A program made the translations under genes and the position numbers. Shown here piece by piece: positions 1 to 64,000 of a DNA stretch of 64,000 bases. The notes under the pieces are model-generated. The model made no database searches. It worked only from the letters and a program-made list of their open reading frames with translations, and was not told where the DNA came from. How positions within the stretch are numbered: the first letter of the stretch is position 1; the number at the start of each line of letters is the position of its first letter. This DNA is from Sediminibacterium sp. C3 (GTDB lineage: Bacteria; Bacteroidota; Bacteroidia; Chitinophagales; Chitinophagaceae). The DNA is taken from NCBI RefSeq assembly GCF_000508085.1, contig NZ_KI669560.1, positions 1,322,464 to 1,386,463 on the forward strand, written 5' to 3'.

Positions 1-1
1 T

Positions 2-337
2 TGGATCGTACGAATTGAAAGTTGGCTCTATAAACAAATCAAAGATTTTCCAGCAAAGAATAAAGCACTCCTTTATTTAATTGGGCTTGTAATTCTTGTA
101 AATATTATTGTTCCAATCATTTTCAGCACCATATTCGGACATAAACTTGCCTATCGTTCACTCGGATTATCCTTTATTAGCATTCAGTTCATCTCTTTTA
201 TTGCATTTTATTGTTACAATAAATTTCCTGAGGAAACAATTGGAAAAGATGAACCCATTCCGTCACCATGGTTACTAGAAATCCTTTTTAGTAAAAATCA
301 GAAAAAAGCCAAGCCTAATTCAACTGCGGATCAATAG
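2..337 (+). CDS. C-terminal fragment of a membrane protein (partial)
   Basis: An open frame enters from the left edge and stops at TAG 335-337, giving about 111 residues with no start in view. Two hydrophobic stretches are visible (around LIGLVILVNIIVPIIF and LSFISIQFISFIAFY), separated by a short loop, followed by a hydrophilic tail rich in Lys and Pro, so it is the end of a polytopic membrane protein. I do not recognise the family; the tail resembles the end of transporter or acyltransferase-type membrane proteins only in general character. Its 3' end overlaps the convergent yqgE gene by 23 bases. Confidence 0.6.
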   Translation, partial: WIVRIESWLYKQIKDFPAKNKALLYLIGLVILVNIIVPIIFSTIFGHKLAYRSLGLSFISIQFISFIAFYCYNKFPEETIGKDEPIPSPWLLEILFSKNQKKAKPNSTADQ

Positions 338-863
338 GGTAGTTGGTCATTTGCGCATATTCGCCGCCCAGCTGTTGTAGGCTGCGCTTCCATATTTGAT
401 GTGGCTCGTCTATAAAGAGTATGCCTGGATCTGCCTGTGTTAGAATCCAGCTTTTCTCCTCAATCTCTTCCTGTAGTTGACCACTGCTCCATCCGCTATA
501 GCCGATGAAAAAGCGAATCTGGTTTTCTGTGATTTCTTTATTGTGTAGTGCAGCTACAGCTACATCAAAATCGCCACCCCAATAAATACCTTTGGTGATT
601 TCTATCCCTTCATGAATAATATCGGGTCTGCGATGAATAAAGTGCAGGGTATGTTGTTCTACCGGACCGCCTTCGAATACCGGCAATGCTATTCCCTCTG
701 CCATTTCTACCAGATCTCCCAGGTATTGATTGGTTTTTTTGTTGAGAATAAATCCAACATCGCCCTCTTCATTGTGTTCACAGATTAACACGGCGGTTCT
801 GATAAAATTTGGATCCTTTAAAAATGGGTCCGACAATAATAGTATTCCTTTGTTTAATTCCAT
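315..863 (-). CDS. yqgE: YqgE/AlgH family protein (DUF179)
   Basis: A 182-residue protein of the YqgE/AlgH family, compact cytosolic alpha/beta proteins of unsettled biochemical role. The family signature is clear: N-terminal MELNKGILLLSDPFLKDPNF, then VLICEHNEEGDVGFILNK, FEGGPVEQHTLHFIHR, YWGGDFD and FFIGYSGWSSGQLQEEI. The ATG at 861-863 is chosen because the family motif starts there; an in-frame start 14 codons upstream would add an unrelated hydrophobic tail. Length fits the family (about 180-190 residues). It is transcribed divergently from the sensor kinase at 988 and its 3' end overlaps a convergent gene. Confidence 0.9.
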   Translation of the reverse strand: MELNKGILLLSDPFLKDPNFIRTAVLICEHNEEGDVGFILNKKTNQYLGDLVEMAEGIALPVFEGGPVEQHTLHFIHRRPDIIHEGIEITKGIYWGGDFDVAVAALHNKEITENQIRFFIGYSGWSSGQLQEEIEEKSWILTQADPGILFIDEPHQIWKRSLQQLGGEYAQMTNYPIDPQLN

Positions 864-987
864 AGGTATACAAAAGATAAGAATTTTATTTATTTTTCGG
901 AGCAATTGTTAAAAATTCTCGTTAAAAAAGTCTGCCTTTGGATAGATAGCCCCGGGTCTGGTCTTTTTCAATTTATATTTGCTCCGC

Positions 988-2313
988 ATGAAGAGAACCT
1001 TCCCCATAATCGTTATACTCATTTCACTTTCGCTCTGCGGCTTGTTTCTGTTACAGGCTTCCTGGTTTGATAACCTGATGGAAGTAACAAAGAATCAGTT
1101 GGTTGAGAAAATAAATATGGTAGGAGTGAATGTAGCTACAGATATTGGGAAGTCGACCCGATCATCTCAGCCGCTGCGTTTAAACAGACGGGGTGGCCTT
1201 TTACTGGGTACAGAATTACAAATCAAACTCTTTCGTCAGCCTACTGTTGAAGAGCGCTTCACCATGGAAGAAGTACGGGAGAAAATTTCCAAGGAATTCC
1301 AGCGGGTTAAACTAAGTAACCTGAAGTTTGAATTTGCCATCTCAGATGTGGAAGGAGACTATGAATTTTATTCTAACGGCTATGAGCAGGAGTTCTGGGA
1401 TACGGTTAACAACAAGCGAAATTATTATCCGATTCTGCGGGAAACAGATAACCTGGCTTTGAATGAAACCAACGAGTTGTTGATTATTATTGTTCCTGAT
1501 GTTGATAAGCAGGTTTGGTATTCGCTTCGCTGGATCCTGGTTGGCGCCATTACTTTCTTCCTGATTATTTTGGCCGCTTTCTATGTAACGGTAAAGACCT
1601 TATTGAATCAGAAAAGATTATCACAAATTAAAAGTGATTTCATCAACAATATGACCCATGAGTTCAAGACGCCGCTGGCAACTATTTCGCTGGCAGTGGA
1701 TGCACTCAGGAGTCCTAAAGTGCAATCCAATCCTGAAAAGGGGGCCTACTTTACCAATATTATTAAGGAAGAAAACATCCGCATGAACAAACATGTGGAG
1801 ACCATTCTGCAGGCTGCATTTTTAGAGAAGCAAGAACTGAATCTGAATCTTTCTAAAGTATCTGTTCATGAAATGGTGCAAGAAGTGGCTGGTACTTTTG
1901 AACTGCAATTGCAGGATAAAAATGGTCAGATTGATTTTCTGCTGAATGCTTCCAATGATAGCATCAGTGCCGATGATACGCATTTCAGAAACATGCTTTC
2001 TAATTTGATTGACAATGCTATTAAATATTCTCAGGATCCGGTTCGCATTGTGATCTCTTCGCATAGCACCCGTAATCATTTTGTTATGCGCATTCAGGAC
2101 AATGGAATTGGCATGAACAAAGAATCTGTGAAAAGGATTTTTGAGAAATTCTATCGCGCACATACCGGTAACCTGCACAATGTAAAAGGATTTGGTCTAG
2201 GCATGAGTTATGTGAAAACAGTGATTGATGCCCACAAGGGAAAAATCAAAGTGGACAGTGCAGTAGGAAAGGGAACTTCCTTTACCATTGAAGTGCCGCT
2301 CATGCAGGATTAA
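988..2313 (+). CDS. membrane sensor histidine kinase
   Basis: A 441-residue two-component sensor kinase. A membrane helix sits at about residues 4-22 and a second at about 178-202, bracketing a periplasmic sensor domain of about 150 residues with no recognised fold. The HisKA dimerisation box NMTHEFKTPLATIS carries the phospho-acceptor His at about residue 224. The ATPase domain shows the N box (LSNLIDNAIKYS), G1 (DNGIGMN) and G2 (GFGLGMSY). All key residues are intact. No response regulator lies next to it, so it is an orphan in this window. ATG 988 is preferred over an in-frame TTG at 979. A Bacteroidota-like -7 element, TATATTTG (974-981), lies just before the start and could give a very short leader or none. 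Confidence 0.88.
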   Translation: MKRTFPIIVILISLSLCGLFLLQASWFDNLMEVTKNQLVEKINMVGVNVATDIGKSTRSSQPLRLNRRGGLLLGTELQIKLFRQPTVEERFTMEEVREKISKEFQRVKLSNLKFEFAISDVEGDYEFYSNGYEQEFWDTVNNKRNYYPILRETDNLALNETNELLIIIVPDVDKQVWYSLRWILVGAITFFLIILAAFYVTVKTLLNQKRLSQIKSDFINNMTHEFKTPLATISLAVDALRSPKVQSNPEKGAYFTNIIKEENIRMNKHVETILQAAFLEKQELNLNLSKVSVHEMVQEVAGTFELQLQDKNGQIDFLLNASNDSISADDTHFRNMLSNLIDNAIKYSQDPVRIVISSHSTRNHFVMRIQDNGIGMNKESVKRIFEKFYRAHTGNLHNVKGFGLGMSYVKTVIDAHKGKIKVDSAVGKGTSFTIEVPLMQD

Positions 2314-2336
2314 TATTGTAAGCAGTAAATTTTCTT

Positions 2337-3638
2337 TTACTTGTTAACCCAAAGAATGGATCCATCCCCATAAGAAAGGAAACGATAGTCATGTGTTAAT
2401 GCATACTCGTAGATTCTTCTCCAATCGTCTCCCACAATAGCTGAAATCAATAACAGCAATGTGCTTTGTGGTTGATGAAAATTAGTTACCAATGCACGGA
2501 TCATTCTGAATGTATATCCTGGAGCAATGATGATTTGTGTTTTCGTAATGATGCGTTCTGCATTGTTTTTGTCCATCCATTGCAAAAGTGCAGTCAGCGA
2601 TTCTTCGGCAGAATATTCTTTTTTCTTACCAGAATTTTCTGCAGCATTTTCATAAGGCTCCCACTGTGAAACAGCTAAGTCTGCGGATGCCAAAGAAGGA
2701 TTATGAATGGTCTTAACGCCAATCCAGTAAAGGCTTTCCAGTGTACGCAGCGATGTTGTTCCCACCGCTATAATGCCTTTGGATACATGCGCAAGCAACT
2801 GTTCTATGGTTGATTTTTTTACATCAATAAATTCTGCATGCATTTCATGATCCTTCATCTGCGCTGCTTTCACGGGTTTGAATGTGCCGGCACCTACATG
2901 CAACGTAACGTATCCTTTTTGAATTTGCTTTTGCTCTAATTGCGCAAACACGTTTTCTGTAAAATGCAGACCCGCTGTGGGTGCTGCAACAGAGCCATCG
3001 TGCTTTGCATAAATGGTCTGGTATCTTTCCTTATCCGCTTCTTCTGTTTCTCTGTTTAAATAGGGAGGAAGTGGAATGTCTCCTGCCATATGCAATACCT
3101 CCGCGAAGCTTAACCCAGCTGGCTCCCAGCTGAATTCAATTAAGAAACAATCGGGCAGTATTTCTACTTTATTCGCAAGAATTTTTAACCCTTCTACCTC
3201 GAGAACAACCGCCCCTTCCTTCCACTTTTTTGCTCCCCCTACCAAACACTTCCATTGCACAGAACCCTTTTGCAGCATGGCTGAAGTGATATCTGCATAC
3301 TGGTCTGCGGGCTCTAAACAAAAGAGTTCAATAGCTCCACCCGTAGGTTTCTGAAACAACAATCTGGCTTCTACCACTTTGGTATCATTGAATACCAGCA
3401 GGCTACCCTGGGGGAGTTCATCCGCTATGTTCGCATAGATCGACTCCCGGATTGGGGTTTGATTGGTTGAATTAAGACCGGAATCTGACGTTTGCGGTTC
3501 CAATCCCCCCGAAAAACCTGGTCCCCCGTAGATCAGGAGCTTGCTCTGATCCCGCTGTTCCAGCGGATATTTGGCAATTTTCTCGTTCGGGAGCTCGTAA
3601 TTGAAATCTTCTATATGCAGGTTTGACGGGTGTTTCAT
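2337..3638 (-). CDS. queA: S-adenosylmethionine:tRNA ribosyltransferase-isomerase
   Basis: QueA transfers and isomerises the ribosyl part of SAM onto preQ1-modified tRNA, the penultimate step of queuosine synthesis. Recognisable blocks are FNYELPNEKIAKYPLEQRDQ, LVFNDTKVVEARLLF, VAAPTAGLHFT, VTLHVGAGTFKPV, GTTSLRTLES and the C-terminal LVTNFHQPQSTLLLLISA. At 433 residues it is longer than the usual 340-360. The extra length lies in a Gly/Ser/Thr-rich insert after the first motif (about residues 38-66) and a second insert before the C-terminal block. ATG 3636-3638 is chosen because the QueA motif begins close after it; a GTG at 3657-3659 is possible. It diverges from mraZ across the regulatory interval 3639-3848. 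Confidence 0.93.
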   Translation of the reverse strand: MKHPSNLHIEDFNYELPNEKIAKYPLEQRDQSKLLIYGGPGFSGGLEPQTSDSGLNSTNQTPIRESIYANIADELPQGSLLVFNDTKVVEARLLFQKPTGGAIELFCLEPADQYADITSAMLQKGSVQWKCLVGGAKKWKEGAVVLEVEGLKILANKVEILPDCFLIEFSWEPAGLSFAEVLHMAGDIPLPPYLNRETEEADKERYQTIYAKHDGSVAAPTAGLHFTENVFAQLEQKQIQKGYVTLHVGAGTFKPVKAAQMKDHEMHAEFIDVKKSTIEQLLAHVSKGIIAVGTTSLRTLESLYWIGVKTIHNPSLASADLAVSQWEPYENAAENSGKKKEYSAEESLTALLQWMDKNNAERIITKTQIIIAPGYTFRMIRALVTNFHQPQSTLLLLISAIVGDDWRRIYEYALTHDYRFLSYGDGSILWVNK

Positions 3639-3651
3639 GCGATTTTCATTG

Positions 3652-3694
3652 TTATTCACGGCTTATCCACAGCAATTCACAGGTTATACAGTGC
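3652..3694 (+). promoter_or_regulatory. tandem DnaA-box-like array
   Basis: Four repeats of about 11 bases follow one another without gaps: TTATTCACGGC (3652), TTATCCACAGC (3663), AATTCACAGG (3674) and TTATACAGTGC (3684). The second contains a perfect DnaA box TTATCCACA, the first matches TTATnCACA at 8 of 9, and the last two are degenerate. Helical-turn spacing would put bound DnaA on one face of the DNA. That DnaA binds here is inference from the consensus. Confidence 0.6.
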
Positions 3695-3752
3695 CTTTAA
3701 TGCCATTTCTTCTGGAACGCAAGATAGGAAAGGATTGTAGCCGCTTTAATCT

Positions 3753-3761
3753 TGTGGATAA
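3753..3761 (-). promoter_or_regulatory. perfect DnaA box, inverted
   Basis: TGTGGATAA is the exact complement of the DnaA box TTATCCACA. It faces the tandem array 60-100 bases upstream in the same queA-mraZ interval. A further 8-of-9 match, TTATTCACT, lies at 3839-3847 directly before the mraZ start codon. Confidence 0.55.
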
Positions 3762-3786
3762 ATACAAGACCCCCATTTTTGGGTTA

Positions 3787-3826
3787 AAAGTGGGAAAAAG
3801 TGTTATTTTGTGTCAACAAGTGGTAA
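3787..3826 (+). promoter_or_regulatory. MraZ operator: four 10-bp GTG repeats
   Basis: Four repeats with an exact 10-base period lie 23-62 bases before the mraZ ATG: AAAGTGGG (3787), AAAGTGTT (3797), TTTGTGTC (3807) and CAAGTGGT (3817). The GTG core is invariant at 3790, 3800, 3810 and 3820. Known MraZ sites are TGGGN repeats with a 10-base period in E. coli and AAAGTGKK-type repeats in mollicutes, and both patterns fit. The array probably mediates autoregulation of the dcw operon by MraZ. Confidence 0.72.
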
Positions 3827-3848
3827 ACTTGGAAATATTTATTCACTT

Positions 3849-4313
3849 ATGATCGGATTTCACGGAGAATATGAAGCAACGGTAGACGCCAAAGGGCGTT
3901 TCCTCCTTCCGGGCGGGCTGAGAAAGCAATTGCCTGAAGGAGAGTCGCGCTTTATTCTGGGTCGTGGGTTCGAAAAATGTCTCACGCTGTATCCGATCAA
4001 AAGTTGGGAACTCATTATTTCTAAGATTAGCCAGTTAAATGATTTTGATCCAAAAGTACGTCAATTCAGACGTCAGTTTTTGGGAGGTGCTACCGAGATT
4101 GAACTGGATGCGGCCGGCAGAATGTTATTGCCTGCTTCATTAAAAGAATTCGCGGGCCTTTCCAAAGACATTGTACTTGCTGCCGCCATGGACCGTTTTG
4201 AAATCTGGGATGCAGCGAAGTACAAACAGCTCTTTGAGGATTTCTCAGCGGAGGCTTTTAGTAGCCTGGCGCAGGAAGTGATGGCAGAGGCAGATAAAAA
4301 ACAAGATAAATAA
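3849..4313 (+). CDS. mraZ: MraZ transcriptional regulator of the dcw cluster
   Basis: A 154-residue MraZ/SpoVT-AbrB-like protein. It shows the two characteristic half-repeats: GEYEATVDAKGRFLLPGGLR near the start and GGATEIELDAAGRMLLP in the second half, the DxxGR elements that contact DNA in the MraZ ring. The ATG at 3849 is chosen because the family begins with MIGFHGEYEA; an in-frame upstream ATG at 3810 would run through the operator repeats. It is the first gene of the dcw cluster, 4 bases before rsmH. MraZ normally represses or modulates its own operon by binding repeats upstream of itself, and such repeats are present at 3787-3826. Confidence 0.95.
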   Translation: MIGFHGEYEATVDAKGRFLLPGGLRKQLPEGESRFILGRGFEKCLTLYPIKSWELIISKISQLNDFDPKVRQFRRQFLGGATEIELDAAGRMLLPASLKEFAGLSKDIVLAAAMDRFEIWDAAKYKQLFEDFSAEAFSSLAQEVMAEADKKQDK

Positions 4314-4317
4314 TAGC

Positions 4318-5235
4318 ATGGAAAAAATACCTGCTAACGATTATCATGTTCCGGTGCTCTACCACGAAACCCTGGATGCGTTGCATATTGTTCCGGATGG
4401 AATTTATGTTGACTGCACTTTTGGTGGGGGTGGTCATAGCAGGGGGATTCTGGAAAAGCTGGGGCCCAATGGCAGACTGATTGCATTTGATCAGGATGCA
4501 GATGCGCAACAGAATATTCAGAACGAACCTCGTCTCTTATTCATTCCGCAAAACTTTCGTCACCTGCATCGCTTTCTGCGTTTGCATGGAATAGATCAGG
4601 TAGATGGCGTATTGGCGGATCTGGGTGTAAGTTCTCACCAGTTTGATGAAGGGGAGCGTGGTTTTTCTATTCGCTTCGAAGGTCCGATGGACATGCGGAT
4701 GGATAGAAGACAAACCCTTACAGCTGCCGACATTATTAAAACCTATTCTGAACAACAGTTGCACAAATTGTTTGAACAGTATGGGGAAGTAACCAACGCC
4801 AAAACCCTTGCTGCGCATATTGTTCAGCAGAGAGTCCGCTTACCGTTTGCAACGATTGATCAATTCAAAGCATTGATTAGTGCAGTGGTAAAAGGAAATC
4901 CCAATAAATATTTAGCCCAAGTTTTTCAGGCGCTCAGGATTGAAGTGAACGATGAGATGGGAGCGCTGAAAGAAATGTTGGAGCAGCTAACCAAAGTGTT
5001 GAAACCCGGAGGAATTGCTGCCATCATTACTTTCCATTCACTGGAAGACAGATTGGTGAAAAACTTTTTCAAGCAGGGAACTTTTGAAGAAGTAGTTGAT
5101 CATCCACTCTTGTCGATTGAGAAACCAAAGCATTTTCAACTGGTGAATAAGAAGCCAATTACGGCTGGTGCTGAAGAGTTGAAAAGAAATAGCAGAAGTA
5201 GAAGCGCAAAGCTGAGAGCAGCAGCGCGCTTGTAA
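4318..5235 (+). CDS. rsmH: 16S rRNA (cytosine(1402)-N(4))-methyltransferase
   Basis: RsmH (MraW) methylates N4 of C1402 in the ribosomal P site of 16S rRNA. The 305-residue protein has the usual length and order: YHVPVLYHETLDAL, the SAM-binding loop VDCTFGGGGHSRGIL, VLADLGVSSHQFDEGERGFS, GPMDMRMD, then QVFQALRIEVNDE and ITFHSLEDRLVKNFF near the C-terminus. ATG 4318 lies 4 bases after the mraZ stop, and the order mraZ-rsmH-ftsL-ftsI is the conserved start of the dcw cluster. Nothing is unusual. Confidence 0.97.
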   Translation: MEKIPANDYHVPVLYHETLDALHIVPDGIYVDCTFGGGGHSRGILEKLGPNGRLIAFDQDADAQQNIQNEPRLLFIPQNFRHLHRFLRLHGIDQVDGVLADLGVSSHQFDEGERGFSIRFEGPMDMRMDRRQTLTAADIIKTYSEQQLHKLFEQYGEVTNAKTLAAHIVQQRVRLPFATIDQFKALISAVVKGNPNKYLAQVFQALRIEVNDEMGALKEMLEQLTKVLKPGGIAAIITFHSLEDRLVKNFFKQGTFEEVVDHPLLSIEKPKHFQLVNKKPITAGAEELKRNSRSRSAKLRAAARL

Positions 5236-5245
5236 TATATATACC

Positions 5246-5557
5246 GTGCCCGAAAACAAAACAAACCCTAAGAACCCAATTAAGGGGTTGCTCAACTATG
5301 AGTGGATAGTGAAGAACATTGGTTTCTTCCTTTTTCTATCCCTTTTAGCAGTACTGTATATAGCCAACGGACATATGGCTGATAAAACCATACGTCGTAT
5401 CAATAGCATCAATAACGAATTAAAAGAATTGCAGTTTACCTACAAGACTTTAAAGAGTGAGTTGATGTACAAAACCGAAGAGTCGCAGATTGTGAAACTG
5501 GTAGAACCCATGGGGTTAAAAATAAGTAAGGAAATGCCTGAGCGCATTCAGAAATAA
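5246..5557 (+). CDS. ftsL: FtsL-like cell division protein
   Basis: A 103-residue bitopic protein: a short cytoplasmic N-terminus, one membrane helix (about residues 26-44, NIGFFLFLSLLAVLYIANG), then a periplasmic coiled coil (INSINNELKELQFTYKTLKSEL). Size, topology and position between rsmH and ftsI identify it as FtsL, which scaffolds the FtsQLB and FtsWI complexes; the sequence itself is poorly conserved. The start is GTG at 5246. The stop overlaps the ftsI ATG by one base (TAATG), so the two are probably translationally coupled. Confidence 0.85.
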   Translation: MPENKTNPKNPIKGLLNYEWIVKNIGFFLFLSLLAVLYIANGHMADKTIRRINSINNELKELQFTYKTLKSELMYKTEESQIVKLVEPMGLKISKEMPERIQK

Positions 5558-7668
5558 TGGAAGTAAAACGCGACATACTATGGAGAGTGTACCTCAGTTA
5601 TATACTGATGGTAGCTGCCTGTATCGCCATCTTTGGCAAAGCGGTTTACATTCAACAGGTAGAGGGTGCCAAGTGGAGAAGCATGAGTGATAGTTTGCAT
5701 CAGCGCATTGATGAAATTGAAGCAGAGCGTGGTACCATCTATTCCGAAGACGGTCAGATGTTAAGTACTTCTATTCCGCAGTTTGATATTTTCATTGATT
5801 TCCGCGTTGCGGGATTAAGAGAGAAGAACGGACAGCGGTTCAGAGAGAATATAGATTCTTTGAGTTATTGTTTGGCACAACTCTTCAAGGATATGAGTCC
5901 GGTGGAATACAAAAGAGTATTGCAGCAGGCGTACAAAGCGCAGGAAGGATATTTTCCACTGAAGAAAAAAATCAGTTTTACGCAGTACGATTCTTTACGC
6001 AAATTTCCTTTGTTTAAACTGGGTCGTTACAAAAGCGGTATGATTGCCAATGAGCGCACGGTTCGCCTGAATCCTTATCAGATGCTGGCTTTCAGAACCA
6101 TTGGTCTGGCCCGTGATTCTAATAAAGTGGGTTTGGAAAAAACCTACGATGCAGTTTTAAAAGGAAGAAACGGTAAGCAGACTGTTCGTTCCATTGCAGG
6201 TGGAGTTGGCGTTCCTGTGGATGATACTTACCTGGTAGAACCAGAGACGGGTAAAGATATTGTGAGCACCATTGATGTATTTATTCAGGACATTGCTGAA
6301 GCAGCTTTGATGAAAATGATGGTGAAGAACGAAGCGGAAAATGGTTGTGTAATTGTAATGGAAACCAAGACCGGAAAAGTAAAAGCCATTGCCAATCTGG
6401 GCAGAATGCCCGATGGCTCTTACTGGGAAAATTTAAACCATGCGATTACACCCAGCGAACCCGGATCTACTTTTAAGCTGGCCACATTAATGGCTTTGCT
6501 GGAAGACAAGAAAGTAAACCTGAATCAAACCATTAACCTGGAGAACGGTGCATGGAGAATTGCAGGTCAAACCGTGTATGATTCTGAAAGACATGCTGAG
6601 AATATTGTAACCGTAAAGCAGGCTTTTGAATTGAGTTCGAATGTAGCCATGGCTAAAATGGCGGTTACGCATTACCTGAATAATCCGCAGCAGTACCTGA
6701 AGCATTTGCGTAAGATGCGCATGGATACCATTACAGGAATTGATTTGGTAGGAGAGCGCAGGCCGGTGATTCATCGTCCGGGTTCTAAATTATATGGTCC
6801 TACCACTTTGCCCTGGATGAGCTTTGGATATAACCTTGCCATCAGTCCATTGCATACGGCTATGTTATACAATGCGGTTGCGAATAACGGAGTAATGATG
6901 CGTCCTTATTTGGTTAGCAGCATTAAAGAAGAAGGGGTGTTGTTGAAAGAAATTCCACCAGTGGTTTTAGATACGCAAATCTGCAGCCCAACAACACTTG
7001 CAATGTTGAAAGCCAGTCTGGAAGGGGTTTGTATTTCAGGTACGGCCAAGTCTTTGTTTGCTGGCACACCTTATAAAGTAGCGGGTAAAACAGGAACGGC
7101 GTTGGTGGCAGATGGCAACAGAGGATACAGCAGTAAAATTTATCAGAGTTCATTTGCCGGATATTTTCCTGCTGATAATCCGCAATACACTTGTGTAGTA
7201 GTAATTAAGAACAAACCTTTTGCTCCTGTATTCTATGGCGCTGCTGTGGCAGGGCCGGTGTTCAAGGAAATTTCGGATCGTTTGTATGGCACTTATATCA
7301 AGACCAATAAAACCCTGATTGCAGGATCCAATAAAAAGGACAGCAGCTTCTTTGCCTATAACGGATACAAGGCAGATTTGATGTACCTGACTGAAAAATT
7401 AAAAATTGGTTTTTCAGATTCTACCGGAAGAGCAGATGAGTGGACCCGTGTAAATAAGAACAGTGCGAAAGCAGTACTACAAAAAATGCCGGTGAATAAA
7501 AATGCCATGCCTCCGTTGAAAGGCCTGGGATTAAAAGACGCTATTTATCTCTGCGAAGAAATGGGATTGATGGTGCAGGTGAAAGGAAGAGGAAAAGTAA
7601 CAGAGCAGTCGATTGTTCCAGGACAGCCGATTGCAAAAGGACAACTGGTGCAACTTTACCTGAATTAG
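5557..7668 (+). CDS. ftsI: division-specific peptidoglycan transpeptidase (PBP3-type) with PASTA domain
   Basis: A class B penicillin-binding protein of 703 residues that crosslinks septal peptidoglycan with FtsW. The single N-terminal membrane anchor is at about residues 11-30. A pedestal domain follows, then the transpeptidase domain with its catalytic motifs in order: SxxK in PGSTFKL, SxN in FELSSNVAMAK and KTG in VAGKTGTALV. The last 60 residues or so form a single PASTA domain (PPLKGLGLKDAIYLCEEMG and following), which in this family binds peptidoglycan or regulates activity. The start overlaps the ftsL stop. It is followed by a 58-base gap before murE. Confidence 0.95.
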   Translation: MEVKRDILWRVYLSYILMVAACIAIFGKAVYIQQVEGAKWRSMSDSLHQRIDEIEAERGTIYSEDGQMLSTSIPQFDIFIDFRVAGLREKNGQRFRENIDSLSYCLAQLFKDMSPVEYKRVLQQAYKAQEGYFPLKKKISFTQYDSLRKFPLFKLGRYKSGMIANERTVRLNPYQMLAFRTIGLARDSNKVGLEKTYDAVLKGRNGKQTVRSIAGGVGVPVDDTYLVEPETGKDIVSTIDVFIQDIAEAALMKMMVKNEAENGCVIVMETKTGKVKAIANLGRMPDGSYWENLNHAITPSEPGSTFKLATLMALLEDKKVNLNQTINLENGAWRIAGQTVYDSERHAENIVTVKQAFELSSNVAMAKMAVTHYLNNPQQYLKHLRKMRMDTITGIDLVGERRPVIHRPGSKLYGPTTLPWMSFGYNLAISPLHTAMLYNAVANNGVMMRPYLVSSIKEEGVLLKEIPPVVLDTQICSPTTLAMLKASLEGVCISGTAKSLFAGTPYKVAGKTGTALVADGNRGYSSKIYQSSFAGYFPADNPQYTCVVVIKNKPFAPVFYGAAVAGPVFKEISDRLYGTYIKTNKTLIAGSNKKDSSFFAYNGYKADLMYLTEKLKIGFSDSTGRADEWTRVNKNSAKAVLQKMPVNKNAMPPLKGLGLKDAIYLCEEMGLMVQVKGRGKVTEQSIVPGQPIAKGQLVQLYLN

Positions 7669-7726
7669 ACAAAGAAAATAATACGCGACACAAACAAAAC
7701 AAACTAACTGAAATAAAACAAACCCA

Positions 7727-9190
7727 ATGAAAACGCTACAGCAACTTCTTATTCAAACCAAAACGCAGCAGGTAACTGGTGCCTTGAATAAGGACATTAC
7801 TGCCATTGAGATCGACTCAAGGAAAGTGAAAGCTGGTGCTGTATTTGTTGCCATTACAGGAGCACAGAGCGATGGCCATGCTTTTATTGGTAAAGCTATT
7901 GAGTTGGGTGCGGTTGCCATTGTTTGCGAAAGCCTTCCTGCTGAGCTTGATGCTGCGGTTACTTATATTAAAGTGGCCAGCAGTGGAGAAGCAGCTGCGC
8001 GCATGGCAGTTGAGTTTTATAATCATCCTTCTGCAGAAGTAAAGCTGGTGGGTGTTACGGGTACCAACGGTAAAACCACCATTGCTACTTTATTATTCAA
8101 GTTGTTCCGTCAGTTAGGGTATAGTTGTGGCTTAATCAGTACGGTTCAGAATCAGATTGATGATACTATTATTCCGGCTACGCATACCACACCCGATGCC
8201 ATCAGCCTGAATGCCTTGTTGCGCAAAATGGTGGACGAGGGTTGCTCTTATGTTTTTATGGAGTGCAGCAGTCATGCCATTCATCAGCACCGCATTACCG
8301 GATTGCAGTTCAACGGTGCTTTGTTCAGTAATATCACACACGATCATTTAGACTATCACAAAACTTTTGATGAGTATATCCGTGTAAAGAAAAAATTCTT
8401 TGATGATTTATCTGCTGATGCATTTGCCATCTCTAATGCTGATGATAAACGCGGAGAAGTGATGTTGCAGAATACCAACGCTACTAAATACTTGTACAGC
8501 CTTAAAACCATGGCTGCTTTCAAGGGAAAAATATTAGAAAATGCATTGACAGGTTTGGTGATGACCATCAATGACCAGGAAGTGCATTTTCGTCTAATTG
8601 GAACATTCAATGCCTACAACTTACTGGCGGTGTATGGTGCGGCCGTTTGTTTGGGTGTTGAAAGTTCAGAAGTACTAACTGCATTAAGCATGCTTACCGG
8701 TGCAGAAGGCCGCTTCGATTATATCATCAGTGCCAACAATATCATTGGTATTGTAGACTATGCACATACCCCCGATGCATTGGAAAATGTATTGAGCACC
8801 ATTAAAAAATTGCGCAAGGGCTACGAGCAAATCATCACAGTGGTAGGTTGTGGTGGAGACAGAGACAAAACAAAACGTCCTGTAATGGCGCAGGCAGCCT
8901 GCGACTGGAGCGACCGCGTGATTTTAACCAGTGATAATCCCCGCACGGAAGACCCTGAAGCTATTCTGCGCGATATGGAAGAAGGACTGAGCAGTGCGGC
9001 AAAAAGAAAGTATATCACCCTGGTAGATCGCAAGCAGGCAATTGAAGAAGCAGTAAGAATGGCCAAGCCGGAAGACATTATTCTGGTGGCCGGAAAAGGA
9101 CACGAGAAATACCAGGACATCAATGGAGTGAAACATCCTTTTGACGATAAAGAAGTTTTACAAAAAGCATTTACCACCATTACCCAATAA
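7727..9190 (+). CDS. murE: UDP-MurNAc-tripeptide synthetase (meso-DAP adding)
   Basis: MurE adds the third stem-peptide residue to UDP-MurNAc-L-Ala-D-Glu. The 487-residue protein has the Mur ligase order: N-terminal UDP-binding domain (ITAIEIDSRKVKAGAVFVA), the ATP loop VTGTNGKTTIATLL, the central domain with HTTPDAISL and FSNITHDHLDYH, and the C-terminal domain. The motif SDNPRTEDP contains DNPR, the signature of meso-diaminopimelate-specific MurE, so the cell wall is predicted to be DAP-type. It lies 9 bases before mraY. Confidence 0.96.
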   Translation: MKTLQQLLIQTKTQQVTGALNKDITAIEIDSRKVKAGAVFVAITGAQSDGHAFIGKAIELGAVAIVCESLPAELDAAVTYIKVASSGEAAARMAVEFYNHPSAEVKLVGVTGTNGKTTIATLLFKLFRQLGYSCGLISTVQNQIDDTIIPATHTTPDAISLNALLRKMVDEGCSYVFMECSSHAIHQHRITGLQFNGALFSNITHDHLDYHKTFDEYIRVKKKFFDDLSADAFAISNADDKRGEVMLQNTNATKYLYSLKTMAAFKGKILENALTGLVMTINDQEVHFRLIGTFNAYNLLAVYGAAVCLGVESSEVLTALSMLTGAEGRFDYIISANNIIGIVDYAHTPDALENVLSTIKKLRKGYEQIITVVGCGGDRDKTKRPVMAQAACDWSDRVILTSDNPRTEDPEAILRDMEEGLSSAAKRKYITLVDRKQAIEEAVRMAKPEDIILVAGKGHEKYQDINGVKHPFDDKEVLQKAFTTITQ

Positions 9191-9199
9191 ACCCATACT

Positions 9200-10516
9200 A
9201 TGTTATATCAATTATTTAACTGGCTAAAACAAAGCTTCGATATTCCCGGAGCCGGGCTGTTTCAGTTCCTGACTTTCAGGATTGCAATGGCGATTGTATT
9301 GAGCTTGGTAATTGCAACAGTGTATGGAAAACGCATCATTCTGTTTTTACAGAAAAAGCAAATTGGGGAGTCGGTAAGAGATTTAGGATTGGCGGGTCAG
9401 GAGCAGAAGAAAGGAACTCCTACCATGGGCGGTATCATTATTTTGCTGAGCATTCTTATTCCAACCTTATTGTTTGCCAATTTAGATAAAGTATATGTGC
9501 GACTGATGGTACTTTGTACGGTTTGGTTGGGTATCATTGGCTTTCTGGACGACCTGTTTAAAATTCGCGCCAGAAAAGCAGCACAACAAAAAGGCGAAAC
9601 CTATAAGAAAAAAGATTCTGATGGATTGGCCGGTATCTCTAAAATTATTGGTCAGGTAGGATTGGGAATCATCATTGGTACTACCCTTTATTTCAGCAAT
9701 GCCGTAACGGTAGAAAGAGAAATTATTGGTTCTGCGCGTAAAGTTTCTATGTTGCAGGAAGGAGAAAGATTTGCGAAAGATTCAACCATTATTGTTCGTC
9801 AAATAAATGGATTGGAAAGAAAATTCGTGAAAGTAAAAACGCCCATCACTACCATTCCTTTTGTAAAGAACCATGAGTTCAATTACAGCAAGCTGATCAG
9901 CTGGATGGGAGAGGGTGCAGAGAAATATACCTGGATTGTGTACATCCTGATTGTGACCCTGATTATTACTGCTGTTAGTAACGGTGCCAACCTTACAGAT
10001 GGATTGGATGGATTGGCTGCCGGTGTGAGTGCCATTATTGGTGCGGGTTTGCTGGTATTCATCTATGTAAGTTCCAACTACATTTTTGCCGATTACCTGA
10101 ACATCATGTATATCCCGAACCTGGGTGAGCTCACCATTTTTGTGGGTGCATTCGTAGGGGCTTGTATTGGATTCTTATGGTACAATGCATTTCCTGCTCA
10201 GGTATTCATGGGCGATACGGGCAGCCTTGCACTGGGTGGCATTATTGCTTCCTTAGCCATCATTGTAAGAAAAGAATGGTTGATTCCTATTTTCTGTGGC
10301 GTGTTCCTGGTAGAAAATTTAAGTGTGATGATTCAGGTAGGATACTTTAAGTACACTAAGAAGAAATACGGTGAAGGAAGAAGAGTGTTTTTAATGAGTC
10401 CATTGCATCATCACTATCAGAAGAAAGGATTTCATGAAAGCAAGATTGCGGTTCGTTTCTGGATTGTAACCATCATGCTGGTGGTAATGAGTGTAGTATC
10501 CTTAAAAATCAGATAA
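9200..10516 (+). CDS. mraY: phospho-MurNAc-pentapeptide transferase with extra loop
   Basis: MraY makes lipid I by transferring phospho-MurNAc-pentapeptide to undecaprenyl phosphate at the inner membrane. Family motifs are present: [57 protein letters not shown], and the HHHYQKKG block near the C-terminus. At 438 residues it is about 75 longer than the usual 360. The excess is mainly a hydrophilic stretch at about residues 166-233 between two membrane helices, lying between the DDLFK and NLTDGLDG motifs. Active-site Asp residues are intact. It lies between murE and murD with gaps under 10 bases. Confidence 0.95.
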
Positions 10517-10522
10517 AAGAAA

Positions 10523-11863
10523 GTGAGTAATAATATTATCATATTAGGCGGAGGCGAAAGCGGAGTAGGTGCGGCTGTATTGGCCAAGCACAAGGGGCTG
10601 AACGTATTCCTGTCCGACGGTGGCTCACTCAAGGAAATTTACAAAGCGGAACTGCGCGCGAACGGAATTGAATTTGAGGAAGGCGGTCATAGCGAAGAGA
10701 GAATTTTAGCGGCAGACGAAGTGGTTAAGAGTCCAGGCATTCCGGAAAAGAATGAATTGGTGAAATCCATTCGTGCCAAAGGTATTCCGGTGATCAGTGA
10801 AATTGAATTGGCTTATCGTTACAAAGGGGATAGCAAAATTATTGCCATCACTGGCAGCAATGGCAAAAGCACCACTACGGCTTTAATTTATCATATCTGC
10901 AGAACGGCAGAACTGGATTGTGCCATGGTGGGGAATATTGGTTATTCATTTGCCCGTCAGGTGGCAGAAGACCCCAAACCGCTCTACATTATTGAAATCA
11001 GTTCTTTTCAATTAGATGATATTAAAACCTTCCGACCCAATGTAAGCGTATTGCTCAATATTACGGAAGACCATTTAGACCGTTACAATTATGTGTTCGA
11101 CAATTATATACGGTCTAAGTTTCGCATCATCGAAAACCAGACCGATGAGGATTTCTTCATCTTCTGTTTAGACGACGAAGTGATTCAGCAAAAACTCCCA
11201 TTACTAACTATCCATACTAACCCACTACCATTCTCTATGAAACAAGAAGTAAAAAAAGGCGGCTACATCAAGGGCGACCAGATGATGCTGCGCATCCAGG
11301 AAGAAAGAGTAAGCATGAGCATTTATGATTTTGCCCTGAAGGGTAAGCACAACCAGTACAACACAATGGCAGCGGGTATTGCAGCAGCAACCATTGGCAT
11401 CCGAAAAGAAAAGATCAGGGATGCTGTAAAGAACTTCCATAGCCTGGAGCATCGCATGGAGTTTGTTGCAATGGTTCGCGGCGTTGAATTTATCAACGAC
11501 AGCAAAGCCACCAATGTAAACAGTACCTGGTACGCGTTGGAGAGTATGAATAAGCCAACGGTTTTAATTCTGGGTGGTGTTGACAAAGGAAACGACTACA
11601 CATTAATAGAAGAACTGGTAAAGGAAAAAGTGAAAGCCATTGTTTGTATGGGAACAGACAACAGCAAAATCATTGAAGCTTTTAAAGATATTGTTCCAAC
11701 CATCATTGAAGCAGACAGTGCCAAGAAAGCGGTGAATGCTGCCTTCAGAGCTGCCGGTAAAGACGAAGTGGTTTTGTTAAGCCCTGCCTGCGCCAGCTTT
11801 GATTTATTCAAGAACTACGAAGACAGAGGAACCCAATTTAAAGAAGCTGTTAAGGAATTATAA
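10523..11863 (+). CDS. murD: UDP-N-acetylmuramoylalanine--D-glutamate ligase
   Basis: MurD adds D-glutamate to UDP-MurNAc-L-Ala. The 446-residue protein starts with a Rossmann-like domain (NNIIILGGGESGVGAAVLA), followed by VKSPGIP, the ATP loop AITGSNGKSTTTALI, EISSFQLDDI, LNITEDHLDRY, and the C-terminal ligase domain with NDSKATNVNSTWYAL and LILGGVDKGNDY. The start is GTG at 10523; no ATG fits the N-terminal motif. The stop overlaps the ftsW ATG by one base (TAATG). Confidence 0.96.
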   Translation: MSNNIIILGGGESGVGAAVLAKHKGLNVFLSDGGSLKEIYKAELRANGIEFEEGGHSEERILAADEVVKSPGIPEKNELVKSIRAKGIPVISEIELAYRYKGDSKIIAITGSNGKSTTTALIYHICRTAELDCAMVGNIGYSFARQVAEDPKPLYIIEISSFQLDDIKTFRPNVSVLLNITEDHLDRYNYVFDNYIRSKFRIIENQTDEDFFIFCLDDEVIQQKLPLLTIHTNPLPFSMKQEVKKGGYIKGDQMMLRIQEERVSMSIYDFALKGKHNQYNTMAAGIAAATIGIRKEKIRDAVKNFHSLEHRMEFVAMVRGVEFINDSKATNVNSTWYALESMNKPTVLILGGVDKGNDYTLIEELVKEKVKAIVCMGTDNSKIIEAFKDIVPTIIEADSAKKAVNAAFRAAGKDEVVLLSPACASFDLFKNYEDRGTQFKEAVKEL

Positions 11864-13227
11864 TGTCTGAAATAAAAGATACCCTTTTTTCTCAAATCCC
11901 CTCGGTAGATGGGGTACGCAAGCAATTGCTTACCCGTACCCGTGGTGATAAGTACATCTGGGGTATTGTATTGATATTGTCCCTTATTTCAATTCTGGTA
12001 GTGTATAGTGCCACGGGATCTCTGGCATATAAAACATACAAGGGCAATACCAATATCTATTTATTTAAGCAGCTGTCTTTCTCTATGCTGGGGTTAATCA
12101 TCATGTATTTTTTGCATCGGGTTAACTATACTTTTTTCTCGCGGGTAGCCACTATCTTGTTTATGTTATCTATTCCTTTATTGTTGTACACATTGTTTTT
12201 TGGTGCAAGAATTAATGAGGGAAGCCGCTGGATTAAATTACCCATCATCAACCTTACTATTCAGACCAGTGACTTTGCCAAGCTGGCTTTGTTCATGTAC
12301 ATTTCTAAAATGCTGAGCAAAAAGCAGGAAGTAATTAAGGATTTTAAAAAAGGATTCCTTCCTGTGGTGTTACCGGTAATTATTATTTGCGCATTAATTA
12401 TGCCTGCTAACTTATCGAATGCCTTGTTAACGGGTGCAACTTCTTTGTTGCTGATGTTTATTGGCAGGGTAAGCTTTAAACATATTTTACTCACCATTAT
12501 GGTAGCCCTGATTCCTGTGGCTATTATTGTTTCGGTGGCCGTGCTTTCCTATGATGGTAAAAAATCGGAAGATATTGCAAAGCCTGCAGTGGCTGAGAAA
12601 ATGAAATCGATGGGTCGTGTCGGTACCTGGGTTAAAAGGGTACAGGACTTTATGTACGCCAAAGACAGTGAAGTGCCTTATCAGGTGCAGCAGGCCAAGA
12701 TTGCCATTTCGAATGGAAGTGTATTAATTGGATTAGGACCAGGCAATAGTCAGCAGCGTAACTTTTTGCCACAAGCCTATAACGACTTTATTTATTCTAT
12801 CATCATTGAAGAATATGGTTTGCTGGGCGGGGCTTTCATGATATTTATTTATCTGGTCTTTCTGTTCCGGTGCATTAGTATTTTCCGGCGATGCCCTTAT
12901 GCATTTGGTGCATTTCTGGCGCTGGGACTAAGCTTTACCCTGGTGATACAGGCGGTGGCTAATATGGCCGTGAATGTGAACCTGGTTCCTGTTACCGGGG
13001 TTACGCTTCCGTTGGTGAGTATGGGAGGATCTTCCTTTCTGTTTACCTGTGCGGCCATTGGCATTGTGTTGAGTGTGGGCCGAAACGTAGAACAACTGGA
13101 AGGAAAAGCTCCGATAGAAACAGGAGTGGCTCCTGTGGATACAACACCGGTAAGTGTTGCTGCTGTTGCAGCAAGCGGTGCAGTTACCAACTCTTTTCAA
13201 AATCAAAATCCTCGCGCGAATGGCTAA
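11863..13227 (+). CDS. ftsW: FtsW-type SEDS peptidoglycan polymerase
   Basis: FtsW polymerises lipid II into glycan strands at the septum together with FtsI. This is a 454-residue polytopic SEDS-family protein with about ten hydrophobic segments. Recognisable are VVYSATGSLAY, FGARINEGSRWIKL, QTSDFAKLALFMY, IGLGPGNSQQRNFLPQAYNDFIYSIIIEEYG (residues spread over that block) and the C-terminal TLPLVSMGGSSFLFTCAAIG. An Ala/Val-rich hydrophilic tail of about 45 residues follows the last helix. The end overlaps the start of murG by 8 bases. Confidence 0.95.
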   Translation: MSEIKDTLFSQIPSVDGVRKQLLTRTRGDKYIWGIVLILSLISILVVYSATGSLAYKTYKGNTNIYLFKQLSFSMLGLIIMYFLHRVNYTFFSRVATILFMLSIPLLLYTLFFGARINEGSRWIKLPIINLTIQTSDFAKLALFMYISKMLSKKQEVIKDFKKGFLPVVLPVIIICALIMPANLSNALLTGATSLLLMFIGRVSFKHILLTIMVALIPVAIIVSVAVLSYDGKKSEDIAKPAVAEKMKSMGRVGTWVKRVQDFMYAKDSEVPYQVQQAKIAISNGSVLIGLGPGNSQQRNFLPQAYNDFIYSIIIEEYGLLGGAFMIFIYLVFLFRCISIFRRCPYAFGAFLALGLSFTLVIQAVANMAVNVNLVPVTGVTLPLVSMGGSSFLFTCAAIGIVLSVGRNVEQLEGKAPIETGVAPVDTTPVSVAAVAASGAVTNSFQNQNPRANG

Positions 13228-14308
13228 TCGATTTATTATAGCAGGTGGAGGTACAGGTGGACATATATTTCCCGCCATTGCCATTGCCAATGCAATTAAA
13301 CATGTGCAGCCCAGCTCTCAGATTTTATTTATTGGGGCCAAGGGAAAAATGGAAATGGAGAAAGTACCACAAGCGGGTTACGAAATCAATGGCCTGGACA
13401 TTGCAGGTTTTAACAGAAGCTCTTTACTTAAAAATATTTCCCTGCCCTGGAAACTCGTCAAAAGTTTTGTACAGGTCAGAAGCATTTTTGCCTCCTTTCA
13501 ACCCGATGCGGTAATAGGGGTGGGTGGTTATTCTACTTTCCCGGTTTTAAAATATGCACAGAGCAAAGGTATTCCCACATTTATTCATGAAGCCAACTCC
13601 TTTGCGGGAAAGAGCAATATGATGCTGGGAAAAAAAGCCACGAAAATTTTTGTTGCTACGCCTGGCATGGAGCGTTTTTTTCCGGCAGAAAAAATACTGG
13701 TGTCTGGCAATCCGGTTCGTGATATTATTGTGCGCAACGCTATTCAAAGAGAAGAGGCGCTTCGCTTCTTTAAACTGGATCCTGATAAAACAACCGTATT
13801 GGCTGTGGGTGGTAGTCTGGGTGCGGCCAGCATCAACAATGCCTTGATGGAACAGCTGGATGAATTTGGCAAAAACGATTTGCAATTGATTTGGCAAACG
13901 GGCAAAACCAATAGTGAAGTATATAAAAATGCGGCTGCTAAATACAACAATGTATGGGTTGGCGAATTCATTAACCAGATGGAATATGGCTATGCAGCTG
14001 CCGATATGGTTATCAGCCGTGCGGGAGCAATGGCCGTTACCGAATTGTGCATCACAGGTAAAGTGGCCATCCTGGTTCCTTATCCGCATGCAGCAGAAGA
14101 TCACCAAACGGCCAATGCCATGCAATTGGTGAATAATAGTGCTGCCATTTTAGTGAAAGATGAAAAAGCAAAAGCGGATCTGGTAAAAGAAGTAGTGGCC
14201 ATTTCCAAAGAAGTAATGAAACAGGAAGAAATGAAAGCGGCCATTCGCAAACAGGCTTTGCGCAACGCTGCTGATTTTATAGCTAAAGAAATTTTACAAT
14301 CCTTGTAA
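13220..14308 (+). CDS. murG: undecaprenyldiphospho-muramoylpentapeptide GlcNAc transferase
   Basis: MurG converts lipid I to lipid II by adding GlcNAc on the inner face of the membrane. The 362-residue GT28 protein begins RFIIAGGGTGGHIFPAIAIA, with the glycine loop typical of MurG, and continues with VGVGGYSTFPVL, FIHEANSFAGKSN, VSGNPVRDII, LAVGGSLGAASINNAL, and the acceptor-donor site ISRAGAMAVTEL with PYPHAAEDHQTANA. ATG 13220 is chosen because the motif starts four residues later; the frame is open further upstream, inside ftsW. Its last base overlaps the murC start. Confidence 0.96.
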   Translation: MANRFIIAGGGTGGHIFPAIAIANAIKHVQPSSQILFIGAKGKMEMEKVPQAGYEINGLDIAGFNRSSLLKNISLPWKLVKSFVQVRSIFASFQPDAVIGVGGYSTFPVLKYAQSKGIPTFIHEANSFAGKSNMMLGKKATKIFVATPGMERFFPAEKILVSGNPVRDIIVRNAIQREEALRFFKLDPDKTTVLAVGGSLGAASINNALMEQLDEFGKNDLQLIWQTGKTNSEVYKNAAAKYNNVWVGEFINQMEYGYAAADMVISRAGAMAVTELCITGKVAILVPYPHAAEDHQTANAMQLVNNSAAILVKDEKAKADLVKEVVAISKEVMKQEEMKAAIRKQALRNAADFIAKEILQSL

Positions 14309-15678
14309 TGAGCAAATTAACTACCATACAAACCATTTACTTCATAGGAGTCGGAGGCATTGGTATGAGTGCCATTGCGCGTTATTTTTTGTCGAGGGGC
14401 GCCAATGTGAGTGGTTACGATAAAACACCTACGGTGCTTACGAATCAACTGGAGAAGGAAGGAATACAAATTCACTATACCGATGATATCACATTGGCGC
14501 CACAGCAGCCCGATGTGGTGGTGTACACACCTGCTATTCCGAAAGACCACAAAGAGTTGAATCATTTTATTAATAACGGTTTCACGGTGATGAAGCGCAG
14601 TGATATTCTGCAATGGATTACCGAAAACAGTTTCAATATCTGTGTGGCAGGTACACACGGTAAAACAACGGTTACCTCAATGGTGGCCCATTTGTTGCGC
14701 CATACCGGTTATGGTTGCAATGCTTTTCTGGGTGGCATTTCCGCTAACTATCATACCAATTTCTGGAGCCACGAACGCAATGTGGTGGTGGTGGAAGCCG
14801 ATGAATACGATCGTAGTTTTTTAAAGCTGGCACCGAATGTAGAAGTGATTACTTCCATGGATCCAGATCACCTGGATATTTATGGTACTGCTGAAGAAGT
14901 AGAAAATGCCTTTGTTCAGTTTGCAGGAAAATTAAAACCGGGTGGAACCATCGTTGCCAAACATGGGTTGAGCAGAGCCGCCGAGTTACGCGCTAATCAC
15001 TTGTTTACCTATGATCACCAAAACGAGGCGGCGGATATTTTTGTAAAAGACCTGAAAGTGGTAAATGGTGTTTATCATTTTTCTGTTCAGGCCCCTGACT
15101 GGTCTATTGATAACCTGGTATTGCATATGGGTGGCCTGCACAATATCGATAACATGATTGCAGCCATTACAGTTGCCAAACAGTTGGGTATTGATGCGGA
15201 TAAAATTGTTGCGGCGGTTGCCGATTACAAGGGTGTCCGCAGAAGATTTGAATATGCATTGAATACACCGGCACATGTGTTGATTGACGACTATGCGCAT
15301 CACCCCGATGAGCTGAAAGCTTTGTTGTCTGGTGTTAGAAGCATTTTCCCCAATAAGAAATTAACCCTGGTTTTTCAACCGCATTTGTATAGCAGAACCA
15401 AGGATCAGGCCGCAGGGTTCTCTGCTACACTTGACCTGGCAGATGAAGTGATTTTATTGCCCATTTATCCGGCAAGAGAATTACCCATGGAAGGAGTAAA
15501 CAGTGAAATGTTGCTGAACAATATGCAGTTGAATCAGAAGCAGGTATTAGAGAAGGCCGCTTTTCTGGATTGGGTAAAAACCACTCAACCGGAACTATTG
15601 GTAATGGCGGGTGCCGGCGATATTGATACCCTCGTGAATCCTGCGAAAGAACTATTAATGAATCATCCGCTTTTATAA
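14308..15678 (+). CDS. murC: UDP-N-acetylmuramate--L-alanine ligase
   Basis: MurC attaches the first stem amino acid, L-alanine, to UDP-MurNAc. The 456-residue ligase has IYFIGVGGIGMSAIARYFL at the N-terminus, the ATP loop VAGTHGKTTVTSMVAHLL, VVEADEYDRSF, ITSMDPDHLDIYG, and GVRRRFEY followed by LIDDYAHHPDELKA in the C-terminal domain. Length and motif order are normal. It overlaps murG by one base and lies 3 bases before ftsQ. Confidence 0.97.
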   Translation: MSKLTTIQTIYFIGVGGIGMSAIARYFLSRGANVSGYDKTPTVLTNQLEKEGIQIHYTDDITLAPQQPDVVVYTPAIPKDHKELNHFINNGFTVMKRSDILQWITENSFNICVAGTHGKTTVTSMVAHLLRHTGYGCNAFLGGISANYHTNFWSHERNVVVVEADEYDRSFLKLAPNVEVITSMDPDHLDIYGTAEEVENAFVQFAGKLKPGGTIVAKHGLSRAAELRANHLFTYDHQNEAADIFVKDLKVVNGVYHFSVQAPDWSIDNLVLHMGGLHNIDNMIAAITVAKQLGIDADKIVAAVADYKGVRRRFEYALNTPAHVLIDDYAHHPDELKALLSGVRSIFPNKKLTLVFQPHLYSRTKDQAAGFSATLDLADEVILLPIYPARELPMEGVNSEMLLNNMQLNQKQVLEKAAFLDWVKTTQPELLVMAGAGDIDTLVNPAKELLMNHPLL

Positions 15679-15681
15679 CCC

Positions 15682-16509
15682 ATGAAAAAGTTGAACTGGA
15701 AAAATATATTCATCCTTACTGCCTGGGCACTGGCTGCTGTGGGCGTAGTGGTGTTATTGGGTGCTTCCATCCGCCAGAAAAACAACAGAAAATTAAAAGG
15801 GGTAGTGGTAGAAATTAAGGGTGCAGAAAAACATATGTTTATTGACGAACAGGATGTACTGCAATTGGTGAACAGTCCTGCTTCGGTTACAGGCCGTCCT
15901 ATGCGGGCAGTTCCTTTGCGCAAACTGGAAATGCAGGTAAAGCAAAATCCCTGGGTGAACAATGCCGAAATGTTTTTTGATAACCAGCAGGTATTGCAGG
16001 TAAGTATTGTTGAAAGAGAACCCATTGCCAGAATATTCGAAACCAATGGTCAGTCTTATTATATAGATACTGCCATGAATCGTATGCCGCTGAGTACAAA
16101 GCTTACAGCCAGAGTGCCTGTATTTACGGGTTATCCAATAAGTAAAAAGACCGATACCACTTTAATGCAGTCTGTTATTTTACTTTCCCGATTAATGAAT
16201 GCGGATTCATTCCTTACCGCACAGATTGCGCAGGTGGATATTGTTGCCAACAAAAAGTTTGAAATGATTCCTGTGTTGGGAGAGCACCTGATTGCTTTTG
16301 GAGACTCTTCTCTGGCGGCGGATAAACTCAACCGTTTAAAAGCCTTCTACCAGAAAGCCTGGTTGCAACATGGCATTAATACCTATAAAATAATCAGCTT
16401 AGAATATAAGGGTCAGGTGGTAGCCATAAAAGAATCACCAAAAAATGTAGTTGAAGAAAACAATATATCGATTCAAATTCCGTTAACAAGTAAAAGAAAT
16501 ACTCTATGA
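15682..16509 (+). CDS. ftsQ: FtsQ-type cell division protein
   Basis: A 275-residue bitopic protein with a membrane helix at about residues 8-27 and a periplasmic POTRA-like region (LKGVVVEIKG through MFIDEQDVLQLV), followed by the beta domain with VKQNPWVNNAEMFFDNQQVLQ and VSIVEREPIARIF. FtsQ links early and late divisome proteins through FtsL and FtsB. Sequence conservation is low, as usual in Bacteroidota, and the call rests on topology, the WV..A..F motif and position between murC and ftsA. The stop overlaps the ftsA ATG by 4 bases (ATGA). Confidence 0.9.
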   Translation: MKKLNWKNIFILTAWALAAVGVVVLLGASIRQKNNRKLKGVVVEIKGAEKHMFIDEQDVLQLVNSPASVTGRPMRAVPLRKLEMQVKQNPWVNNAEMFFDNQQVLQVSIVEREPIARIFETNGQSYYIDTAMNRMPLSTKLTARVPVFTGYPISKKTDTTLMQSVILLSRLMNADSFLTAQIAQVDIVANKKFEMIPVLGEHLIAFGDSSLAADKLNRLKAFYQKAWLQHGINTYKIISLEYKGQVVAIKESPKNVVEENNISIQIPLTSKRNTL

Positions 16510-17906
16510 ATCACAATGAAGCACCTATCATTGTTGGACTGGACATTGGTACCACCAAGATTGCTGCAATTGCCGGCCGCAAAAACGAATTTGGCAAGCT
16601 GGAAATTCTTGGATTTGGTCGCGCCAACAGCAGTGGTGTATTACACGGTCAGGTGTTGAATATTGACCAGACCATCAAAGCCATTCAGGCCGCTTTGGAA
16701 AATTGTGCACAGAGCAACCCCGATTTAGAAATCAACGAAGTATATGTGGGTATAGCAGGGCATCATATTAAGAGCCTGCAAACCAGAGGTGATATTGTGC
16801 GTCAGGATGCTGATATTGAAATCAGCAGAGCGGAAGTGGAACAACTCATCAACAACCAGCGCAAAACTTTTATTCCTGCCGGTGATCAGATCATTGATGT
16901 AATTGCTCAGGATTTTCACGTAGATAGCAACCAGAATATTAAAGACCCGGTTGGATACAACGGGGTTAAAATGGGTGCCAACTTCCATATTATTACCGGT
17001 GACAGAAATGCCATCCGCAATATTAATCGTGCAGTAACCAGAAGTGGTTTGCAAACCAAAGACCTGGTATTACAGCCCTTGGCTTCTGCCAGTGCCGTAA
17101 TGAGCGAACTGGATATGGAAGCAGGTGTTGCCATCCTGGATATTGGAGGTGGTACTTCTGATTTGGCTGTTTTTTATGATGGCATTTTAAAACACACTGC
17201 CGTAATTCCTTTCGGCGGAGAAAATATTACCAATGATATCCGCTTGGGTCTGGGTGTATTAAAAACACAGGCTGAAGCCATGAAGGTTCAGTTTGGTTCT
17301 GCTTTGGCCGACGAAGCAAAAACCAATTCCTTCATTACCATCCCTGGCTTAAAGGGAATGCCTGCAAAGGAAATCAGCGTGAAAAGTCTTGCACAGATTA
17401 TTCAGGCAAGAATGAGCGAAATTCTTGATTTTGTTACCTATCATTTAAAGCAGGTGGGATTGGATTCCCGTGCATTGAACGGGGGTATTATTTTAACTGG
17501 TGGTGGATCTCAATTGAAACACCTGATTCAGTTAACGGAATATGCTACCGGACTAAATGCCCGTATAGGTATTCCTAATGAGCACCTTGCGCCAAATCAT
17601 ATTGATGAATTAAATAAACCCATGTATGCTACCTGTATTGGTTTAATCCTGAAAGGATATAACGACTACGATCAGCATCACAAGGAATTTAAAGAGCGTT
17701 TTGTTAAACTGGAAGTACCTGCGAATCTGAAGAAGAAAGCAGAAGCTGCTACTGAAGCACCGGTTGCAGCCACTCCGGTAAATGAAACTCCGGCTGAAGC
17801 GCCTAAGAAAACCGTTGATATGGGCCCGCGAATTAAATTCTGGGACAAATTCAAAAACAACCTGATTGAATTGTTCAAAGAAGAAGAAGACCAAGTAATA
17901 AGATAA
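16506..17906 (+). CDS. ftsA: FtsA, actin-like divisome protein
   Basis: FtsA tethers FtsZ filaments to the membrane. The 466-residue protein has the actin-fold elements VGLDIGTTKIAAIAGRKN (phosphate 1), VAILDIGGGTSDLAVFYDG (phosphate 2), FGGENITNDIRLGL and GGIILTGGGSQLKHL (adenosine motif), with the family-specific 1C domain between phosphate loops 1 and 2. A Thr/Ala/Pro-rich linker of about 40 residues leads to a C-terminal amphipathic segment around KFWDKFKNNLIELFKEEE, the expected membrane-targeting helix. It is longer than E. coli FtsA (420) because of that linker. ftsZ follows after 39 bases. Confidence 0.96.
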   Translation: MNHNEAPIIVGLDIGTTKIAAIAGRKNEFGKLEILGFGRANSSGVLHGQVLNIDQTIKAIQAALENCAQSNPDLEINEVYVGIAGHHIKSLQTRGDIVRQDADIEISRAEVEQLINNQRKTFIPAGDQIIDVIAQDFHVDSNQNIKDPVGYNGVKMGANFHIITGDRNAIRNINRAVTRSGLQTKDLVLQPLASASAVMSELDMEAGVAILDIGGGTSDLAVFYDGILKHTAVIPFGGENITNDIRLGLGVLKTQAEAMKVQFGSALADEAKTNSFITIPGLKGMPAKEISVKSLAQIIQARMSEILDFVTYHLKQVGLDSRALNGGIILTGGGSQLKHLIQLTEYATGLNARIGIPNEHLAPNHIDELNKPMYATCIGLILKGYNDYDQHHKEFKERFVKLEVPANLKKKAEAATEAPVAATPVNETPAEAPKKTVDMGPRIKFWDKFKNNLIELFKEEEDQVIR

Positions 17907-17945
17907 AACCCGAACCTTAATCCCTACTAACCCAAACCGTCCACT

Positions 17946-19841
17946 ATGATTCATTTTGATCTTCCTAAGCAAAAATCATCCATCATCAAAGTACTGGGTG
18001 TCGGTGGTGGTGGAAGCAACGCCGTAAACTTCATGTTTGAACAAAACATTGAGGGGGTTGACTTCATCATTTGTAATACCGATGCCAAAGCAATTGAGCA
18101 AAGCAAAGTGCCTAACAAAATTCAACTGGGACCGCATTTAACCCAGGGTTTGGGTGCGGGTGCCAATCCTGAAGTAGGTAAACGGGCTACTGAAGAATCT
18201 TTGGAAGAAATTAAACGCATTCTGGAAGTGAATACCAAAATGGCATTCATTACAGTGGGTATGGGGGGTGGAACCGGAACAGGTGGTGCCCCAATTATTG
18301 CACAAATTTGTAAGGACTTAGGAATCTTAACCGTTGGGATTGTAACCACTCCTTTTGGTTTTGAAGGTCCGCGCAGACAATTGCAGGCAGAAGAAGGAAT
18401 TAAGGCACTAAAGCCTTATGTAGATACATTGCTGGTAATCAGCAATGATAAATTGCGCATGCAGTATGGCAATTTGAAAATGAAGGAAGCATTTTCTAAA
18501 GCCGACAATGTATTGGCTACTGCAGCCAAATGTATTACCGATGTAATTAATAGCCGTGGACATATTATTGTAGACTTTGCGGATGTATGTACCGTAATGA
18601 AGAATGGCGGTGTGGCTATTTTGGGTAAGGCAGAAGTAGAAGGAGAGAACCGTGCACAGCTGGCAATTGAAGAAGCATTGTCTTCTCCATTGCTGAACGA
18701 CAGCGATATTAGAGGAGCGAAGTGGATATTGATTAATATCAACAGTACCGAAGGTGAACACGAGTGCACCATGGATGAACTGGAAATCATCAATAACCAC
18801 TTGCGTTTACAGGCCGGAGAAGATGCGGATGTAATTGTGGGTATGGGTTATGATGAAAGCCTCGATAAAAAAATTGGTATCACTTTGGTTGCTACCGGAT
18901 TTGAACACAAAGATCCATTTGCCAAACCAGCTGCTGTTAAACAAGAAGAAGCCAAGCCTGAGAAAATTGTGATGACTTTAAAAGTAGATCATCCTGCAGT
19001 TTCTACCGGCGTAATTACAGCTACAGCGCCTGCTGTGGAAGCAACTCCAGCACCTGTTGTAGAAGCGGTGAAAGAAGAAGCTCCTTCATTTGCAGAAAGC
19101 CTGATTCCGTTTGTTGCAGAAGAGCCCGTAACACCAGCAGCACCTGCAACCCCTGCGGAAACTACCCCTGCTCCGGAAAAAATTTACGAAACACTGGAAA
19201 TGCCCTCAACCGCTTCTCCTGTTATCGTATTCGATTTAGCACCAGCAGAGGCTGAGCCTGTTATGCAGACACCTCCTGCAGTGCACACTTTTGAAGAAGA
19301 AGTGGAAGCGTCATTGCCTCCAATTCCAACCGCCATTCATTCCAGTTTTTCAGGTTCTGCTTTAAGCAAGCCTGCTAATATTTATGCTACTGAAGCACCA
19401 GCACCCGTTGTTAGCACTACTCCTGAAGTGGCTGCTCCGCAAGTGCCTCAAGTAGAAGAAGAAGCGAATCTGTTCGATATGCAACTGGTAGAAAAACCAG
19501 AAGGCTATAGTGCTCCTCAGCCAACCATGAGTGCAACTCCTTCCAATGAGTCTGCTGATAATGGTGGTGATTATTTTGATGATGTGGAAGAGCAAAAAAG
19601 AAGAGCTGCAGAAAGAATTCAAAAGTTGCGTAATCTTTCTTTTAACATGAATAATACTTCTGACTTAAATGGAGAGTTTGATGCTGTTCCGGCTTATGTT
19701 AGAAGAAATATGGAATTATTCGGAAACACTTTAACTTCTGTAGAAAACTTTTATAGTAAGTACACCGTAGGAAAAGACGAAAATAACCAGACGCAGATCA
19801 ATACCATCAACACTTTCCTGGATGGTAAAAAACCAGACTAG
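17946..19841 (+). CDS. ftsZ: FtsZ with very long C-terminal linker
   Basis: FtsZ, the tubulin-like GTPase that forms the Z ring. The GTPase domain (about residues 12-325) carries GVGGGGSNAVNFMFE, the tubulin signature MGGGTGTGGAPIIA and FVTxPF-type TTPFGFEGPRR. At 631 residues it is about 250 longer than E. coli FtsZ. The extra part is a Pro/Ala/Glu/Thr-rich, probably disordered linker (about 335-540), then a charged segment. The conserved C-terminal peptide that binds FtsA is recognisable as VPAYVRRNMEL at residues 581-591. It is not terminal: 40 more residues follow it. Long linkers are known in this phylum. Confidence 0.96.
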   Translation: MIHFDLPKQKSSIIKVLGVGGGGSNAVNFMFEQNIEGVDFIICNTDAKAIEQSKVPNKIQLGPHLTQGLGAGANPEVGKRATEESLEEIKRILEVNTKMAFITVGMGGGTGTGGAPIIAQICKDLGILTVGIVTTPFGFEGPRRQLQAEEGIKALKPYVDTLLVISNDKLRMQYGNLKMKEAFSKADNVLATAAKCITDVINSRGHIIVDFADVCTVMKNGGVAILGKAEVEGENRAQLAIEEALSSPLLNDSDIRGAKWILININSTEGEHECTMDELEIINNHLRLQAGEDADVIVGMGYDESLDKKIGITLVATGFEHKDPFAKPAAVKQEEAKPEKIVMTLKVDHPAVSTGVITATAPAVEATPAPVVEAVKEEAPSFAESLIPFVAEEPVTPAAPATPAETTPAPEKIYETLEMPSTASPVIVFDLAPAEAEPVMQTPPAVHTFEEEVEASLPPIPTAIHSSFSGSALSKPANIYATEAPAPVVSTTPEVAAPQVPQVEEEANLFDMQLVEKPEGYSAPQPTMSATPSNESADNGGDYFDDVEEQKRRAAERIQKLRNLSFNMNNTSDLNGEFDAVPAYVRRNMELFGNTLTSVENFYSKYTVGKDENNQTQINTINTFLDGKKPD

Positions 19842-19844
19842 TAT

Positions 19845-20798
19845 ATGGCAACGGTTTTAATTACCGGTGGAACGGGAACAGTAGGTACTCGTTTAACTGA
19901 ATTGTTGATGCACAAAGGATATTCGGTTATCATTGTGGGTAGAGGGGGCAATCAAAAAAGAGTGGTGGACACTACCGGTAATGACAATACTTATTTGCGT
20001 TATGCAAAATGGAATATAGTCAATCAAACCATTGATGAATGGGCCATTCGGGAAGCTGATTTCATTGTTCACCTGGCAGGAGCAGGAGTGGCCGATCAAC
20101 GTTGGTCTGCTGCCAGGAAAAAAGAAATTGCAGACAGTCGCATTGAATCCGGCAATTTACTGGTGAAAGCTTTAAAGGAAATTCCCAACCAGGTCAAGGC
20201 TGTAATTAGTTCTTCTGCCATTGGCTGGTACGGCCCTGATCCCCGCAACAACCCTGGTTTTTCTGAAGATGCGCCTGCCCATTCAGATTTTCTGGGTACT
20301 ACCTGCAAAGAGTGGGAAGTGAGCATTGCACCTGTTCAGGAAATAGATAAAAGACTGGTGATTTTACGAACAGGCATTGTACTCAGCAATGCAGGTGGGG
20401 CATTGCTTGAATTTAAAAAACCCCTGATGGCCAGAACCGCTGCTATATTAGGAAACGGAAAGCAGATGATTAGCTGGATTCATATTGACGACCTTTGTTA
20501 TCAATTCATTTATGCCATTGAAAATTCAGCTTTACAGGGCGTTTACAATGCAGTAGCACCTAATCCGGTAAACAACAAAACACTTACGCTAACCCTTGCC
20601 AAAAAATATTGCGGATCCTTTTATCTGCCTATTTATGTTCCCGCTTTTGCACTTAAAATAGTGTTGGGAGAAATGAGCATTGAAGTGCTAAAAAGTGCAA
20701 CCGTCAGCAGCAAGAAAATACTGCAGGCTGGATTCAAGTTTCAATATCCTACTATTGAAAAAGCACTCGACAATCTAATTAAGTCTGGAGCCAGATAA
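19845..20798 (+). CDS. TIGR01777-family SDR epimerase (YfcH-like)
   Basis: A 317-residue NAD(P)-binding protein of the extended SDR class, TIGR01777/YfcH type. It begins VLITGGTGTVGTRLTELL, has IVHLAGAGVADQRWS, AVISSSAIGWYGP (active-site Tyr region), LRTGIVLSNAGGALLEF, and the C-terminal DUF1731-type block with ALKIVLGEMSIEVLKSATVSS. The substrate of this family is not established. It starts 4 bases after the ftsZ stop, so it is probably co-transcribed with the end of the dcw cluster. Its stop lies 8 bases from that of the convergent ABC permease gene. Confidence 0.88.
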   Translation: MATVLITGGTGTVGTRLTELLMHKGYSVIIVGRGGNQKRVVDTTGNDNTYLRYAKWNIVNQTIDEWAIREADFIVHLAGAGVADQRWSAARKKEIADSRIESGNLLVKALKEIPNQVKAVISSSAIGWYGPDPRNNPGFSEDAPAHSDFLGTTCKEWEVSIAPVQEIDKRLVILRTGIVLSNAGGALLEFKKPLMARTAAILGNGKQMISWIHIDDLCYQFIYAIENSALQGVYNAVAPNPVNNKTLTLTLAKKYCGSFYLPIYVPAFALKIVLGEMSIEVLKSATVSSKKILQAGFKFQYPTIEKALDNLIKSGAR

Positions 20799-20806
20799 AA
20801 CGGGTC

Positions 20807-21634
20807 TTAGTTCAAATCTCTTTTACTGTGTACTTTAAAACAGATCAGCCAGATAATAACGGTATACAGTATCGTTAGTATAACCTGTTCATTCACCAAT
20901 GAAATCGAAAGCAGGTAAGCATCTTTTGAATCTTTACCAAAGTTGCCTGTGAATGCTGGTGCTACCAATATATTATCGGATACTTCAATGGGCAGAAAAC
21001 GGGTAATAGGGATCTTTTTGTATTTCAGATAAGCCACCAGAATATTTTCTACTACCAGATAATAAAACACAAAAATGCCCAATGCAATGAAGGCTTTTTT
21101 TACCAGATAGCCCAACAGGAATGCAATGGATAATTGCGCAAATGTTTGTAAATAAAACATAGGGATATAATGCAGTTGCTCTGCAATTCTTCCCAGATTA
21201 TCCGGATCGGTATAAACTCCGAAAGCCATTGCCACGAACATGAATACCGTCATTACTACAAATGATATAATGGCCACATCAATTAGCTTTCCCGCCATAA
21301 AATCTTTTCGGCTCCATCCGTCAATGATGTTTTGTTTATGCGTACGGTAGTTGTATTCATTTGTAATTAACATGATAACCAGAATGCCCGGTAGTATTAC
21401 AAAGAAGGAAGAAAAATAGGCAACCGTATGAAAGGTTTCCGGAAAAGCAAATGGATTACCCAATAACATTTTTGCAATATTATTGGTCATTTCCTTTCCC
21501 TGTGTTACCTGCTGGTAAACATTGTAGAACATGTAATTAATGCTTGGGTAAGTAAGCATTACTATGGCCAGCATCCACCAAAATGCAGGATACTTTTTAA
21601 TTTTCAGCCATTCTATTTTTAAAAGTGCGCCCAT
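20807..21634 (-). CDS. ABC-2 type exporter permease
   Basis: A 275-residue membrane protein with six hydrophobic segments in the ABC-2 permease arrangement: a cytoplasmic start LLKIEWLKIKKYPAFWWML, a large region with VILPGILVIMLITNEYNYRTHKQNIIDGWSRKDF, which is the conserved amphipathic segment of this family, and a final helix near VILTILYTVIIWLICF. It lies 11 bases downstream of the partner ATPase gene (21646-22545), so the two form an exporter operon. The substrate cannot be deduced; lipid, peptide or drug export are all possible for this class. Confidence 0.83.
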   Translation of the reverse strand: MGALLKIEWLKIKKYPAFWWMLAIVMLTYPSINYMFYNVYQQVTQGKEMTNNIAKMLLGNPFAFPETFHTVAYFSSFFVILPGILVIMLITNEYNYRTHKQNIIDGWSRKDFMAGKLIDVAIISFVVMTVFMFVAMAFGVYTDPDNLGRIAEQLHYIPMFYLQTFAQLSIAFLLGYLVKKAFIALGIFVFYYLVVENILVAYLKYKKIPITRFLPIEVSDNILVAPAFTGNFGKDSKDAYLLSISLVNEQVILTILYTVIIWLICFKVHSKRDLN

Positions 21635-21645
21635 TGTATTTGTTA

Positions 21646-22545
21646 TTAGTCGTTGGTAAGTTCAAAGAACTTGGTTTCTAAACTCTTTTTCTTATTCAGT
21701 AACAGGTTCAGTGTAATTCCTTTGTTAAAGCAGAATTGATTCACTGCTTCCATATTCGCAGTTCCGGCCGGAAAATGAACCTGCAAGCGGTTATTGTCTT
21801 CTTTGATGGATAAAACATTTTCCATGCCAGACAAACATTCTTTTAAACTACTTAAGTCGGCAGATCCAATTTCAACAATGTCTTCGTTGCTTAATACTTC
21901 GTCTACCGGACCACTGGTTAATAAGGTTCCTCTTTTTAAGATGGCCACATGCGTACAGATTTTTTCTACTTCATCCAGCAAGTGGCTGGCGATAATGATG
22001 GTAATACCTTCGTTTGCCAGTCGTTTAATTAATTCTCTTATTTCCAGTATACCTACGGGATCAAGACCGTTGGTGGGCTCATCCAGCAGCAATACTTCGG
22101 GGTTGCCAAGCAGGGCAGCAGCAATGGCCAGCCTTTGTTTCATGCCCAGGCTATAGGTACTGAATTTTGATTTTTTTCTTTCGGTAAGTTTAACAATCTC
22201 CAGCACCGCATCTATATCGGCATCGGTTCCCCTGCCACTGATGGCAGATGTGATTTTTAAATTGTCTACAGCCGACAGGTAATGATAAAAATTGGGTGTC
22301 TCCAGTAAGGAGCCAATCCTTTTTCTGGCATTGGCACTATGTGGTAAATTGAACCACTGATAGGTTCCTGAGTCTGCACCCAATACATCCAGCACAATAC
22401 TCATCAGTGTGGTTTTTCCACTACCGTTTGGACCTAATATGCCAAATACACTCCCCTTGGGTATGGTTAAGGAAACATCCTTTAATGCTTTTACGGAACC
22501 GTAAGACTTGCTTACATCCGTTAATTGCAAAACTTTTTCCATCAT
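21646..22545 (-). CDS. ABC transporter ATP-binding protein
   Basis: A 299-residue ATPase of the CcmA/NatA-like ABC-2 group. It shows Walker A GILGPNGSGKTTLMSI, the Q loop region at about residue 80, the signature YSLGMKQRLAIAAAL, Walker B EVLLLDEPTNGLDPVG and the switch His in IIIASHLLDEVEKIC. A C-terminal accessory domain of about 80 residues follows, typical of this group. An in-frame second ATG follows the first codon, so the start could be 3 bases later. It is encoded directly upstream of the permease and just after the GH5 gene on the same strand, with 2 bases between. Confidence 0.93.
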   Translation of the reverse strand: MMEKVLQLTDVSKSYGSVKALKDVSLTIPKGSVFGILGPNGSGKTTLMSIVLDVLGADSGTYQWFNLPHSANARKRIGSLLETPNFYHYLSAVDNLKITSAISGRGTDADIDAVLEIVKLTERKKSKFSTYSLGMKQRLAIAAALLGNPEVLLLDEPTNGLDPVGILEIRELIKRLANEGITIIIASHLLDEVEKICTHVAILKRGTLLTSGPVDEVLSNEDIVEIGSADLSSLKECLSGMENVLSIKEDNNRLQVHFPAGTANMEAVNQFCFNKGITLNLLLNKKKSLETKFFELTND

Positions 22546-22547
22546 TA

Positions 22548-23627
22548 TTAATTTTTAAGCCAGTTCCGAAGCTGCTTGATTACTTTTTCTTCTTTGAATA
22601 TACCAAACTTATCATTGTAATCCCATAGCATGGTTGGTATATCAAACTGCTCCATCAGGCCCGTGATATCTCTAAGATAGGTAGATTTTGACTTGGCATT
22701 GGCTAAATTGATAACCCCCGTTTCTGTACAGATAAGCGGCAAATTCAGCTTATCGGCATCTGCCTTTATTTTTTTGATTCTACTGTATAAATAGTTGTAA
22801 TTAGATTCTCTGGGGAATCTTTCAAATTCCTTAATTACTTCCGAGTCGGGTGCCGCGTCTTTTAGTTCGGGCATTTTTCTTTTTCGGAAAGGATAGGGCA
22901 GGCCGGTCATATAGGTTTTCTCCTTGGTCCACTCTGCCCCCTGATGCGTGAATACATAGGGTTCGTAAAAATGAAAAGTGTACAGGATTTTTTCATCATC
23001 CACGGGAAGTTTGCCCATGGCCAGCAGCTCATTAATGCCGTTGTAGTTGGTTCCCCCAATAATGAAAATACGGTCATGGTCTTCTTTTCTAAGGGCTTTT
23101 ACAATGGTATTGGCTGTTTGTTTCCAGGTCTCGGCACTGGTTACCGGCTCGTTGTACAGTTCAAAAAATAATTTTTCGCTCGAGAATTCCCTTAAGTATT
23201 GCATTACCTGCTTCCAGATCCCGACAATTCTGTCGGCCTCTGTTTCCCTGTTCTGGTCGGTTAGCTTGCCATAATGGTAAACAATTACCAGTTTTAGGTT
23301 CAATCTGCGGCAGTTCATATAGGTGTCATGCAATTTTTGGAGAATTGCTTCGTTTAATTGGGTGGATCCTTCCCTCATGAAGTAATCGAAAGCCACCGGC
23401 AAACGAACTGTTTCGAACCCGGCAGCGGCAATTGATTCCAGCATCGGGCGAATATCAGTTGTTAAAAGCTGTTGCTGACTAACCCAGTATTGTTCTAACA
23501 ATGAAATGTTCACCCCCTGACCCATAGAGCGGGCGATCTTGCGGAGTGCTTCCTGATTTTGAGCGGAAACCGGGGCTGCTTCCAGTAGGAAAAAGCAACT
23601 GATGAGTACTAAAGTTCTTCGCAACAC
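22548..23627 (-). CDS. secreted GH5-family glycoside hydrolase
   Basis: A 359-residue cellulase-like protein of glycoside hydrolase family 5. An N-terminal signal peptide (VLISCFFLLEAAPVSAQ) points to export. The TIM-barrel landmarks are MGQGVNISLLEQYW, AAGFETVRLPVAFDYF, LVIVYHYG, the acid/base Glu at about residue 160 in FFELYNEPV, YTFHFYEPYVFTHQGAEW, and the nucleophile Glu at about residue 299 in LICTETGVIN. Its position, divergent from the kinase and BcsB/glycosyltransferase genes, suggests trimming of the polymer made by that locus, much as the BcsZ cellulase does in other cellulose operons. It is paralogous to the GH5 at 54464-55630. Confidence 0.87.
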   Translation of the reverse strand: MLRRTLVLISCFFLLEAAPVSAQNQEALRKIARSMGQGVNISLLEQYWVSQQQLLTTDIRPMLESIAAAGFETVRLPVAFDYFMREGSTQLNEAILQKLHDTYMNCRRLNLKLVIVYHYGKLTDQNRETEADRIVGIWKQVMQYLREFSSEKLFFELYNEPVTSAETWKQTANTIVKALRKEDHDRIFIIGGTNYNGINELLAMGKLPVDDEKILYTFHFYEPYVFTHQGAEWTKEKTYMTGLPYPFRKRKMPELKDAAPDSEVIKEFERFPRESNYNYLYSRIKKIKADADKLNLPLICTETGVINLANAKSKSTYLRDITGLMEQFDIPTMLWDYNDKFGIFKEEKVIKQLRNWLKN

Positions 23628-23678
23628 GTTTTACAGTTAAATGATTAATATTTTATCAGTAGCAGATAAGAAGTACCC

Positions 23679-25049
23679 ATGATTGATTACCATCGGATTC
23701 CTTATGTAAATATAGACCGCGCCAAGCTAAATAATGAGCTGGTGAAGCGGGGTGCTTTCTATTCGAATGTGGCTGTGTGGACTTTGATGTTTTCACTTCC
23801 ATTGTTTTGGCTGTTAGATGTTTTGTTCATGAAGGAAGACTGGATGTTTTTATTGGTCATCCGCATCATCTTCTTTTCCATCTCTTATTTCTTTTACATT
23901 TTCGGCACCAAAAAACGTTGGGGCCATGAACTGATATTAAACTTAGTGGTTGGGATAAATATTGCATTGGTCTCCATGATTTGTGGAATTGTTCCTGTTG
24001 CTACTGGTTTGCCTTACTATTTGCTGGCTTCTATTATGATGTTGCTTCTGAATACCATTTTATTCTGGAGGCCTTTGTTTGCGCAGTTACATGCGGCTAT
24101 TTCCTTTACTATTATTCTGTTCATGTACTCGCTCAACAACGAAACAGCCAGCTATGCCAGCTTGATTTCGAATGGGGGAGGCGTATATTTTCTGGTAGCT
24201 ATTTTCTCTATTGTTATTGCCTATAACCGCTACCAGATTGTAAAGCGTGAGACAGAGAAAAACCTGATTATTGAAGAATCCAACAGAAGATTGCTGGAAC
24301 AGAACGAAAAAATAAACGACCAGCACCATATTATTGAAGAGAAGAACCGTCGCCTGAAAGAATTGAGTGATTATCGTCAGAATACCCTCAATATTATGAT
24401 TCATGACCTGAAAAACTTTATCGGGTCTAACCAGATTTCCATTGATCTCATCAATCGCAAGAGCAGTAACCTGACTTCTGACCAGAAGGAAATTCTGAGT
24501 TATATCACCATGGGGAACGAAAAATTGCATTATCTGAGCCAGAAACTGGCAGAGTCAGCAGAAGCCGATTCTGGTAAAATTACTTACCGGATGGAACAAT
24601 TCGATATTATTCCTGAGGTGGAAAAAGCAGCGATTACCCTGGTGGATGCGGCCAGTATTAAGCAGGTAAACCTTCAGGTTCACCTTTCTCCGTCCGAAGT
24701 AATGGTAAATATTGATAAAATATTTTTACGTCATATATTATTTAAGCTACTTTCTAACGTTATTAGGTTTATCCAAAAGGGTTCTTCTGTTAGTATTCAT
24801 GCCAATGACCTGGATGGGTCTTGTATTATTGAGATCATCAATAAGACCAATAACCCCATCGGAATGGAAAAACTGGATGAATATTTTAGCCGATTAACCA
24901 ATCCTAACCAGTCTGAATTGGCCATCAACCACTCAGGCATGGGATTTTCTATTGCCAAGCAGCTAACCGAAGACATGGGAGGTTCGCTAACTTATGAAAG
25001 CAATGTGACTGTTGGAAACTATTTTAAACTCAAATTCAAACTGGCTTAG
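23679..25049 (+). CDS. membrane histidine kinase with degenerate G1 box
   Basis: A 456-residue protein. The first 190 residues or so hold about six hydrophobic helices. A coiled-coil linker follows (around KRETEKNLIIEESNRRLLEQ), then a HisKA-like region with His at about residue 242 in MIHDLKNFIG, and an ATPase domain with N box LLSNVIRF and G2 SGMGFSIAK. The G1 box is abnormal: where DxGxG is expected the sequence reads INKTNNPIGM, with Asn in place of the ATP-contacting Asp. It may be a weak kinase, a phosphatase or a scaffold. It is divergent from the GH5 gene and 18 bases before the BcsB-like gene, so it is a likely regulator of the polysaccharide locus. Confidence 0.82.
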   Translation: MIDYHRIPYVNIDRAKLNNELVKRGAFYSNVAVWTLMFSLPLFWLLDVLFMKEDWMFLLVIRIIFFSISYFFYIFGTKKRWGHELILNLVVGINIALVSMICGIVPVATGLPYYLLASIMMLLLNTILFWRPLFAQLHAAISFTIILFMYSLNNETASYASLISNGGGVYFLVAIFSIVIAYNRYQIVKRETEKNLIIEESNRRLLEQNEKINDQHHIIEEKNRRLKELSDYRQNTLNIMIHDLKNFIGSNQISIDLINRKSSNLTSDQKEILSYITMGNEKLHYLSQKLAESAEADSGKITYRMEQFDIIPEVEKAAITLVDAASIKQVNLQVHLSPSEVMVNIDKIFLRHILFKLLSNVIRFIQKGSSVSIHANDLDGSCIIEIINKTNNPIGMEKLDEYFSRLTNPNQSELAINHSGMGFSIAKQLTEDMGGSLTYESNVTVGNYFKLKFKLA

Positions 25050-25067
25050 TTTAAATACCCCGAAATC

Positions 25068-27089
25068 ATGAAAACAAAATCATCCCTGCTCGTACTCTTC
25101 CTGCTGATAGCTGGTAGCATTATTGCCCAGGACTTCAAGACCCGCTCCCTGGAAGCAATGGGTTACCGGAATGAATCCATCATGGGTATTAATGGTGCAA
25201 TCTCTTATTTCCTGAAACTACAGCCAAGAGACGATGTAGACCGTACCAACCTGGTGCTACAGGTAAAGCCTTCTCAGGTTTTAAGAGAAGACATGTCTAC
25301 CATCACGGTTTCTTTAAAAGATGAGCCAGTATATACCACCCGTTTGGTGGCAGATGCCATTGACTCTGTAATGACGATTGTAATCCCCCTGAATAAAAGA
25401 TATGTTCAGGAAGATGGTCGTTTTATTAAGTTGAGAATTGACGCTAAAATGGCAATGTCCGATGAATATTGCAAGGACGTTGACAATCCGGCCATCTGGG
25501 TAACCATCCGTAACTCTTCTTACTTAGAAGTGATTAAACAAGAACGTTCAACTTATTATCATAGTTTAAAAGAAACCATTTCTGAATACAATTCAGTAGC
25601 AACACCGGTAAATGCAGACCTGGACGATTTAACGAGCGGTTCTATTCTTTTTGCCTTATTGAAGCAGAAAGGCGGTTTGGAAGATATTGTTACCACCAAT
25701 TACAGAAATACTGATTCTTCTGTTGGAAATACTATCGTAACAGGATTGTACAACAAACTTCCTGCTTATATTCAGGCGCAATTGCCTGAATTTAAAAACG
25801 GTCAGGGCTTAATTAAAAACCTGATATTTCCCAATGGAGATTATGTATTAGTCATTACCGGTAAGGATCCGGAAGGGTATAGAAAAGCCATTTACACCCT
25901 GACAAATTACAAAATCATCAATGGTAGTTTCTCTTATACCATGTTAGTAGATCAGGGTCAGCCAGCTTACTTTGACAAGAATCAGTTACCTGTTGTGTTC
26001 TCGCTGGAAGAGCTGGGTGGTACGCCTAAGCTGATGGAAGGTATTGGTGCTTTGAAAACCAACTACGCCTTTTCTTTGGCCGATTACAATGCCATTCCTA
26101 AAAAACTTACGTTCCACTTGGAAGCCATGCTTTCTATGTTGAAGGAAGGCGACCGTGGTTTCTTAAACGTATACCTGAACGATAATCTGGTATTCAGTAC
26201 CGACTTACACGATAAAACCAGTTTCAATGGAGACATTGAACTTAAGCCCTACTTACTTACTAAGAATAACTCATTGGTAGTGGAAATGCGTTTTCATGGT
26301 GCAGGTGGTATTTGTAAGGAAGGGTTCTCTAACTTCTTCGGATTCATTGATACCAAAACTTCTAACCTGGTGTTCTCTGGCGAAAAAGTAAATGAGTTCT
26401 ATAACTTCTTTAACTATCCTGGAGAGTTTAGAAAGAAAGCTTTGCGTTGTATTGTTACTCCAAGCCTGATGCCTTATTTGGCAGCTTCTCTGGGCGAACT
26501 GGTGTTTCAGTTGAATACAGCTACTTTGGCAGCGAACTATCTGTTTATTCCTGAACTGGTAACTTCTGATAAAGCCAATATGAACGATATGGCAAACATG
26601 AATGCCATTGCCTTATTGCACAGAAACGATCCGTTGATTAAGAACTTTGAAAAGAACCTACCAGTACAATTCAACAGAGACTTCCAGTTGTATAAAGATA
26701 TTAGTGGGGAAACCTCTTACTCTATAAATGACTTCTCTAATTCCGGTATCGCACAGATTTTCAGACAGGGTAGTTCTACCTTCCTGCTTGTGAGTGCGCT
26801 AGGTGATTCCAGTATCAGCGATGCCTTCGAAGGAGTAATCAAGAGCTTTGGATCGCAGTACTCTGCTATTGAAAGTAACGTGTGTATTGCCAACAGTAAA
26901 GGAAAGAGTAATTTCTTCTTTAAACTGCCCGATAATGCTGGACTGGTTACCTATAGAGGCGATAAGAATAATTTGGCATTGCTTTGGAATAAATACAAAT
27001 ATTTCATGCTGGCTGGTTTAGGTATCCTATTGGTACTTGGTTTCTTCTTCATTAGAAAGCGTGTGAAAAAATCACAGGAGATTGTTTAA
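25068..27089 (+). CDS. BcsB-like polysaccharide synthase periplasmic subunit
   Basis: A 673-residue protein with a cleavable-type signal peptide (SLLVLFLLIAGSIIAQ), a long periplasmic part and a single C-terminal membrane helix (YFMLAGLGILLVLGFFFI) with a short basic tail. This is the topology of BcsB, the periplasmic carbohydrate-binding partner of cellulose synthase. Matching elements include the jelly-roll start with LQPRDDVDRTNLVLQVKPSQVL, IPLNKRYVQEDG, KMAMSDEYCKDVDNPAIWV and, in the second half, LSLVVEMRFHGAGGICKEG-like sequence. It lacks the fused BcsA seen in some species. The glycosyltransferase gene follows after 27 bases. Confidence 0.85.
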   Translation: MKTKSSLLVLFLLIAGSIIAQDFKTRSLEAMGYRNESIMGINGAISYFLKLQPRDDVDRTNLVLQVKPSQVLREDMSTITVSLKDEPVYTTRLVADAIDSVMTIVIPLNKRYVQEDGRFIKLRIDAKMAMSDEYCKDVDNPAIWVTIRNSSYLEVIKQERSTYYHSLKETISEYNSVATPVNADLDDLTSGSILFALLKQKGGLEDIVTTNYRNTDSSVGNTIVTGLYNKLPAYIQAQLPEFKNGQGLIKNLIFPNGDYVLVITGKDPEGYRKAIYTLTNYKIINGSFSYTMLVDQGQPAYFDKNQLPVVFSLEELGGTPKLMEGIGALKTNYAFSLADYNAIPKKLTFHLEAMLSMLKEGDRGFLNVYLNDNLVFSTDLHDKTSFNGDIELKPYLLTKNNSLVVEMRFHGAGGICKEGFSNFFGFIDTKTSNLVFSGEKVNEFYNFFNYPGEFRKKALRCIVTPSLMPYLAASLGELVFQLNTATLAANYLFIPELVTSDKANMNDMANMNAIALLHRNDPLIKNFEKNLPVQFNRDFQLYKDISGETSYSINDFSNSGIAQIFRQGSSTFLLVSALGDSSISDAFEGVIKSFGSQYSAIESNVCIANSKGKSNFFFKLPDNAGLVTYRGDKNNLALLWNKYKYFMLAGLGILLVLGFFFIRKRVKKSQEIV

Positions 27090-27116
27090 TTGATTCCTTA
27101 AAAATCCGTAGCATCT

Positions 27117-28988
27117 ATGCCTGTTTGTGCCTTGAATAATATGATTAGTGTGGGCTTGTTTTCCACGGCCAAACTGGATGAGATTGATGTAATTGCTGAT
27201 GAGTTCGACTATGCGCAAATAAAAGCAGCACTGAATTTCGGGTACCTTACCCGTAAAGCCTATGTTGCTTTTCTGGAGCGTTCAGGTTTTCCGCTGGTGG
27301 ATGTTCGTACCGAAGTATTAGATGAAAGCTTTGTGGAACAATGCGACCTGCTGCACCTGAACGCTTTTTTATATTTACCCATGCGGAACGATGGCAGAGG
27401 TAATTTACTGGTGGCTGCTGCCGACCCAATGGATGAAAGACTGCAAGGCTATCTGGAAATGAAGTTCAATACCAAAGTAAAATTGGTAGCTGCTTCGGAT
27501 TTGGATATTACCTGGATGGTACATAAGCTTAGAGGAGAATACTATGTAAAGGAATCTGTATTCAGCCTGATGCGTAAGGATCCCGATAGTTCGGGACTAA
27601 CTACTTTTACGGATGCACAATTGGTGTTTATTTTTGTTGCCATTGCTATTGCCTTTATTTTACTGACAATCAATTTTGTCAATAGTTTTATTTTCTTCAA
27701 CCTGTTCTTCAGTTTCGTCTTTTTATTTTCCATTGTATTTAAATTATATATTGCCTTAAAGGGCTCTAAGTACGAACTGGTAGAAGTGGTAACTAAGGAT
27801 GAAGTAAAAGCGGTTGACAATAGTACGCTTCCCGTATACACCATATTGCTGCCGGTTTATAAGGAGGATAAACTAATTCGTAAATTAATCTGGAACCTGA
27901 GAAGTCTGGATTATCCAAGAGGGAAACTAGACGTTAAACTATTAATTGAGGAAGATGATGATAAAACCCTGAACGCAGTTCGTAACCTCGATTTCCCGGC
28001 CAACTTTGAAACCATTGTGGTTCCATTCCACATGCCTAAAACCAAGCCCAAAGCTTGTAACTACGGTTTGTTCTTTTGTAAGGGAACTTATTTAACCATC
28101 TATGATGCAGAAGACGTTCCAGATTCTGACCAGTTGAAAAAGGTAGTGAGTTTGTTCAGAAAACTTCCTAAAGATTATGTGGTGTTGCAGGGAGCACTTA
28201 ATTATTTTAATAAGAATGAGAACCTGTTAACCCGCATGTTTACTTTAGAATATTCTTATTGGTTCGATTATATGTTACCTGGTCTTCAGTCACTGGATGT
28301 GCCCATTCCTTTAGGAGGCACTTCCAATCACTTTAAACTGGACAAGCTAAAAGAACTGGGTGGTTGGGATCCGTTCAATGTTACGGAAGACGCCGATTTG
28401 GGAGTGCGGGTATTTGAAAAGAGATACAAGGTAGGGGTAGTAAACAGTACTACACTGGAAGAAGCCAACAACGAACCCTTTAACTGGATTCGTCAGCGTT
28501 CCCGCTGGATCAAGGGATATATGCAAACCCTGCTGGTGCATATGCGCAATCCTCCAAAACTGGTTGGTAAAATTGGATGGAGGGGATTTTTCGGATTCAA
28601 CTTCTTCGTTGGATTTACTCCGATTACCTTTTTATTGTATCCGGTGTTGTTGGGCTTTTATATTGTTTATCTGGTTTTTGATTTGCAAACCGTTCGTGTG
28701 CTGTTCCCGGACTGGGTATTGTATATATCCATTTTTAACTTTGTGGCGGGTAATACGCTCATGATTTATGTTAATATGCTGGCGGTTTTTAAACGCAGAT
28801 TTTATGAGTTGATTTTGTTTGCGCTGGTGAATCCTTTCTACTGGTTAATGCATTCCATTGCAGCCTATAAGGGATTGTGGCAGCTGATTTATAAACCCTT
28901 TTATTGGGAAAAGACCAATCACGGGTTAACCAAAGTTTCACATTCTTCCGCTGCAGCATCAGTGGTAGGCAATGCCAAAGAAAATTAA
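27117..28988 (+). CDS. family-2 glycosyltransferase with N-terminal GspE/MshE-type domain
   Basis: A 623-residue processive-type membrane glycosyltransferase. Residues 30-145 or so resemble the N-terminal domain of type II secretion/type IV pilus ATPases (PF05157): FPLVDVRTEVLDESFVEQ, LPMRNDGRGNLLVAAADPMD, KVKLVAASDLDI. Two helices follow (about 165-215), then the GT2 domain with YTILLPVYKED, the metal-binding DAED of IYDAEDVPD, the catalytic TED in VTEDADLGVRV and QRSRW in WIRQRSRWIKGYMQT. More helices follow at the C-terminus. No PilZ domain is present, unlike BcsA. It is probably the catalytic partner of the BcsB-like protein. A domain of this type is known from NfrB-like transferases. Its stop overlaps the next gene by one base. 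Confidence 0.86.
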   Translation: MPVCALNNMISVGLFSTAKLDEIDVIADEFDYAQIKAALNFGYLTRKAYVAFLERSGFPLVDVRTEVLDESFVEQCDLLHLNAFLYLPMRNDGRGNLLVAAADPMDERLQGYLEMKFNTKVKLVAASDLDITWMVHKLRGEYYVKESVFSLMRKDPDSSGLTTFTDAQLVFIFVAIAIAFILLTINFVNSFIFFNLFFSFVFLFSIVFKLYIALKGSKYELVEVVTKDEVKAVDNSTLPVYTILLPVYKEDKLIRKLIWNLRSLDYPRGKLDVKLLIEEDDDKTLNAVRNLDFPANFETIVVPFHMPKTKPKACNYGLFFCKGTYLTIYDAEDVPDSDQLKKVVSLFRKLPKDYVVLQGALNYFNKNENLLTRMFTLEYSYWFDYMLPGLQSLDVPIPLGGTSNHFKLDKLKELGGWDPFNVTEDADLGVRVFEKRYKVGVVNSTTLEEANNEPFNWIRQRSRWIKGYMQTLLVHMRNPPKLVGKIGWRGFFGFNFFVGFTPITFLLYPVLLGFYIVYLVFDLQTVRVLFPDWVLYISIFNFVAGNTLMIYVNMLAVFKRRFYELILFALVNPFYWLMHSIAAYKGLWQLIYKPFYWEKTNHGLTKVSHSSAAASVVGNAKEN

Positions 28989-30556
28989 TGAAGTTCAGTA
29001 GTCAACAAATACGTATCATTTCATTGCTGCTGGTCATTTATTATGTGATCCTGGCCTGGCTGTTCAATAGAATTGGGTTTGAACACTCAGAACGATTGTT
29101 CTATGCAGAAAAATTAAAGTTGCTTTTTGAATACAGCGAGAATACCCTGTTAACACTTGGTACTACTTTTCCTACTACCTCATTTTTAATCAATATTATT
29201 TTTACGCCCTTCGGATATTTATTTGCACCGGTTGCTTCTTCCATTGTACTAATGTCTTTTCTATTTTTCTTTATGGCAAAAGACATTAATAGTTCTGAAT
29301 TGCCTGCCCGTACTTTAATGTTGGCCTTGCTGGCTTTGTTCTTGATACATCCCCAGTTTATTTTTGCTGCCACTAGTGGAAGGAATATCGCAGCCATCAT
29401 GCTTTTTGCTTACATGTTGTTCCGGAGTTTGTTCTTTTACTATAAAAACCAAACAACCTACTACCTGTCACTGGCCAGCTTGTATTTAGGCGCATTGATA
29501 TTTTCTGAAGTAAAATTTCTCTGGTTGATTTTGGGTTTCCTTCCCTTTGTTGTTTTGGTAAGTATTGAGGGGATTAAAACCGCCAAGGGAGAACCTGTGG
29601 TGTTTCAATATTTTCAGGCGCTGAACAATCGCTCACTTCGTCGTAAACTGGTAAACCGAACAGTTTCTTTGTATTTTATTTTGTATCTGTTGCCGCTGGC
29701 TGCTATTTTCCTTTTCCGCGTTCTGAATCAGTCACATGCGGGTGATCCAACCTATTTTTTAAGTTCTCAGTATTCTAACTGGAGGGTTACCGGTGTATCA
29801 ACCATTACCAATATTTTGGAAAGGGGATCTGGTGCCAACCTGAATAAGCAGACTCAAATTATTTTTCCTTTGTTCACTATTTTTCTGGCTCCCATTTTTA
29901 TTTCAGCCTTGTTGTTGTTTAAGGGCAAATTATATGAATTATTAACGCTTTTTACGCCATTGATTTTTCTGTCAATCATTCTGATTGATATTCAGTATTA
30001 TTTAACGGTGGAGTATTATATACTGTTGCCTGTTATGGCTTTTGTGGCTTTCAATTTTGCCAGTCAGGTCAAACTCAATCGATTCATGTCTTCTATCATT
30101 ATTACGGCAGGGACATTTCTTACTTTACTAGGGGGCTATTATTATTTTAGTGAAACTTCCGATTTTGAAGAACAAAGATTTGTAAGAATGGTAAAGGAAA
30201 CCAACAAATGGTTTTCGCCCAAAAAAGATTCAGAAGAGAAACAGATAGCCGATTATATTGCTTCCGTTAAATCGCCGTCAAGACCTGTTTTAATTGACGA
30301 TGCTGCAGCTTATGGAGTGGTTGCCTATCTGCCTACCTTAGACGGACTGGTGATGCCTTTGCAAAAGAATTTCATTACGGTAATTGAAAATCCTGTCTTG
30401 TCAGTGGAATACATTCTAATTGCGAAACGACACAATCTCAAACACAATTACACGGCAATGAATGCTTACAATATGTTTGTAATGAAAGAACGGTTGAAAC
30501 TGAGGTCCAACCGTGTCTTTGAAACAGAAAACTGGATTGTTTATTCTATTCGCTAA
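28988..30556 (+). CDS. polytopic membrane protein of the polysaccharide locus
   Basis: A 522-residue protein with a dozen or so hydrophobic helices, starting IISLLLVIYYVILAWLF, and a final soluble domain of about 120 residues (from EEQRFVRMVKETNKWFSP). The layout, with an early extracytoplasmic loop (RIGFEHSERLFYAEKLKLL) and a C-terminal soluble part, resembles GT-C glycosyltransferases or polymer-modifying membrane enzymes, but no diagnostic motif is visible and I do not assign a function. ATG 28988 overlaps the stop of the glycosyltransferase (TAATG), so the two are probably coupled. An in-frame upstream start at 28904 would overlap the preceding gene by 85 bases and is less likely. Confidence 0.75.
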   Translation: MKFSSQQIRIISLLLVIYYVILAWLFNRIGFEHSERLFYAEKLKLLFEYSENTLLTLGTTFPTTSFLINIIFTPFGYLFAPVASSIVLMSFLFFFMAKDINSSELPARTLMLALLALFLIHPQFIFAATSGRNIAAIMLFAYMLFRSLFFYYKNQTTYYLSLASLYLGALIFSEVKFLWLILGFLPFVVLVSIEGIKTAKGEPVVFQYFQALNNRSLRRKLVNRTVSLYFILYLLPLAAIFLFRVLNQSHAGDPTYFLSSQYSNWRVTGVSTITNILERGSGANLNKQTQIIFPLFTIFLAPIFISALLLFKGKLYELLTLFTPLIFLSIILIDIQYYLTVEYYILLPVMAFVAFNFASQVKLNRFMSSIIITAGTFLTLLGGYYYFSETSDFEEQRFVRMVKETNKWFSPKKDSEEKQIADYIASVKSPSRPVLIDDAAAYGVVAYLPTLDGLVMPLQKNFITVIENPVLSVEYILIAKRHNLKHNYTAMNAYNMFVMKERLKLRSNRVFETENWIVYSIR

Positions 30557-30583
30557 GCCGTTTTTATTACTGCTATACTTTGA

Positions 30584-32959
30584 TTAATTCCTAATAGGTC
30601 TGCCACTTTTCAATACACTCTGAATTCTTTCGAGTGATTTCTTTTCGCCACACAAACTTAAGAAAGCTTCTCTTTCTAAATCTAGCAGGTATTGTTCGCT
30701 TACCAGTGTTTGCGCACTTAAGTCCCCGCCACACATAACATACGCTAATTTGCGCGCCACTAAAGCATCGTGATCGGTTGCATATCCACCTCTCCACATA
30801 CCATTGATACCGGCCAACATGGCTCCCAGACCGGATTTTCCCAATACTTTAATATCGGTTCTTTGTACCGGAATATTGTATCCTGCTTCGTGTAATTCCA
30901 AAACAGATTTTTTGGCTTCTGCAATTCTTCTGCCTATATTCATCACCACTTCGTCCTGACCTTGTCTTAGGATGCCCATTTCAAAAGCTTCCTGTGCAGA
31001 GGTAGCCACTTTGGCTGTTGCAATGGAGAAGAATCTTTTCTTTAATGTATTGGTCTCTGGTTCGTCTTCGTGTAATTCGTCGCTGGCTCTTAATGCAAAC
31101 TCTTTGGTTCCGCCGCCGCCAGGAATTAAACCAACCCCTAATTCAACTAAACCTATATAAGTTTCTGCTGCTGCACAAACCTTGTCTGCGTGTAAATTCA
31201 TTTCGCAACCACCACCTAAAGTAAGTCCATGCGGAGCCGTAACAACCGGTACGCTGGAATAACGCAAACGCATCATGGAGTTCTGGAACATGCGGATGGC
31301 CATATCCAGTTCATCGTATTCCTGCTCAATGGCCAGCATAAAGATCATGCCTACATTGGCACCTGCACTAAAGTTGGGGCCTTCATTGGCAATAACCAAT
31401 CCTTTAAAACTTTCTTCTGCTTTGCTGATGGCTTTGTTAACTCCTTCCAGTACTTCGCCACCCATGCTGTTCATCTTGGTGCTCCATTCTAATCCTGCTA
31501 CACCATCTCCAATATCGTACATTCGGCAGGCACTGTTCTTCCAAATAAGTTTATCACTGTGGTTCTTAAGAATCAGGAAGGACTCTCCACCTGGAATGGC
31601 TTTATAGGTTTTGCTGGCTACATCATAACATAGGCGTTTCCCGTTTTCTACTTTGTAGAAATGGGTGGCACCTGTTGCCAACATTTCTGTAACCCAGGGT
31701 GCTACGCTATAACCCTTGGCCTGCATGGCTTCTACGGTCTTGCTCACCCCAACAGTATCCCAGGATTCAAAAGCTCCGATCTCCCATCCAAAGCCCGCCA
31801 TCATGGCATCGTCTACGCGATACAATTCATCACTGATTTCTGGAATTCTGTAAGAGATATAAGAGAACAGAGAAAAATGAAATGCTCTGTAAAACTCGCC
31901 TGCTTTATCCGGAGCAGCACTTAACATTTTTATTCTTTGCTTTAAATCTTCAACAGGCTTGGCTGCCTCCAGGCTTGCGAATTTGGGTTTTGTTCTTGCC
32001 CCATATTCCATGGTTTGCAAGTTGAGTGTTAAAATTTCCTTGCCCGCTGCTGACTTGGTTTTCTTGAAAAATCCCTGACCGGTTTTATCGCCCAGCCAAT
32101 TATTGGACGTTATTTTTTCTAACCAGGAAGGAATGGTAAATATAGATTTGGCTTCGTCTGCAGGACAATTGTCTGCAACGCCTTTGGCCACTTTTACCAA
32201 TGTATCTATCCCTACTACATCCGCGGTTCTGAATGTAGCAGACTTGGGTCTTCCGATAATAGGTCCGGTCAATGCATCAATTTCATCTATGGTTAAACCC
32301 TGTTTCTCCATAATATGGAAAATGCTCATGATGCTGAACACCCCAATTCTATTGGCAATAAAGGCTGGTGTATCCTTACACAAAACCGTGGTTTTGCCCA
32401 GATGTACATCACCGTAGTGCATTAAGAAATCTACTACTTCAGGATCAGTAAAAGGAGTAGGAATAATTTCCAGTAATCTTAAATAGCGCGGAGGATTAAA
32501 GAAATGCGTTCCGCAGAAATGCTTTTTAAAATCATCTGATCTGCCTTCCGCCATCATATGAATGGGAATGCCTGAAGTATTGGAAGTGATAAGAGTTCCT
32601 GGCTTTCTGAATTTTTCTACTTTTTCATAAATCAATTGCTTAATGTCAAGTCTTTCTACCACCACTTCAATAATCCAGTCGCAACTAGCAATATCTTTCA
32701 GGTTATCATCAAAGTTGCCCGTCTTGATTCGGTTTACCACAGACTTGGTAAACACAGGAGAGGGATTACTCTTTACAGCCGCTGCCAATGCATCATTTAC
32801 CAGCTTGTTTCTTTCTGCTGGTTTAGTGCTTTCTGCTGCCACTGCAGGAACCATGTCCAGCAATAATACAGGCAGTCCTATTCCTGCGAAATGACAGGCA
32901 ATTCTGGATCCCATTACACCACTTCCGAGTACGGCAACTTTTTTGATAGAACGTTTCAT
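30584..32959 (-). CDS. fadN: 3-hydroxyacyl-CoA dehydrogenase / enoyl-CoA hydratase fusion
   Basis: A 791-residue bifunctional beta-oxidation enzyme. Domain order is NAD-binding 3-hydroxyacyl-CoA dehydrogenase first (VAVLGSGVMGSRIACHFAGIG, TSNTSGIPI, CGTHFFNPPRYLRLLEII, KDTPAFIANRIGVF), then the dehydrogenase C-terminal domain, then an enoyl-CoA hydratase/crotonase domain (FSAGANVGMIFML, VTAPHGLTLGGGCEMNLHAD, ELGVGLIPGGGGTKE). This order and length match B. subtilis FadN (YusL) rather than E. coli FadB, whose hydratase is N-terminal. No thiolase or acyl-CoA dehydrogenase gene is adjacent, though partners may lie elsewhere. It is the last minus-strand gene before a 448-base interval. Confidence 0.92.
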   Translation of the reverse strand: MKRSIKKVAVLGSGVMGSRIACHFAGIGLPVLLLDMVPAVAAESTKPAERNKLVNDALAAAVKSNPSPVFTKSVVNRIKTGNFDDNLKDIASCDWIIEVVVERLDIKQLIYEKVEKFRKPGTLITSNTSGIPIHMMAEGRSDDFKKHFCGTHFFNPPRYLRLLEIIPTPFTDPEVVDFLMHYGDVHLGKTTVLCKDTPAFIANRIGVFSIMSIFHIMEKQGLTIDEIDALTGPIIGRPKSATFRTADVVGIDTLVKVAKGVADNCPADEAKSIFTIPSWLEKITSNNWLGDKTGQGFFKKTKSAAGKEILTLNLQTMEYGARTKPKFASLEAAKPVEDLKQRIKMLSAAPDKAGEFYRAFHFSLFSYISYRIPEISDELYRVDDAMMAGFGWEIGAFESWDTVGVSKTVEAMQAKGYSVAPWVTEMLATGATHFYKVENGKRLCYDVASKTYKAIPGGESFLILKNHSDKLIWKNSACRMYDIGDGVAGLEWSTKMNSMGGEVLEGVNKAISKAEESFKGLVIANEGPNFSAGANVGMIFMLAIEQEYDELDMAIRMFQNSMMRLRYSSVPVVTAPHGLTLGGGCEMNLHADKVCAAAETYIGLVELGVGLIPGGGGTKEFALRASDELHEDEPETNTLKKRFFSIATAKVATSAQEAFEMGILRQGQDEVVMNIGRRIAEAKKSVLELHEAGYNIPVQRTDIKVLGKSGLGAMLAGINGMWRGGYATDHDALVARKLAYVMCGGDLSAQTLVSEQYLLDLEREAFLSLCGEKKSLERIQSVLKSGRPIRN

Positions 32960-33080
32960 TGTTGAAATATTTATGGCGAAATTAGTTAGTTATGCAACTA
33001 TTTTCGAAGATAAGGTAAATTTTAACCGAAGGGACTTTAATAGGAAAAAAAATATCGTTAAAGCCTGTGACCCTTATGAG

Positions 33081-33122
33081 CAAAAAAAATATCAAATCTT
33101 TCGGTCTGAAAAATTTGATATT
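33081..33122 (-). terminator. rho-independent terminator, minus strand
   Basis: A perfect 10-base inverted repeat (AATATCAAAT at 33088-33097, ATTTGATATT at 33113-33122) with a 15-base loop. Read on the minus strand it is followed by a run of eight T. It lies 23 bases after the micro-ORF at 33146-33226, so it would end that short transcript before it reaches fadN. Confidence 0.6.
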
Positions 33123-33145
33123 AATACGCTGGTTTCTTTTAGAAT

Positions 33146-33226
33146 TTACTCTTCTGATACGGCGGCACCTTTGTAAGCAAAATACAAGCAAACAAGGTAA
33201 ACCGCTAATAGTACGTATACTAGCAT
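33146..33226 (-). CDS. candidate 26-residue membrane micro-protein
   Basis: In the 448-base interval between fadN and gatC a minus-strand ATG opens a 26-codon frame beginning MLVYVLLAVYLVCLYFAYKG and ending in an acidic tail (SEE). Residues 2-18 form one strongly hydrophobic segment, so it would be a single-pass membrane peptide. The frame is followed by an apparent terminator, which favours a real short transcript. There is no clear ribosome-binding site, but these are weak in Bacteroidota anyway. I do not recognise the family. Small subunits of membrane complexes have this shape. The rest of the interval, including 33227-33407, is AT-rich and holds nothing else I can name. Confidence 0.45.
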   Translation of the reverse strand: MLVYVLLAVYLVCLYFAYKGAAVSEE

Positions 33227-33407
33227 AATCGGGGGGATTTTGATTACTAATTTATATAGAATTTCTATTCAAAATGAAAATTTATTGTTAACATCTGTGG
33301 AAAATGGTAAAAATGTTAAACAAACGATTTATAGACCGCTGTTTGGGGAATTTTACCACTCAAAACTTTGCAATCGGCTTTCATTGGGTTACACGTATTT
33401 TTGAAGA

Positions 33408-33695
33408 ATGGAGATTAATGCAAAAACCATTGCCCATTTGGCCAACCTGAGCAGGTTGCATATTGCCGATTCGCAGATGGAGCAATACCAGCAAGACCTT
33501 CAGAAGATGGTGGCTTTCATTGAACAACTAAACAAGCTGAATACCGAAGGGGTTGCTCCGCTTAGAATGATGTCTGCTGCTGCTGAACAAAGAGAAGATA
33601 GGGTTCAGGGAAGTCTTTCTTTGGAAGAAGCCATGAACAACGCTCCTGCTTCGCATCCTCCTTATTTTACAGTACCCAAGGTTATTAATAAATAA
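33408..33695 (+). CDS. gatC: Asp-tRNA(Asn)/Glu-tRNA(Gln) amidotransferase subunit C
   Basis: GatC is the small subunit that holds GatA and GatB together in the enzyme that makes Gln-tRNA(Gln) or Asn-tRNA(Asn) by amidation. The 95-residue protein shows the family pattern: IAHLANLSRLHIADSQMEQY, LQKMVAFIEQLNKLNTEGV, LRxD-like REDRV and the C-terminal YFTVPKVI. gatA and gatB are not in the window, as is common. A -7-like TATTTTTG at 33396-33403 lies directly before the start but has no well-spaced -33 partner. The ATPase gene follows after 9 bases. Confidence 0.93.
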   Translation: MEINAKTIAHLANLSRLHIADSQMEQYQQDLQKMVAFIEQLNKLNTEGVAPLRMMSAAAEQREDRVQGSLSLEEAMNNAPASHPPYFTVPKVINK

Positions 33696-33704
33696 TTGCA
33701 GCTT

Positions 33705-34397
33705 ATGTCTACCGAATCTATCATACATCTGGAAGGAATTGAAAAAAGTTATTTCATGGGCAATCAGGCCATTCCTGTTTTAAAAGGAATTAACCTGGAT
33801 ATTTTTAAGAATGAATACGTTGCACTCATGGGACCTTCCGGTAGTGGTAAAAGTACCCTGATGAATATTCTGGGATGTTTGGATTCTCCAACAGGAGGCA
33901 AGTATATCCTGAACGGGAAAGATGTAAGTAAAATGGCAGATGATGATTTGGCTGAAGTTAGAAATACAGAAATTGGTTTCGTGTTTCAGCAGTTCAACTT
34001 ATTGCCACGTTTAACAGCAGCCGAAAACGTAGCACTGCCGTTGATTTACGCAGGGGTGTCCAAAAAGGAAAGACATGAAAGAGCCATGGCGGCTTTGGAA
34101 AAAGTGGGCCTGGCTGAAAGATCTCATCACAAATCGAATGAGCTTAGCGGGGGACAAATTCAACGTGTGGCCATTGCACGCGCTTTGGTGAATAATCCCT
34201 CCATATTGTTAGCGGATGAACCTACTGGTAACCTTGACTCCAAAACATCTGTAGAAGTCATGCATATTTTTGGAAAACTGCAGGAAGCAGGAAATACAGT
34301 GGTATTGGTAACCCATGAAGAAGATATTGCTGCGTATGCCCGAAGAGTAGTAAGGCTTAGAGATGGATTGGTGGAGAGCGATACCACAAAATCGTAA
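33705..34397 (+). CDS. MacB/LolD-type ABC transporter ATPase
   Basis: A 230-residue ATPase of the MacB/LolD/FtsE group, which drive lipoprotein release or mechanotransmission exporters. Motifs: Walker [34 protein letters not shown] (Q loop), signature [15 protein letters not shown], Walker [16 protein letters not shown], and switch His in [13 protein letters not shown]. No permease gene is adjacent, so the partner must be elsewhere. ATG 33705 is chosen because the family starts [11 protein letters not shown] close behind it; an in-frame TTG lies 9 bases upstream. Probably co-transcribed with gatC. Confidence 0.92.
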
Positions 34398-34474
34398 CAT
34401 TGACAATTCTGCAAAATTGTATATTGCCGAACATTTGGGCATTTCCTTTGTAATCAATGCTCAGTGTACATATT

Positions 34475-35035
34475 ATGGCTATTAAGATTTATACAAAAAC
34501 CGGCGATCAGGGCAAGACTTCATTGATAGGGGGAACCAAAGTACCCAAAAGTCATATTAGAATTGATACATACGGAACCGTGGATGAATTGAATTCCTGG
34601 ATTGGAGTGGTGAGCGACCTTACCCCTGATGAACATATTAAAGTAGTGCTGAAAGAAATACAGGACCGTTTATTTACTGTTGGTTCTTCTCTGGCTTGTG
34701 ATCCGGAGAAAGAACCCTTAATGAAAATTCCTGACCTGAAAGAATCGGATATTGTTTTTCTGGAAAATGAAATTGACCAGATGAATGAAACCCTTCCGGC
34801 GATGAAATTCTTTGTATTGCCTGGCGGACATCCTGCCATATCCCAAACCCATGTGGCTCGTTGTGTTTGCAGAAGAGCAGAACGTTGCTGCGTAAACATG
34901 CAGGAGCAGGACATTTTTGTGGAACCCCTTGTAATAAAATACCTGAATAGATTAAGCGATTATTTATTCGTTTTGTCCAGATATATAGGACATCAGATGG
35001 GCGTAGCAGAAATTCCCTGGAAGCCGAGAGTTTAA
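34475..35035 (+). CDS. ATP:cob(I)alamin adenosyltransferase, PduO type
   Basis: A 186-residue adenosyltransferase that transfers the adenosyl group of ATP to cob(I)alamin to make coenzyme B12. The PduO-type motifs are intact: YTKTGDQGKTSLIGGTKVPK (ATP-binding loop), IDTYGTVDELNSWIG, GSSLACDPE, LPGGHPAISQTHVARCVCRRAER (nucleotide/cobalamin contacts) and YLNRLSDYLFVLSRY. ATG 34475 gives the family start IKIYTKTGD; an in-frame ATG 6 codons upstream is less likely. The protein supplies B12-dependent enzymes such as methylmalonyl-CoA mutase or ribonucleotide reductase. Confidence 0.94.
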   Translation: MAIKIYTKTGDQGKTSLIGGTKVPKSHIRIDTYGTVDELNSWIGVVSDLTPDEHIKVVLKEIQDRLFTVGSSLACDPEKEPLMKIPDLKESDIVFLENEIDQMNETLPAMKFFVLPGGHPAISQTHVARCVCRRAERCCVNMQEQDIFVEPLVIKYLNRLSDYLFVLSRYIGHQMGVAEIPWKPRV

Positions 35036-35078
35036 ACGTTTCTGCCCTTGATTTTTTAGGGGCCGCCTTTGGCTAAAT

Positions 35079-35735
35079 TTATTGTGGCAAGATTACCCCA
35101 TCCTTCATATGAAGTGTTCTATGGCTTAAGCCTGCCAGTTCTTCGTTGTGCGTTACAATTAAAAAGCTGGTACCCATTTCCCTGTTGATACGGGTAAACA
35201 ACTGGTGCAATTCCCTTGCATTGGTACTGTCCAGATTGCCCGTTGGCTCATCTGCAAATACAATCAGGGGCTCATTAATCAGAGCCCTGGCTACGGCCAC
35301 GCGCTGCTGTTCGCCCCCGGAGAGCTCATTGGGTTTGTGGTGGGTTCTATCCTTCAGTCCTAATAAATCGAGTAATTGAACTGCTCTTTCTTTTACAACT
35401 GCATTGTTTTTATTGGCAATCCAGCCCGGTATACTTACGTTTTCCAGGGCATCAAATTCAGGTAACAAATGGTGAAACTGGAAAATGAATCCCATGTTTT
35501 CATTTCTGAATTTAGCCAGGTCCCGGGTGTTCATACTGAGTAAATCCTGGTTATTCACCCGTATGCTTCCACTGTCCGGACGATCCAGGGTGCCCAGAAT
35601 ATGCAGCAATGTGCTCTTACCTGCCCCTGAAGAGCCAACAATGCTAACCATTTCCCCTTGGTTAATGGTAATATCCACCCCTTTTAAAACAGGAAGGGTT
35701 CCAAATTTTCTGGTAATAGCCGTGGCTTTCAGCAT
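35079..35735 (-). CDS. lolD: LolD-like lipoprotein-releasing ABC ATPase
   Basis: A 218-residue ATPase close to LolD, which powers the LolCDE complex that extracts outer-membrane lipoproteins. Motifs: Walker A GSSGAGKSTLLHILGTLD, GFIFQFHHLLPEFDALENV (the HHLLPEF form is typical of LolD), signature LSGGEQQRVAVARAL, Walker [16 protein letters not shown] and FLIVTHNEELA. ATG 35733-35735 is preferred because the family starts MLKATAI; an in-frame start lies 8 codons upstream. It is convergent with the adenosyltransferase gene; no permease is adjacent. Confidence 0.88.
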   Translation of the reverse strand: MLKATAITRKFGTLPVLKGVDITINQGEMVSIVGSSGAGKSTLLHILGTLDRPDSGSIRVNNQDLLSMNTRDLAKFRNENMGFIFQFHHLLPEFDALENVSIPGWIANKNNAVVKERAVQLLDLLGLKDRTHHKPNELSGGEQQRVAVARALINEPLIVFADEPTGNLDSTNARELHQLFTRINREMGTSFLIVTHNEELAGLSHRTLHMKDGVILPQ

Positions 35736-35794
35736 GTAATGGGCGTTTATATACTGCAAATTAACCTTTTCTGCAGAGATGGGTAAAACTCACA

Positions 35795-35825
35795 TTTGGT
35801 GGTATCGTTTATACGGTTACTTTTG
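35795..35825 (+). promoter_or_regulatory. Bacteroidota-type promoter of the DUF2795 gene
   Basis: TTTG (35795-35798), a 19-base spacer, then TACTTTTG (35818-35825): an exact match to the Bacteroidota primary sigma factor consensus TTTG / TAnnTTTG. The predicted transcription start is a few bases downstream, about 10 bases before the ATG at 35843. Confidence 0.75.
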
Positions 35826-35842
35826 CAAAAATAATCGAGACT

Positions 35843-36064
35843 ATGTTTTGGACACTAGAATTAGCAAGTTATTTAGAAGAAGCTCCCTGGCCTGCTACCA
35901 AGGATGAGTTAATCGATTATTCTATCCGCAGTGGTGCGCCATTGGAAGTGGTAGAAAATCTACAGGAATTGGAAGACGAAGGAGAAGTGTATGAGAGCAT
36001 TGAAGATATCTGGCCTGATTACCCAAGTCAGGAAGACTTCATGTTTAATGAAGACGAATATTAA
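35843..36064 (+). CDS. small acidic DUF2795-like protein
   Basis: A 73-residue acidic protein beginning FWTLELASYLEEAPWPATK and continuing DELIDYSIRSGAPLEVVENL, which matches the DUF2795-type small proteins conserved in Bacteroidota. The C-terminal third is strongly acidic (DEGEVYESIEDIWPDY). The function of the family is not known. It is a single-gene unit with its own strong-looking promoter upstream and a bidirectional terminator downstream, so it is probably well expressed. Confidence 0.8.
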   Translation: MFWTLELASYLEEAPWPATKDELIDYSIRSGAPLEVVENLQELEDEGEVYESIEDIWPDYPSQEDFMFNEDEY

Positions 36065-36083
36065 TTAATACACTACACAAATA

Positions 36084-36121
36084 AAAAGATGGCTAACTGA
36101 TTCTTCAGATAGCCATCTTTT
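36084..36121. terminator. bidirectional rho-independent terminator
   Basis: A perfect 12-base inverted repeat AAAAGATGGCTA / TAGCCATCTTTT. Inside it a CTGA/TCAG stem continues after an A-A mismatch, leaving a TTCT loop. The flanking A and T runs allow termination in both directions, between the + strand DUF2795 gene and the minus-strand SemiSWEET gene. Confidence 0.85.
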
Positions 36122-36161
36122 GCTTGTATTCAACCGTGTTCACGGCTGTAATTTTATTTGT

Positions 36162-36431
36162 TTATTGCTTGGGTTTTGCAGGGAATGTCATTTTAAAATA
36201 GAACAACATCAATGCCAGTGCCAGTACAATCATATTGGCTGCCAGCACTGGACCACTTTTTACATTCACGGCATAAATTAACCATACTACACAACTGGTT
36301 ATTACAATCAGTATCATCCAGATACTCAAGTCGCCTACGCTTTTACTTTTCCATGCCAGCCATACCTGTGGCATGAAAGTGATGGCACTTAAAAAAGCTC
36401 CGAAATAACCTAACAGATCTACCAAATTCAT
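36162..36431 (-). CDS. SemiSWEET-like PQ-loop transporter
   Basis: An 89-residue protein with three hydrophobic helices and one PQ-loop repeat: LVDLLGYFGAFLSAITFMPQ followed by VWLAWKSKSVGDLSIWMILI. SemiSWEET proteins are half-size sugar transporters that work as dimers; length and the PQ motif in helix 1 fit well. The substrate is not predictable. It lies 11 bases downstream of fabI on the same strand and is probably the last gene of the recN-fabI unit. Confidence 0.88.
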   Translation of the reverse strand: MNLVDLLGYFGAFLSAITFMPQVWLAWKSKSVGDLSIWMILIVITSCVVWLIYAVNVKSGPVLAANMIVLALALMLFYFKMTFPAKPKQ

Positions 36432-36442
36432 ACACTTTAATT

Positions 36443-37267
36443 TTATTCCTGATTAGCAATACCTAATTTCTCCATTACTTCCATGCTAACTCCAGTGGTA
36501 GAGTATCCACCATCGTGGAACAGATTCTGCATGGTTACCATTTTGGTTAAATCGGAGAACAATGTGATACAGTAGTTGGCACAATCTTCTGCACTTGCAT
36601 TGCCCAGCGGAGCAACGGCTTCAGCAAAATCATAAAAATCGCCAAACCCTTTAATACCTGTACCTGCAGTGGTTTTGGTGGGAGATTGTGAAACAGTATT
36701 GATACGTACTTTTTTCTCTAATCCATAATGATAACCAAAGCTTCTGGCAATGGATTCCAGCATAGCTTTAATATCGGCCATATCGGTATAGAACGGGAAG
36801 GTTCTTTGTGCTGCCATATACGTTAATGCAACTACAGATCCCCATTCATTAATGGCATCCAGTTTTTTGGCAACAGCCAGCATTTTGTGAAATGACATTG
36901 CAGATACATCAATGCCTTTCATGAAATAATCGTAGTTAGATTCGGTATAAGGAATCTTCTTGCGAATATTTACACTCATTCCAATGGAGTGCAATACAAA
37001 ATCTATTTTGCCACCCAGGATTTCCTGAGACTGTGTAAATAAATTGGTTAGTTCTTCTGTACTGGTTGCATCGGCAGGAATAATCTGTGAACCGGTTTTT
37101 TCTGCCAGTTTATTGATTTCGCCCATGCGCATGGCAATAGGAGCATTGGTAAGTACAAATGTGGCACCTTCTTCATGTGCTTTCTCTGCTACTTTCCAGG
37201 CAATTGAGTTTTCATCCAGCGCTCCGGTAATGATACCACGCTTACCTTTTAATAAATTGTAGGCCAT
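36443..37267 (-). CDS. fabI: enoyl-[acyl-carrier-protein] reductase (NADH)
   Basis: FabI reduces trans-2-enoyl-ACP in each cycle of fatty acid elongation. The 274-residue SDR protein begins LLKGKRGIITGALDENSIAW (the divergent nucleotide loop of FabI), has DFVLHSIGMS, ALTYMAAQRTFPFYTDMADI with the Tyr-x6-Lys catalytic pair (Tyr then Lys in YTDMADIK), and VSQSPTKTTAGTGIKGF at the substrate loop. Two other fatty acid synthesis genes, fabD and fabH, lie elsewhere in the window (53550 and 57353). The gene is 11 bases after recN. Confidence 0.94.
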   Translation of the reverse strand: MAYNLLKGKRGIITGALDENSIAWKVAEKAHEEGATFVLTNAPIAMRMGEINKLAEKTGSQIIPADATSTEELTNLFTQSQEILGGKIDFVLHSIGMSVNIRKKIPYTESNYDYFMKGIDVSAMSFHKMLAVAKKLDAINEWGSVVALTYMAAQRTFPFYTDMADIKAMLESIARSFGYHYGLEKKVRINTVSQSPTKTTAGTGIKGFGDFYDFAEAVAPLGNASAEDCANYCITLFSDLTKMVTMQNLFHDGGYSTTGVSMEVMEKLGIANQE

Positions 37268-37278
37268 ACAAGTTTAAT

Positions 37279-38949
37279 TTAAGTGCCGAATATACGAATC
37301 ATTTCTTTGGCATTCTCCAGGGCAGCGGCAGTAGGCTTTTCGCCGCTTAGCATCTGTGCAATGGCATGGATACGTTCATCGGTACTGAGTAATTTAATAT
37401 TGGTCTTGATTTGGTTGTCTTTGTTTTCCTTGTACACAAAATAATGTGCGTTGGCTTTACCCGCAATCTGCGGTTGATGGGTAATGCAGATGATTTGTCT
37501 GTTCCCGGCCAGTTCCTGCATAATGATGCCTACCTGTTTAGCCGCTTCCCCGGAAATACCGGTGTCTATCTCGTCGAATATAAGGGTTGGTAAATCTATT
37601 TTCTGCGCTACCAGTGATTTTATGCAAAGCATGAGTCTGCTTAATTCACCGCCACTGGCCACTTTTCGGATGGGTTCGAATCGGTTGCTTTTATTGGCAT
37701 CAAACAAGAGTTCTACATTCTCTACTCCGTAAGCTGATAACGGAATCGTTTGCAGGTTCACTTTAATTTGTGCATTCGGCATACCTACCTGTTTCAATAA
37801 GGCATTCACTGACTTTTCAAAACCTTCTGTTACCGCTTTTCTGGAAGCCGTTATTTGTTTGGAAGTCTGTTTTAACTGATGCATTAAATCATTGGCAGCT
37901 ACCTGCTTAGCCAATATGGCTTCATCAATAGCAACCGCTTCAAATAGTTTAGTCGACAAATCGGTCTGAATCTGCAGCAACTCCGCTGTGGTAGTTACGC
38001 CATGTTTTTTCAACAGTTTATATCCCTCACTAAGCCGCTGATTTACCCAATCAATTTTTGCTGCATCAAAATGAACATGGTCGTTGATTCTTTCCAGTTC
38101 ATCAGCAATATCCTGCAGCTCAATCTGACTGGCTTTTAATCTGGCCGACAGGGCAGGAACTTCAGCTATCAGTGCTTCCAGCGATTGCAGGCTATTGTTC
38201 AATTGTTTAATGCGGGCAACAATGGGTTCCTCCGAATTGGCAATTTCGTAGGAGACTTTTTCCAATACTGTTTTAATTTCTTCGGCATTGGTCAGCAACT
38301 TTAACTCTTCTTCCAGTTGCTCCAGTTCATTTTCTTTAAGAGATAATGATTCCAGTTCATTGCACAGGTATTGATTGTAATCGGCTTCTTTTTGTAGTGC
38401 CGCTTTCTGTTCCTGCAGAGCATTGTAATCGGCCAAAACCTGCGTCCATTCCCTGAAGTATTGCTGATGTGTTTGAAGGATGGCTTCGTTGCCTGCAAGC
38501 GCATCAATGACCATTCTTTGAAAATCGCTGTCTCCTAATTCCAGCGTATCAAACTGCTGGTGTAAGTCTACGAGCAATCCAGCCAACACTTTTAATTGTT
38601 GAAGCGTAGCAGGCGTATCATTAATGAAAGCCCGGGACTTGCCATTGCTGGCAATTTCTCTGCGTATGGTAATGATAGCTGTATTGCCGTCTTCAAAATC
38701 ATTGGCCTGTAAAAATGCATGAACCGCTTTTTTCTGACCTGCCAGAAACTGTCCCTCAATAATGCATTTGCGCTCTTTGTTCACCAACACACTGGTATCG
38801 GCTCTTTCACCAAGGATTAAACTCAATGCGCCCATCAGAATACTTTTACCCGCACCTGTTTCACCGGTGATGATGTTCAGCTGTTCGTTAAACTGAATGC
38901 TCAGTTCGTCGATGATGGCATAATTGTGTATCGTTAATTCCTGCAGCAA
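37279..38949 (-). CDS. recN: DNA repair protein RecN
   Basis: RecN is an SMC-like ATPase that acts at double-strand breaks. The 556-residue protein begins LQELTIHNYAIIDELSIQFN with Walker A ITGETGAGKSILMGAL, a long coiled-coil middle, and the C-terminal ABC signature ASGGELSRLMLCIKSL with Walker B LIFDEIDTGISGEAA. No ATG precedes the motif closely. The TTG at 38947-38949 gives a length matching E. coli RecN (553), whereas an ATG 40 codons upstream would run into the preceding gene. The start is therefore inferred. Confidence 0.93.
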   Translation of the reverse strand: MLQELTIHNYAIIDELSIQFNEQLNIITGETGAGKSILMGALSLILGERADTSVLVNKERKCIIEGQFLAGQKKAVHAFLQANDFEDGNTAIITIRREIASNGKSRAFINDTPATLQQLKVLAGLLVDLHQQFDTLELGDSDFQRMVIDALAGNEAILQTHQQYFREWTQVLADYNALQEQKAALQKEADYNQYLCNELESLSLKENELEQLEEELKLLTNAEEIKTVLEKVSYEIANSEEPIVARIKQLNNSLQSLEALIAEVPALSARLKASQIELQDIADELERINDHVHFDAAKIDWVNQRLSEGYKLLKKHGVTTTAELLQIQTDLSTKLFEAVAIDEAILAKQVAANDLMHQLKQTSKQITASRKAVTEGFEKSVNALLKQVGMPNAQIKVNLQTIPLSAYGVENVELLFDANKSNRFEPIRKVASGGELSRLMLCIKSLVAQKIDLPTLIFDEIDTGISGEAAKQVGIIMQELAGNRQIICITHQPQIAGKANAHYFVYKENKDNQIKTNIKLLSTDERIHAIAQMLSGEKPTAAALENAKEMIRIFGT

Positions 38950-39004
38950 TTTTCTACATTTTTTCTGGGGCAAGTTAATGAAGCTTACCCAAATTACAGT
39001 GTTC

Positions 39005-40495
39005 CTAGTTGCCTTTGCAACGTTCAATTCCTGATTTGGCTTTCTGATCCAGTGAGTCCTTGAATTCATGTCCCTCCATATTCATGCACTGCTGGTAGAA
39101 TTTAATGGCATTGGCTTTGTCGCCTCTTTCTTCATAAATTAAACCAATTTGCAAAGCAGCTCTTGCTGCATAATGTTCTCTTCTGTTTTCTCCCAGCTTA
39201 ATGGCAACCAGGTAATTCCGGATGGCATCGTCTTTGCGACCCAGGTCATCATAAATTCGGGCTGCCCGATAAGCAAAATCCAGTTTGTCTTCTGTACTGC
39301 TGAAATCGTTGGAGGTTTTGCCCTGTAACAATTTGTATGCTTCTGTATGATAGCCCCCATCGCTAAGCAATCGGGCTTTTAATAATAGGGGATTGGGCCA
39401 GTTGTTTTCCTTGGCATCCCGGTTGGCTTTTTTATCAGCATCAGACAGCGTTGATCCTTTTGCCAGCGTCTGCTTCCTGAATGCTTCCGCCTGTTGCTGA
39501 TTGCCCAGTAAATAATAGGCCCAGCTAACTTTCTGATAACTGTCTTTTAGATAAAACTTCCCTTTGAATGCTTGGGTAAATGCTTCAAAATGTTGGATGG
39601 CCTCTTTTAGTTCCAGGTGATAGAGATGGGCATAACCCAGTTGAAAATCCCAGACAGGTGTGCTCAGGTATTCGGGTGATTTGTTCCGATGCTGTATAAT
39701 TGATTTGCACTGTGCGGATTCTTTGTTGTTCAGTGAAAGATTCGCCGCCATGAAAGCATGCAAATGATTATTGACCAGGTCTAACTTTTTATTTTCTACA
39801 AATTCCAGCGCTTCCTTTCTTTCATTGGCAATATGAAATAACAAATAGGGATAAATAAAACTTGCTTCACTGGAAAACTGCCTGGCCCAATATTCATTGC
39901 TATTGGTAAAGTCTTTCATCTTTTTCATCCCTTCAGAAATTGAACCGCGCATGCCCAGTAAATTGGTTAGCCATTTATATCCTTTGGGAATAGTACCCAT
40001 CACCGACTCTAAAGCGCCATATAACATTTCATTGGGGCTGAACTTGGGGAATTTTTTTCTGTTTTCCTTTATGAGGATATAGGCTTTGCGTATATCCCAG
40101 CCCGCATCCCAAAAGTTGCCAAATTTAATTTGTACAGCACCCCGCTGAATGCGAAGCATCGACTGACTGTACAAATAAAATGGGCTTGCTTTATCTCCTT
40201 TTTGCAATAGCTCCAGCCGGTTTTGCATAATCCCCATTTGCCTGGTATAATAACCAGGATCTTCGTTAAAGAACAAAGTATAAAAATCAATATAGTTGTC
40301 CAGTAAAACGGGAACAAGATTGTCGGGTTGCTGAAGGCGAATTTTTTGGAGCTGCCCTTCTGCGGTTTCAAATTTGAGTTTATTGATTTCCTGATAAGCC
40401 TGCAGACAGGCTGCATTAAAATCAAATTTTTGCTGAGCCGCAGCCGTAATCAGCGATGCAAAAAAGAATAGCAGAAGAAATAGGGGTTGCCTCAC
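39005..40495 (-). CDS. exported tetratricopeptide-repeat protein
   Basis: A 496-residue protein with a signal peptide (MRQPLFLLLFFFASLITAAA, cut before QQKFDF). The remainder is helical with TPR-like units, clearest near the C-terminus: RIYDDLGRKDDAIRNYLVAI and QIGLIYEERGDKANAIKFYQ. The middle contains an Arg/Lys-rich block with LTNLLGMRGSISEGMKKMKD. Such proteins are common in Bacteroidota envelopes as scaffolds. No specific partner is evident. It is encoded just upstream of recN on the same strand with a 55-base gap. Confidence 0.78.
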   Translation of the reverse strand: MRQPLFLLLFFFASLITAAAQQKFDFNAACLQAYQEINKLKFETAEGQLQKIRLQQPDNLVPVLLDNYIDFYTLFFNEDPGYYTRQMGIMQNRLELLQKGDKASPFYLYSQSMLRIQRGAVQIKFGNFWDAGWDIRKAYILIKENRKKFPKFSPNEMLYGALESVMGTIPKGYKWLTNLLGMRGSISEGMKKMKDFTNSNEYWARQFSSEASFIYPYLLFHIANERKEALEFVENKKLDLVNNHLHAFMAANLSLNNKESAQCKSIIQHRNKSPEYLSTPVWDFQLGYAHLYHLELKEAIQHFEAFTQAFKGKFYLKDSYQKVSWAYYLLGNQQQAEAFRKQTLAKGSTLSDADKKANRDAKENNWPNPLLLKARLLSDGGYHTEAYKLLQGKTSNDFSSTEDKLDFAYRAARIYDDLGRKDDAIRNYLVAIKLGENRREHYAARAALQIGLIYEERGDKANAIKFYQQCMNMEGHEFKDSLDQKAKSGIERCKGN

Positions 40496-40510
40496 CCCCT
40501 AAAAATAAGA

Positions 40511-40534
40511 AAGGGCAGCCAATTGACTGCCCTT
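40511..40534 (-). terminator. rho-independent terminator
   Basis: Inverted repeat AAGGGCAG (40511-40518) and CTGCCCTT (40527-40534) with an 8-base loop. Read on the minus strand it lies about 20 bases after the stop of the zinc-ribbon gene and is followed by a T-rich run (TTCTTATTTTT). It separates that gene from the TPR gene. Confidence 0.75.
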
Positions 40535-40555
40535 GAATATGTTAAATGCAATATT

Positions 40556-41311
40556 TTATTTTGCTTCTACGCTGTCATTTAAATCAGCGTCTACCAGAAT
40601 ACGTCCGCAGTTTTCGCAAACGATGATTTTCTTGTGCAAACGAATTTCGCTCTGACGTTGAGGAGGAATAGAGTTGAAACAACCACCACAAGCATCACGC
40701 TCAACCGCTACTACGGCCAATCCGTTTCTATAGCTGTTTCTGATTCTGTCGTAGCTGTAAATTAAACGCTCGTCAATATGGGCTCTTGCATCGGCACTGA
40801 ATGCATTCAATTCAGTTTCTTCCTTTACCGTATCTGCAATAATTTTTTCTAATTCACCTTTCTTGTGATTCAAAACGCCTTCTTTAACAGAAACCAGTTT
40901 CTTAGCGTTTTCTAATTGCTTTACTTTCTCCGCTAATTCTTCGTTGGCATCGCGGATATGTTTTTCGCAAAGCTTTACTTCTAATTGCTGCATTTCAACT
41001 TCTTTGTTGATTGCTTCAAATTCACGGTTGTTCTTTACGTTCTCGCTTTGCTTTTCGTATTTGGCAACCAGGGCTTCGCTTTCCTTGATAGCATTTTTCT
41101 TGCCTTCAATAAATTCGCTGATACCGTTGATTTCTTCTTCAATACGAGTTTGACGGGCAGTTAAGCCTTGTATTTCATCTTCAAGGTCGCTTACTTCCAT
41201 AGGAAGCTCGCCTTTTAATACCTGAATTTCATCTAGTTTGCTGTCAATCTTTTGTAAACGTAATAGGTTTACTAGTTTTTCTTCAACGGAGAAATCTTTT
41301 ACAGATGCCAT
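40556..41311 (-). CDS. coiled-coil zinc-ribbon protein (CT398/HP0958 type)
   Basis: A 251-residue protein whose first 190 residues are a long antiparallel-type coiled coil rich in Glu, Lys and Gln (DEIQGLTARQTRIEEEINGI and following). It ends in a C4 zinc ribbon with paired cysteines in ACGGCFNSIPPQ and IVCENCGRILVD. This is the architecture of the CT398/HP0958 family (DUF164), linked in other bacteria to flagellar or secretion functions and RNA binding; its role in Bacteroidota is unclear. It lies 22 bases downstream of the Nif3-like gene, a pairing frequent in bacteria. Confidence 0.88.
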   Translation of the reverse strand: MASVKDFSVEEKLVNLLRLQKIDSKLDEIQVLKGELPMEVSDLEDEIQGLTARQTRIEEEINGISEFIEGKKNAIKESEALVAKYEKQSENVKNNREFEAINKEVEMQQLEVKLCEKHIRDANEELAEKVKQLENAKKLVSVKEGVLNHKKGELEKIIADTVKEETELNAFSADARAHIDERLIYSYDRIRNSYRNGLAVVAVERDACGGCFNSIPPQRQSEIRLHKKIIVCENCGRILVDADLNDSVEAK

Positions 41312-41333
41312 ATCGTGTTGGTAGTTATAAAGT

Positions 41334-42434
41334 TTATCCTAAAAAATAACGTACAGGATTTGTCTGGACGCTGGTTTTAAGGACGGCAAAGTTAGGGAAT
41401 TTAGCGGTTATTAGCGAAAAAAGCAGGTCAATCGTATATTGTTCGCTTTCCCAGTGTCCAATATCGGCTAGAACCAGCTTTTTGTCAGCGTCAAAAAACT
41501 CATGGTACTTGATGTCCGCGCTAATATAACAGTCGGCTCCGGCAGCAATGGCGTCCCGTATCAGGAAGCTGCCTGCTCCACCGCAAAGGGCGATTTTTTG
41601 GACCTTTTTGCCCAAAAATGGGGTGTGTTTGATGATTTTTAGGCCAAAAACCTGTGAAATATGGCTAAAAAAGGCTTTTTCTTCCATGGGGGATTCAAGC
41701 TGTCCAATGATGCCAGACCCCACTCTTTGGTTGGCATTTCTAAGTGGAATCAGGTCGTATGCCACTTCTTCATAGGGGTGGGCGGCTTTCATGGCTGCGA
41801 CCACCTGAGACTCCAGGTAGCTGGGTAAAATAACTTCAAGTCGGGTTTCTGCCACCGATTCGCGGATACCCGGAGTGCCAATGGTAGGATTCGAAAGTTC
41901 TGATCCGCGGAAAGTCCCCATCCCCTCAGACCCAAAACTGGTTTCCGAGTACTCCCCAATATGGCCAGCTCCGGCAGCAAACAAAGCTTCCTGCACCTGC
42001 GCCAGTTGCGGAGTGGGTACAAATGTGATGAGTTTGGTAAGGATGGAAGTTTTTGGCTGCAGGATTCGGCAATGGGTGAGTTCTATTTTTTCAGCCATCA
42101 CTGAATTCACACCACCCCAAACATTGTCTAAATTGGTGTGGATGGCGTAGATGGCGATGTCATTTTTGATGGCATAAATTATGGCTTCTTCTACATAATT
42201 TTTTCCCGTGATTTTGGTTAAACCCTTGAACACGATAGGATGATGGGCCACTACCAGATTCATATTTTTCTCTTTGGCTTCCATCAGCACTTCAACTGTT
42301 GCGTCAAGCGTGCAGAGTGCACCTGTGCATTCCCATTGCGCATTTCCCGTGATGAGTCCGGCATTATCGTAAGACTCCTGATAAGCGAGCGGGGCAAAGC
42401 TTTCGAGTTCCTTTATAATCTGCAGAATTTTCAT
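41334..42434 (-). CDS. Nif3-like dinuclear metal centre protein
   Basis: A 366-residue member of the Nif3/YbgI/YqfO family, which form toroidal hexamers with a two-metal site. Landmarks: YQESYDNAGLITG, ALCTLDATVEVLMEA, VVAHHPIVFKGLTKI (metal-binding His pair), AIYAIHTNLDNVWGGVNSVMAE, and in the C-terminal half CGGAGSFLIRDAIAAGADCY and DIGHWESEQYTIDL. The middle (about residues 130-240) is the YqfO-type inserted domain. Some family members have GTP cyclohydrolase type-2-like annotation, but the physiological activity is not settled. It is divergent from the aminotransferase gene, with 26 bases between the starts. Confidence 0.92.
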   Translation of the reverse strand: MKILQIIKELESFAPLAYQESYDNAGLITGNAQWECTGALCTLDATVEVLMEAKEKNMNLVVAHHPIVFKGLTKITGKNYVEEAIIYAIKNDIAIYAIHTNLDNVWGGVNSVMAEKIELTHCRILQPKTSILTKLITFVPTPQLAQVQEALFAAGAGHIGEYSETSFGSEGMGTFRGSELSNPTIGTPGIRESVAETRLEVILPSYLESQVVAAMKAAHPYEEVAYDLIPLRNANQRVGSGIIGQLESPMEEKAFFSHISQVFGLKIIKHTPFLGKKVQKIALCGGAGSFLIRDAIAAGADCYISADIKYHEFFDADKKLVLADIGHWESEQYTIDLLFSLITAKFPNFAVLKTSVQTNPVRYFLG

Positions 42435-42460
42435 TTGACGAATTTAGTTAGTTTCACACT

Positions 42461-43315
42461 ATGGCAGATGCGCATTTTCTTTTTAGTGATGGTAAGGTTT
42501 TGAAACAGGATAAGCTCCTGATTTCGCCAAACAATCGTTCATTCCGCTATGGAGATGGTTTTTTTGAAACCATGAAATGGTGCAGGGGCAAGGTTTTGCT
42601 AGAGTCCTTGCACCGGGAACGTTTAATGACAACCCTGGAAAAGCTAAGGTTTAAACCCCCTTCTTTTTTTTCTGCGGACTATATTTTTGAAGCGATTCAG
42701 GAGCTGGTAAAAAAAAATCAGCACCACGCTTTGGCCAGAATCCGGGTAACGATTTACAGAGGGGATGGAGGTGTTTACGATCCGCAAAATCATTTTCCGC
42801 ATTTGTTAATTCAGAGTTGGGACTTGAATGAATCGAATAATAAGCTAAATGAAAACGGCTTGACCATTGGAATTTTTAAAGAAGCCGTTAAACAGGCCGA
42901 TCATTTTTCTTTGTTAAAAACGAATAATTATTTAGGATATGCCATGGCTGCTTTATGGGCAAAAGAGCAGCATTTGAATGATGCATTATTATTGAATCCG
43001 CAGGGTAATATTGCCGACGCAACCATTGCCAATATTTTTTTGGTACAAAAAGGGTTGATTACAACCCCTGCTTTATCGGAGGGTCCGGTAGGAGGCATAA
43101 TGCGTAAATATATTTTGAGTCAGCTGCGCGAAAAAGGATATGAAGTAAAAGAGGGGATCGTTACACTTGAAGACCTGGCCAATGCTTCTGAAGTTTTTTT
43201 AACCAATGCCATTTATGGCATCCGCTGGGTAAAACAATGCGGTAACAATGCCTACGATTACCAGTTGGTGCCGGTATTGTACAGAGAGATTGTGAAGCCG
43301 CTGTTTAATTTTTGA
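42461..43315 (+). CDS. class IV (fold-type IV) PLP aminotransferase
   Basis: A 284-residue PLP enzyme of the branched-chain aminotransferase / 4-amino-4-deoxychorismate lyase superfamily. Markers are NRSFRYGDGFFETMKW, the Arg-rich RIRVTIYRG strand, the PLP Lys in LLKTNNYLGYAMAALWA, LNPQGNIADATIANIFLV and LTNAIYGIRWV. Length fits PabC (about 270) better than IlvE (about 310), so aminodeoxychorismate lyase of folate synthesis is the leading guess, but D-amino-acid aminotransferase cannot be excluded. The stop overlaps a 26-codon micro-ORF by one base. Confidence 0.85.
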   Translation: MADAHFLFSDGKVLKQDKLLISPNNRSFRYGDGFFETMKWCRGKVLLESLHRERLMTTLEKLRFKPPSFFSADYIFEAIQELVKKNQHHALARIRVTIYRGDGGVYDPQNHFPHLLIQSWDLNESNNKLNENGLTIGIFKEAVKQADHFSLLKTNNYLGYAMAALWAKEQHLNDALLLNPQGNIADATIANIFLVQKGLITTPALSEGPVGGIMRKYILSQLREKGYEVKEGIVTLEDLANASEVFLTNAIYGIRWVKQCGNNAYDYQLVPVLYREIVKPLFNF

Positions 43316-43395
43316 TGAATATTTTTATTTGGAGAGTGTTCCCATTTATCTGTATAGCTTTTACAGCATTCCTCTTTGTTTTTGAACTTTTTTAA
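43315..43395 (+). CDS. candidate 26-residue hydrophobic micro-ORF
   Basis: The aminotransferase stop codon TGA shares its A with an ATG (TGATG). That ATG opens a 26-codon frame starting MNIFIWRVFPFICIAF, almost entirely hydrophobic, and ending before the photolyase gene. Stop-start overlap is typical of coupled translation, but a T-rich interval will produce such frames by chance, and no terminator or independent promoter supports it. Function unknown. Confidence 0.25.
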   Translation: MNIFIWRVFPFICIAFTAFLFVFELF

Positions 43396-43425
43396 GTGCT
43401 TTCTGTTGAATGACAAACTGTTTTG

Positions 43426-44739
43426 ATGAAGCCTTCCGTAAACATCGTCTGGTTTAGAAGAGACCTGAGACTTTCCGACAATGCCGCTTTATTCCATGCC
43501 CTTAAAGCCGGTACGCCTGTATTGCCCGTTTTTATTTTTGATACACAGATCTTGGATCAGCTGGAAGATAAGAAAGACAAGCGTGTGGCATTTATTCATG
43601 GGGCTATTTCCGAAATGCAGGCGCAACTGTTTAGCATGGGGTCTAGCATGCAGGTGTTTTACGGTAAGCCAATGGATGTATTTGCCATATTGGCTGATCA
43701 ATATATCATTGGTACCGTTTTTACCAATCACGATTATGAGCCTTATGCATTAGAGAGGGATGCTTCGGTAGAATCTTTTTTAGCAGAAAAGTCCATTGGT
43801 TTTAAAACTTTTAAAGACCAGGTAATATTTGAGAAAGACGAAGTGGTAAAAGACGATGGAAAACCTTACACCGTTTTTACGCCTTATTCGCGCAAATGGA
43901 AAGCAAAACTGAATGCTTTTTATTTAAAGTCTTATCCTACCGAAAAATATTTTAAGCATTTTTATCGGCAGTCACCCTTACCAATTCCCAGATTGTCTTC
44001 TATGGGTTTTGAATCGGTGGAAGCCGTATTTCCTTCTAAGGAATTGAATCAGGAGATTGTAAAAAAATATAGTCAGAACAGAGACTTCCCTGCATTGGAT
44101 AATGGTACTTCTAAAATGGGGGTTCATTTGCGTTTTGGAACGGTGAGTATTCGTAAGATTGCCACCCTTGCTGCCGGATTAAACGAAACCTATTTGAATG
44201 AATTGATCTGGAGAGATTTTTATCAGATGATACTCTGGCATTTTCCGAAAGTGGGGAAGGGGCATGCTTTCAAAGCTGAGTACGACAAAATTAAATGGCG
44301 CAATAACGAAGATGAATTTCAGAAATGGTGCGAGGGTAAAACAGGCTATCCCATTGTGGATGCGGGCATGAGAGAATTGAACGCAACAGGGTTTATGCAT
44401 AACCGCGTTCGTATGATTGTTGCTTCCTTTTTAACCAAGCACTTACTCATTGATTGGCGTTGGGGAGAAGCCTATTTTGCTTCCAAGCTCTTAGATTTTG
44501 ATTTGTCTGCCAATAACGGCGGATGGCAATGGGCAGCCAGCAGTGGTTGTGATGCCGCGCCATATTTCAGGGTCTTCAATCCTTATTTACAAACTGAAAA
44601 GTTTGACAAGGATTTCAAATACATTAAAAAGTGGGTGCCGGAGTTTCAGGAGTTCACTTATCCTAAGCCGATTGTGGTGCATGAAGTGGCGCGCAAACGC
44701 GTCCTTGAAACTTATGCTGCTGCGTTGAAGCCTGCTTAA
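43426..44739 (+). CDS. phr: deoxyribodipyrimidine photolyase / cryptochrome
   Basis: A 437-residue class I photolyase that uses FADH- and blue light to split cyclobutane pyrimidine dimers. N-terminal antenna-binding domain: NIVWFRRDLRLSDNAALFHA and FTNHDYEPYALERD. FAD domain: GTSKMGVHLRFGTVS, NELIWRDFYQMILWHFP, GKTGYPIVDAGMRELNATGF, MHNRVRMIVASFLTKHLL, DWRWGEAYFASKLLDFDLSA and NNGGWQWAASSGCDAAPYFR. The Trp residues of the electron-transfer chain and the WxW region are present, consistent with a working repair enzyme rather than a signalling cryptochrome. ATG 43426 is preferred to a TTG one codon upstream. A large palindrome at 44745-44822 follows. Confidence 0.93.
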   Translation: MKPSVNIVWFRRDLRLSDNAALFHALKAGTPVLPVFIFDTQILDQLEDKKDKRVAFIHGAISEMQAQLFSMGSSMQVFYGKPMDVFAILADQYIIGTVFTNHDYEPYALERDASVESFLAEKSIGFKTFKDQVIFEKDEVVKDDGKPYTVFTPYSRKWKAKLNAFYLKSYPTEKYFKHFYRQSPLPIPRLSSMGFESVEAVFPSKELNQEIVKKYSQNRDFPALDNGTSKMGVHLRFGTVSIRKIATLAAGLNETYLNELIWRDFYQMILWHFPKVGKGHAFKAEYDKIKWRNNEDEFQKWCEGKTGYPIVDAGMRELNATGFMHNRVRMIVASFLTKHLLIDWRWGEAYFASKLLDFDLSANNGGWQWAASSGCDAAPYFRVFNPYLQTEKFDKDFKYIKKWVPEFQEFTYPKPIVVHEVARKRVLETYAAALKPA

Positions 44740-44744
44740 TGAAG

Positions 44745-44822
44745 TTTGGGCTGATATATATAATCTCCTCTGCAATCCTGCTTCGCAGTCTTAAATGAGA
44801 AGATTATATATATCAGCCCAAA
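44745..44822. repeat. perfect 22-base inverted repeat, probable terminator
   Basis: Arms at 44745-44766 and 44801-44822 are exact complements over 22 bases (left arm starts TTTGGGCTGATATATA), with a 34-base loop that itself contains CTGC/GCAG. It starts 5 bases after the photolyase stop, so it may serve as its terminator. It is longer than normal for one and lacks a clean T run, so it might also be a mobile palindromic element. Confidence 0.7.
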
Positions 44823-44897
44823 ATCAAATAAATCTTTCTTCAATGCAACTGTCAGTTCTGATTCTATTATTGCTGTAACTTTAAAAAAACATCAGGC

Positions 44898-45458
44898 TTG
44901 AAAATCTATATCAAAAATATGGTTTGTGGTCGCTGCAAGCTGATTGTTCGCACTGAATTGGAAAAGCTTGGACTTTCTGTTAAAGTAATTGAATTAGGCG
45001 AAATTGAACTTGCTGAGTCAATAAATGAAGAGCAGAAGAAGGAGGTTGCTGATCATTTAAAAAGTTTCGGATTTGAATTAATTAATGACAAAAAGAGTAA
45101 GACGATTGAGCAGATAAAGAACCTCATTAGGGAACTCGTACATGATAAAAACAATGAATTAGGAATGAATTTGTCTGACTACCTACGACAAAAAATAAAT
45201 TCAGATTACAATACATTGAGTAACCTTTTTTCTGAAGTAGAAGGTGTCACTATTGAAAAGTATTTTATTCTGCAGAAAATTGAGAGGGTAAAGGAATTGC
45301 TCATGTATGATGAAATGAGTCTAAGTGAAATAGCCTATGCACTCAATTATAGCAGCGTAGGGTATTTGAGCAATCAATTCAAAAAAATTACTGGGTTAAC
45401 TCCTTCTCATTTTAAAAATTTGAAGAGCAATATGAGAAAGCATATTGATGAACTATAG
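44898..45458 (+). CDS. AraC-family regulator with N-terminal HMA-like metal domain
   Basis: A 186-residue protein combining two parts. Residues 1-65 or so resemble a heavy-metal-associated (HMA) domain, with the CxxC pair in NMVCGRCKLIVRTELEKLG. Residues 85-186 are an AraC/XylS helix-turn-helix domain: IERVKELLMYDEMSLSEIAY, LNYSSVGYLSNQFKKITGLT, PSHF. This suggests direct metal sensing (copper is likely from the neighbours) coupled to DNA binding. The start is TTG at 44898, because the nearest ATG (44919) would delete the first beta strand of the HMA domain. It precedes the HMA-MauE gene on the same strand, 92 bases away, and probably controls it. Confidence 0.85.
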   Translation: MKIYIKNMVCGRCKLIVRTELEKLGLSVKVIELGEIELAESINEEQKKEVADHLKSFGFELINDKKSKTIEQIKNLIRELVHDKNNELGMNLSDYLRQKINSDYNTLSNLFSEVEGVTIEKYFILQKIERVKELLMYDEMSLSEIAYALNYSSVGYLSNQFKKITGLTPSHFKNLKSNMRKHIDEL

Positions 45459-45550
45459 TTTCTTACTATAAAACTTACAAATCTTATCTATAATTCTACA
45501 ACGCAGACAGGCATTGTTCAGCTGAAATTTGTATCCTAAAATTTACTACT

Positions 45551-46306
45551 ATGATACATGAATATCAGGTGACGGGTATGACCTGTTCCAGCTGTGTGGC
45601 AAAAGTGCAGTCAGCAATATTGAAAGTTCCTCATATCTCTTCTGTTGTTATTTCTAAAGAAGAAAAAAAGGCAACAATAACCATGTCGGAGCATGTTGCA
45701 CTGGAATCGCTGCAAACTGCATTAGACGCTCGCTATTCAATTACAGAATTAAAGCCTGCCATATTTGCTAATCCCGTTTCAACCTATCCCATTGATTCAT
45801 TAACAGAGGAAAAGAAAAGTTGGTGGGAAACCTATAAGCCGGTTTTAATGGTGTTTTTTTATATAACTGCTATTACTTTATTAGTACAGTTTTCAAATGG
45901 TTCTTTTAGCTGGATGCAAGGGATGCAACATTTTATGGCGGGATTTTTTCTGGTGTTCTCCTTTTTTAAATTATTGAATCTGGAAGGTTTTGCTGATAGT
46001 TATCGCATGTATGATTTGATTGCCAAAAAGTTCAAACAATGGCCTTACTGGTACGCGTTTATTGAATTAGGGCTGGGGCTTGCTTTTTTAGTTAATTTTA
46101 ATCCGTTAATGACCAATCTGATCACATTGATTGTAATGTCTGTTAGTGTAGTGGGTGTTTTACAATCTGTATTGAATAAGCGCAAAATAAAATGTGCTTG
46201 TTTAGGTGCAGTGTTCAATTTGCCCATGAGTACCATTACTATTATTGAAGACTTGTTAATGATAGGAATGAGTGCTATTATGATCTTTATTCATTTTGTT
46301 AACTAA
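45551..46306 (+). CDS. HMA-domain membrane protein (HMA plus MauE/DoxX-like)
   Basis: A 251-residue protein. The first 70 residues are an HMA domain with the metal-binding GMTCSSC motif (YQVTGMTCSSCVAKVQSAIL). After a linker come four hydrophobic helices (from PVLMVFFYITAITLLVQF) of the MauE/DoxX type, with a Cys pair in IKCACLGAVFNLP near the third helix. MauE-like proteins act in redox or metallocofactor maturation. A fusion with HMA points to copper handling in the inner membrane. It lies downstream of the AraC-HMA regulator. Transcription beyond it is cut by the IS30-like element, whose internal terminator begins 40 bases after its stop. Confidence 0.84.
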   Translation: MIHEYQVTGMTCSSCVAKVQSAILKVPHISSVVISKEEKKATITMSEHVALESLQTALDARYSITELKPAIFANPVSTYPIDSLTEEKKSWWETYKPVLMVFFYITAITLLVQFSNGSFSWMQGMQHFMAGFFLVFSFFKLLNLEGFADSYRMYDLIAKKFKQWPYWYAFIELGLGLAFLVNFNPLMTNLITLIVMSVSVVGVLQSVLNKRKIKCACLGAVFNLPMSTITIIEDLLMIGMSAIMIFIHFVN

Positions 46307-46317
46307 TAACATGCTGA

Positions 46318-46341
46318 GTTCAACCGATAAGTGCAATTTTT
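46318..46341 (+). repeat. IS30-like left inverted repeat
   Basis: The left terminal repeat starts GTTCAACCGATAAGTGCAAT and continues with a T run. It begins 11 bases after the stop of the HMA-MauE gene. Confidence 0.82.
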
Positions 46342-46345
46342 AAAC

Positions 46346-46382
46346 AAAAGGCAAAAAAGCTTTTGAGGGCTTTTTGCCTTTT
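46346..46382 (+). terminator. terminator inside the IS, before the transposase
   Basis: AAAAGGCAAAAAAGC (46346) pairs with GCTTTTTGCCTTTT (46369-46382) with one bulged A and an 8-base loop. It lies between the left repeat and the transposase start. It would stop transcripts entering from the upstream HMA-MauE gene, shielding the transposase and also cutting off the downstream DUF2911 and oxidase genes. Confidence 0.75.
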
Positions 46383-46411
46383 GACCAAGTAGTGCGACCT
46401 TTTGGTTGCTT

Positions 46412-47416
46412 ATGACAAAAAATTACACTCAACTCAGTTTGATACAAAGATATCAGATTGAAGCCTTTATTAAGGCTGGGATGAAACAAAAAAAGATTGC
46501 TGAACATTTGGGAGTTAATCCCTCGACTATTAGTAGAGAACTGAAGAGGAATACTGCTCAACGCGGTAGGACTGCTGGAACTTATTTGGCCAGCAATGCA
46601 CAACGTAGAACGGAACAGAGACACCAGTTTAAACCCAAATTGGTGAAGTTTAATCTGGCTATGAAAAAGCAGGCTGTTCGATGGTTGTCTAACGAAAAGT
46701 GGAGCCCTGAGTTGATTAGTGTTAAGGGTAAAGAGACGGGTAAGTGTCCTTTGAGTATTGAATGGCTTTATCAATGGATTTGGCAATCGAAGCATGGTAA
46801 TAAAGCGGCTGATAAACCATACAAAAGGATTTATCTGCATCTTAAACATGCTAGACGAAGAAAAAAGCGGACTAATCAGAAGGATAATCGTGGTATTATT
46901 CCTAATCGAGTGCCAATTGAGAAACGACCTAAAATTGTCAACAAACGAATTAGGCCAGGTGATATTGAAGTTGATTTTATGATGGGTAAGAACCATAAAG
47001 GAGCATTATTAGTAATGACAGATAGGGCTACTTTGCATACCAGTCTTCACAAGCTTAGCAATAGGCGAAGTGAAACAGTAAGTAAAGCCATTATTAAAAA
47101 ACTTGAGCAAGCAGACTATCCAATTCATACGGTGACTTTTGATAATGATTTAGGATTTGCAAATCACAATGAAGTTGCAGAAGCATTAAATGTTGATACT
47201 TATTTCACCAGACCTTATACCAGTCAAGATAAAGGAACGGTTGAAAACAGAATCGGACAGATCAGAAGGTTTTTCCCTAAAAAGACTGACCTTAGTATGG
47301 TGACAGATTATCAAGTAAAACGTGTTGAACAATTATTAAACAATAGACCAGTAAGAAAATTTAATTACTTAACCCCTAATCAAGTGCTACAACAAAAAAT
47401 TGCACTTATTACTTGA
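46412..47416 (+). CDS. IS30-family transposase
   Basis: A 334-residue transposase. The N-terminus has the IS30 helix-turn-helix YTQLSLIQRYQIEAFIKAG and IAEHLGVNPSTISRELKRN. The DDE catalytic core shows IEVDFMMGKNHKGALLVMTD (first Asp), VTFDNDLGFANHNE (second Asp) and TYFTRPYTSQDKGTVENRIG with the catalytic Glu; the C-terminus is NNRPVRKFNYLTPNQVLQ. The frame looks intact, so the element may be active. ATG 46412 follows an in-frame TTG two codons earlier. The stop codon lies inside the right inverted repeat. Confidence 0.95.
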   Translation: MTKNYTQLSLIQRYQIEAFIKAGMKQKKIAEHLGVNPSTISRELKRNTAQRGRTAGTYLASNAQRRTEQRHQFKPKLVKFNLAMKKQAVRWLSNEKWSPELISVKGKETGKCPLSIEWLYQWIWQSKHGNKAADKPYKRIYLHLKHARRRKKRTNQKDNRGIIPNRVPIEKRPKIVNKRIRPGDIEVDFMMGKNHKGALLVMTDRATLHTSLHKLSNRRSETVSKAIIKKLEQADYPIHTVTFDNDLGFANHNEVAEALNVDTYFTRPYTSQDKGTVENRIGQIRRFFPKKTDLSMVTDYQVKRVEQLLNNRPVRKFNYLTPNQVLQQKIALIT

Positions 47417-47418
47417 AC
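47395..47418 (-). repeat. IS30-like right inverted repeat
   Basis: The complement reads GTTCAAGTAATAAGTGCAAT followed by a T run, matching the left end except at three positions. The transposase stop codon (47414-47416) is contained in it. Confidence 0.82.
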
Positions 47419-47434
47419 TTAGACATATATTAAT

Positions 47435-47989
47435 ATGAAAGCTTTACTTATTTCAGTTTATGTCCTTTTGTTTTCTATTGTAGCTTCTGCACAGCATGAG
47501 AATCATCAAACGCCAGCAGCAAATGCAGCGCAATCAAAAAGTCCGAGAAAAACGGCTATGGCGCTGGTTGGGAAAAATCATGTTCATATTGATTATGGTT
47601 CTCCAAGTGTAAGAGGTAGAAATATTTGGAATGGACTGGTTGCCTATGATCAGGTTTGGGCTACCGGAGCACATAAGGCAACCTGGGTTGAATTCTCCAG
47701 TGATGTGCAAATTGCAGGAAAGCAGATATCAAAAGGAAAGTATGGTTTCTTTACAATTCCCGGAAAAGAAGAATGGGTCTTAATCTTAAGCAAAGATTGG
47801 GATATGCATCTTGCGGATGCGTATAATGTGGAAAATGATGTAATCAGGGTTGTGGTGAAACCTACCCTAAACAAAGAACTGACAGAGGCGCTTACCTATA
47901 AAGTAGTCAGAAGCTCAGGAGATAGAGGAAAAATTGAAATGAGCTGGGAATATATAACCGTTGCGCTGGATTTTCTGAATCTTAAATAA
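47435..47989 (+). CDS. exported DUF2911 protein
   Basis: A 184-residue exported protein. A signal peptide (ALLISVYVLLFSIVASAQ) is followed by a His-containing segment (HENHQTPAANAAQ) and the DUF2911 domain, recognisable from VHIDYGSPSVRGRNIWNGLV, AYDQVWATGAHKATWVEFSS and KGKYGFFTIPGKEEW. DUF2911 proteins are frequent in Bacteroidota and have no established function. The gene starts 16 bases beyond the insertion sequence and is 6 bases before the multicopper oxidase gene, so it presumably belonged to the upstream copper operon before the insertion. It may now depend on a promoter at the end of the element. Confidence 0.85.
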   Translation: MKALLISVYVLLFSIVASAQHENHQTPAANAAQSKSPRKTAMALVGKNHVHIDYGSPSVRGRNIWNGLVAYDQVWATGAHKATWVEFSSDVQIAGKQISKGKYGFFTIPGKEEWVLILSKDWDMHLADAYNVENDVIRVVVKPTLNKELTEALTYKVVRSSGDRGKIEMSWEYITVALDFLNLK

Positions 47990-47995
47990 TAAGTG

Positions 47996-50164
47996 ATGTT
48001 TTATAGGCTTTTTTTGACGCTTTTTTTTGTAGGTATACTGAATGTAGTATTCACACAAAACAGTTTTGCCCAGAAGGTTGTGCGGTATGATTTATGGGTT
48101 AAAGACACTCTTGTTACTTTCGCAGGCAAAGCTAAAAGGGCAATTGCTGTAAATGGTCAAATTCCCATGCCTACCTTAACTTTCACCGAAGGAGACACAG
48201 CTGAAATTATGGTGTACAACCAACTAAAAGAAGCTACTTCACTCCATTGGCATGGTCTATTTTTACCCAACAAAGAAGATGGGGTTCCCTTTTTAACCCA
48301 AATGCCTATTGAGCCTGGACAAACCCATTTGTATCGTTTCCCGATTATACAAAATGGAACCCATTGGTATCATAGTCATAGTGGATTACAAGAGCAAATT
48401 GGGATGTATGGCTCAATGGTTTTAAAGAAGCGGAGCACTGATTCCACTTTCAGAAAAGGAATTGATGATTTGCCTGCAATTCCTGTTATTTTAAGTGAAT
48501 GGACAAATTATAAGCCTGAAAATGTTCATCGAATGTTGCACAATGCTTCGGATTGGTTTGCCATTAAAAAAGGAACTACACAAAGCTATGCAGAAGCTAT
48601 CCGCGAAGGACATTTTAAAACCAAAATTAATAATGAGTGGAAACGTATGCTGGCGATGGATGTTTCTGATATTTATTATGATGCTGTTTTGATAAATGGG
48701 GAAAGAATAGCCAGCTTTCCACAATTTAAAGCGGGAGATAAAGTGCGTCTTAGGATTTCAAATGGAGGGGCATCCTCCTACTTTTGGATTTCCTATGCTG
48801 GTGGCCCCTTTACTGTAGTAGCCAATGATGGTAACGATGTGGTGCCAGTAGAAGTGGATAGGTTAATCATTAGTGTTTCTGAAACCTATGATATTGTAGT
48901 TACCATTCCCGAAAATGGGTTTTCCTATGAATTATTGGCTACAGCAGAAGATCGTATTCAGACTGCATCTGCTTTTTTGGGTGCGGGTACAAAGAAAAAT
49001 GCCAAACCACTTTCTAAGTTGAAATACTTTGAAGGTATGCAGATGATGAATGATATGATGAAAATGAATGGTGATATGGATTTGATGGGAATGGATATGG
49101 GCATGCAAAAAATGGATATGAATTCCGTAATGTATGCGGACGAAAGCGATTTAAATACACTGAATTATACAAAGCTGAAGTCTCCTGTTAAAACCAATTT
49201 CCCTCAAAATGCAGCTGTAAGAGAACTGAAATTTGAACTAACAGGGAATATGAATCGCTATGTATGGAGCATGGACAACAAAGTACTTTCTGAATCAGAT
49301 AAGATTTTAATTAAGAAGGGGGAAGTGGTTCGTATAACGCTATACAATAATTCAATGATGCGACATCCTATGCATTTGCATGGACATGATTTTAGAATTC
49401 TGAACGGACAGGGGGATTATGCTCCGCTCAAAAATGTGTTGGATATTATGCCCATGGAGACCGATACCATCGAGTTTGCAGCAAACGTAGAGGGTGATTG
49501 GTTTTTTCATTGCCATATTTTATATCATATGATGGCAGGGATGAACCGTGTTTTGAGTTATGAAAAACAATCCGATAATCCTTTGTTGCCCAATAAAAAT
49601 TGGGCCTACAAGGAATTGCAAAAAGAAAGTAATCCCTTTCATTGGATGGCACAAAACGATTTTGCTAACAATGGGAATGACGGCATGATCATGGTTCAGA
49701 ACACAAGATGGAGTATTGGGTCAGAGTGGCGATTGGGCTACAATGATATGCATGGATACGAATCTGAAACGCATATTGGAAGGTATATCGGAAGAATGCA
49801 GTGGCTGATGCCTTTTATTGGATTTGACTGGCGATACAGAAAGTTGGGAATACACCCTTCTGAGAAAAATATATTTGGGCAAAAGAATACCAAGGACAAT
49901 CGGGTACAATTAAGTGTGGGCCTTTCGTATACATTACCTATGTTGGTAACCTTACAAACTGAAGTATATCACGATGGTAACTTACGGGTTCAATTGCGCA
50001 GAGAAGATATACCCGTATCAAAAAGAATTCGTTCTGCTTTTATGATTAACTCTGATAAAGAGTATATGGTTTCAACCAGCTATATCCTGAGTAAAAATGC
50101 TGGTTTGCGGATTCACTACGACAGCGATATGGGGTTTGGTTTGGGCTTGACGCTCAACTATTAA
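47996..50164 (+). CDS. multicopper oxidase (CopA-like) with C-terminal barrel-like extension
   Basis: A 722-residue exported multicopper oxidase. A signal peptide (LTLFFVGILNVVFTQNSFAQ) is followed by cupredoxin domains with all four copper-ligand blocks: LHWHGLFLPN (about residue 83), HWYHSHSG (about 122), HPMHLHGHDF (about 456) and WFFHCHILYHMMAGM (about 505). A Met/Asp-rich segment (residues 347-379 or so, about one Met in three) probably binds Cu(I). The last 160 residues or so do not belong to the oxidase. They alternate like beta strands (GRYIGRMQWLMPFIGFDWRY, VQLSVGLSYTLPMLVTLQTE) and end GLGLTLNY, recalling the outer-membrane protein CopB. Likely role: periplasmic or surface Cu(I) oxidation for copper tolerance. 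Confidence 0.88.
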   Translation: MFYRLFLTLFFVGILNVVFTQNSFAQKVVRYDLWVKDTLVTFAGKAKRAIAVNGQIPMPTLTFTEGDTAEIMVYNQLKEATSLHWHGLFLPNKEDGVPFLTQMPIEPGQTHLYRFPIIQNGTHWYHSHSGLQEQIGMYGSMVLKKRSTDSTFRKGIDDLPAIPVILSEWTNYKPENVHRMLHNASDWFAIKKGTTQSYAEAIREGHFKTKINNEWKRMLAMDVSDIYYDAVLINGERIASFPQFKAGDKVRLRISNGGASSYFWISYAGGPFTVVANDGNDVVPVEVDRLIISVSETYDIVVTIPENGFSYELLATAEDRIQTASAFLGAGTKKNAKPLSKLKYFEGMQMMNDMMKMNGDMDLMGMDMGMQKMDMNSVMYADESDLNTLNYTKLKSPVKTNFPQNAAVRELKFELTGNMNRYVWSMDNKVLSESDKILIKKGEVVRITLYNNSMMRHPMHLHGHDFRILNGQGDYAPLKNVLDIMPMETDTIEFAANVEGDWFFHCHILYHMMAGMNRVLSYEKQSDNPLLPNKNWAYKELQKESNPFHWMAQNDFANNGNDGMIMVQNTRWSIGSEWRLGYNDMHGYESETHIGRYIGRMQWLMPFIGFDWRYRKLGIHPSEKNIFGQKNTKDNRVQLSVGLSYTLPMLVTLQTEVYHDGNLRVQLRREDIPVSKRIRSAFMINSDKEYMVSTSYILSKNAGLRIHYDSDMGFGLGLTLNY

Positions 50165-50203
50165 AATATTCTGGGGATGTAAAATGATTTTAGCACATAG
50201 TAA

Positions 50204-51001
50204 TTACAACTGATTTTCTGTTAGAATATGCACCGCAGCAAGCCCGTCTTCTCCAAGATCCAGCGAATAATTATTCACGTACAAATCTATATGCTGCCGC
50301 ATGACTTCTTCACTCATTTCCTGCGCGTGTGCTACTACATAGTCTGACACGGCGGGATATTTGCTGAATGCGTATTCTATGCTTTTCCTGATTAAACGGT
50401 CTACGGTTTTTACAATTTCAGGATCCAGGGTCTTCTTTGCAATAATGCCACCCAGGGGAATGGGCAATCGCTTGGTTTGTTCCCAGTAATTTCCCAAATC
50501 AATGATTTTTCTTAACCCCTTTTCCTGATAAGTGAATCTGTTTTCGTGTATAATCACACCTGCATCTACCTCTCCGCTTAATACTGCATTTTCTATTTCA
50601 TGAAATACTTTATATACTTTCTTTTTAGCTTTTGGGTAGGCCAGGCTGAATAATAAATTCGCAGTGGTGTTTTCCCCGGGAATGGCGATTGTCATTTCAT
50701 TGATGGCTTCTGGGCTATAGTCCAGCAATTTGGCGGGCTTAATTATCAGCAATGGCCCAACTCCCTTGCCCAATGCTCCTCCACTATTAAGTAAACTGTA
50801 GTTGTCTTTTACTTTTCCCCATACCCCATAACTGATTTTTGAAAAATCCATTTTGCCGGCAATGGCCCACTCATTCAGGGTTTGAACGTCTTCGAGATTT
50901 ACATCAAATTGAATTCCCTCTGTGTCTATTTTCTGATTAACCAGTGCATCAAAAATAAAGGTGTCATTGGGGCAGGGCGAAAATGCCAGACTAAATTTCA
51001 T
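50204..51001 (-). CDS. mqnD: 1,4-dihydroxy-6-naphthoate synthase
   Basis: MqnD catalyses the last dedicated step of the futalosine route to menaquinone, converting cyclic dehypoxanthinyl futalosine to 1,4-dihydroxy-6-naphthoate. The 265-residue protein has the MqnD start FSLAFSPCPNDTFIFDALVN, and MDFSKISYGVWGKV, LNSGGALGKGVGPLLI, EVDAGVIIHENRFTYQEKGL and LPIPLGGIIAKKTL, as in the MqnA/MqnD periplasmic-binding-like fold. It lies 36 bases downstream of mqnB; the pair confirms the futalosine pathway. mqnA and mqnC are outside the window. Confidence 0.93.
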   Translation of the reverse strand: MKFSLAFSPCPNDTFIFDALVNQKIDTEGIQFDVNLEDVQTLNEWAIAGKMDFSKISYGVWGKVKDNYSLLNSGGALGKGVGPLLIIKPAKLLDYSPEAINEMTIAIPGENTTANLLFSLAYPKAKKKVYKVFHEIENAVLSGEVDAGVIIHENRFTYQEKGLRKIIDLGNYWEQTKRLPIPLGGIIAKKTLDPEIVKTVDRLIRKSIEYAFSKYPAVSDYVVAHAQEMSEEVMRQHIDLYVNNYSLDLGEDGLAAVHILTENQL

Positions 51002-51037
51002 AGGTTCGGATGGTTTGGAAGTCTATTCGGTTCAGAT

Positions 51038-51706
51038 TTATTTCAGCTGATATAATTTATCAACGTATTGCAGCAGGGTTTTGTTGAGTAGTTCAATACT
51101 CTCTTTCATTAACCACTTGCTCTTGTCCCTTTCTCCTACATAATTAGAGATGGCTCTGATTTGTATAAAGGGAATACCGGTTTCTCTTCCTACATAATGC
51201 AGGGCTGCACCTTCCATACTCTCTGTTACCGGGCTGTATTTTTTTTCCAATTTTTTTATCAGGGTGCTGTCGGTACTGATCTGGTTCACGGTTATTGCAT
51301 CTACTTCGGGCAGTCCAAGTAAGTTGTAAGTTTTTAACCAGGGGTTGGGTAGTTTTCTTTTTTCAAAGGGATGATAGCTGCTTTTTTCCAACTTTAAATC
51401 GAAGATGTCTTTCCAATGCCCTTTTTCCATTACACCGGTGTCTCCCAACTGTTCGTTGTTAATAACCACAAGCTTTCCCGGGGTTGTTTTTTTCTGAAAA
51501 CTTCCTGCAATGCCCGCCTGGATAATTAAGTCGGGGCGTTCTTCTATGGCGAGTCGGGTGAGGGCTACAGCAGAGGCTAATAATCCCACCCCGGACTGAT
51601 AAAACTGCACTTTGATGCGCTGACTTTTGCCTGTGTAGAGATCGTTGATCCCCACAAATGCCGGCATCCATTCTCCTGTGGTTGCTGATGTAATAACGAC
51701 TCTCAT
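51038..51706 (-). CDS. mqnB: futalosine hydrolase
   Basis: MqnB removes hypoxanthine from futalosine in the alternative menaquinone pathway. The 222-residue protein belongs to the nucleoside phosphorylase/hydrolase fold: RVVITSATTGEWMPAFVG at the start, QAGIAGSFQ, VINNEQLGDTGVMEKG, and near the C-terminus the purine-site motif VTESMEGAALHYVGRETGIP followed by IQIRAISNYVGERDKSKW. ATG 51704-51706 is chosen because the fold begins there; the frame is open for another 48 codons upstream, across the divergent promoter region. Operon with mqnD. Confidence 0.9.
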   Translation of the reverse strand: MRVVITSATTGEWMPAFVGINDLYTGKSQRIKVQFYQSGVGLLASAVALTRLAIEERPDLIIQAGIAGSFQKKTTPGKLVVINNEQLGDTGVMEKGHWKDIFDLKLEKSSYHPFEKRKLPNPWLKTYNLLGLPEVDAITVNQISTDSTLIKKLEKKYSPVTESMEGAALHYVGRETGIPFIQIRAISNYVGERDKSKWLMKESIELLNKTLLQYVDKLYQLK

Positions 51707-51773
51707 AAACGTAAAGTTGACGAAAAACACGCAACTTTCTTCATTTTTGTACCTTTGCAAAAAATTTGAGCGA

Positions 51774-52181
51774 ATGGTGTACCTGACCAGACAAGAACAT
51801 TTTAATGCTGCCCATAAATTATTCAATCCTGCCTGGAGTAAAGAGCGCAATGAGCAGGTGTTTGGGGTATGTGCAAATGAGAACTGGCACGGTCACAATT
51901 ATGACCTTTATGTTACCATTAAGGGTACACCAGATCCTGATACCGGCTTTTTGTTCGACGTAAAAGCCCTCAGCAAGCTCATTAAAACCCATGTGATTGA
52001 CCATTTAGATCATAAGAACCTGAATATGGATGTGCCATTTATGGCTGGAAAAATGTGCAGTACAGAGAACCTGGCAATGGCTATCTGGGAGCAATTAGCC
52101 CCCCATTTGCCCGCTCCTGTTCAGTTGCATTGCATTAAATTGTACGAAACTCCCCGTATTTACGTGGAATATTTTGGGTAA
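51774..52181 (+). CDS. 6-pyruvoyl-tetrahydropterin synthase family protein (copy 1)
   Basis: A 135-residue T-fold enzyme of the PTPS/QueD family, which act on 7,8-dihydroneopterin triphosphate. Zinc ligands are HFNAAHKLF and the HGH of the active-site motif CANENWHGHNY. The Cys and a Glu in the pattern CxxExxHGH are both present. The Cys is the catalytic residue of PTPS/QueD, and a Glu at this place marks the folate-type PTPS-III, so activity could be in queuosine, pterin or folate synthesis. The gene starts at ATG 51774, divergent from mqnB. A -7-like TACCTTTG lies at 51750-51757. A second copy follows. Confidence 0.88.
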   Translation: MVYLTRQEHFNAAHKLFNPAWSKERNEQVFGVCANENWHGHNYDLYVTIKGTPDPDTGFLFDVKALSKLIKTHVIDHLDHKNLNMDVPFMAGKMCSTENLAMAIWEQLAPHLPAPVQLHCIKLYETPRIYVEYFG

Positions 52182-52293
52182 CTGTTAAACTGTCAGGGCT
52201 GATTTCGGGCGTTTGTTTAATCATTTTAAATAATGTTTAAACAAATAATCCCCGGCAGCGTTATTATACCGTATTCCTGCCTTTTATGGTTGA

Positions 52294-52325
52294 TTTGGTT
52301 TATGGTACGTAATTGGATAGGTTTA
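52294..52325 (+). promoter_or_regulatory. possible promoter of the second PTPS-folE pair
   Basis: TTTG (52294-52297), a 20-base spacer and TAGGTTTA (52318-52325), 7 of 8 to the Bacteroidota -7 consensus. It lies in the 233-base gap between the two PTPS genes, which otherwise holds an AT-rich 9-base inverted repeat (52212-52220 / 52237-52245). Confidence 0.4.
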
Positions 52326-52414
52326 CAGAACAATTCGTTTGGACACTTGATCAGCACACTTCTGAAACAGTACCAAACTTATATAAGTTCAGCGTAGCAC
52401 AAGAAGGATTAAAT

Positions 52415-52837
52415 ATGAACAAGAACAGAATCACTGTCTTCCGCAAGGAACATTTTAATGCTGCCCACAGGTTGCATAATCCCGCCTGGTCGGCCGAGCG
52501 GAACAAGGCAGTATTCGGTTTGTGTAACAACGAAAACTTTCACGGTCATAATTATGAATTGATTGTGCAGGTGAGTGGAGAGATTGATCCGGAGACTGGC
52601 TACCTGATTGACCTGAAATTATTAAGCGATTTAATTAAAGAAGAGGTGTTAAACCGATTCGATCATAAAAATTTAAACCTGGATACGCAGGAATTTAAAA
52701 ACCTGAATCCTACAGCGGAGAACATTGCAGTGGTTATTTACCAACTGTTAAGAGCGAAGCTGGAAGAGAAATATACCTTAAAAATCAGATTGTATGAAAC
52801 AGAACGAAATTTTGTCGAATATCCGACTGAATGGTGA
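52415..52837 (+). CDS. 6-pyruvoyl-tetrahydropterin synthase family protein (copy 2)
   Basis: A 140-residue paralogue of the preceding protein. Shared features are RKEHFNAAHRLHNPAWSAER, the active-site motif CNNENFHGHNYEL with the same CxxExxHGH pattern, IDLKLLSDLIKEEVLNRFDH, KNLNLDT and the C-terminal RLYETERNFVEYP. The tandem pair probably arose by duplication and may have split between two pterin-using pathways. ATG 52415 gives the same start position as copy 1; the frame extends upstream to a TTG at 52313, with no family similarity. The 3' end overlaps the folE start by 44 bases. Confidence 0.87.
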   Translation: MNKNRITVFRKEHFNAAHRLHNPAWSAERNKAVFGLCNNENFHGHNYELIVQVSGEIDPETGYLIDLKLLSDLIKEEVLNRFDHKNLNLDTQEFKNLNPTAENIAVVIYQLLRAKLEEKYTLKIRLYETERNFVEYPTEW

Positions 52838-53516
52838 TAAAATCGTTTTTAACGATGATGACCTGATTGATGAAATGGGAGACAATCATGTGAGTACTTC
52901 TATAGATACGCCAATGGTGGCGAATGCTTTTGAAAAATCCGATGCCGAGAAAATCGCCATCATTCAGGAGCACTTTAAAGCCATCATGGAAACCCTTGGA
53001 TTGGATTTAACCGATGATAGCCTGAAAGGAACCCCTAAGCGCGTGGCTAAAATGTACGTGCAGGAAATTTTCAGCGGTTTAAATCCTGCCAACAAACCTG
53101 CTGTTGCTTTATTTGATAATAAATACAAGTACAATGAAATGCTGGTTGAAAAGAATATTTCTTTCTACAGCAATTGCGAACACCATTTTGTTCCCATCAT
53201 TGGTAAAGCACACCTGGCTTATATTAGCAATGGTAAAGTAATTGGCTTAAGCAAGTTGAACCGTCTGGTTGAATTTTTTGCCAAGCGTCCGCAAGTGCAG
53301 GAGCGTTTAACCGTACAAATTGCCAAAGAATTACAGAAAGAACTGGGTACAGAAGATGTTGCCATTGTAATTGATGCGAAGCACTTATGTGTTGCGAGCA
53401 GAGGCGTGGAAGACGACACTTCTTCTACCATTACTTCTTTCTACGGTGGTAAGTTTAAAGAAGAAAAACGCAAAGAAGAATTCCTTCGTTATTTAGAATT
53501 GAAGACTGAGTTTTAA
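52794..53516 (+). CDS. folE: GTP cyclohydrolase I
   Basis: FolE opens the GTP ring to make 7,8-dihydroneopterin triphosphate, the substrate of the PTPS proteins encoded just upstream. The 240-residue protein has LKGTPKRVAKMYVQEIFSG, the zinc and catalytic motif FYSNCEHHFVPIIGKAHLAY, GLSKLNRLVEFFAKRPQVQE, and the C-terminal zinc Cys in HLCVASRGV with TSSTITSFYGG. The first 40 residues or so are poorly conserved. ATG 52794 overlaps the PTPS gene by 44 bases; a later ATG at 52875 would avoid this and still keep the core. Operon with the second PTPS gene is likely. Confidence 0.94.
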   Translation: MKQNEILSNIRLNGDKIVFNDDDLIDEMGDNHVSTSIDTPMVANAFEKSDAEKIAIIQEHFKAIMETLGLDLTDDSLKGTPKRVAKMYVQEIFSGLNPANKPAVALFDNKYKYNEMLVEKNISFYSNCEHHFVPIIGKAHLAYISNGKVIGLSKLNRLVEFFAKRPQVQERLTVQIAKELQKELGTEDVAIVIDAKHLCVASRGVEDDTSSTITSFYGGKFKEEKRKEEFLRYLELKTEF

Positions 53517-53549
53517 AAAATCGTTTACTTTGCCATAAATTTTTAATTC

Positions 53550-54446
53550 ATGGCAAAGCACGCTTTTGTTTTCCCTGGTCAGGGAGCTCAGTTTTCCGGA
53601 ATGGGAAAGAACCTGTATGATGCACATAGTTCTGTGAAAGATTTATTTGAACAGGCTAATGAAATCCTTGGTTTCCGCATCAGTGATATTATGTTCACAG
53701 GTTCCGACGAAGCGTTGAAGCAAACCAATATTACCCAACCTGCTATTTTTATTCACTCTGTTGCCGCTTTCAAAACCATTGAGGGAGCTAAGCCCGATAT
53801 GGTGGCCGGTCACTCTTTAGGTGAATTCTCTGCATTGGTTGCCAATGGCGTTTTGTCTTTTGATAAGGCTTTGCAACTGGTTAGCATTCGTGCACAGGCC
53901 ATGCAGAAAGCCTGTGAAGCCAATCCTTCTACCATGGCGGCTGTGCTGAATTTGCCCGACGAAAAAGTAGAAGAAATTTGTGCGGCTGTACAAGCGGAAA
54001 CCGGTGAAGTAGTGGTTGCTGCCAATTACAATTGTCCGGGTCAGCTGGTGATCAGCGGATCAGTTGTTGCTATTGATCTGGCCTGTATCCGAATGAAAGA
54101 AGCCGGTGCCAAGAGAGCATTGGTATTGCCAGTTGGAGGGGCTTTTCATTCTCCTTTAATGGAACCTGCAAAAGCAGAATTGGCTGCTGCCATTGAATCT
54201 GCCGTATTCAATGCCCCTTCTTGCCCTGTTTATCAGAACACGGTTGCCAAAGCGGTTAGCGATCCATTGGAAATTAAAAACAATCTGATTAATCAGTTAA
54301 CCGGTGCGGTTAAATGGACACAGGGAGTTCAGGCAATGGTTGCAGATGGTGCTTCCCGTTTTACGGAGTGTGGTCCTGGTAAAGTATTGCAAGGTCTGGT
54401 AGGTAAGATTGCCGGTGCCGCCGTTACTACAGATGGGGTTAGTTAA
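53550..54446 (+). CDS. fabD: malonyl-CoA:ACP transacylase
   Basis: FabD loads malonyl groups onto acyl carrier protein for fatty acid synthesis. The 298-residue protein begins HAFVFPGQGAQFSGMGKNLY, has the nucleophile elbow VAGHSLGEFSALVANG with catalytic Ser, QLVSIRAQAMQKACE with the substrate-binding Arg, the catalytic His in GGAFHSPLMEPAK, and FTECGPGKVLQGLV near the end. Length is normal. It follows folE by 33 bases but is probably independent. It is convergent with the GH5 lipoprotein gene, whose stop is 17 bases away. Confidence 0.96.
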   Translation: MAKHAFVFPGQGAQFSGMGKNLYDAHSSVKDLFEQANEILGFRISDIMFTGSDEALKQTNITQPAIFIHSVAAFKTIEGAKPDMVAGHSLGEFSALVANGVLSFDKALQLVSIRAQAMQKACEANPSTMAAVLNLPDEKVEEICAAVQAETGEVVVAANYNCPGQLVISGSVVAIDLACIRMKEAGAKRALVLPVGGAFHSPLMEPAKAELAAAIESAVFNAPSCPVYQNTVAKAVSDPLEIKNNLINQLTGAVKWTQGVQAMVADGASRFTECGPGKVLQGLVGKIAGAAVTTDGVS

Positions 54447-54463
54447 TGAAAGACTTTTGTTCC

Positions 54464-55630
54464 CTACTTAATTTTTAATGCATTGAGTACGCCGTTGTCC
54501 CATACAGGAGGAACGGCCCTGGTTCCGGTTGTATAGGAGGCAAGACCAAAAGTGTCATCGTAATCCCATACAGCCCATCCAATACCAAATTTATTGAGGT
54601 AGGTGCTTACGTCTGATAAATAGTTGATAATGCTTTCGGGCGGGGCTACTTTTTTATGCACTCCGAACTCGTTGCAGATTACGTCTACTTTTTTCTGAAC
54701 ACTCCAGTTATATACCAGTTGCATTACTTTGTTGATGGAATCGGCCGCATACTGTTGTCTGCCATACCATTCAATTTGTGATCGGGCTGAAGGATTGCTG
54801 GCATTGGCTGCCAGTGTGCTCACATTACTGGGTGTTGCAGGATAGGGTAGAAAGCGTAACAGGGAATAAGGTCCGCTGATCCAATCGGCTCCCTGATGCG
54901 TAAATGTAAAAGGATCGTAAAAATGAAAATTGTAAATGATTTTTTTCTGATTGATGATGGGCAGTTGCAATAACTCGCTCCAACTTCCATAATCCTCTGC
55001 TGTTACAATGATATAATGGTTGGGAGCAGCTTCTCTGATGGAAGTAACAATCTGTTCCTGAAAAGGTGCCCACCAGTTTTTATCAATTCCTGATACCAGT
55101 CTTTCAGCGCCAATATTGGGTTCGTTCCAGATTTCAAAAAACAGTTTGCTGGTATCGTATCCTTTAAAATGATTCGCCAGGTTTTTCCAGAACTGTCTAA
55201 AAGATTGTCTGGCCAAAGGATCAATGGCAAGTCTTGCTTCAAAATTATCACCAAAGGGATGCATTTCAATGGTGACTGCCAGCCCTGCTGCCTGAATATT
55301 TTTTACGGCATTTTCAACATGTACCAGATTGGCGGTTTGTATGTCTTCTATTTTTGAAGTTCCGCATAATACAGAAGGTCCAATCGGAAGACGCACATAC
55401 GTGAATCCGGCGTCTTTAATTTGTTTGAAATTTGCATTGCCAAAGCGGTTGCTGAACTGAGAAGGATCTGAATAATCATTGAACCAGTTAGACAAATTGA
55501 TACCTCGGGCCAGGTTGTCTACTGCTGTTCCCTTAGGTCCGATAACAGGATCAGGACTGGACCCCGTTTTGGTACAGGCCGTGAGCCAGATGGCGCTCAT
55601 TAATAAAATGGTTGCAAAAAATTTATTCAT
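54464..55630 (-). CDS. GH5-family glycoside hydrolase lipoprotein
   Basis: A 388-residue cellulase-like protein. A lipoprotein signal peptide (FFATILLMSAIWLTAC, lipobox LTAC) predicts membrane anchoring, followed by a short Ser/Pro linker. GH5 landmarks: ARGINLSNWFNDY, DAGFTYVRLPIGPS, VTIEMHPFGD, acid/base Glu at about residue 170 in FFEIWNEPNIG, YNFHFYDPFTFTHQGADW and nucleophile Glu at about residue 321 in VICNEFGVHKK. It is a paralogue of the GH5 at 22548-23627 and probably acts on a similar beta-glucan at the cell surface. ATG 55628-55630 is chosen for the signal peptide. It lies 5 bases after the GNAT gene. Confidence 0.88.
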   Translation of the reverse strand: MNKFFATILLMSAIWLTACTKTGSSPDPVIGPKGTAVDNLARGINLSNWFNDYSDPSQFSNRFGNANFKQIKDAGFTYVRLPIGPSVLCGTSKIEDIQTANLVHVENAVKNIQAAGLAVTIEMHPFGDNFEARLAIDPLARQSFRQFWKNLANHFKGYDTSKLFFEIWNEPNIGAERLVSGIDKNWWAPFQEQIVTSIREAAPNHYIIVTAEDYGSWSELLQLPIINQKKIIYNFHFYDPFTFTHQGADWISGPYSLLRFLPYPATPSNVSTLAANASNPSARSQIEWYGRQQYAADSINKVMQLVYNWSVQKKVDVICNEFGVHKKVAPPESIINYLSDVSTYLNKFGIGWAVWDYDDTFGLASYTTGTRAVPPVWDNGVLNALKIK

Positions 55631-55635
55631 TCTCT

Positions 55636-56097
55636 TTAGTTGATGCTGCAATTGATCCATTCCGGATCAAAATGGGCATTGTATTTTTTATAAAAATTAA
55701 TGGCGGGTTCGTTCCATTCCAGCACTTGCCAAACCATACCTTTGAACCCTTTTTCTTTACACTCTTCTATTAAACGATCAAAGAGAAGCTTACCAATATG
55801 TTGGCCCCTCATTTTTTCAGTTACCAGAATATCTTCCAGATACATTCTTTGACCTTTCCAGGTACTGTAACGTATATAGTAGAGTGCAAAACCATGAATT
55901 TCGTTGCTTCCGTCTGCCTGGGTTTCTTCTGCTACAAATGCCCACCATACCGGCTTTTCACCAAATCCACTCTCTATAAAATGATCCAGCGTTACCGTTA
56001 CTTCATCCGGTGCTTTTTCATAAACAGCCAGTTCCTTAATTAATTCTAGAATGCGCGCGCAGTCTCTGGCTTCGGCTCTTCTGATTTGAATATTCAT
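55636..56097 (-). CDS. GNAT-family N-acetyltransferase
   Basis: A 153-residue acetyltransferase related to spermidine/diamine N-acetyltransferases. It starts IQIRRAEARDCARILELIKE, includes HGFALYYIRYSTWKGQRMYLEDILV (strand 4 region), the acetyl-CoA loop RGQHIGKLLFDRLI, and WQVLEWNEPAINFYKKYNA near the end, the typical SSAT-like signature. Substrate unknown; polyamines or small amines are plausible. The start overlaps the stop of the upstream PLP enzyme by 4 bases (ATGA), so the two are co-translated. Part of the fabH to GH5 minus-strand unit. Confidence 0.88.
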   Translation of the reverse strand: MNIQIRRAEARDCARILELIKELAVYEKAPDEVTVTLDHFIESGFGEKPVWWAFVAEETQADGSNEIHGFALYYIRYSTWKGQRMYLEDILVTEKMRGQHIGKLLFDRLIEECKEKGFKGMVWQVLEWNEPAINFYKKYNAHFDPEWINCSIN

Positions 56098-57317
56098 AGT
56101 TGGTTCAGTGCTTGATCAAAATCTGCAATAATGTCTTCGATATTTTCAATGCCAACACTCAGCCGAATTAAACCATCGGTGATATCGAATTGTAATCTTT
56201 CTTCTTTGGTTAAACCCATATGACTCATGCTGGCCGGGTGCGACAAAAGCGTATCTGGTGTTCCAAACGAAATAGCTTTCACGGCCATCTGTAACGCATC
56301 GATGAATTTTTTTCCTGCTTCCAATCCACCCTTTAATTCAAAACTCATTAATGCACCTGCCTGTTTCATTTGTTTACGAGCTATGGCATAATCAGGATGA
56401 GTAGGTAATCCGCAAAAATTTACCTTGGCTACAGCAGGATGTTGTGCAAGATAATTGGCTACCTGCACTGCATTGCTACAGTGTCGCTCCATCCTTAACT
56501 CCAATGTCTTTAATCCATTCGTTAGTAAAAAGGCATCAAATGCATTGCTGTTACCCCCTAATAATACATGCCATTTCCAGATGGGGCCATTCATCAATGT
56601 CAGGTCTTTGCCTATTAAAATGCCACCAATGGCTGTACCATGTCCATTCAAAAATTTCGTAGTGCTGTGCATGACAAAATCGGCCCCCCATTTAAAGGGT
56701 TGCTGCAAGTAAGGAGTAGCTGCGGTATTGTCCACAGATACTTTGATTCCCTTTGATTTTGCCAGCTCACATACTTTCTGAATATCAATGCAACGTAGTG
56801 TTGGATTGGAGGGAGTTTCAATATGTATCAGCTGAATGTTCGGATGATTTTGTAATGCAGCAGCTATGGCTTCTTCATCATTCAGATTTACGAGTATGGT
56901 TTCCACGCCTGTGTCTGCCAGTACTTTGTGCAATAATTCATGTGTGCCACCGTACAACGCATGATGCGATAAAACCGCATCTCCTTTTTTTAACAGACCT
57001 AAAAATAAAGTAGTTAAAGCTGCCTGACCGCTAGAATGCAACAATGCTTTTACGGGCAAGGGTTCTCCGGCTTCGTTCTTTGTTCCAAAACTTTCCAAAG
57101 CGGCAATGGTTTCTTCTGCTACCGTAAAACTTGGGTTGCCCCAACGGCTATAGATCTTTGTTTTATCGCTTCCTGCAAATCTTTCACTTCCTTCAGTGGC
57201 TGTTTCAAAAGTAAAAGTAGAGCTGGCATGAATAGGCGTTAAATGGGCATGATTGCCATTGTTATGGCCCGATGCATGGATAGCAGTAGTACCAACTCCT
57301 TTGTATTTTTTGTTCAT
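56094..57317 (-). CDS. Cys/Met metabolism PLP enzyme (methionine gamma-lyase-like)
   Basis: A 407-residue PLP enzyme of the cystathionine gamma-synthase/lyase group. Markers: YSRWGNPSFTVAEETIAALE, SSGQAALTTLFLGLLKKGD, IHIETPSNPTLRCIDI, VDNTAATPYLQQPFKWGADF, the PLP Lys in HSTTKFLNGHGTAIGG, and ISFGTPDTLLSHPASMSH. The family includes methionine gamma-lyase, cystathionine synthases and O-acetylhomoserine sulfhydrylase, and I cannot separate these by eye. ATG 57315-57317 is chosen because the family begins shortly after; upstream in-frame ATGs run toward fabH. Confidence 0.88.
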   Translation of the reverse strand: MNKKYKGVGTTAIHASGHNNGNHAHLTPIHASSTFTFETATEGSERFAGSDKTKIYSRWGNPSFTVAEETIAALESFGTKNEAGEPLPVKALLHSSGQAALTTLFLGLLKKGDAVLSHHALYGGTHELLHKVLADTGVETILVNLNDEEAIAAALQNHPNIQLIHIETPSNPTLRCIDIQKVCELAKSKGIKVSVDNTAATPYLQQPFKWGADFVMHSTTKFLNGHGTAIGGILIGKDLTLMNGPIWKWHVLLGGNSNAFDAFLLTNGLKTLELRMERHCSNAVQVANYLAQHPAVAKVNFCGLPTHPDYAIARKQMKQAGALMSFELKGGLEAGKKFIDALQMAVKAISFGTPDTLLSHPASMSHMGLTKEERLQFDITDGLIRLSVGIENIEDIIADFDQALNQL

Positions 57318-57352
57318 TTGTAAAAAATGTTTTTTAGTAAAAATCATTGGAA

Positions 57353-58351
57353 TTATTGGGAGTCGTAGGCCCATTTAATCCAGGTGGCTCCCCAGGTAAA
57401 TCCTCCTCCAAATGCAGCCAAAACGATGTTGTCTCCTTTCTTCAATTGCTTTTCCCAATCCCATAAACATAGTGGAAGTGTTGCTGCAGTTGTGTTGCCG
57501 TATTTCTGAATATTGATCATCACTTTTTCTTTGGGAAGCCCCATTCTGTTGGCAGTTGCATCAATGATTCTAAGGTTGGCCTGGTGTGGTACCAGCCAGG
57601 CAATATCATCAGCGGTTAAATTATTTCTTTCCAGCAATTCTGCACTTACATCTGCCATTCCTTTCACGGCAAATTTAAAAACAGCCTGTCCTTCCTGATA
57701 CGCATAGTGTTCTTTGGCCATAACCGTTTCAACAGATGCCGGCTTTAAGGATCCACCTGCTTTCATGTGAAGGTATTGTCTGCCACTGCCATCGCTTCTT
57801 AAAATACTATCTTTTACGCCAAGGTCTTCCGTAGTGGGTTGCAGCAAAATAGCACCAGCTCCATCTCCAAAAATGATACAGGTGGCTCGGTCTGTATAGT
57901 CTATGATGGCACTCATTTTATCTACACCAACTACTATTACATTTTTGTATCGTCCACTTTCAATGAACATGGTTCCAGTGGTTACCGCATATAAGAAACC
58001 ACTGCAGGCTGCGCTCATGTCAAAGCCCCAGGCATTGGTTGCGCCTATTTTATCGGCAATGATATTGGCGGTTGCCGGAAAAACCATGTCGGGTGTTACG
58101 GTTGCACAGATAATACAATCAATATCGGTGGGGGCCATATTTTTCTTACGCAACACTTCTTCAATAGCTTTCACTGCCATATCGCTACTGGCTTTTCCCG
58201 GTTCTTTCAATATTCTTCTTTCTTCAATGCCGGTTCTGGTTCTGATCCATTCGTCGTTGGTGTCTACCATTTTTTCCAGATCGAAATTGGTCAGTTTTGT
58301 TTCGGGAACATAGCCGCCTACCGCGGTAATTGCTGCACTTAATTTATTCAT
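57353..58351 (-). CDS. fabH: 3-oxoacyl-[acyl-carrier-protein] synthase III
   Basis: FabH starts fatty acid synthesis by condensing an acyl-CoA with malonyl-ACP. The 332-residue protein shows [20 protein letters not shown], the [11 protein letters not shown] motif, the catalytic Cys in [24 protein letters not shown], the catalytic His in [13 protein letters not shown] and the Asn in [18 protein letters not shown]. All three catalytic residues are in place. It heads a minus-strand unit (fabH, PLP enzyme, GNAT, GH5) and diverges from ruvA, with 72 bases between the starts. Confidence 0.95.
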
Positions 58352-58423
58352 GTACTATGAGGGTTATATAAAAGGTTGAAGGTACAGCTAATTGCTTTCT
58401 TTTTGTTATTTTCGTCTTCATTT

Positions 58424-59008
58424 ATGATAGCATTTGTAAGAGGTCATTTTGCCGTTAAAACACCCGCTCGTGTGGTGGTAGACGTGAATGGAGTTGGGTA
58501 CGATCTTCAGATTAGCCTGAATACTTTTTCTGCTATCAGTAATCAGGAGAGCGGTCAGCTCTTTACCTACCTGCATATTACCGAGAATGCACATACCCTT
58601 TTTGGCTTTGCCGACCTGTTAGAAAAAGACCTGTTTTTGCAGTTGATCAGTGTTTCAGGTGTTGGTGCTTCTACTGCCCGAATGATGTTATCTGGCATGA
58701 AACCCGAAGAAATTACCCGCGCCATTGTGCAGGGCAATACCAAACAGCTGGAAGGCATCAAGGGTATTGGCAAGAAATCGGCCGAAAGACTGATTGTTGA
58801 ATTAAGAGATAAGCTGGCCAAACAGCACAATGAAAATATTTTACCCGGATTTGTTACCCCCCAAATGGACGCGGATGCCATAAATGCCTTAATTTCATTA
58901 GGAATTGGACGTGTAATGGCCGAACAAGCCGTTAAAAAGACCATGCAAAACACCCCCGAAAACAGTTCATTAGAAGAAATTATTAAACAAGCACTCAAAA
59001 ACCTCTAG
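58424..59008 (+). CDS. ruvA: Holliday junction branch-migration protein RuvA
   Basis: RuvA binds Holliday junctions and loads RuvB. The 194-residue protein begins MIAFVRGHFAVKTPARVVVD, the expected RuvA start, followed by VNGVGYDLQISL, the OB-fold region, the helix-hairpin-helix motifs LISVSGVGASTARMML and LEGIKGIGKKSAERLIVELRD, and the C-terminal RuvB-binding domain DAINALISLGIGRVMAEQAV. ATG 58424 is preferred to an in-frame TTG at 58376, which would add a hydrophobic tail. sprA follows after 39 bases, a gene order common in Bacteroidota. Confidence 0.95.
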   Translation: MIAFVRGHFAVKTPARVVVDVNGVGYDLQISLNTFSAISNQESGQLFTYLHITENAHTLFGFADLLEKDLFLQLISVSGVGASTARMMLSGMKPEEITRAIVQGNTKQLEGIKGIGKKSAERLIVELRDKLAKQHNENILPGFVTPQMDADAINALISLGIGRVMAEQAVKKTMQNTPENSSLEEIIKQALKNL

Positions 59009-59047
59009 CCATCGAATTGAGCTTTACCTAACCAAGCGGGACTGTTG

Positions 59048-62000
59048 TTGAATTATTGCGGAAGACTTCTGACTGTATTACTGACCATTTTGTGGTACCT
59101 GCCCTCTTATGCCCAATCGAAAGATACTTTGCGGTTTCCAATTTCAGATCGTCGGGGTGATATGTTCAGCAACCCAAGCAAAAATCCTTTTGATATTCGT
59201 GATACCGGATTAATTAAAAGGAAAACAGAATACGATCCCAAAACAAAATCCTTTTATGTTTCTGAAAAAATCGGAAACAGTTGGTACCGAAAGCCGACGG
59301 TACTGGGAATGGATGAGTTGATGAAACTGGAAAGCAGGAAATCGGAGAGTGATTATTTTAAGAAAAGAGCGGATGCTTTGTTTCTTTTAAATCAAAAATC
59401 CAAAAGACCTGCGTTTCAGACTTATCCCAAATTATTCGACCGCATATTTGGACTGACCGGACAAAATTTAAAAGTAGACATCCGGCCTGCAGGAGAAGTG
59501 AATGTGATGGCAGGCTACCAGGGGCAGAATATCAAAAACCCCACTTTACCTGAAAGAGCCAGAAAGAATGGTGGTTTTGATTTTGACATGAATGCCAATC
59601 TGAACCTGAATGCGAATATTGGTGACAAGCTTCGGTTTCCTATCAACTATAATACTTTAACGAATCTGGGTTTCGACAATCAGTTGAAACTAGATTATAA
59701 GGGGATGGACGATGAAATCATCAAGAGCATTGAAGCGGGTAATATTTCTTTTCAATCAAAGGGTACATTAATTCCGAGTACGCAGAATTTATTCGGGGTA
59801 AAAGCGCAATTGCAATTTGGTAAATTATTTGTGACCGGTGCTTTGGCCAATCAACGCTCTGCCCGTCAGAGTCTGAACTTGCAGGGTGGCGCAGCATTGC
59901 AGTCTTTCCAGAAAAAACTGGATGACTACGAAGAGAACCGTCACTTTTTATTAGGTAAATATTTCCGCGACAATTTCAATAAGACCATGCGCAATTTACC
60001 TTTGGTGAATTCACAGGTGCAGATTCAGCGGATGGAAGTTTGGGTTACCAATAGAACCGGTGCAACTACCGATGCGCGTGACATTGTGGGTTTGATGGAT
60101 CTGGCAGAACCTCGTCCCTTTAATCCCTCTGTTCAATCACTTACCAATACTGATTTACCAGCGAATGGAGCCAACAATTTATACGCATCTTTAGCTGGGG
60201 ATCCCAATGCCAGAAACCCTGCTTTCATCAATAGCTTGTTGTTGAGTAAAGGCCTCCGCCCGGTAGATGATTTTGAAAAAACATTTGCCAGAAAATTATC
60301 ACCGAATGAATATTATTTTAATCCGCAGGCGGGATTTATTTCGGTAAATACACAGTTGCAGGCCGATGAAGTATTGGCCGTTGCCTATCAATACACGTAT
60401 AACGGAAGGGTATTTCAGGTAGGTGAATTTTCACAGGATATTTCGCTGGATTCTAACAGAGGAGTGCAGAAAGTATTGTTCCTGAAATTATTGAAAGCTA
60501 CTTCGCAAAGAACCAATTTACCTATCTGGCAATGGATGATGAAGAATGTGTATTCACTTGATTTGTTTGGTGGTATTGAAAGGACAGATTTTAAACTGAA
60601 CGTTTTATACGAAGAACCCAGTGGTGGTTTAAAAAGATTTTTACCAGAAACATCCCCTGCTGTTGAAGGACAACCTTTGCTTCGCATTTTAAATTTAGAC
60701 CGACTCAATAACCGAAACGACCCGCAACCCGATGGGGTATTTGACTATATAGAAGGCTTTACCATTTTGCCACAAATGGGCAGAGTGGTATTTCCTGTGC
60801 TGGAACCTTTTGGTAGAGACCTGGATACCCTTGCATTCAGTGGACTGCCTGCTGCCACCAAGGAAAAATACATTTATTATCAATTGTACGATTCCATTAA
60901 AGCCATTGCTCAAACATTTGCCAATGTGAATCGATTTGTGATGCAGGGACAGGTAAAAGGAGCTGGTGGTAGTTCAGAAATTTATCTGAACACGTTTAAT
61001 ATTCCGCCCGGCTCTGTTTCTGTAACTGCAGGAGGACAGGTGCTAAGAGAAGGCGCAGATTTTATTGTTGACTATAATCTGGGTACGGTGAAAATATTGA
61101 ACCAGGGTATCCTGAGTGCCAATATTCCCGTGAAAGTAAACTTTGAAAACAATATTGGCTTTGGTATGCAGCAACGCGGCTTTGCCGGGTTAAGGGTAGA
61201 TTATCTGGCGAGCAAGAAATTATCTGTGGGAGCTTCCATGGTGAAACTGGGTGAACGTCCCTTCTTTACTAAAATGGGATATGGAGATGATCCTATTCGC
61301 AATACCATGTATGGAATTGATTTTAGTTATCGTTCCGAATTACCGGGATTAACACGCTTACTCGATAAACTTCCTTTCTATACCACTCAGGCAAAATCTT
61401 CCATTAATGCATACGGGGAAGCCGCCATGTTACAACCCGGACATCCGCCTCAAATTGGAAGAGGAGATCAGGGATTAATCTTCATTGATGATTTTGAAGG
61501 CACCCGTGCATCAATTGATTTGCGTTTTCCTTTTGTATCCTGGGCATTGGCTTCTACTCCACAGGGCAATCCGAAATTCCCGGAGTCTACTTTAACGGAT
61601 TCCATCAATTACAATTTCAACAGAGCCAAACTGGCCTGGTATAATATTGAACCGAATTTACAAGACAAGAACAGTCCGAATAATCCGCTGCGCAGAAACC
61701 TTACTGAGTTAAGTGATCCGCGGGTACGTCAGGTATTTACCAATGAATTATTCCCACAAAGAACAACCAATATCACCGATGTACAGGCCGCTACTTTTGA
61801 CCTGGCATTTTACCCAACGGAAAAAGGTCCTTATAATTTTGAAACCCGTCCCGGACAAATCAATGCCACTGGACGATTGAGCAATCCTGCTTCTCGCTGG
61901 GGTGGTATTATGCGGGCCATTGATCAAACCGATTTCGAAACCAATAATATTGAGTTTGTTGAATTCTGGATGCAGAATCCGTTTATACTAAATCCTACGA

Positions 62001-64000
62001 GCAGGGGAGGTAAGTTGTTTTTAAACTTCGGTAATATCAGTGAAGATATTTTAAAAGATGGCCGCAGATTTTATGAGAATGGTATGAATACACCAACGGT
62101 ACCTGCGTCAGTGGATAGCAGCAATACCTGGGGTAAAACGCCAGTGAATCCCATACAAATTACTCAGGCTTTCAGCAATGTTCCAAACGACCGACCTTTT
62201 CAGGATGTGGGTTTTGATGGTATTGATGATATAGCTGAACGCCGTAAGAAAAGTTATATCCTGAATCAGCTGGCGAATAATTTTGGTCCGGCATCTGCTG
62301 TGTATCTGCGAGCTTTGCAAGATCCTTCGAATGATAACTATCAATGGTATCGCGATCCTGCCTATGATGCAACAGGTACGGGCATTCTGGGTCGCTACAA
62401 AAATTTCAATAATCCCCAGGGGAACTCACCTGTAGCAACCACTGGCGGACAGTTTACTTCAGCCGCCACTTTGTTTCCGGACAATGAAGATTTAAACAGA
62501 GACAATACCCTGAATGAAAGTGAATCGTATTATGAATACGAGTTAGGATTAACTCCGGGTATGGACGTAGGCAGAACGCCATATATCACCGATAAAAAGC
62601 GTGTTACTGTAAATTCTGCTGATGGAATTACCAGAACAGAAGACTGGTATCTTTTCAGAGTTCCTATTAAGAACTACACCAGAAAAATTGGGAACATTCC
62701 CGATTTTAAGTCCATTCGTTTTGTGCGTTTGTACATGACCGATTTTGAAGATTCTGTGGTTGTGAGATTGGCCAGATTAGATCTGGTTAGAAATCAGTGG
62801 CGTCAGTTTATTTATAATCTGGATACTACGGGATCATACACGCCTATTAACAACACTGCTGGTACTGCTTTTAACACGTTGGCTGTAAATCTGGAAGAAA
62901 ACAGCAGCAGAACCCCTGTGAATTATCTCATGCCTCCGAATGTGGAAAGGGTGCAGTTGTTAAGTAATAACGGCGTGAACCTGCAGCAAAATGAGCAAGC
63001 CATTGCCATGCGGGTAAATAATTTACAGCCGGGTGATGCAAGGGGTATTTTTAAAACCCTGAATCTGGATGTTCGCAGGTATTCCAAAATGTCTATGTAT
63101 CTGCACGCGGAATCTATTACGGGTCAGCGTCCTGTTGCCGACAACGAAATAAGGGCGGTTATCCGTATTGGTCAGGACTTCCTGAACAACTATTACGAAA
63201 TCAAGATTCCACTGAAAATTACGCCACCAGGTTTATATCCAAGAGGACAGGAAGCCCGTGTTTGGCCGGTTGATAACAATATTGATTTTCTCTTGCGTGA
63301 CTTAATAGATCTGAAACTGGAAAGAAATAATTCCGGAGCATCATTGGCAACCATCTATCGGAAAATAATTGGCAATAAAACTTTTTCCATCATGGGTAAC
63401 CCCAACCTGGGAGAAGTAAGAGGCATATTGGTAGCTGTAGAGAATCCGGTAAGACCGAATGGTACGGCCATTAGTGCAGAAGTTTGGGCCAATGAGTTAA
63501 GACTATCGGGTCTGGATGAACGAGGTGGATATGCTGCTTTAGGTAGGGTAGATCTTGTTTTAGCCGATTTAGGAACCCTATCTGTATCTGCCAATAAATA
63601 CACACAGGGCTTTGGTTCACTGGAACAAAGAGTGAATGAAAGAGCAAAAGACAATTTGATGCAATTTGATATTGCAGCCAATATTGATGCAGGTAAACTG
63701 GTCCCTAAAAAAGCCAGACTCTCTGTACCTATTTATGCAAGTATCAATCGCTCTACTTTAACACCCGAGTTTGATCCCTACGATCTGGATGTGAATTATA
63801 AACAGAAATTGAATGCAGCTGCACCCGATAAAAGAGATTCCATTAAAAGAGCGGCTGTTGATATTACTACTATTAAGACACTCAACTTTAATAATGTAAG
63901 AGTGATGCAGGGATCAGGCAGGCCCAGATTACTCAGTCTTAGCAATTTCGACATCAGTTATTCCTTTACACAAACAGAACATACAAGTCCTGTTATTACA
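59048..64000 (+). CDS. sprA: SprA, type IX secretion outer-membrane translocon (3' truncated by window)
   Basis: The open frame runs to the window edge (about 1651 codons, no stop), while full SprA is about 2300-2500 residues. It begins with a signal peptide (LLTVLLTILWYLPSYAQ) and continues with SprA sequence: FDRIFGLTGQNLKVDIRPAG, EVNVMAGYQGQNIKNPTLPE, ANIGDKLRFPINYNTLTNLG, LKLDYKGMDDEIIKSIEAGN, and later RGDQGLIFIDDFEGTRASID and EVWANELRLSGLDERGGYAA. SprA is the 36-strand barrel through which type IX cargo leaves the cell, and is needed for gliding in Flavobacterium. No ATG precedes the signal peptide; TTG 59048 (or 59045) is the likely start. It follows ruvA by 39 bases. Confidence 0.93.
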   Translation, partial: MNYCGRLLTVLLTILWYLPSYAQSKDTLRFPISDRRGDMFSNPSKNPFDIRDTGLIKRKTEYDPKTKSFYVSEKIGNSWYRKPTVLGMDELMKLESRKSESDYFKKRADALFLLNQKSKRPAFQTYPKLFDRIFGLTGQNLKVDIRPAGEVNVMAGYQGQNIKNPTLPERARKNGGFDFDMNANLNLNANIGDKLRFPINYNTLTNLGFDNQLKLDYKGMDDEIIKSIEAGNISFQSKGTLIPSTQNLFGVKAQLQFGKLFVTGALANQRSARQSLNLQGGAALQSFQKKLDDYEENRHFLLGKYFRDNFNKTMRNLPLVNSQVQIQRMEVWVTNRTGATTDARDIVGLMDLAEPRPFNPSVQSLTNTDLPANGANNLYASLAGDPNARNPAFINSLLLSKGLRPVDDFEKTFARKLSPNEYYFNPQAGFISVNTQLQADEVLAVAYQYTYNGRVFQVGEFSQDISLDSNRGVQKVLFLKLLKATSQRTNLPIWQWMMKNVYSLDLFGGIERTDFKLNVLYEEPSGGLKRFLPETSPAVEGQPLLRILNLDRLNNRNDPQPDGVFDYIEGFTILPQMGRVVFPVLEPFGRDLDTLAFSGLPAATKEKYIYYQLYDSIKAIAQTFANVNRFVMQGQVKGAGGSSEIYLNTFNIPPGSVSVTAGGQVLREGADFIVDYNLGTVKILNQGILSANIPVKVNFENNIGFGMQQRGFAGLRVDYLASKKLSVGASMVKLGERPFFTKMGYGDDPIRNTMYGIDFSYRSELPGLTRLLDKLPFYTTQAKSSINAYGEAAMLQPGHPPQIGRGDQGLIFIDDFEGTRASIDLRFPFVSWALASTPQGNPKFPESTLTDSINYNFNRAKLAWYNIEPNLQDKNSPNNPLRRNLTELSDPRVRQVFTNELFPQRTTNITDVQAATFDLAFYPTEKGPYNFETRPGQINATGRLSNPASRWGGIMRAIDQTDFETNNIEFVEFWMQNPFILNPTSRGGKLFLNFGNISEDILKDGRRFYENGMNTPTVPASVDSSNTWGKTPVNPIQITQAFSNVPNDRPFQDVGFDGIDDIAERRKKSYILNQLANNFGPASAVYLRALQDPSNDNYQWYRDPAYDATGTGILGRYKNFNNPQGNSPVATTGGQFTSAATLFPDNEDLNRDNTLNESESYYEYELGLTPGMDVGRTPYITDKKRVTVNSADGITRTEDWYLFRVPIKNYTRKIGNIPDFKSIRFVRLYMTDFEDSVVVRLARLDLVRNQWRQFIYNLDTTGSYTPINNTAGTAFNTLAVNLEENSSRTPVNYLMPPNVERVQLLSNNGVNLQQNEQAIAMRVNNLQPGDARGIFKTLNLDVRRYSKMSMYLHAESITGQRPVADNEIRAVIRIGQDFLNNYYEIKIPLKITPPGLYPRGQEARVWPVDNNIDFLLRDLIDLKLERNNSGASLATIYRKIIGNKTFSIMGNPNLGEVRGILVAVENPVRPNGTAISAEVWANELRLSGLDERGGYAALGRVDLVLADLGTLSVSANKYTQGFGSLEQRVNERAKDNLMQFDIAANIDAGKLVPKKARLSVPIYASINRSTLTPEFDPYDLDVNYKQKLNAAAPDKRDSIKRAAVDITTIKTLNFNNVRVMQGSGRPRLLSLSNFDISYSFTQTEHTSPVIT

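Follow-up and report, generated by a model that had tools for sequence, protein, structure and literature searches.

Judging from its sequence, the gap between queA and mraZ in Sediminibacterium sp. C3 is probably a two-part control region of mraZ and the dcw cluster, made of a MraZ operator and of upstream DnaA boxes through which DnaA would regulate the cluster beside MraZ. The coordination of division with replication is a long-standing question in bacteria and, to our knowledge, little is known about it in Bacteroidota. A DnaA site beside the MraZ operator over many families offers a concrete candidate for a replication-division link, consisting of two 9-base sites, and the conservation of this element suggests a direct connection between the start of replication and the production of division proteins.

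Composition of the queA-mraZ gap

The window analyzed here is a stretch of 64,000 nucleotides (G000:C4:1322464-1386463) from a genome of 3.22 Mb in 4 contigs, of which C4 has 3,216,888 bases. The gap itself (3639-3848) separates two divergent neighbours, queA and mraZ (Table 1). The MraZ protein shares 100% identity over 153 residues with that of Sediminibacterium salmoneum NBRC 103935, and an Rfam scan of window positions 1-20000 returned no match. An open reading frame at window positions 46406-47416, ~27 kb past the downstream end of the dcw cluster, was recognized by eye as an IS30-like transposase.

We scored DnaA boxes as matches out of nine to TTWTNCACA, the consensus as given in PMC7561715; by this consensus test the gap holds two 9/9 and two 8/9 boxes. 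The first-pass annotation had described four head-to-tail 11-base repeats, one of them perfect and one 8 of 9, followed by an inverted perfect box at 3753 and by another 8 of 9 match at 3839, directly before mraZ. All of these boxes are real and score as described (3663-3671 and the minus-strand 3753-3761 at 9/9, 3652-3660 and 3839-3847 at 8/9), with two small corrections: the steps of the tandem row are 11, 10 and 11 bp rather than 11 throughout, and the box at 3839-3847 is located in the short leader, one base from the ATG at 3849. This last box may be leader sequence only.

Table 1. Features of the queA-mraZ region (window positions) and of the oriC candidate (contig positions); x/9 gives matches to TTWTNCACA.
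Feature	Position	Strand	Details
queA	2337-3638	-	NCBIfam TIGR00113 above cut-off; ATG at 3638; longest ORF starts with GTG at 3659
Outer DnaA-box-like repeat	3652-3660	+	TTATTCACG; 8/9
Perfect DnaA box, core of the array	3663-3671	+	TTATCCACA; 9/9
Second box of the tandem pair	3673-3681	+	CAATTCACA; 7/9; 10 bp on from the 3663 box
Outer DnaA-box-like repeat	3684-3692	+	TTATACAGT; 7/9
Inverted perfect DnaA box	3753-3761	-	TTATCCACA; 9/9
MraZ-type operator	3789-3824	+	GTGGG/GTGTT/GTGTC/GTGGT at 3790, 3800, 3810, 3820; exact 10-bp period
Putative -7 promoter element	3824-3831	+	TAAACTTG; match by eye, one mismatch to TAnnTTTG
Box in the short leader	3839-3847	+	TTATTCACT; 8/9; one base before the mraZ ATG
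mraZ	3849-4313	+	NCBIfam TIGR00242, 127 bits vs cut-off 98.35; ATG at 3849; first dcw gene
Remaining dcw cluster, rsmH to ftsZ	4318-19841	+	rsmH by NCBIfam; others by eye from the ORF list
oriC candidate (L024)	596,659 to ~597,135 (596.7-597.1 kb), G000:C4		AT-rich gap flanked by nadA (NCBIfam) and, by eye, a ppiD-like gene

Two exact boxes at such close range had been judged unlikely by chance, and the numbers bear this out: at genome density, the Poisson chance of two TTATCCACA in one given 196-bp interval is ~5e-7 and, by an arithmetic estimate, still ~1% for any interval of the genome. The perfect box TTATCCACA occurs 16 times in the 3.22-Mb genome, two of these in the gap (26 for the reversed control pattern), and the TTATNCACA form lacks genome-wide enrichment (98 vs 87 controls). 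Defining an array as at least 3 boxes, each 7/9 or better and one 9/9, spaced 10-12 bp apart, we found such rows in the mraZ gap and, among 940 kb examined elsewhere in the genome, at two more places, the dnaB promoter and the oriC candidate. A scan of 977 kb with a 200-bp span ranked the mraZ gap as the top box cluster, with a score of 9 in our own scoring.

Between the inverted box and mraZ lie direct repeats of the GTGG type with a 10-bp period, for which the MraZ-operator test was positive. The promoter element at their end was picked out from TAnnTTTG, which we take to be the Bacteroidota -7 consensus, and the MraZ repeats likely overlie the mraZ core promoter. The operator is the most conserved stretch of the whole gap, with AAAGTG[GT] in 78/78 related loci (from the best 80 of 222). 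It resembles the MraZ site of Mollicutes, which also consists of direct repeats before mraZ (AAAGTG[T/G], core AAAGTG; PMC8475190); however, neither for that operator nor for the E. coli MraZ boxes (Eraso 2014, cited in PMC8475190) are adjoining DnaA boxes described in the relevant passages of this source.

Conservation of the boxes in related loci

For closely related loci we used the best 80 of 222 from titled records, reduced to 78 by dropping two that were too short (L349, L380); all counts in this section come from this set. The inner tandem pair and the inverted box are kept at 7/9 or better almost everywhere (78/78 for 3663, 77/78 for 3673 and 78/78 for 3753) and, at 8/9 or better, the 3663 box is still present in 77/78 loci and the inverted box in 78/78. 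The box at 3839 reaches at least 7/9 in 65/78 near relatives, and the outer repeats are weakly kept, with at least 7/9 in 29/78 (3652) and 39/78 (3684). The alignment of related gaps that had been proposed as a check on the 11-base array thus bears out the inner tandem pair and its spacing to the inverted box, but not the outer repeats.

An exact inverted box (TTWTNMACA, at most 45 bp from AAAGTG[GT]) was found in 69/78 loci, an exact forward box upstream likewise in 69/78, and both together in 61/78; permuted motifs gave means of 1.5 and 1.8 of 78 loci for those exact-box counts. One permuted motif reached 73/78 in the inverted window, where it probably reads the same conserved stretch. The geometry is nearly fixed: wherever the patterns found both elements, the inverted box lies 37 bp before the MraZ operator in 72/73 loci, and the distance from forward to inverted box is 90-93 bp in 64/65. 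By the test of promoter conservation in relatives, the result for the boxes was positive. Seven of the 78 loci had no queA in the available flank (800 bp in five of them, 303 and 567 bp in the other two), yet each of the 7 retains the forward box, so that the boxes belong with mraZ and not with queA.

Occurrence throughout the Bacteroidia

Same-genus matches came from 29 relatives plus the genome itself. At the levels of family, order and class we collected 80 mraZ upstream regions of our own choosing, comprising 20 of 22 order-level matches, with the weak matches G037 and G057 left out, and 60 of at least 184 further genomes with a match, among the places listed. Around a MraZ-operator anchor placed mechanically, an exact TTWTYMACA occurs at -110 to +12 in 59/80 regions, against a mean of 2.2 and a maximum of 28 for 500 permuted motifs, this maximum coming from TTWTYCAMA, a near-copy of TTWTYMACA. 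In the narrower span of -45 to +6 the count is 47/80 (permuted mean 0.9, maximum 22), and a weaker excess is seen at -300 to -110 (15/80 vs a permuted mean of 2.2 and a maximum of 16). An exact box near the operator is absent in 21/80 class genomes, a few of which have near-boxes.

The arrangement varies with the lineage. The box abuts the operator in many families (AGTTTTCAACAAAGTGGT...), and elsewhere it is inverted and ~12-40 bp off; outside the genus, there are usually one or two exact boxes near the operator. A strict scan recovered the direct composite of box and operator in 159/396 genomes vs 8 with the reversed pattern, and the inverted composite in 66/396 vs 18, the control counts being taken by eye from tables and not all of the composite places being confirmed as lying before mraZ. 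These strict patterns undercount, since the window's own genome escapes them.

Identity of the motifs

Three lines say that the motifs of the mraZ gap should be DnaA boxes: a match to the core of the oriC candidate, the box form in a second genome (G233), and perfect boxes before replication genes. Concerning the first, the mraZ core TTATCCACAGCAATTCACA (3663-3681) is identical at 18/19 positions to the core of the oriC candidate, TTATACACAGCAATTCACA, and no further core of this kind occurs in the window or in 940 kb of other stretches (~1.0 Mb). A match between mraZ boxes and the oriC of the same genome was thus obtained in Sediminibacterium sp. C3 (18/19 core) and in G233 (box form), both oriCs being predictions.

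The match outside the family comes from this one genome, G233. Its mraZ box is TTATCAACA, of the TTWTYAACA form. Its skew turns at ~2.542 Mb, with later local reversals, and its top box cluster lies at 2.547 Mb, between rpiB and rnr (by eye), with a score of 19 vs 11 for the next in 366 kb scanned. At this place, 750 bp are 79% A+T and contain five exact TTWTYAACA and zero TTWTYCACA. As a general oriC the rpiB-rnr gap was rejected, the cluster being present only in G233 among 30 loci read. The motif TT(T/A)TCAACA has been proposed for mollicutes, according to a review whose passage on oriC doubts its generality (PMC3322544). Tandem TTWTCAACA pairs were tried as well and rejected: five of eight genomes have them, 9 in total vs 3 for the reversed control, and several of these pairs are coding. 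One such pair lies, by eye, just before dnaN in G233 (L202, G233:C1 ~1271264), where the boxes of mraZ and of the oriC candidate are also of the AACA form.

Two further references were tried and set aside. Upstream of dnaA, TTWTNMACA boxes are present in 11/31 genomes (9/16 for one box type and 2/15 for the other) and lack a fixed position, for which reason the dnaA promoter was rejected as a box reference; there was no sign of a conserved autoregulatory array upstream of dnaA in the 31 genomes. The base-recognition residue T435 of E. coli DnaA (PMC7561715) corresponds to S/T in 15/16 genomes with CCACA-type mraZ boxes (Ala in 1/16) and to Ala in 13/15 with AACA-type boxes. We dropped this correspondence as proof, as it is confounded by phylogeny and has exceptions (G241, G079, G118).

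A probable replication origin elsewhere

As an alternative, the first-pass annotation had suggested that the gap forms part of an origin, with GC skew as a check, and this alternative finds no support. Sampled in the window and in 40 stretches of 20 kb, skew is negative from ~2.06 Mb round to ~0.58 Mb; over the remaining arc it is mostly positive, apart from local reversals. The mraZ gap, at 1.326 Mb, lies inside the positive arc; the local turn is at ~581 kb, beside nadD, ybeY and mnmG (by eye), 745 kb away. Near this turn, GTTCCAC/GTTTCAC-type repeats lie upstream of mnmG, itself assigned by eye, and may be a divergent parS region (L113, ~583.09-583.17 kb of G000:C4). The Bacillus-type parS palindrome was discarded as a marker: every site that it gave had 2 mismatches, and the control yielded more of them (15+15 vs 10+10), so that it served as a pointer to 583-586 kb only.

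About 15 kb from the skew turn, the gap before nadA is likely the chromosomal oriC. It is 69% A+T and contains ~ten box-like sites of at least 8/9, a tandem array, and a trio-like TAATAGTAGTAG at 597,089. It runs from 596,659 to 597,294 if its end is set by this genome's own open frame; the nadA frame starts ~50-80 codons earlier in seven same-genus genomes than in the window genome, and the true gap is probably <500 bp, with the last box (597,141) coding. At least 2 tandem boxes occur at a similar place and on the same strand in the nadA gap of 6/7 same-genus genomes (G017, G011, G010, G033, G027, G036), with no tandem boxes in that of G021; nadA was not found in 5/12 same-genus genomes queried. 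In the genus, both box forms are present in the oriC gap. A short array is present in the nadA gap of 1/3 other genomes of the family. Outside the family the nadA gap was rejected as an oriC, since none of the 12 order-level loci read showed a box cluster there.

That the mraZ gap is itself a replication origin, or part of one, is therefore very improbable. It does have a helically phased row of DnaA boxes as in origins, over 200 bp its score exceeds that of the oriC candidate (9 vs 7), and it is common in Bacteroidetes for oriC and dnaA to lie far apart (PMC4755523); here dnaA is at 1.397 Mb, away from the oriC candidate. However, of the tests for an origin only that for a box cluster was positive, and those for a skew minimum and for the lack of a better candidate were negative: skew is mostly positive on both sides, from ~0.58 to 2.06 Mb, and the nadA gap scores higher over 300 bp (11 vs 9) and 500 bp (14 vs 9), in addition to its trio-like motif and the tandem boxes of its same-genus counterparts. 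A DnaA box fitted to the phylum, TTWTYMACA, would help in locating origins and targets of DnaA in genomes that have dnaA far from oriC.

Possible mechanism and alternative explanations

The other half of that first-pass claim, a proposed link between replication and dcw expression through DnaA, is well supported, because the boxes are conserved, their core matches the oriC candidate at 18/19 positions, and other genes, among them replication genes, carry perfect boxes. DnaA would bind the tandem pair, whose members are in helical phase, together with the inverted box 90 bp away, a spacing that would permit a loop or DnaA-DnaA contact. By its level or nucleotide state, the initiator would then set dcw transcription: MraZ would repress at its own repeats and DnaA would modulate the same promoter, making dcw output track initiator activity. 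We lean towards activation as the effect of DnaA, a guess from position, because the boxes lie upstream of the putative promoter and not over it.

The DnaA-like motif might instead serve a different transcription factor, or MraZ by way of an extended operator. The tight association of the motif with the MraZ operator would fit, as would the TGTGGA that contains part of the GTGG half-site; yet GTGG is missing from the TTWTYAACA form, the box can face either way and its distance from the operator varies, the mraZ core nearly equals that of the oriC candidate, and the same perfect box also fronts dnaB, gyrA and nrdJ, where inspection by eye revealed no MraZ-type repeat. We thus hold this explanation to be unlikely. 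Somewhat more doubtful still is a site for titration or reactivation of DnaA, of the datA or DARS type, that merely happens to be located here. Several boxes in one non-origin gap at a mid-replichore position are what such a site might look like, but titration would not need a box kept beside the MraZ operator across families, and outside the genus no more than one or two exact boxes are usual; the conserved promoter position speaks against this as the main role. Chance matches in AT-rich intergenic DNA, to which the lack of genome-wide enrichment of the TTATNCACA form might point, are hardly credible given the conservation and fixed spacing over 78 loci (from the best 80 of 222) and the controls with permuted and reversed patterns.

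The presence of DnaA at division genes is already known from Bacillus and Caulobacter. In Bacillus subtilis, the promoter region of ftsL, a division-gene promoter, is occupied by DnaA in vivo (Goranov et al. 2005, via PMC8203912; PMC11019786), with a proposed link to replication status (PMC8203912); on replication arrest, RsmH and PbpB of the ftsL operon were at wild-type-like levels, FtsL itself having escaped detection (PMC11019786). The mraZ gap differs in belonging to another phylum and in its DnaA-box array beside a MraZ operator, which the passages of these sources do not describe for ftsL. Caulobacter crescentus DnaA activates ftsZ, mipZ and gcrA (PMC8203912), and the initiator is thus a transcription factor of division genes there, as proposed here for the mraZ gap; however, it acts at ftsZ and others, and the review has 0 occurrences of mraZ. 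In E. coli, too, there are DnaA boxes near division genes, situated in ftsQA ahead of ftsZ, but these were shown to have no part in ftsZ transcription (PMC8203912), a warning against inference from boxes alone. By title and start of abstract, we found no report of DnaA boxes beside a MraZ operator in the open-access literature on DnaA, mraZ, dcw, oriC and Bacteroidetes, and this arrangement appears to be new.

Other perfect boxes in the genome

Apart from the two in the mraZ gap, the genome has 14 perfect TTATCCACA boxes, 7 of them intergenic by mechanical ORF calls. Four of these 7 precede genes for dnaB, gyrA, a gyrB/parE-type protein and nrdJ, assigned from protein fragments that end at the edges of the stretches and score below full-length cut-offs. 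The remaining three belong to genes with no evident replication role: one is before an lptG/lptF-type gene, one at a gene pair (L387) and one at a short gap (L394). The dnaB promoter resembles that of mraZ in bearing tandem DnaA boxes in an 11-bp array (L383, G000:C4:983163-985163, 820-1160), and the gyrB/parE-type and nrdJ boxes sit between divergent genes. These boxes may mark a possible DnaA regulon.

If so, DnaA and the division repressor MraZ would share a composite dcw control region throughout the Bacteroidia, within a regulon that here also takes in dnaB, gyrase/topoisomerase and ribonucleotide reductase; we consider it an evenly balanced question whether this amounts to a hard-wired, lineage-wide circuit between replication and division.

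The boxes before gyrA and the gyrB/parE-type gene are single perfect copies of TTATCCACA (L389, L390). Upstream of nrdJ (L393), a second site, TTATACACA, lies 56 bp from the perfect box. At L395 (G000:C4:456988-458988), a gene matching the C-terminal part of DnaB-type helicases has TTATGCACA and TTATTCACA 38 bp apart upstream.
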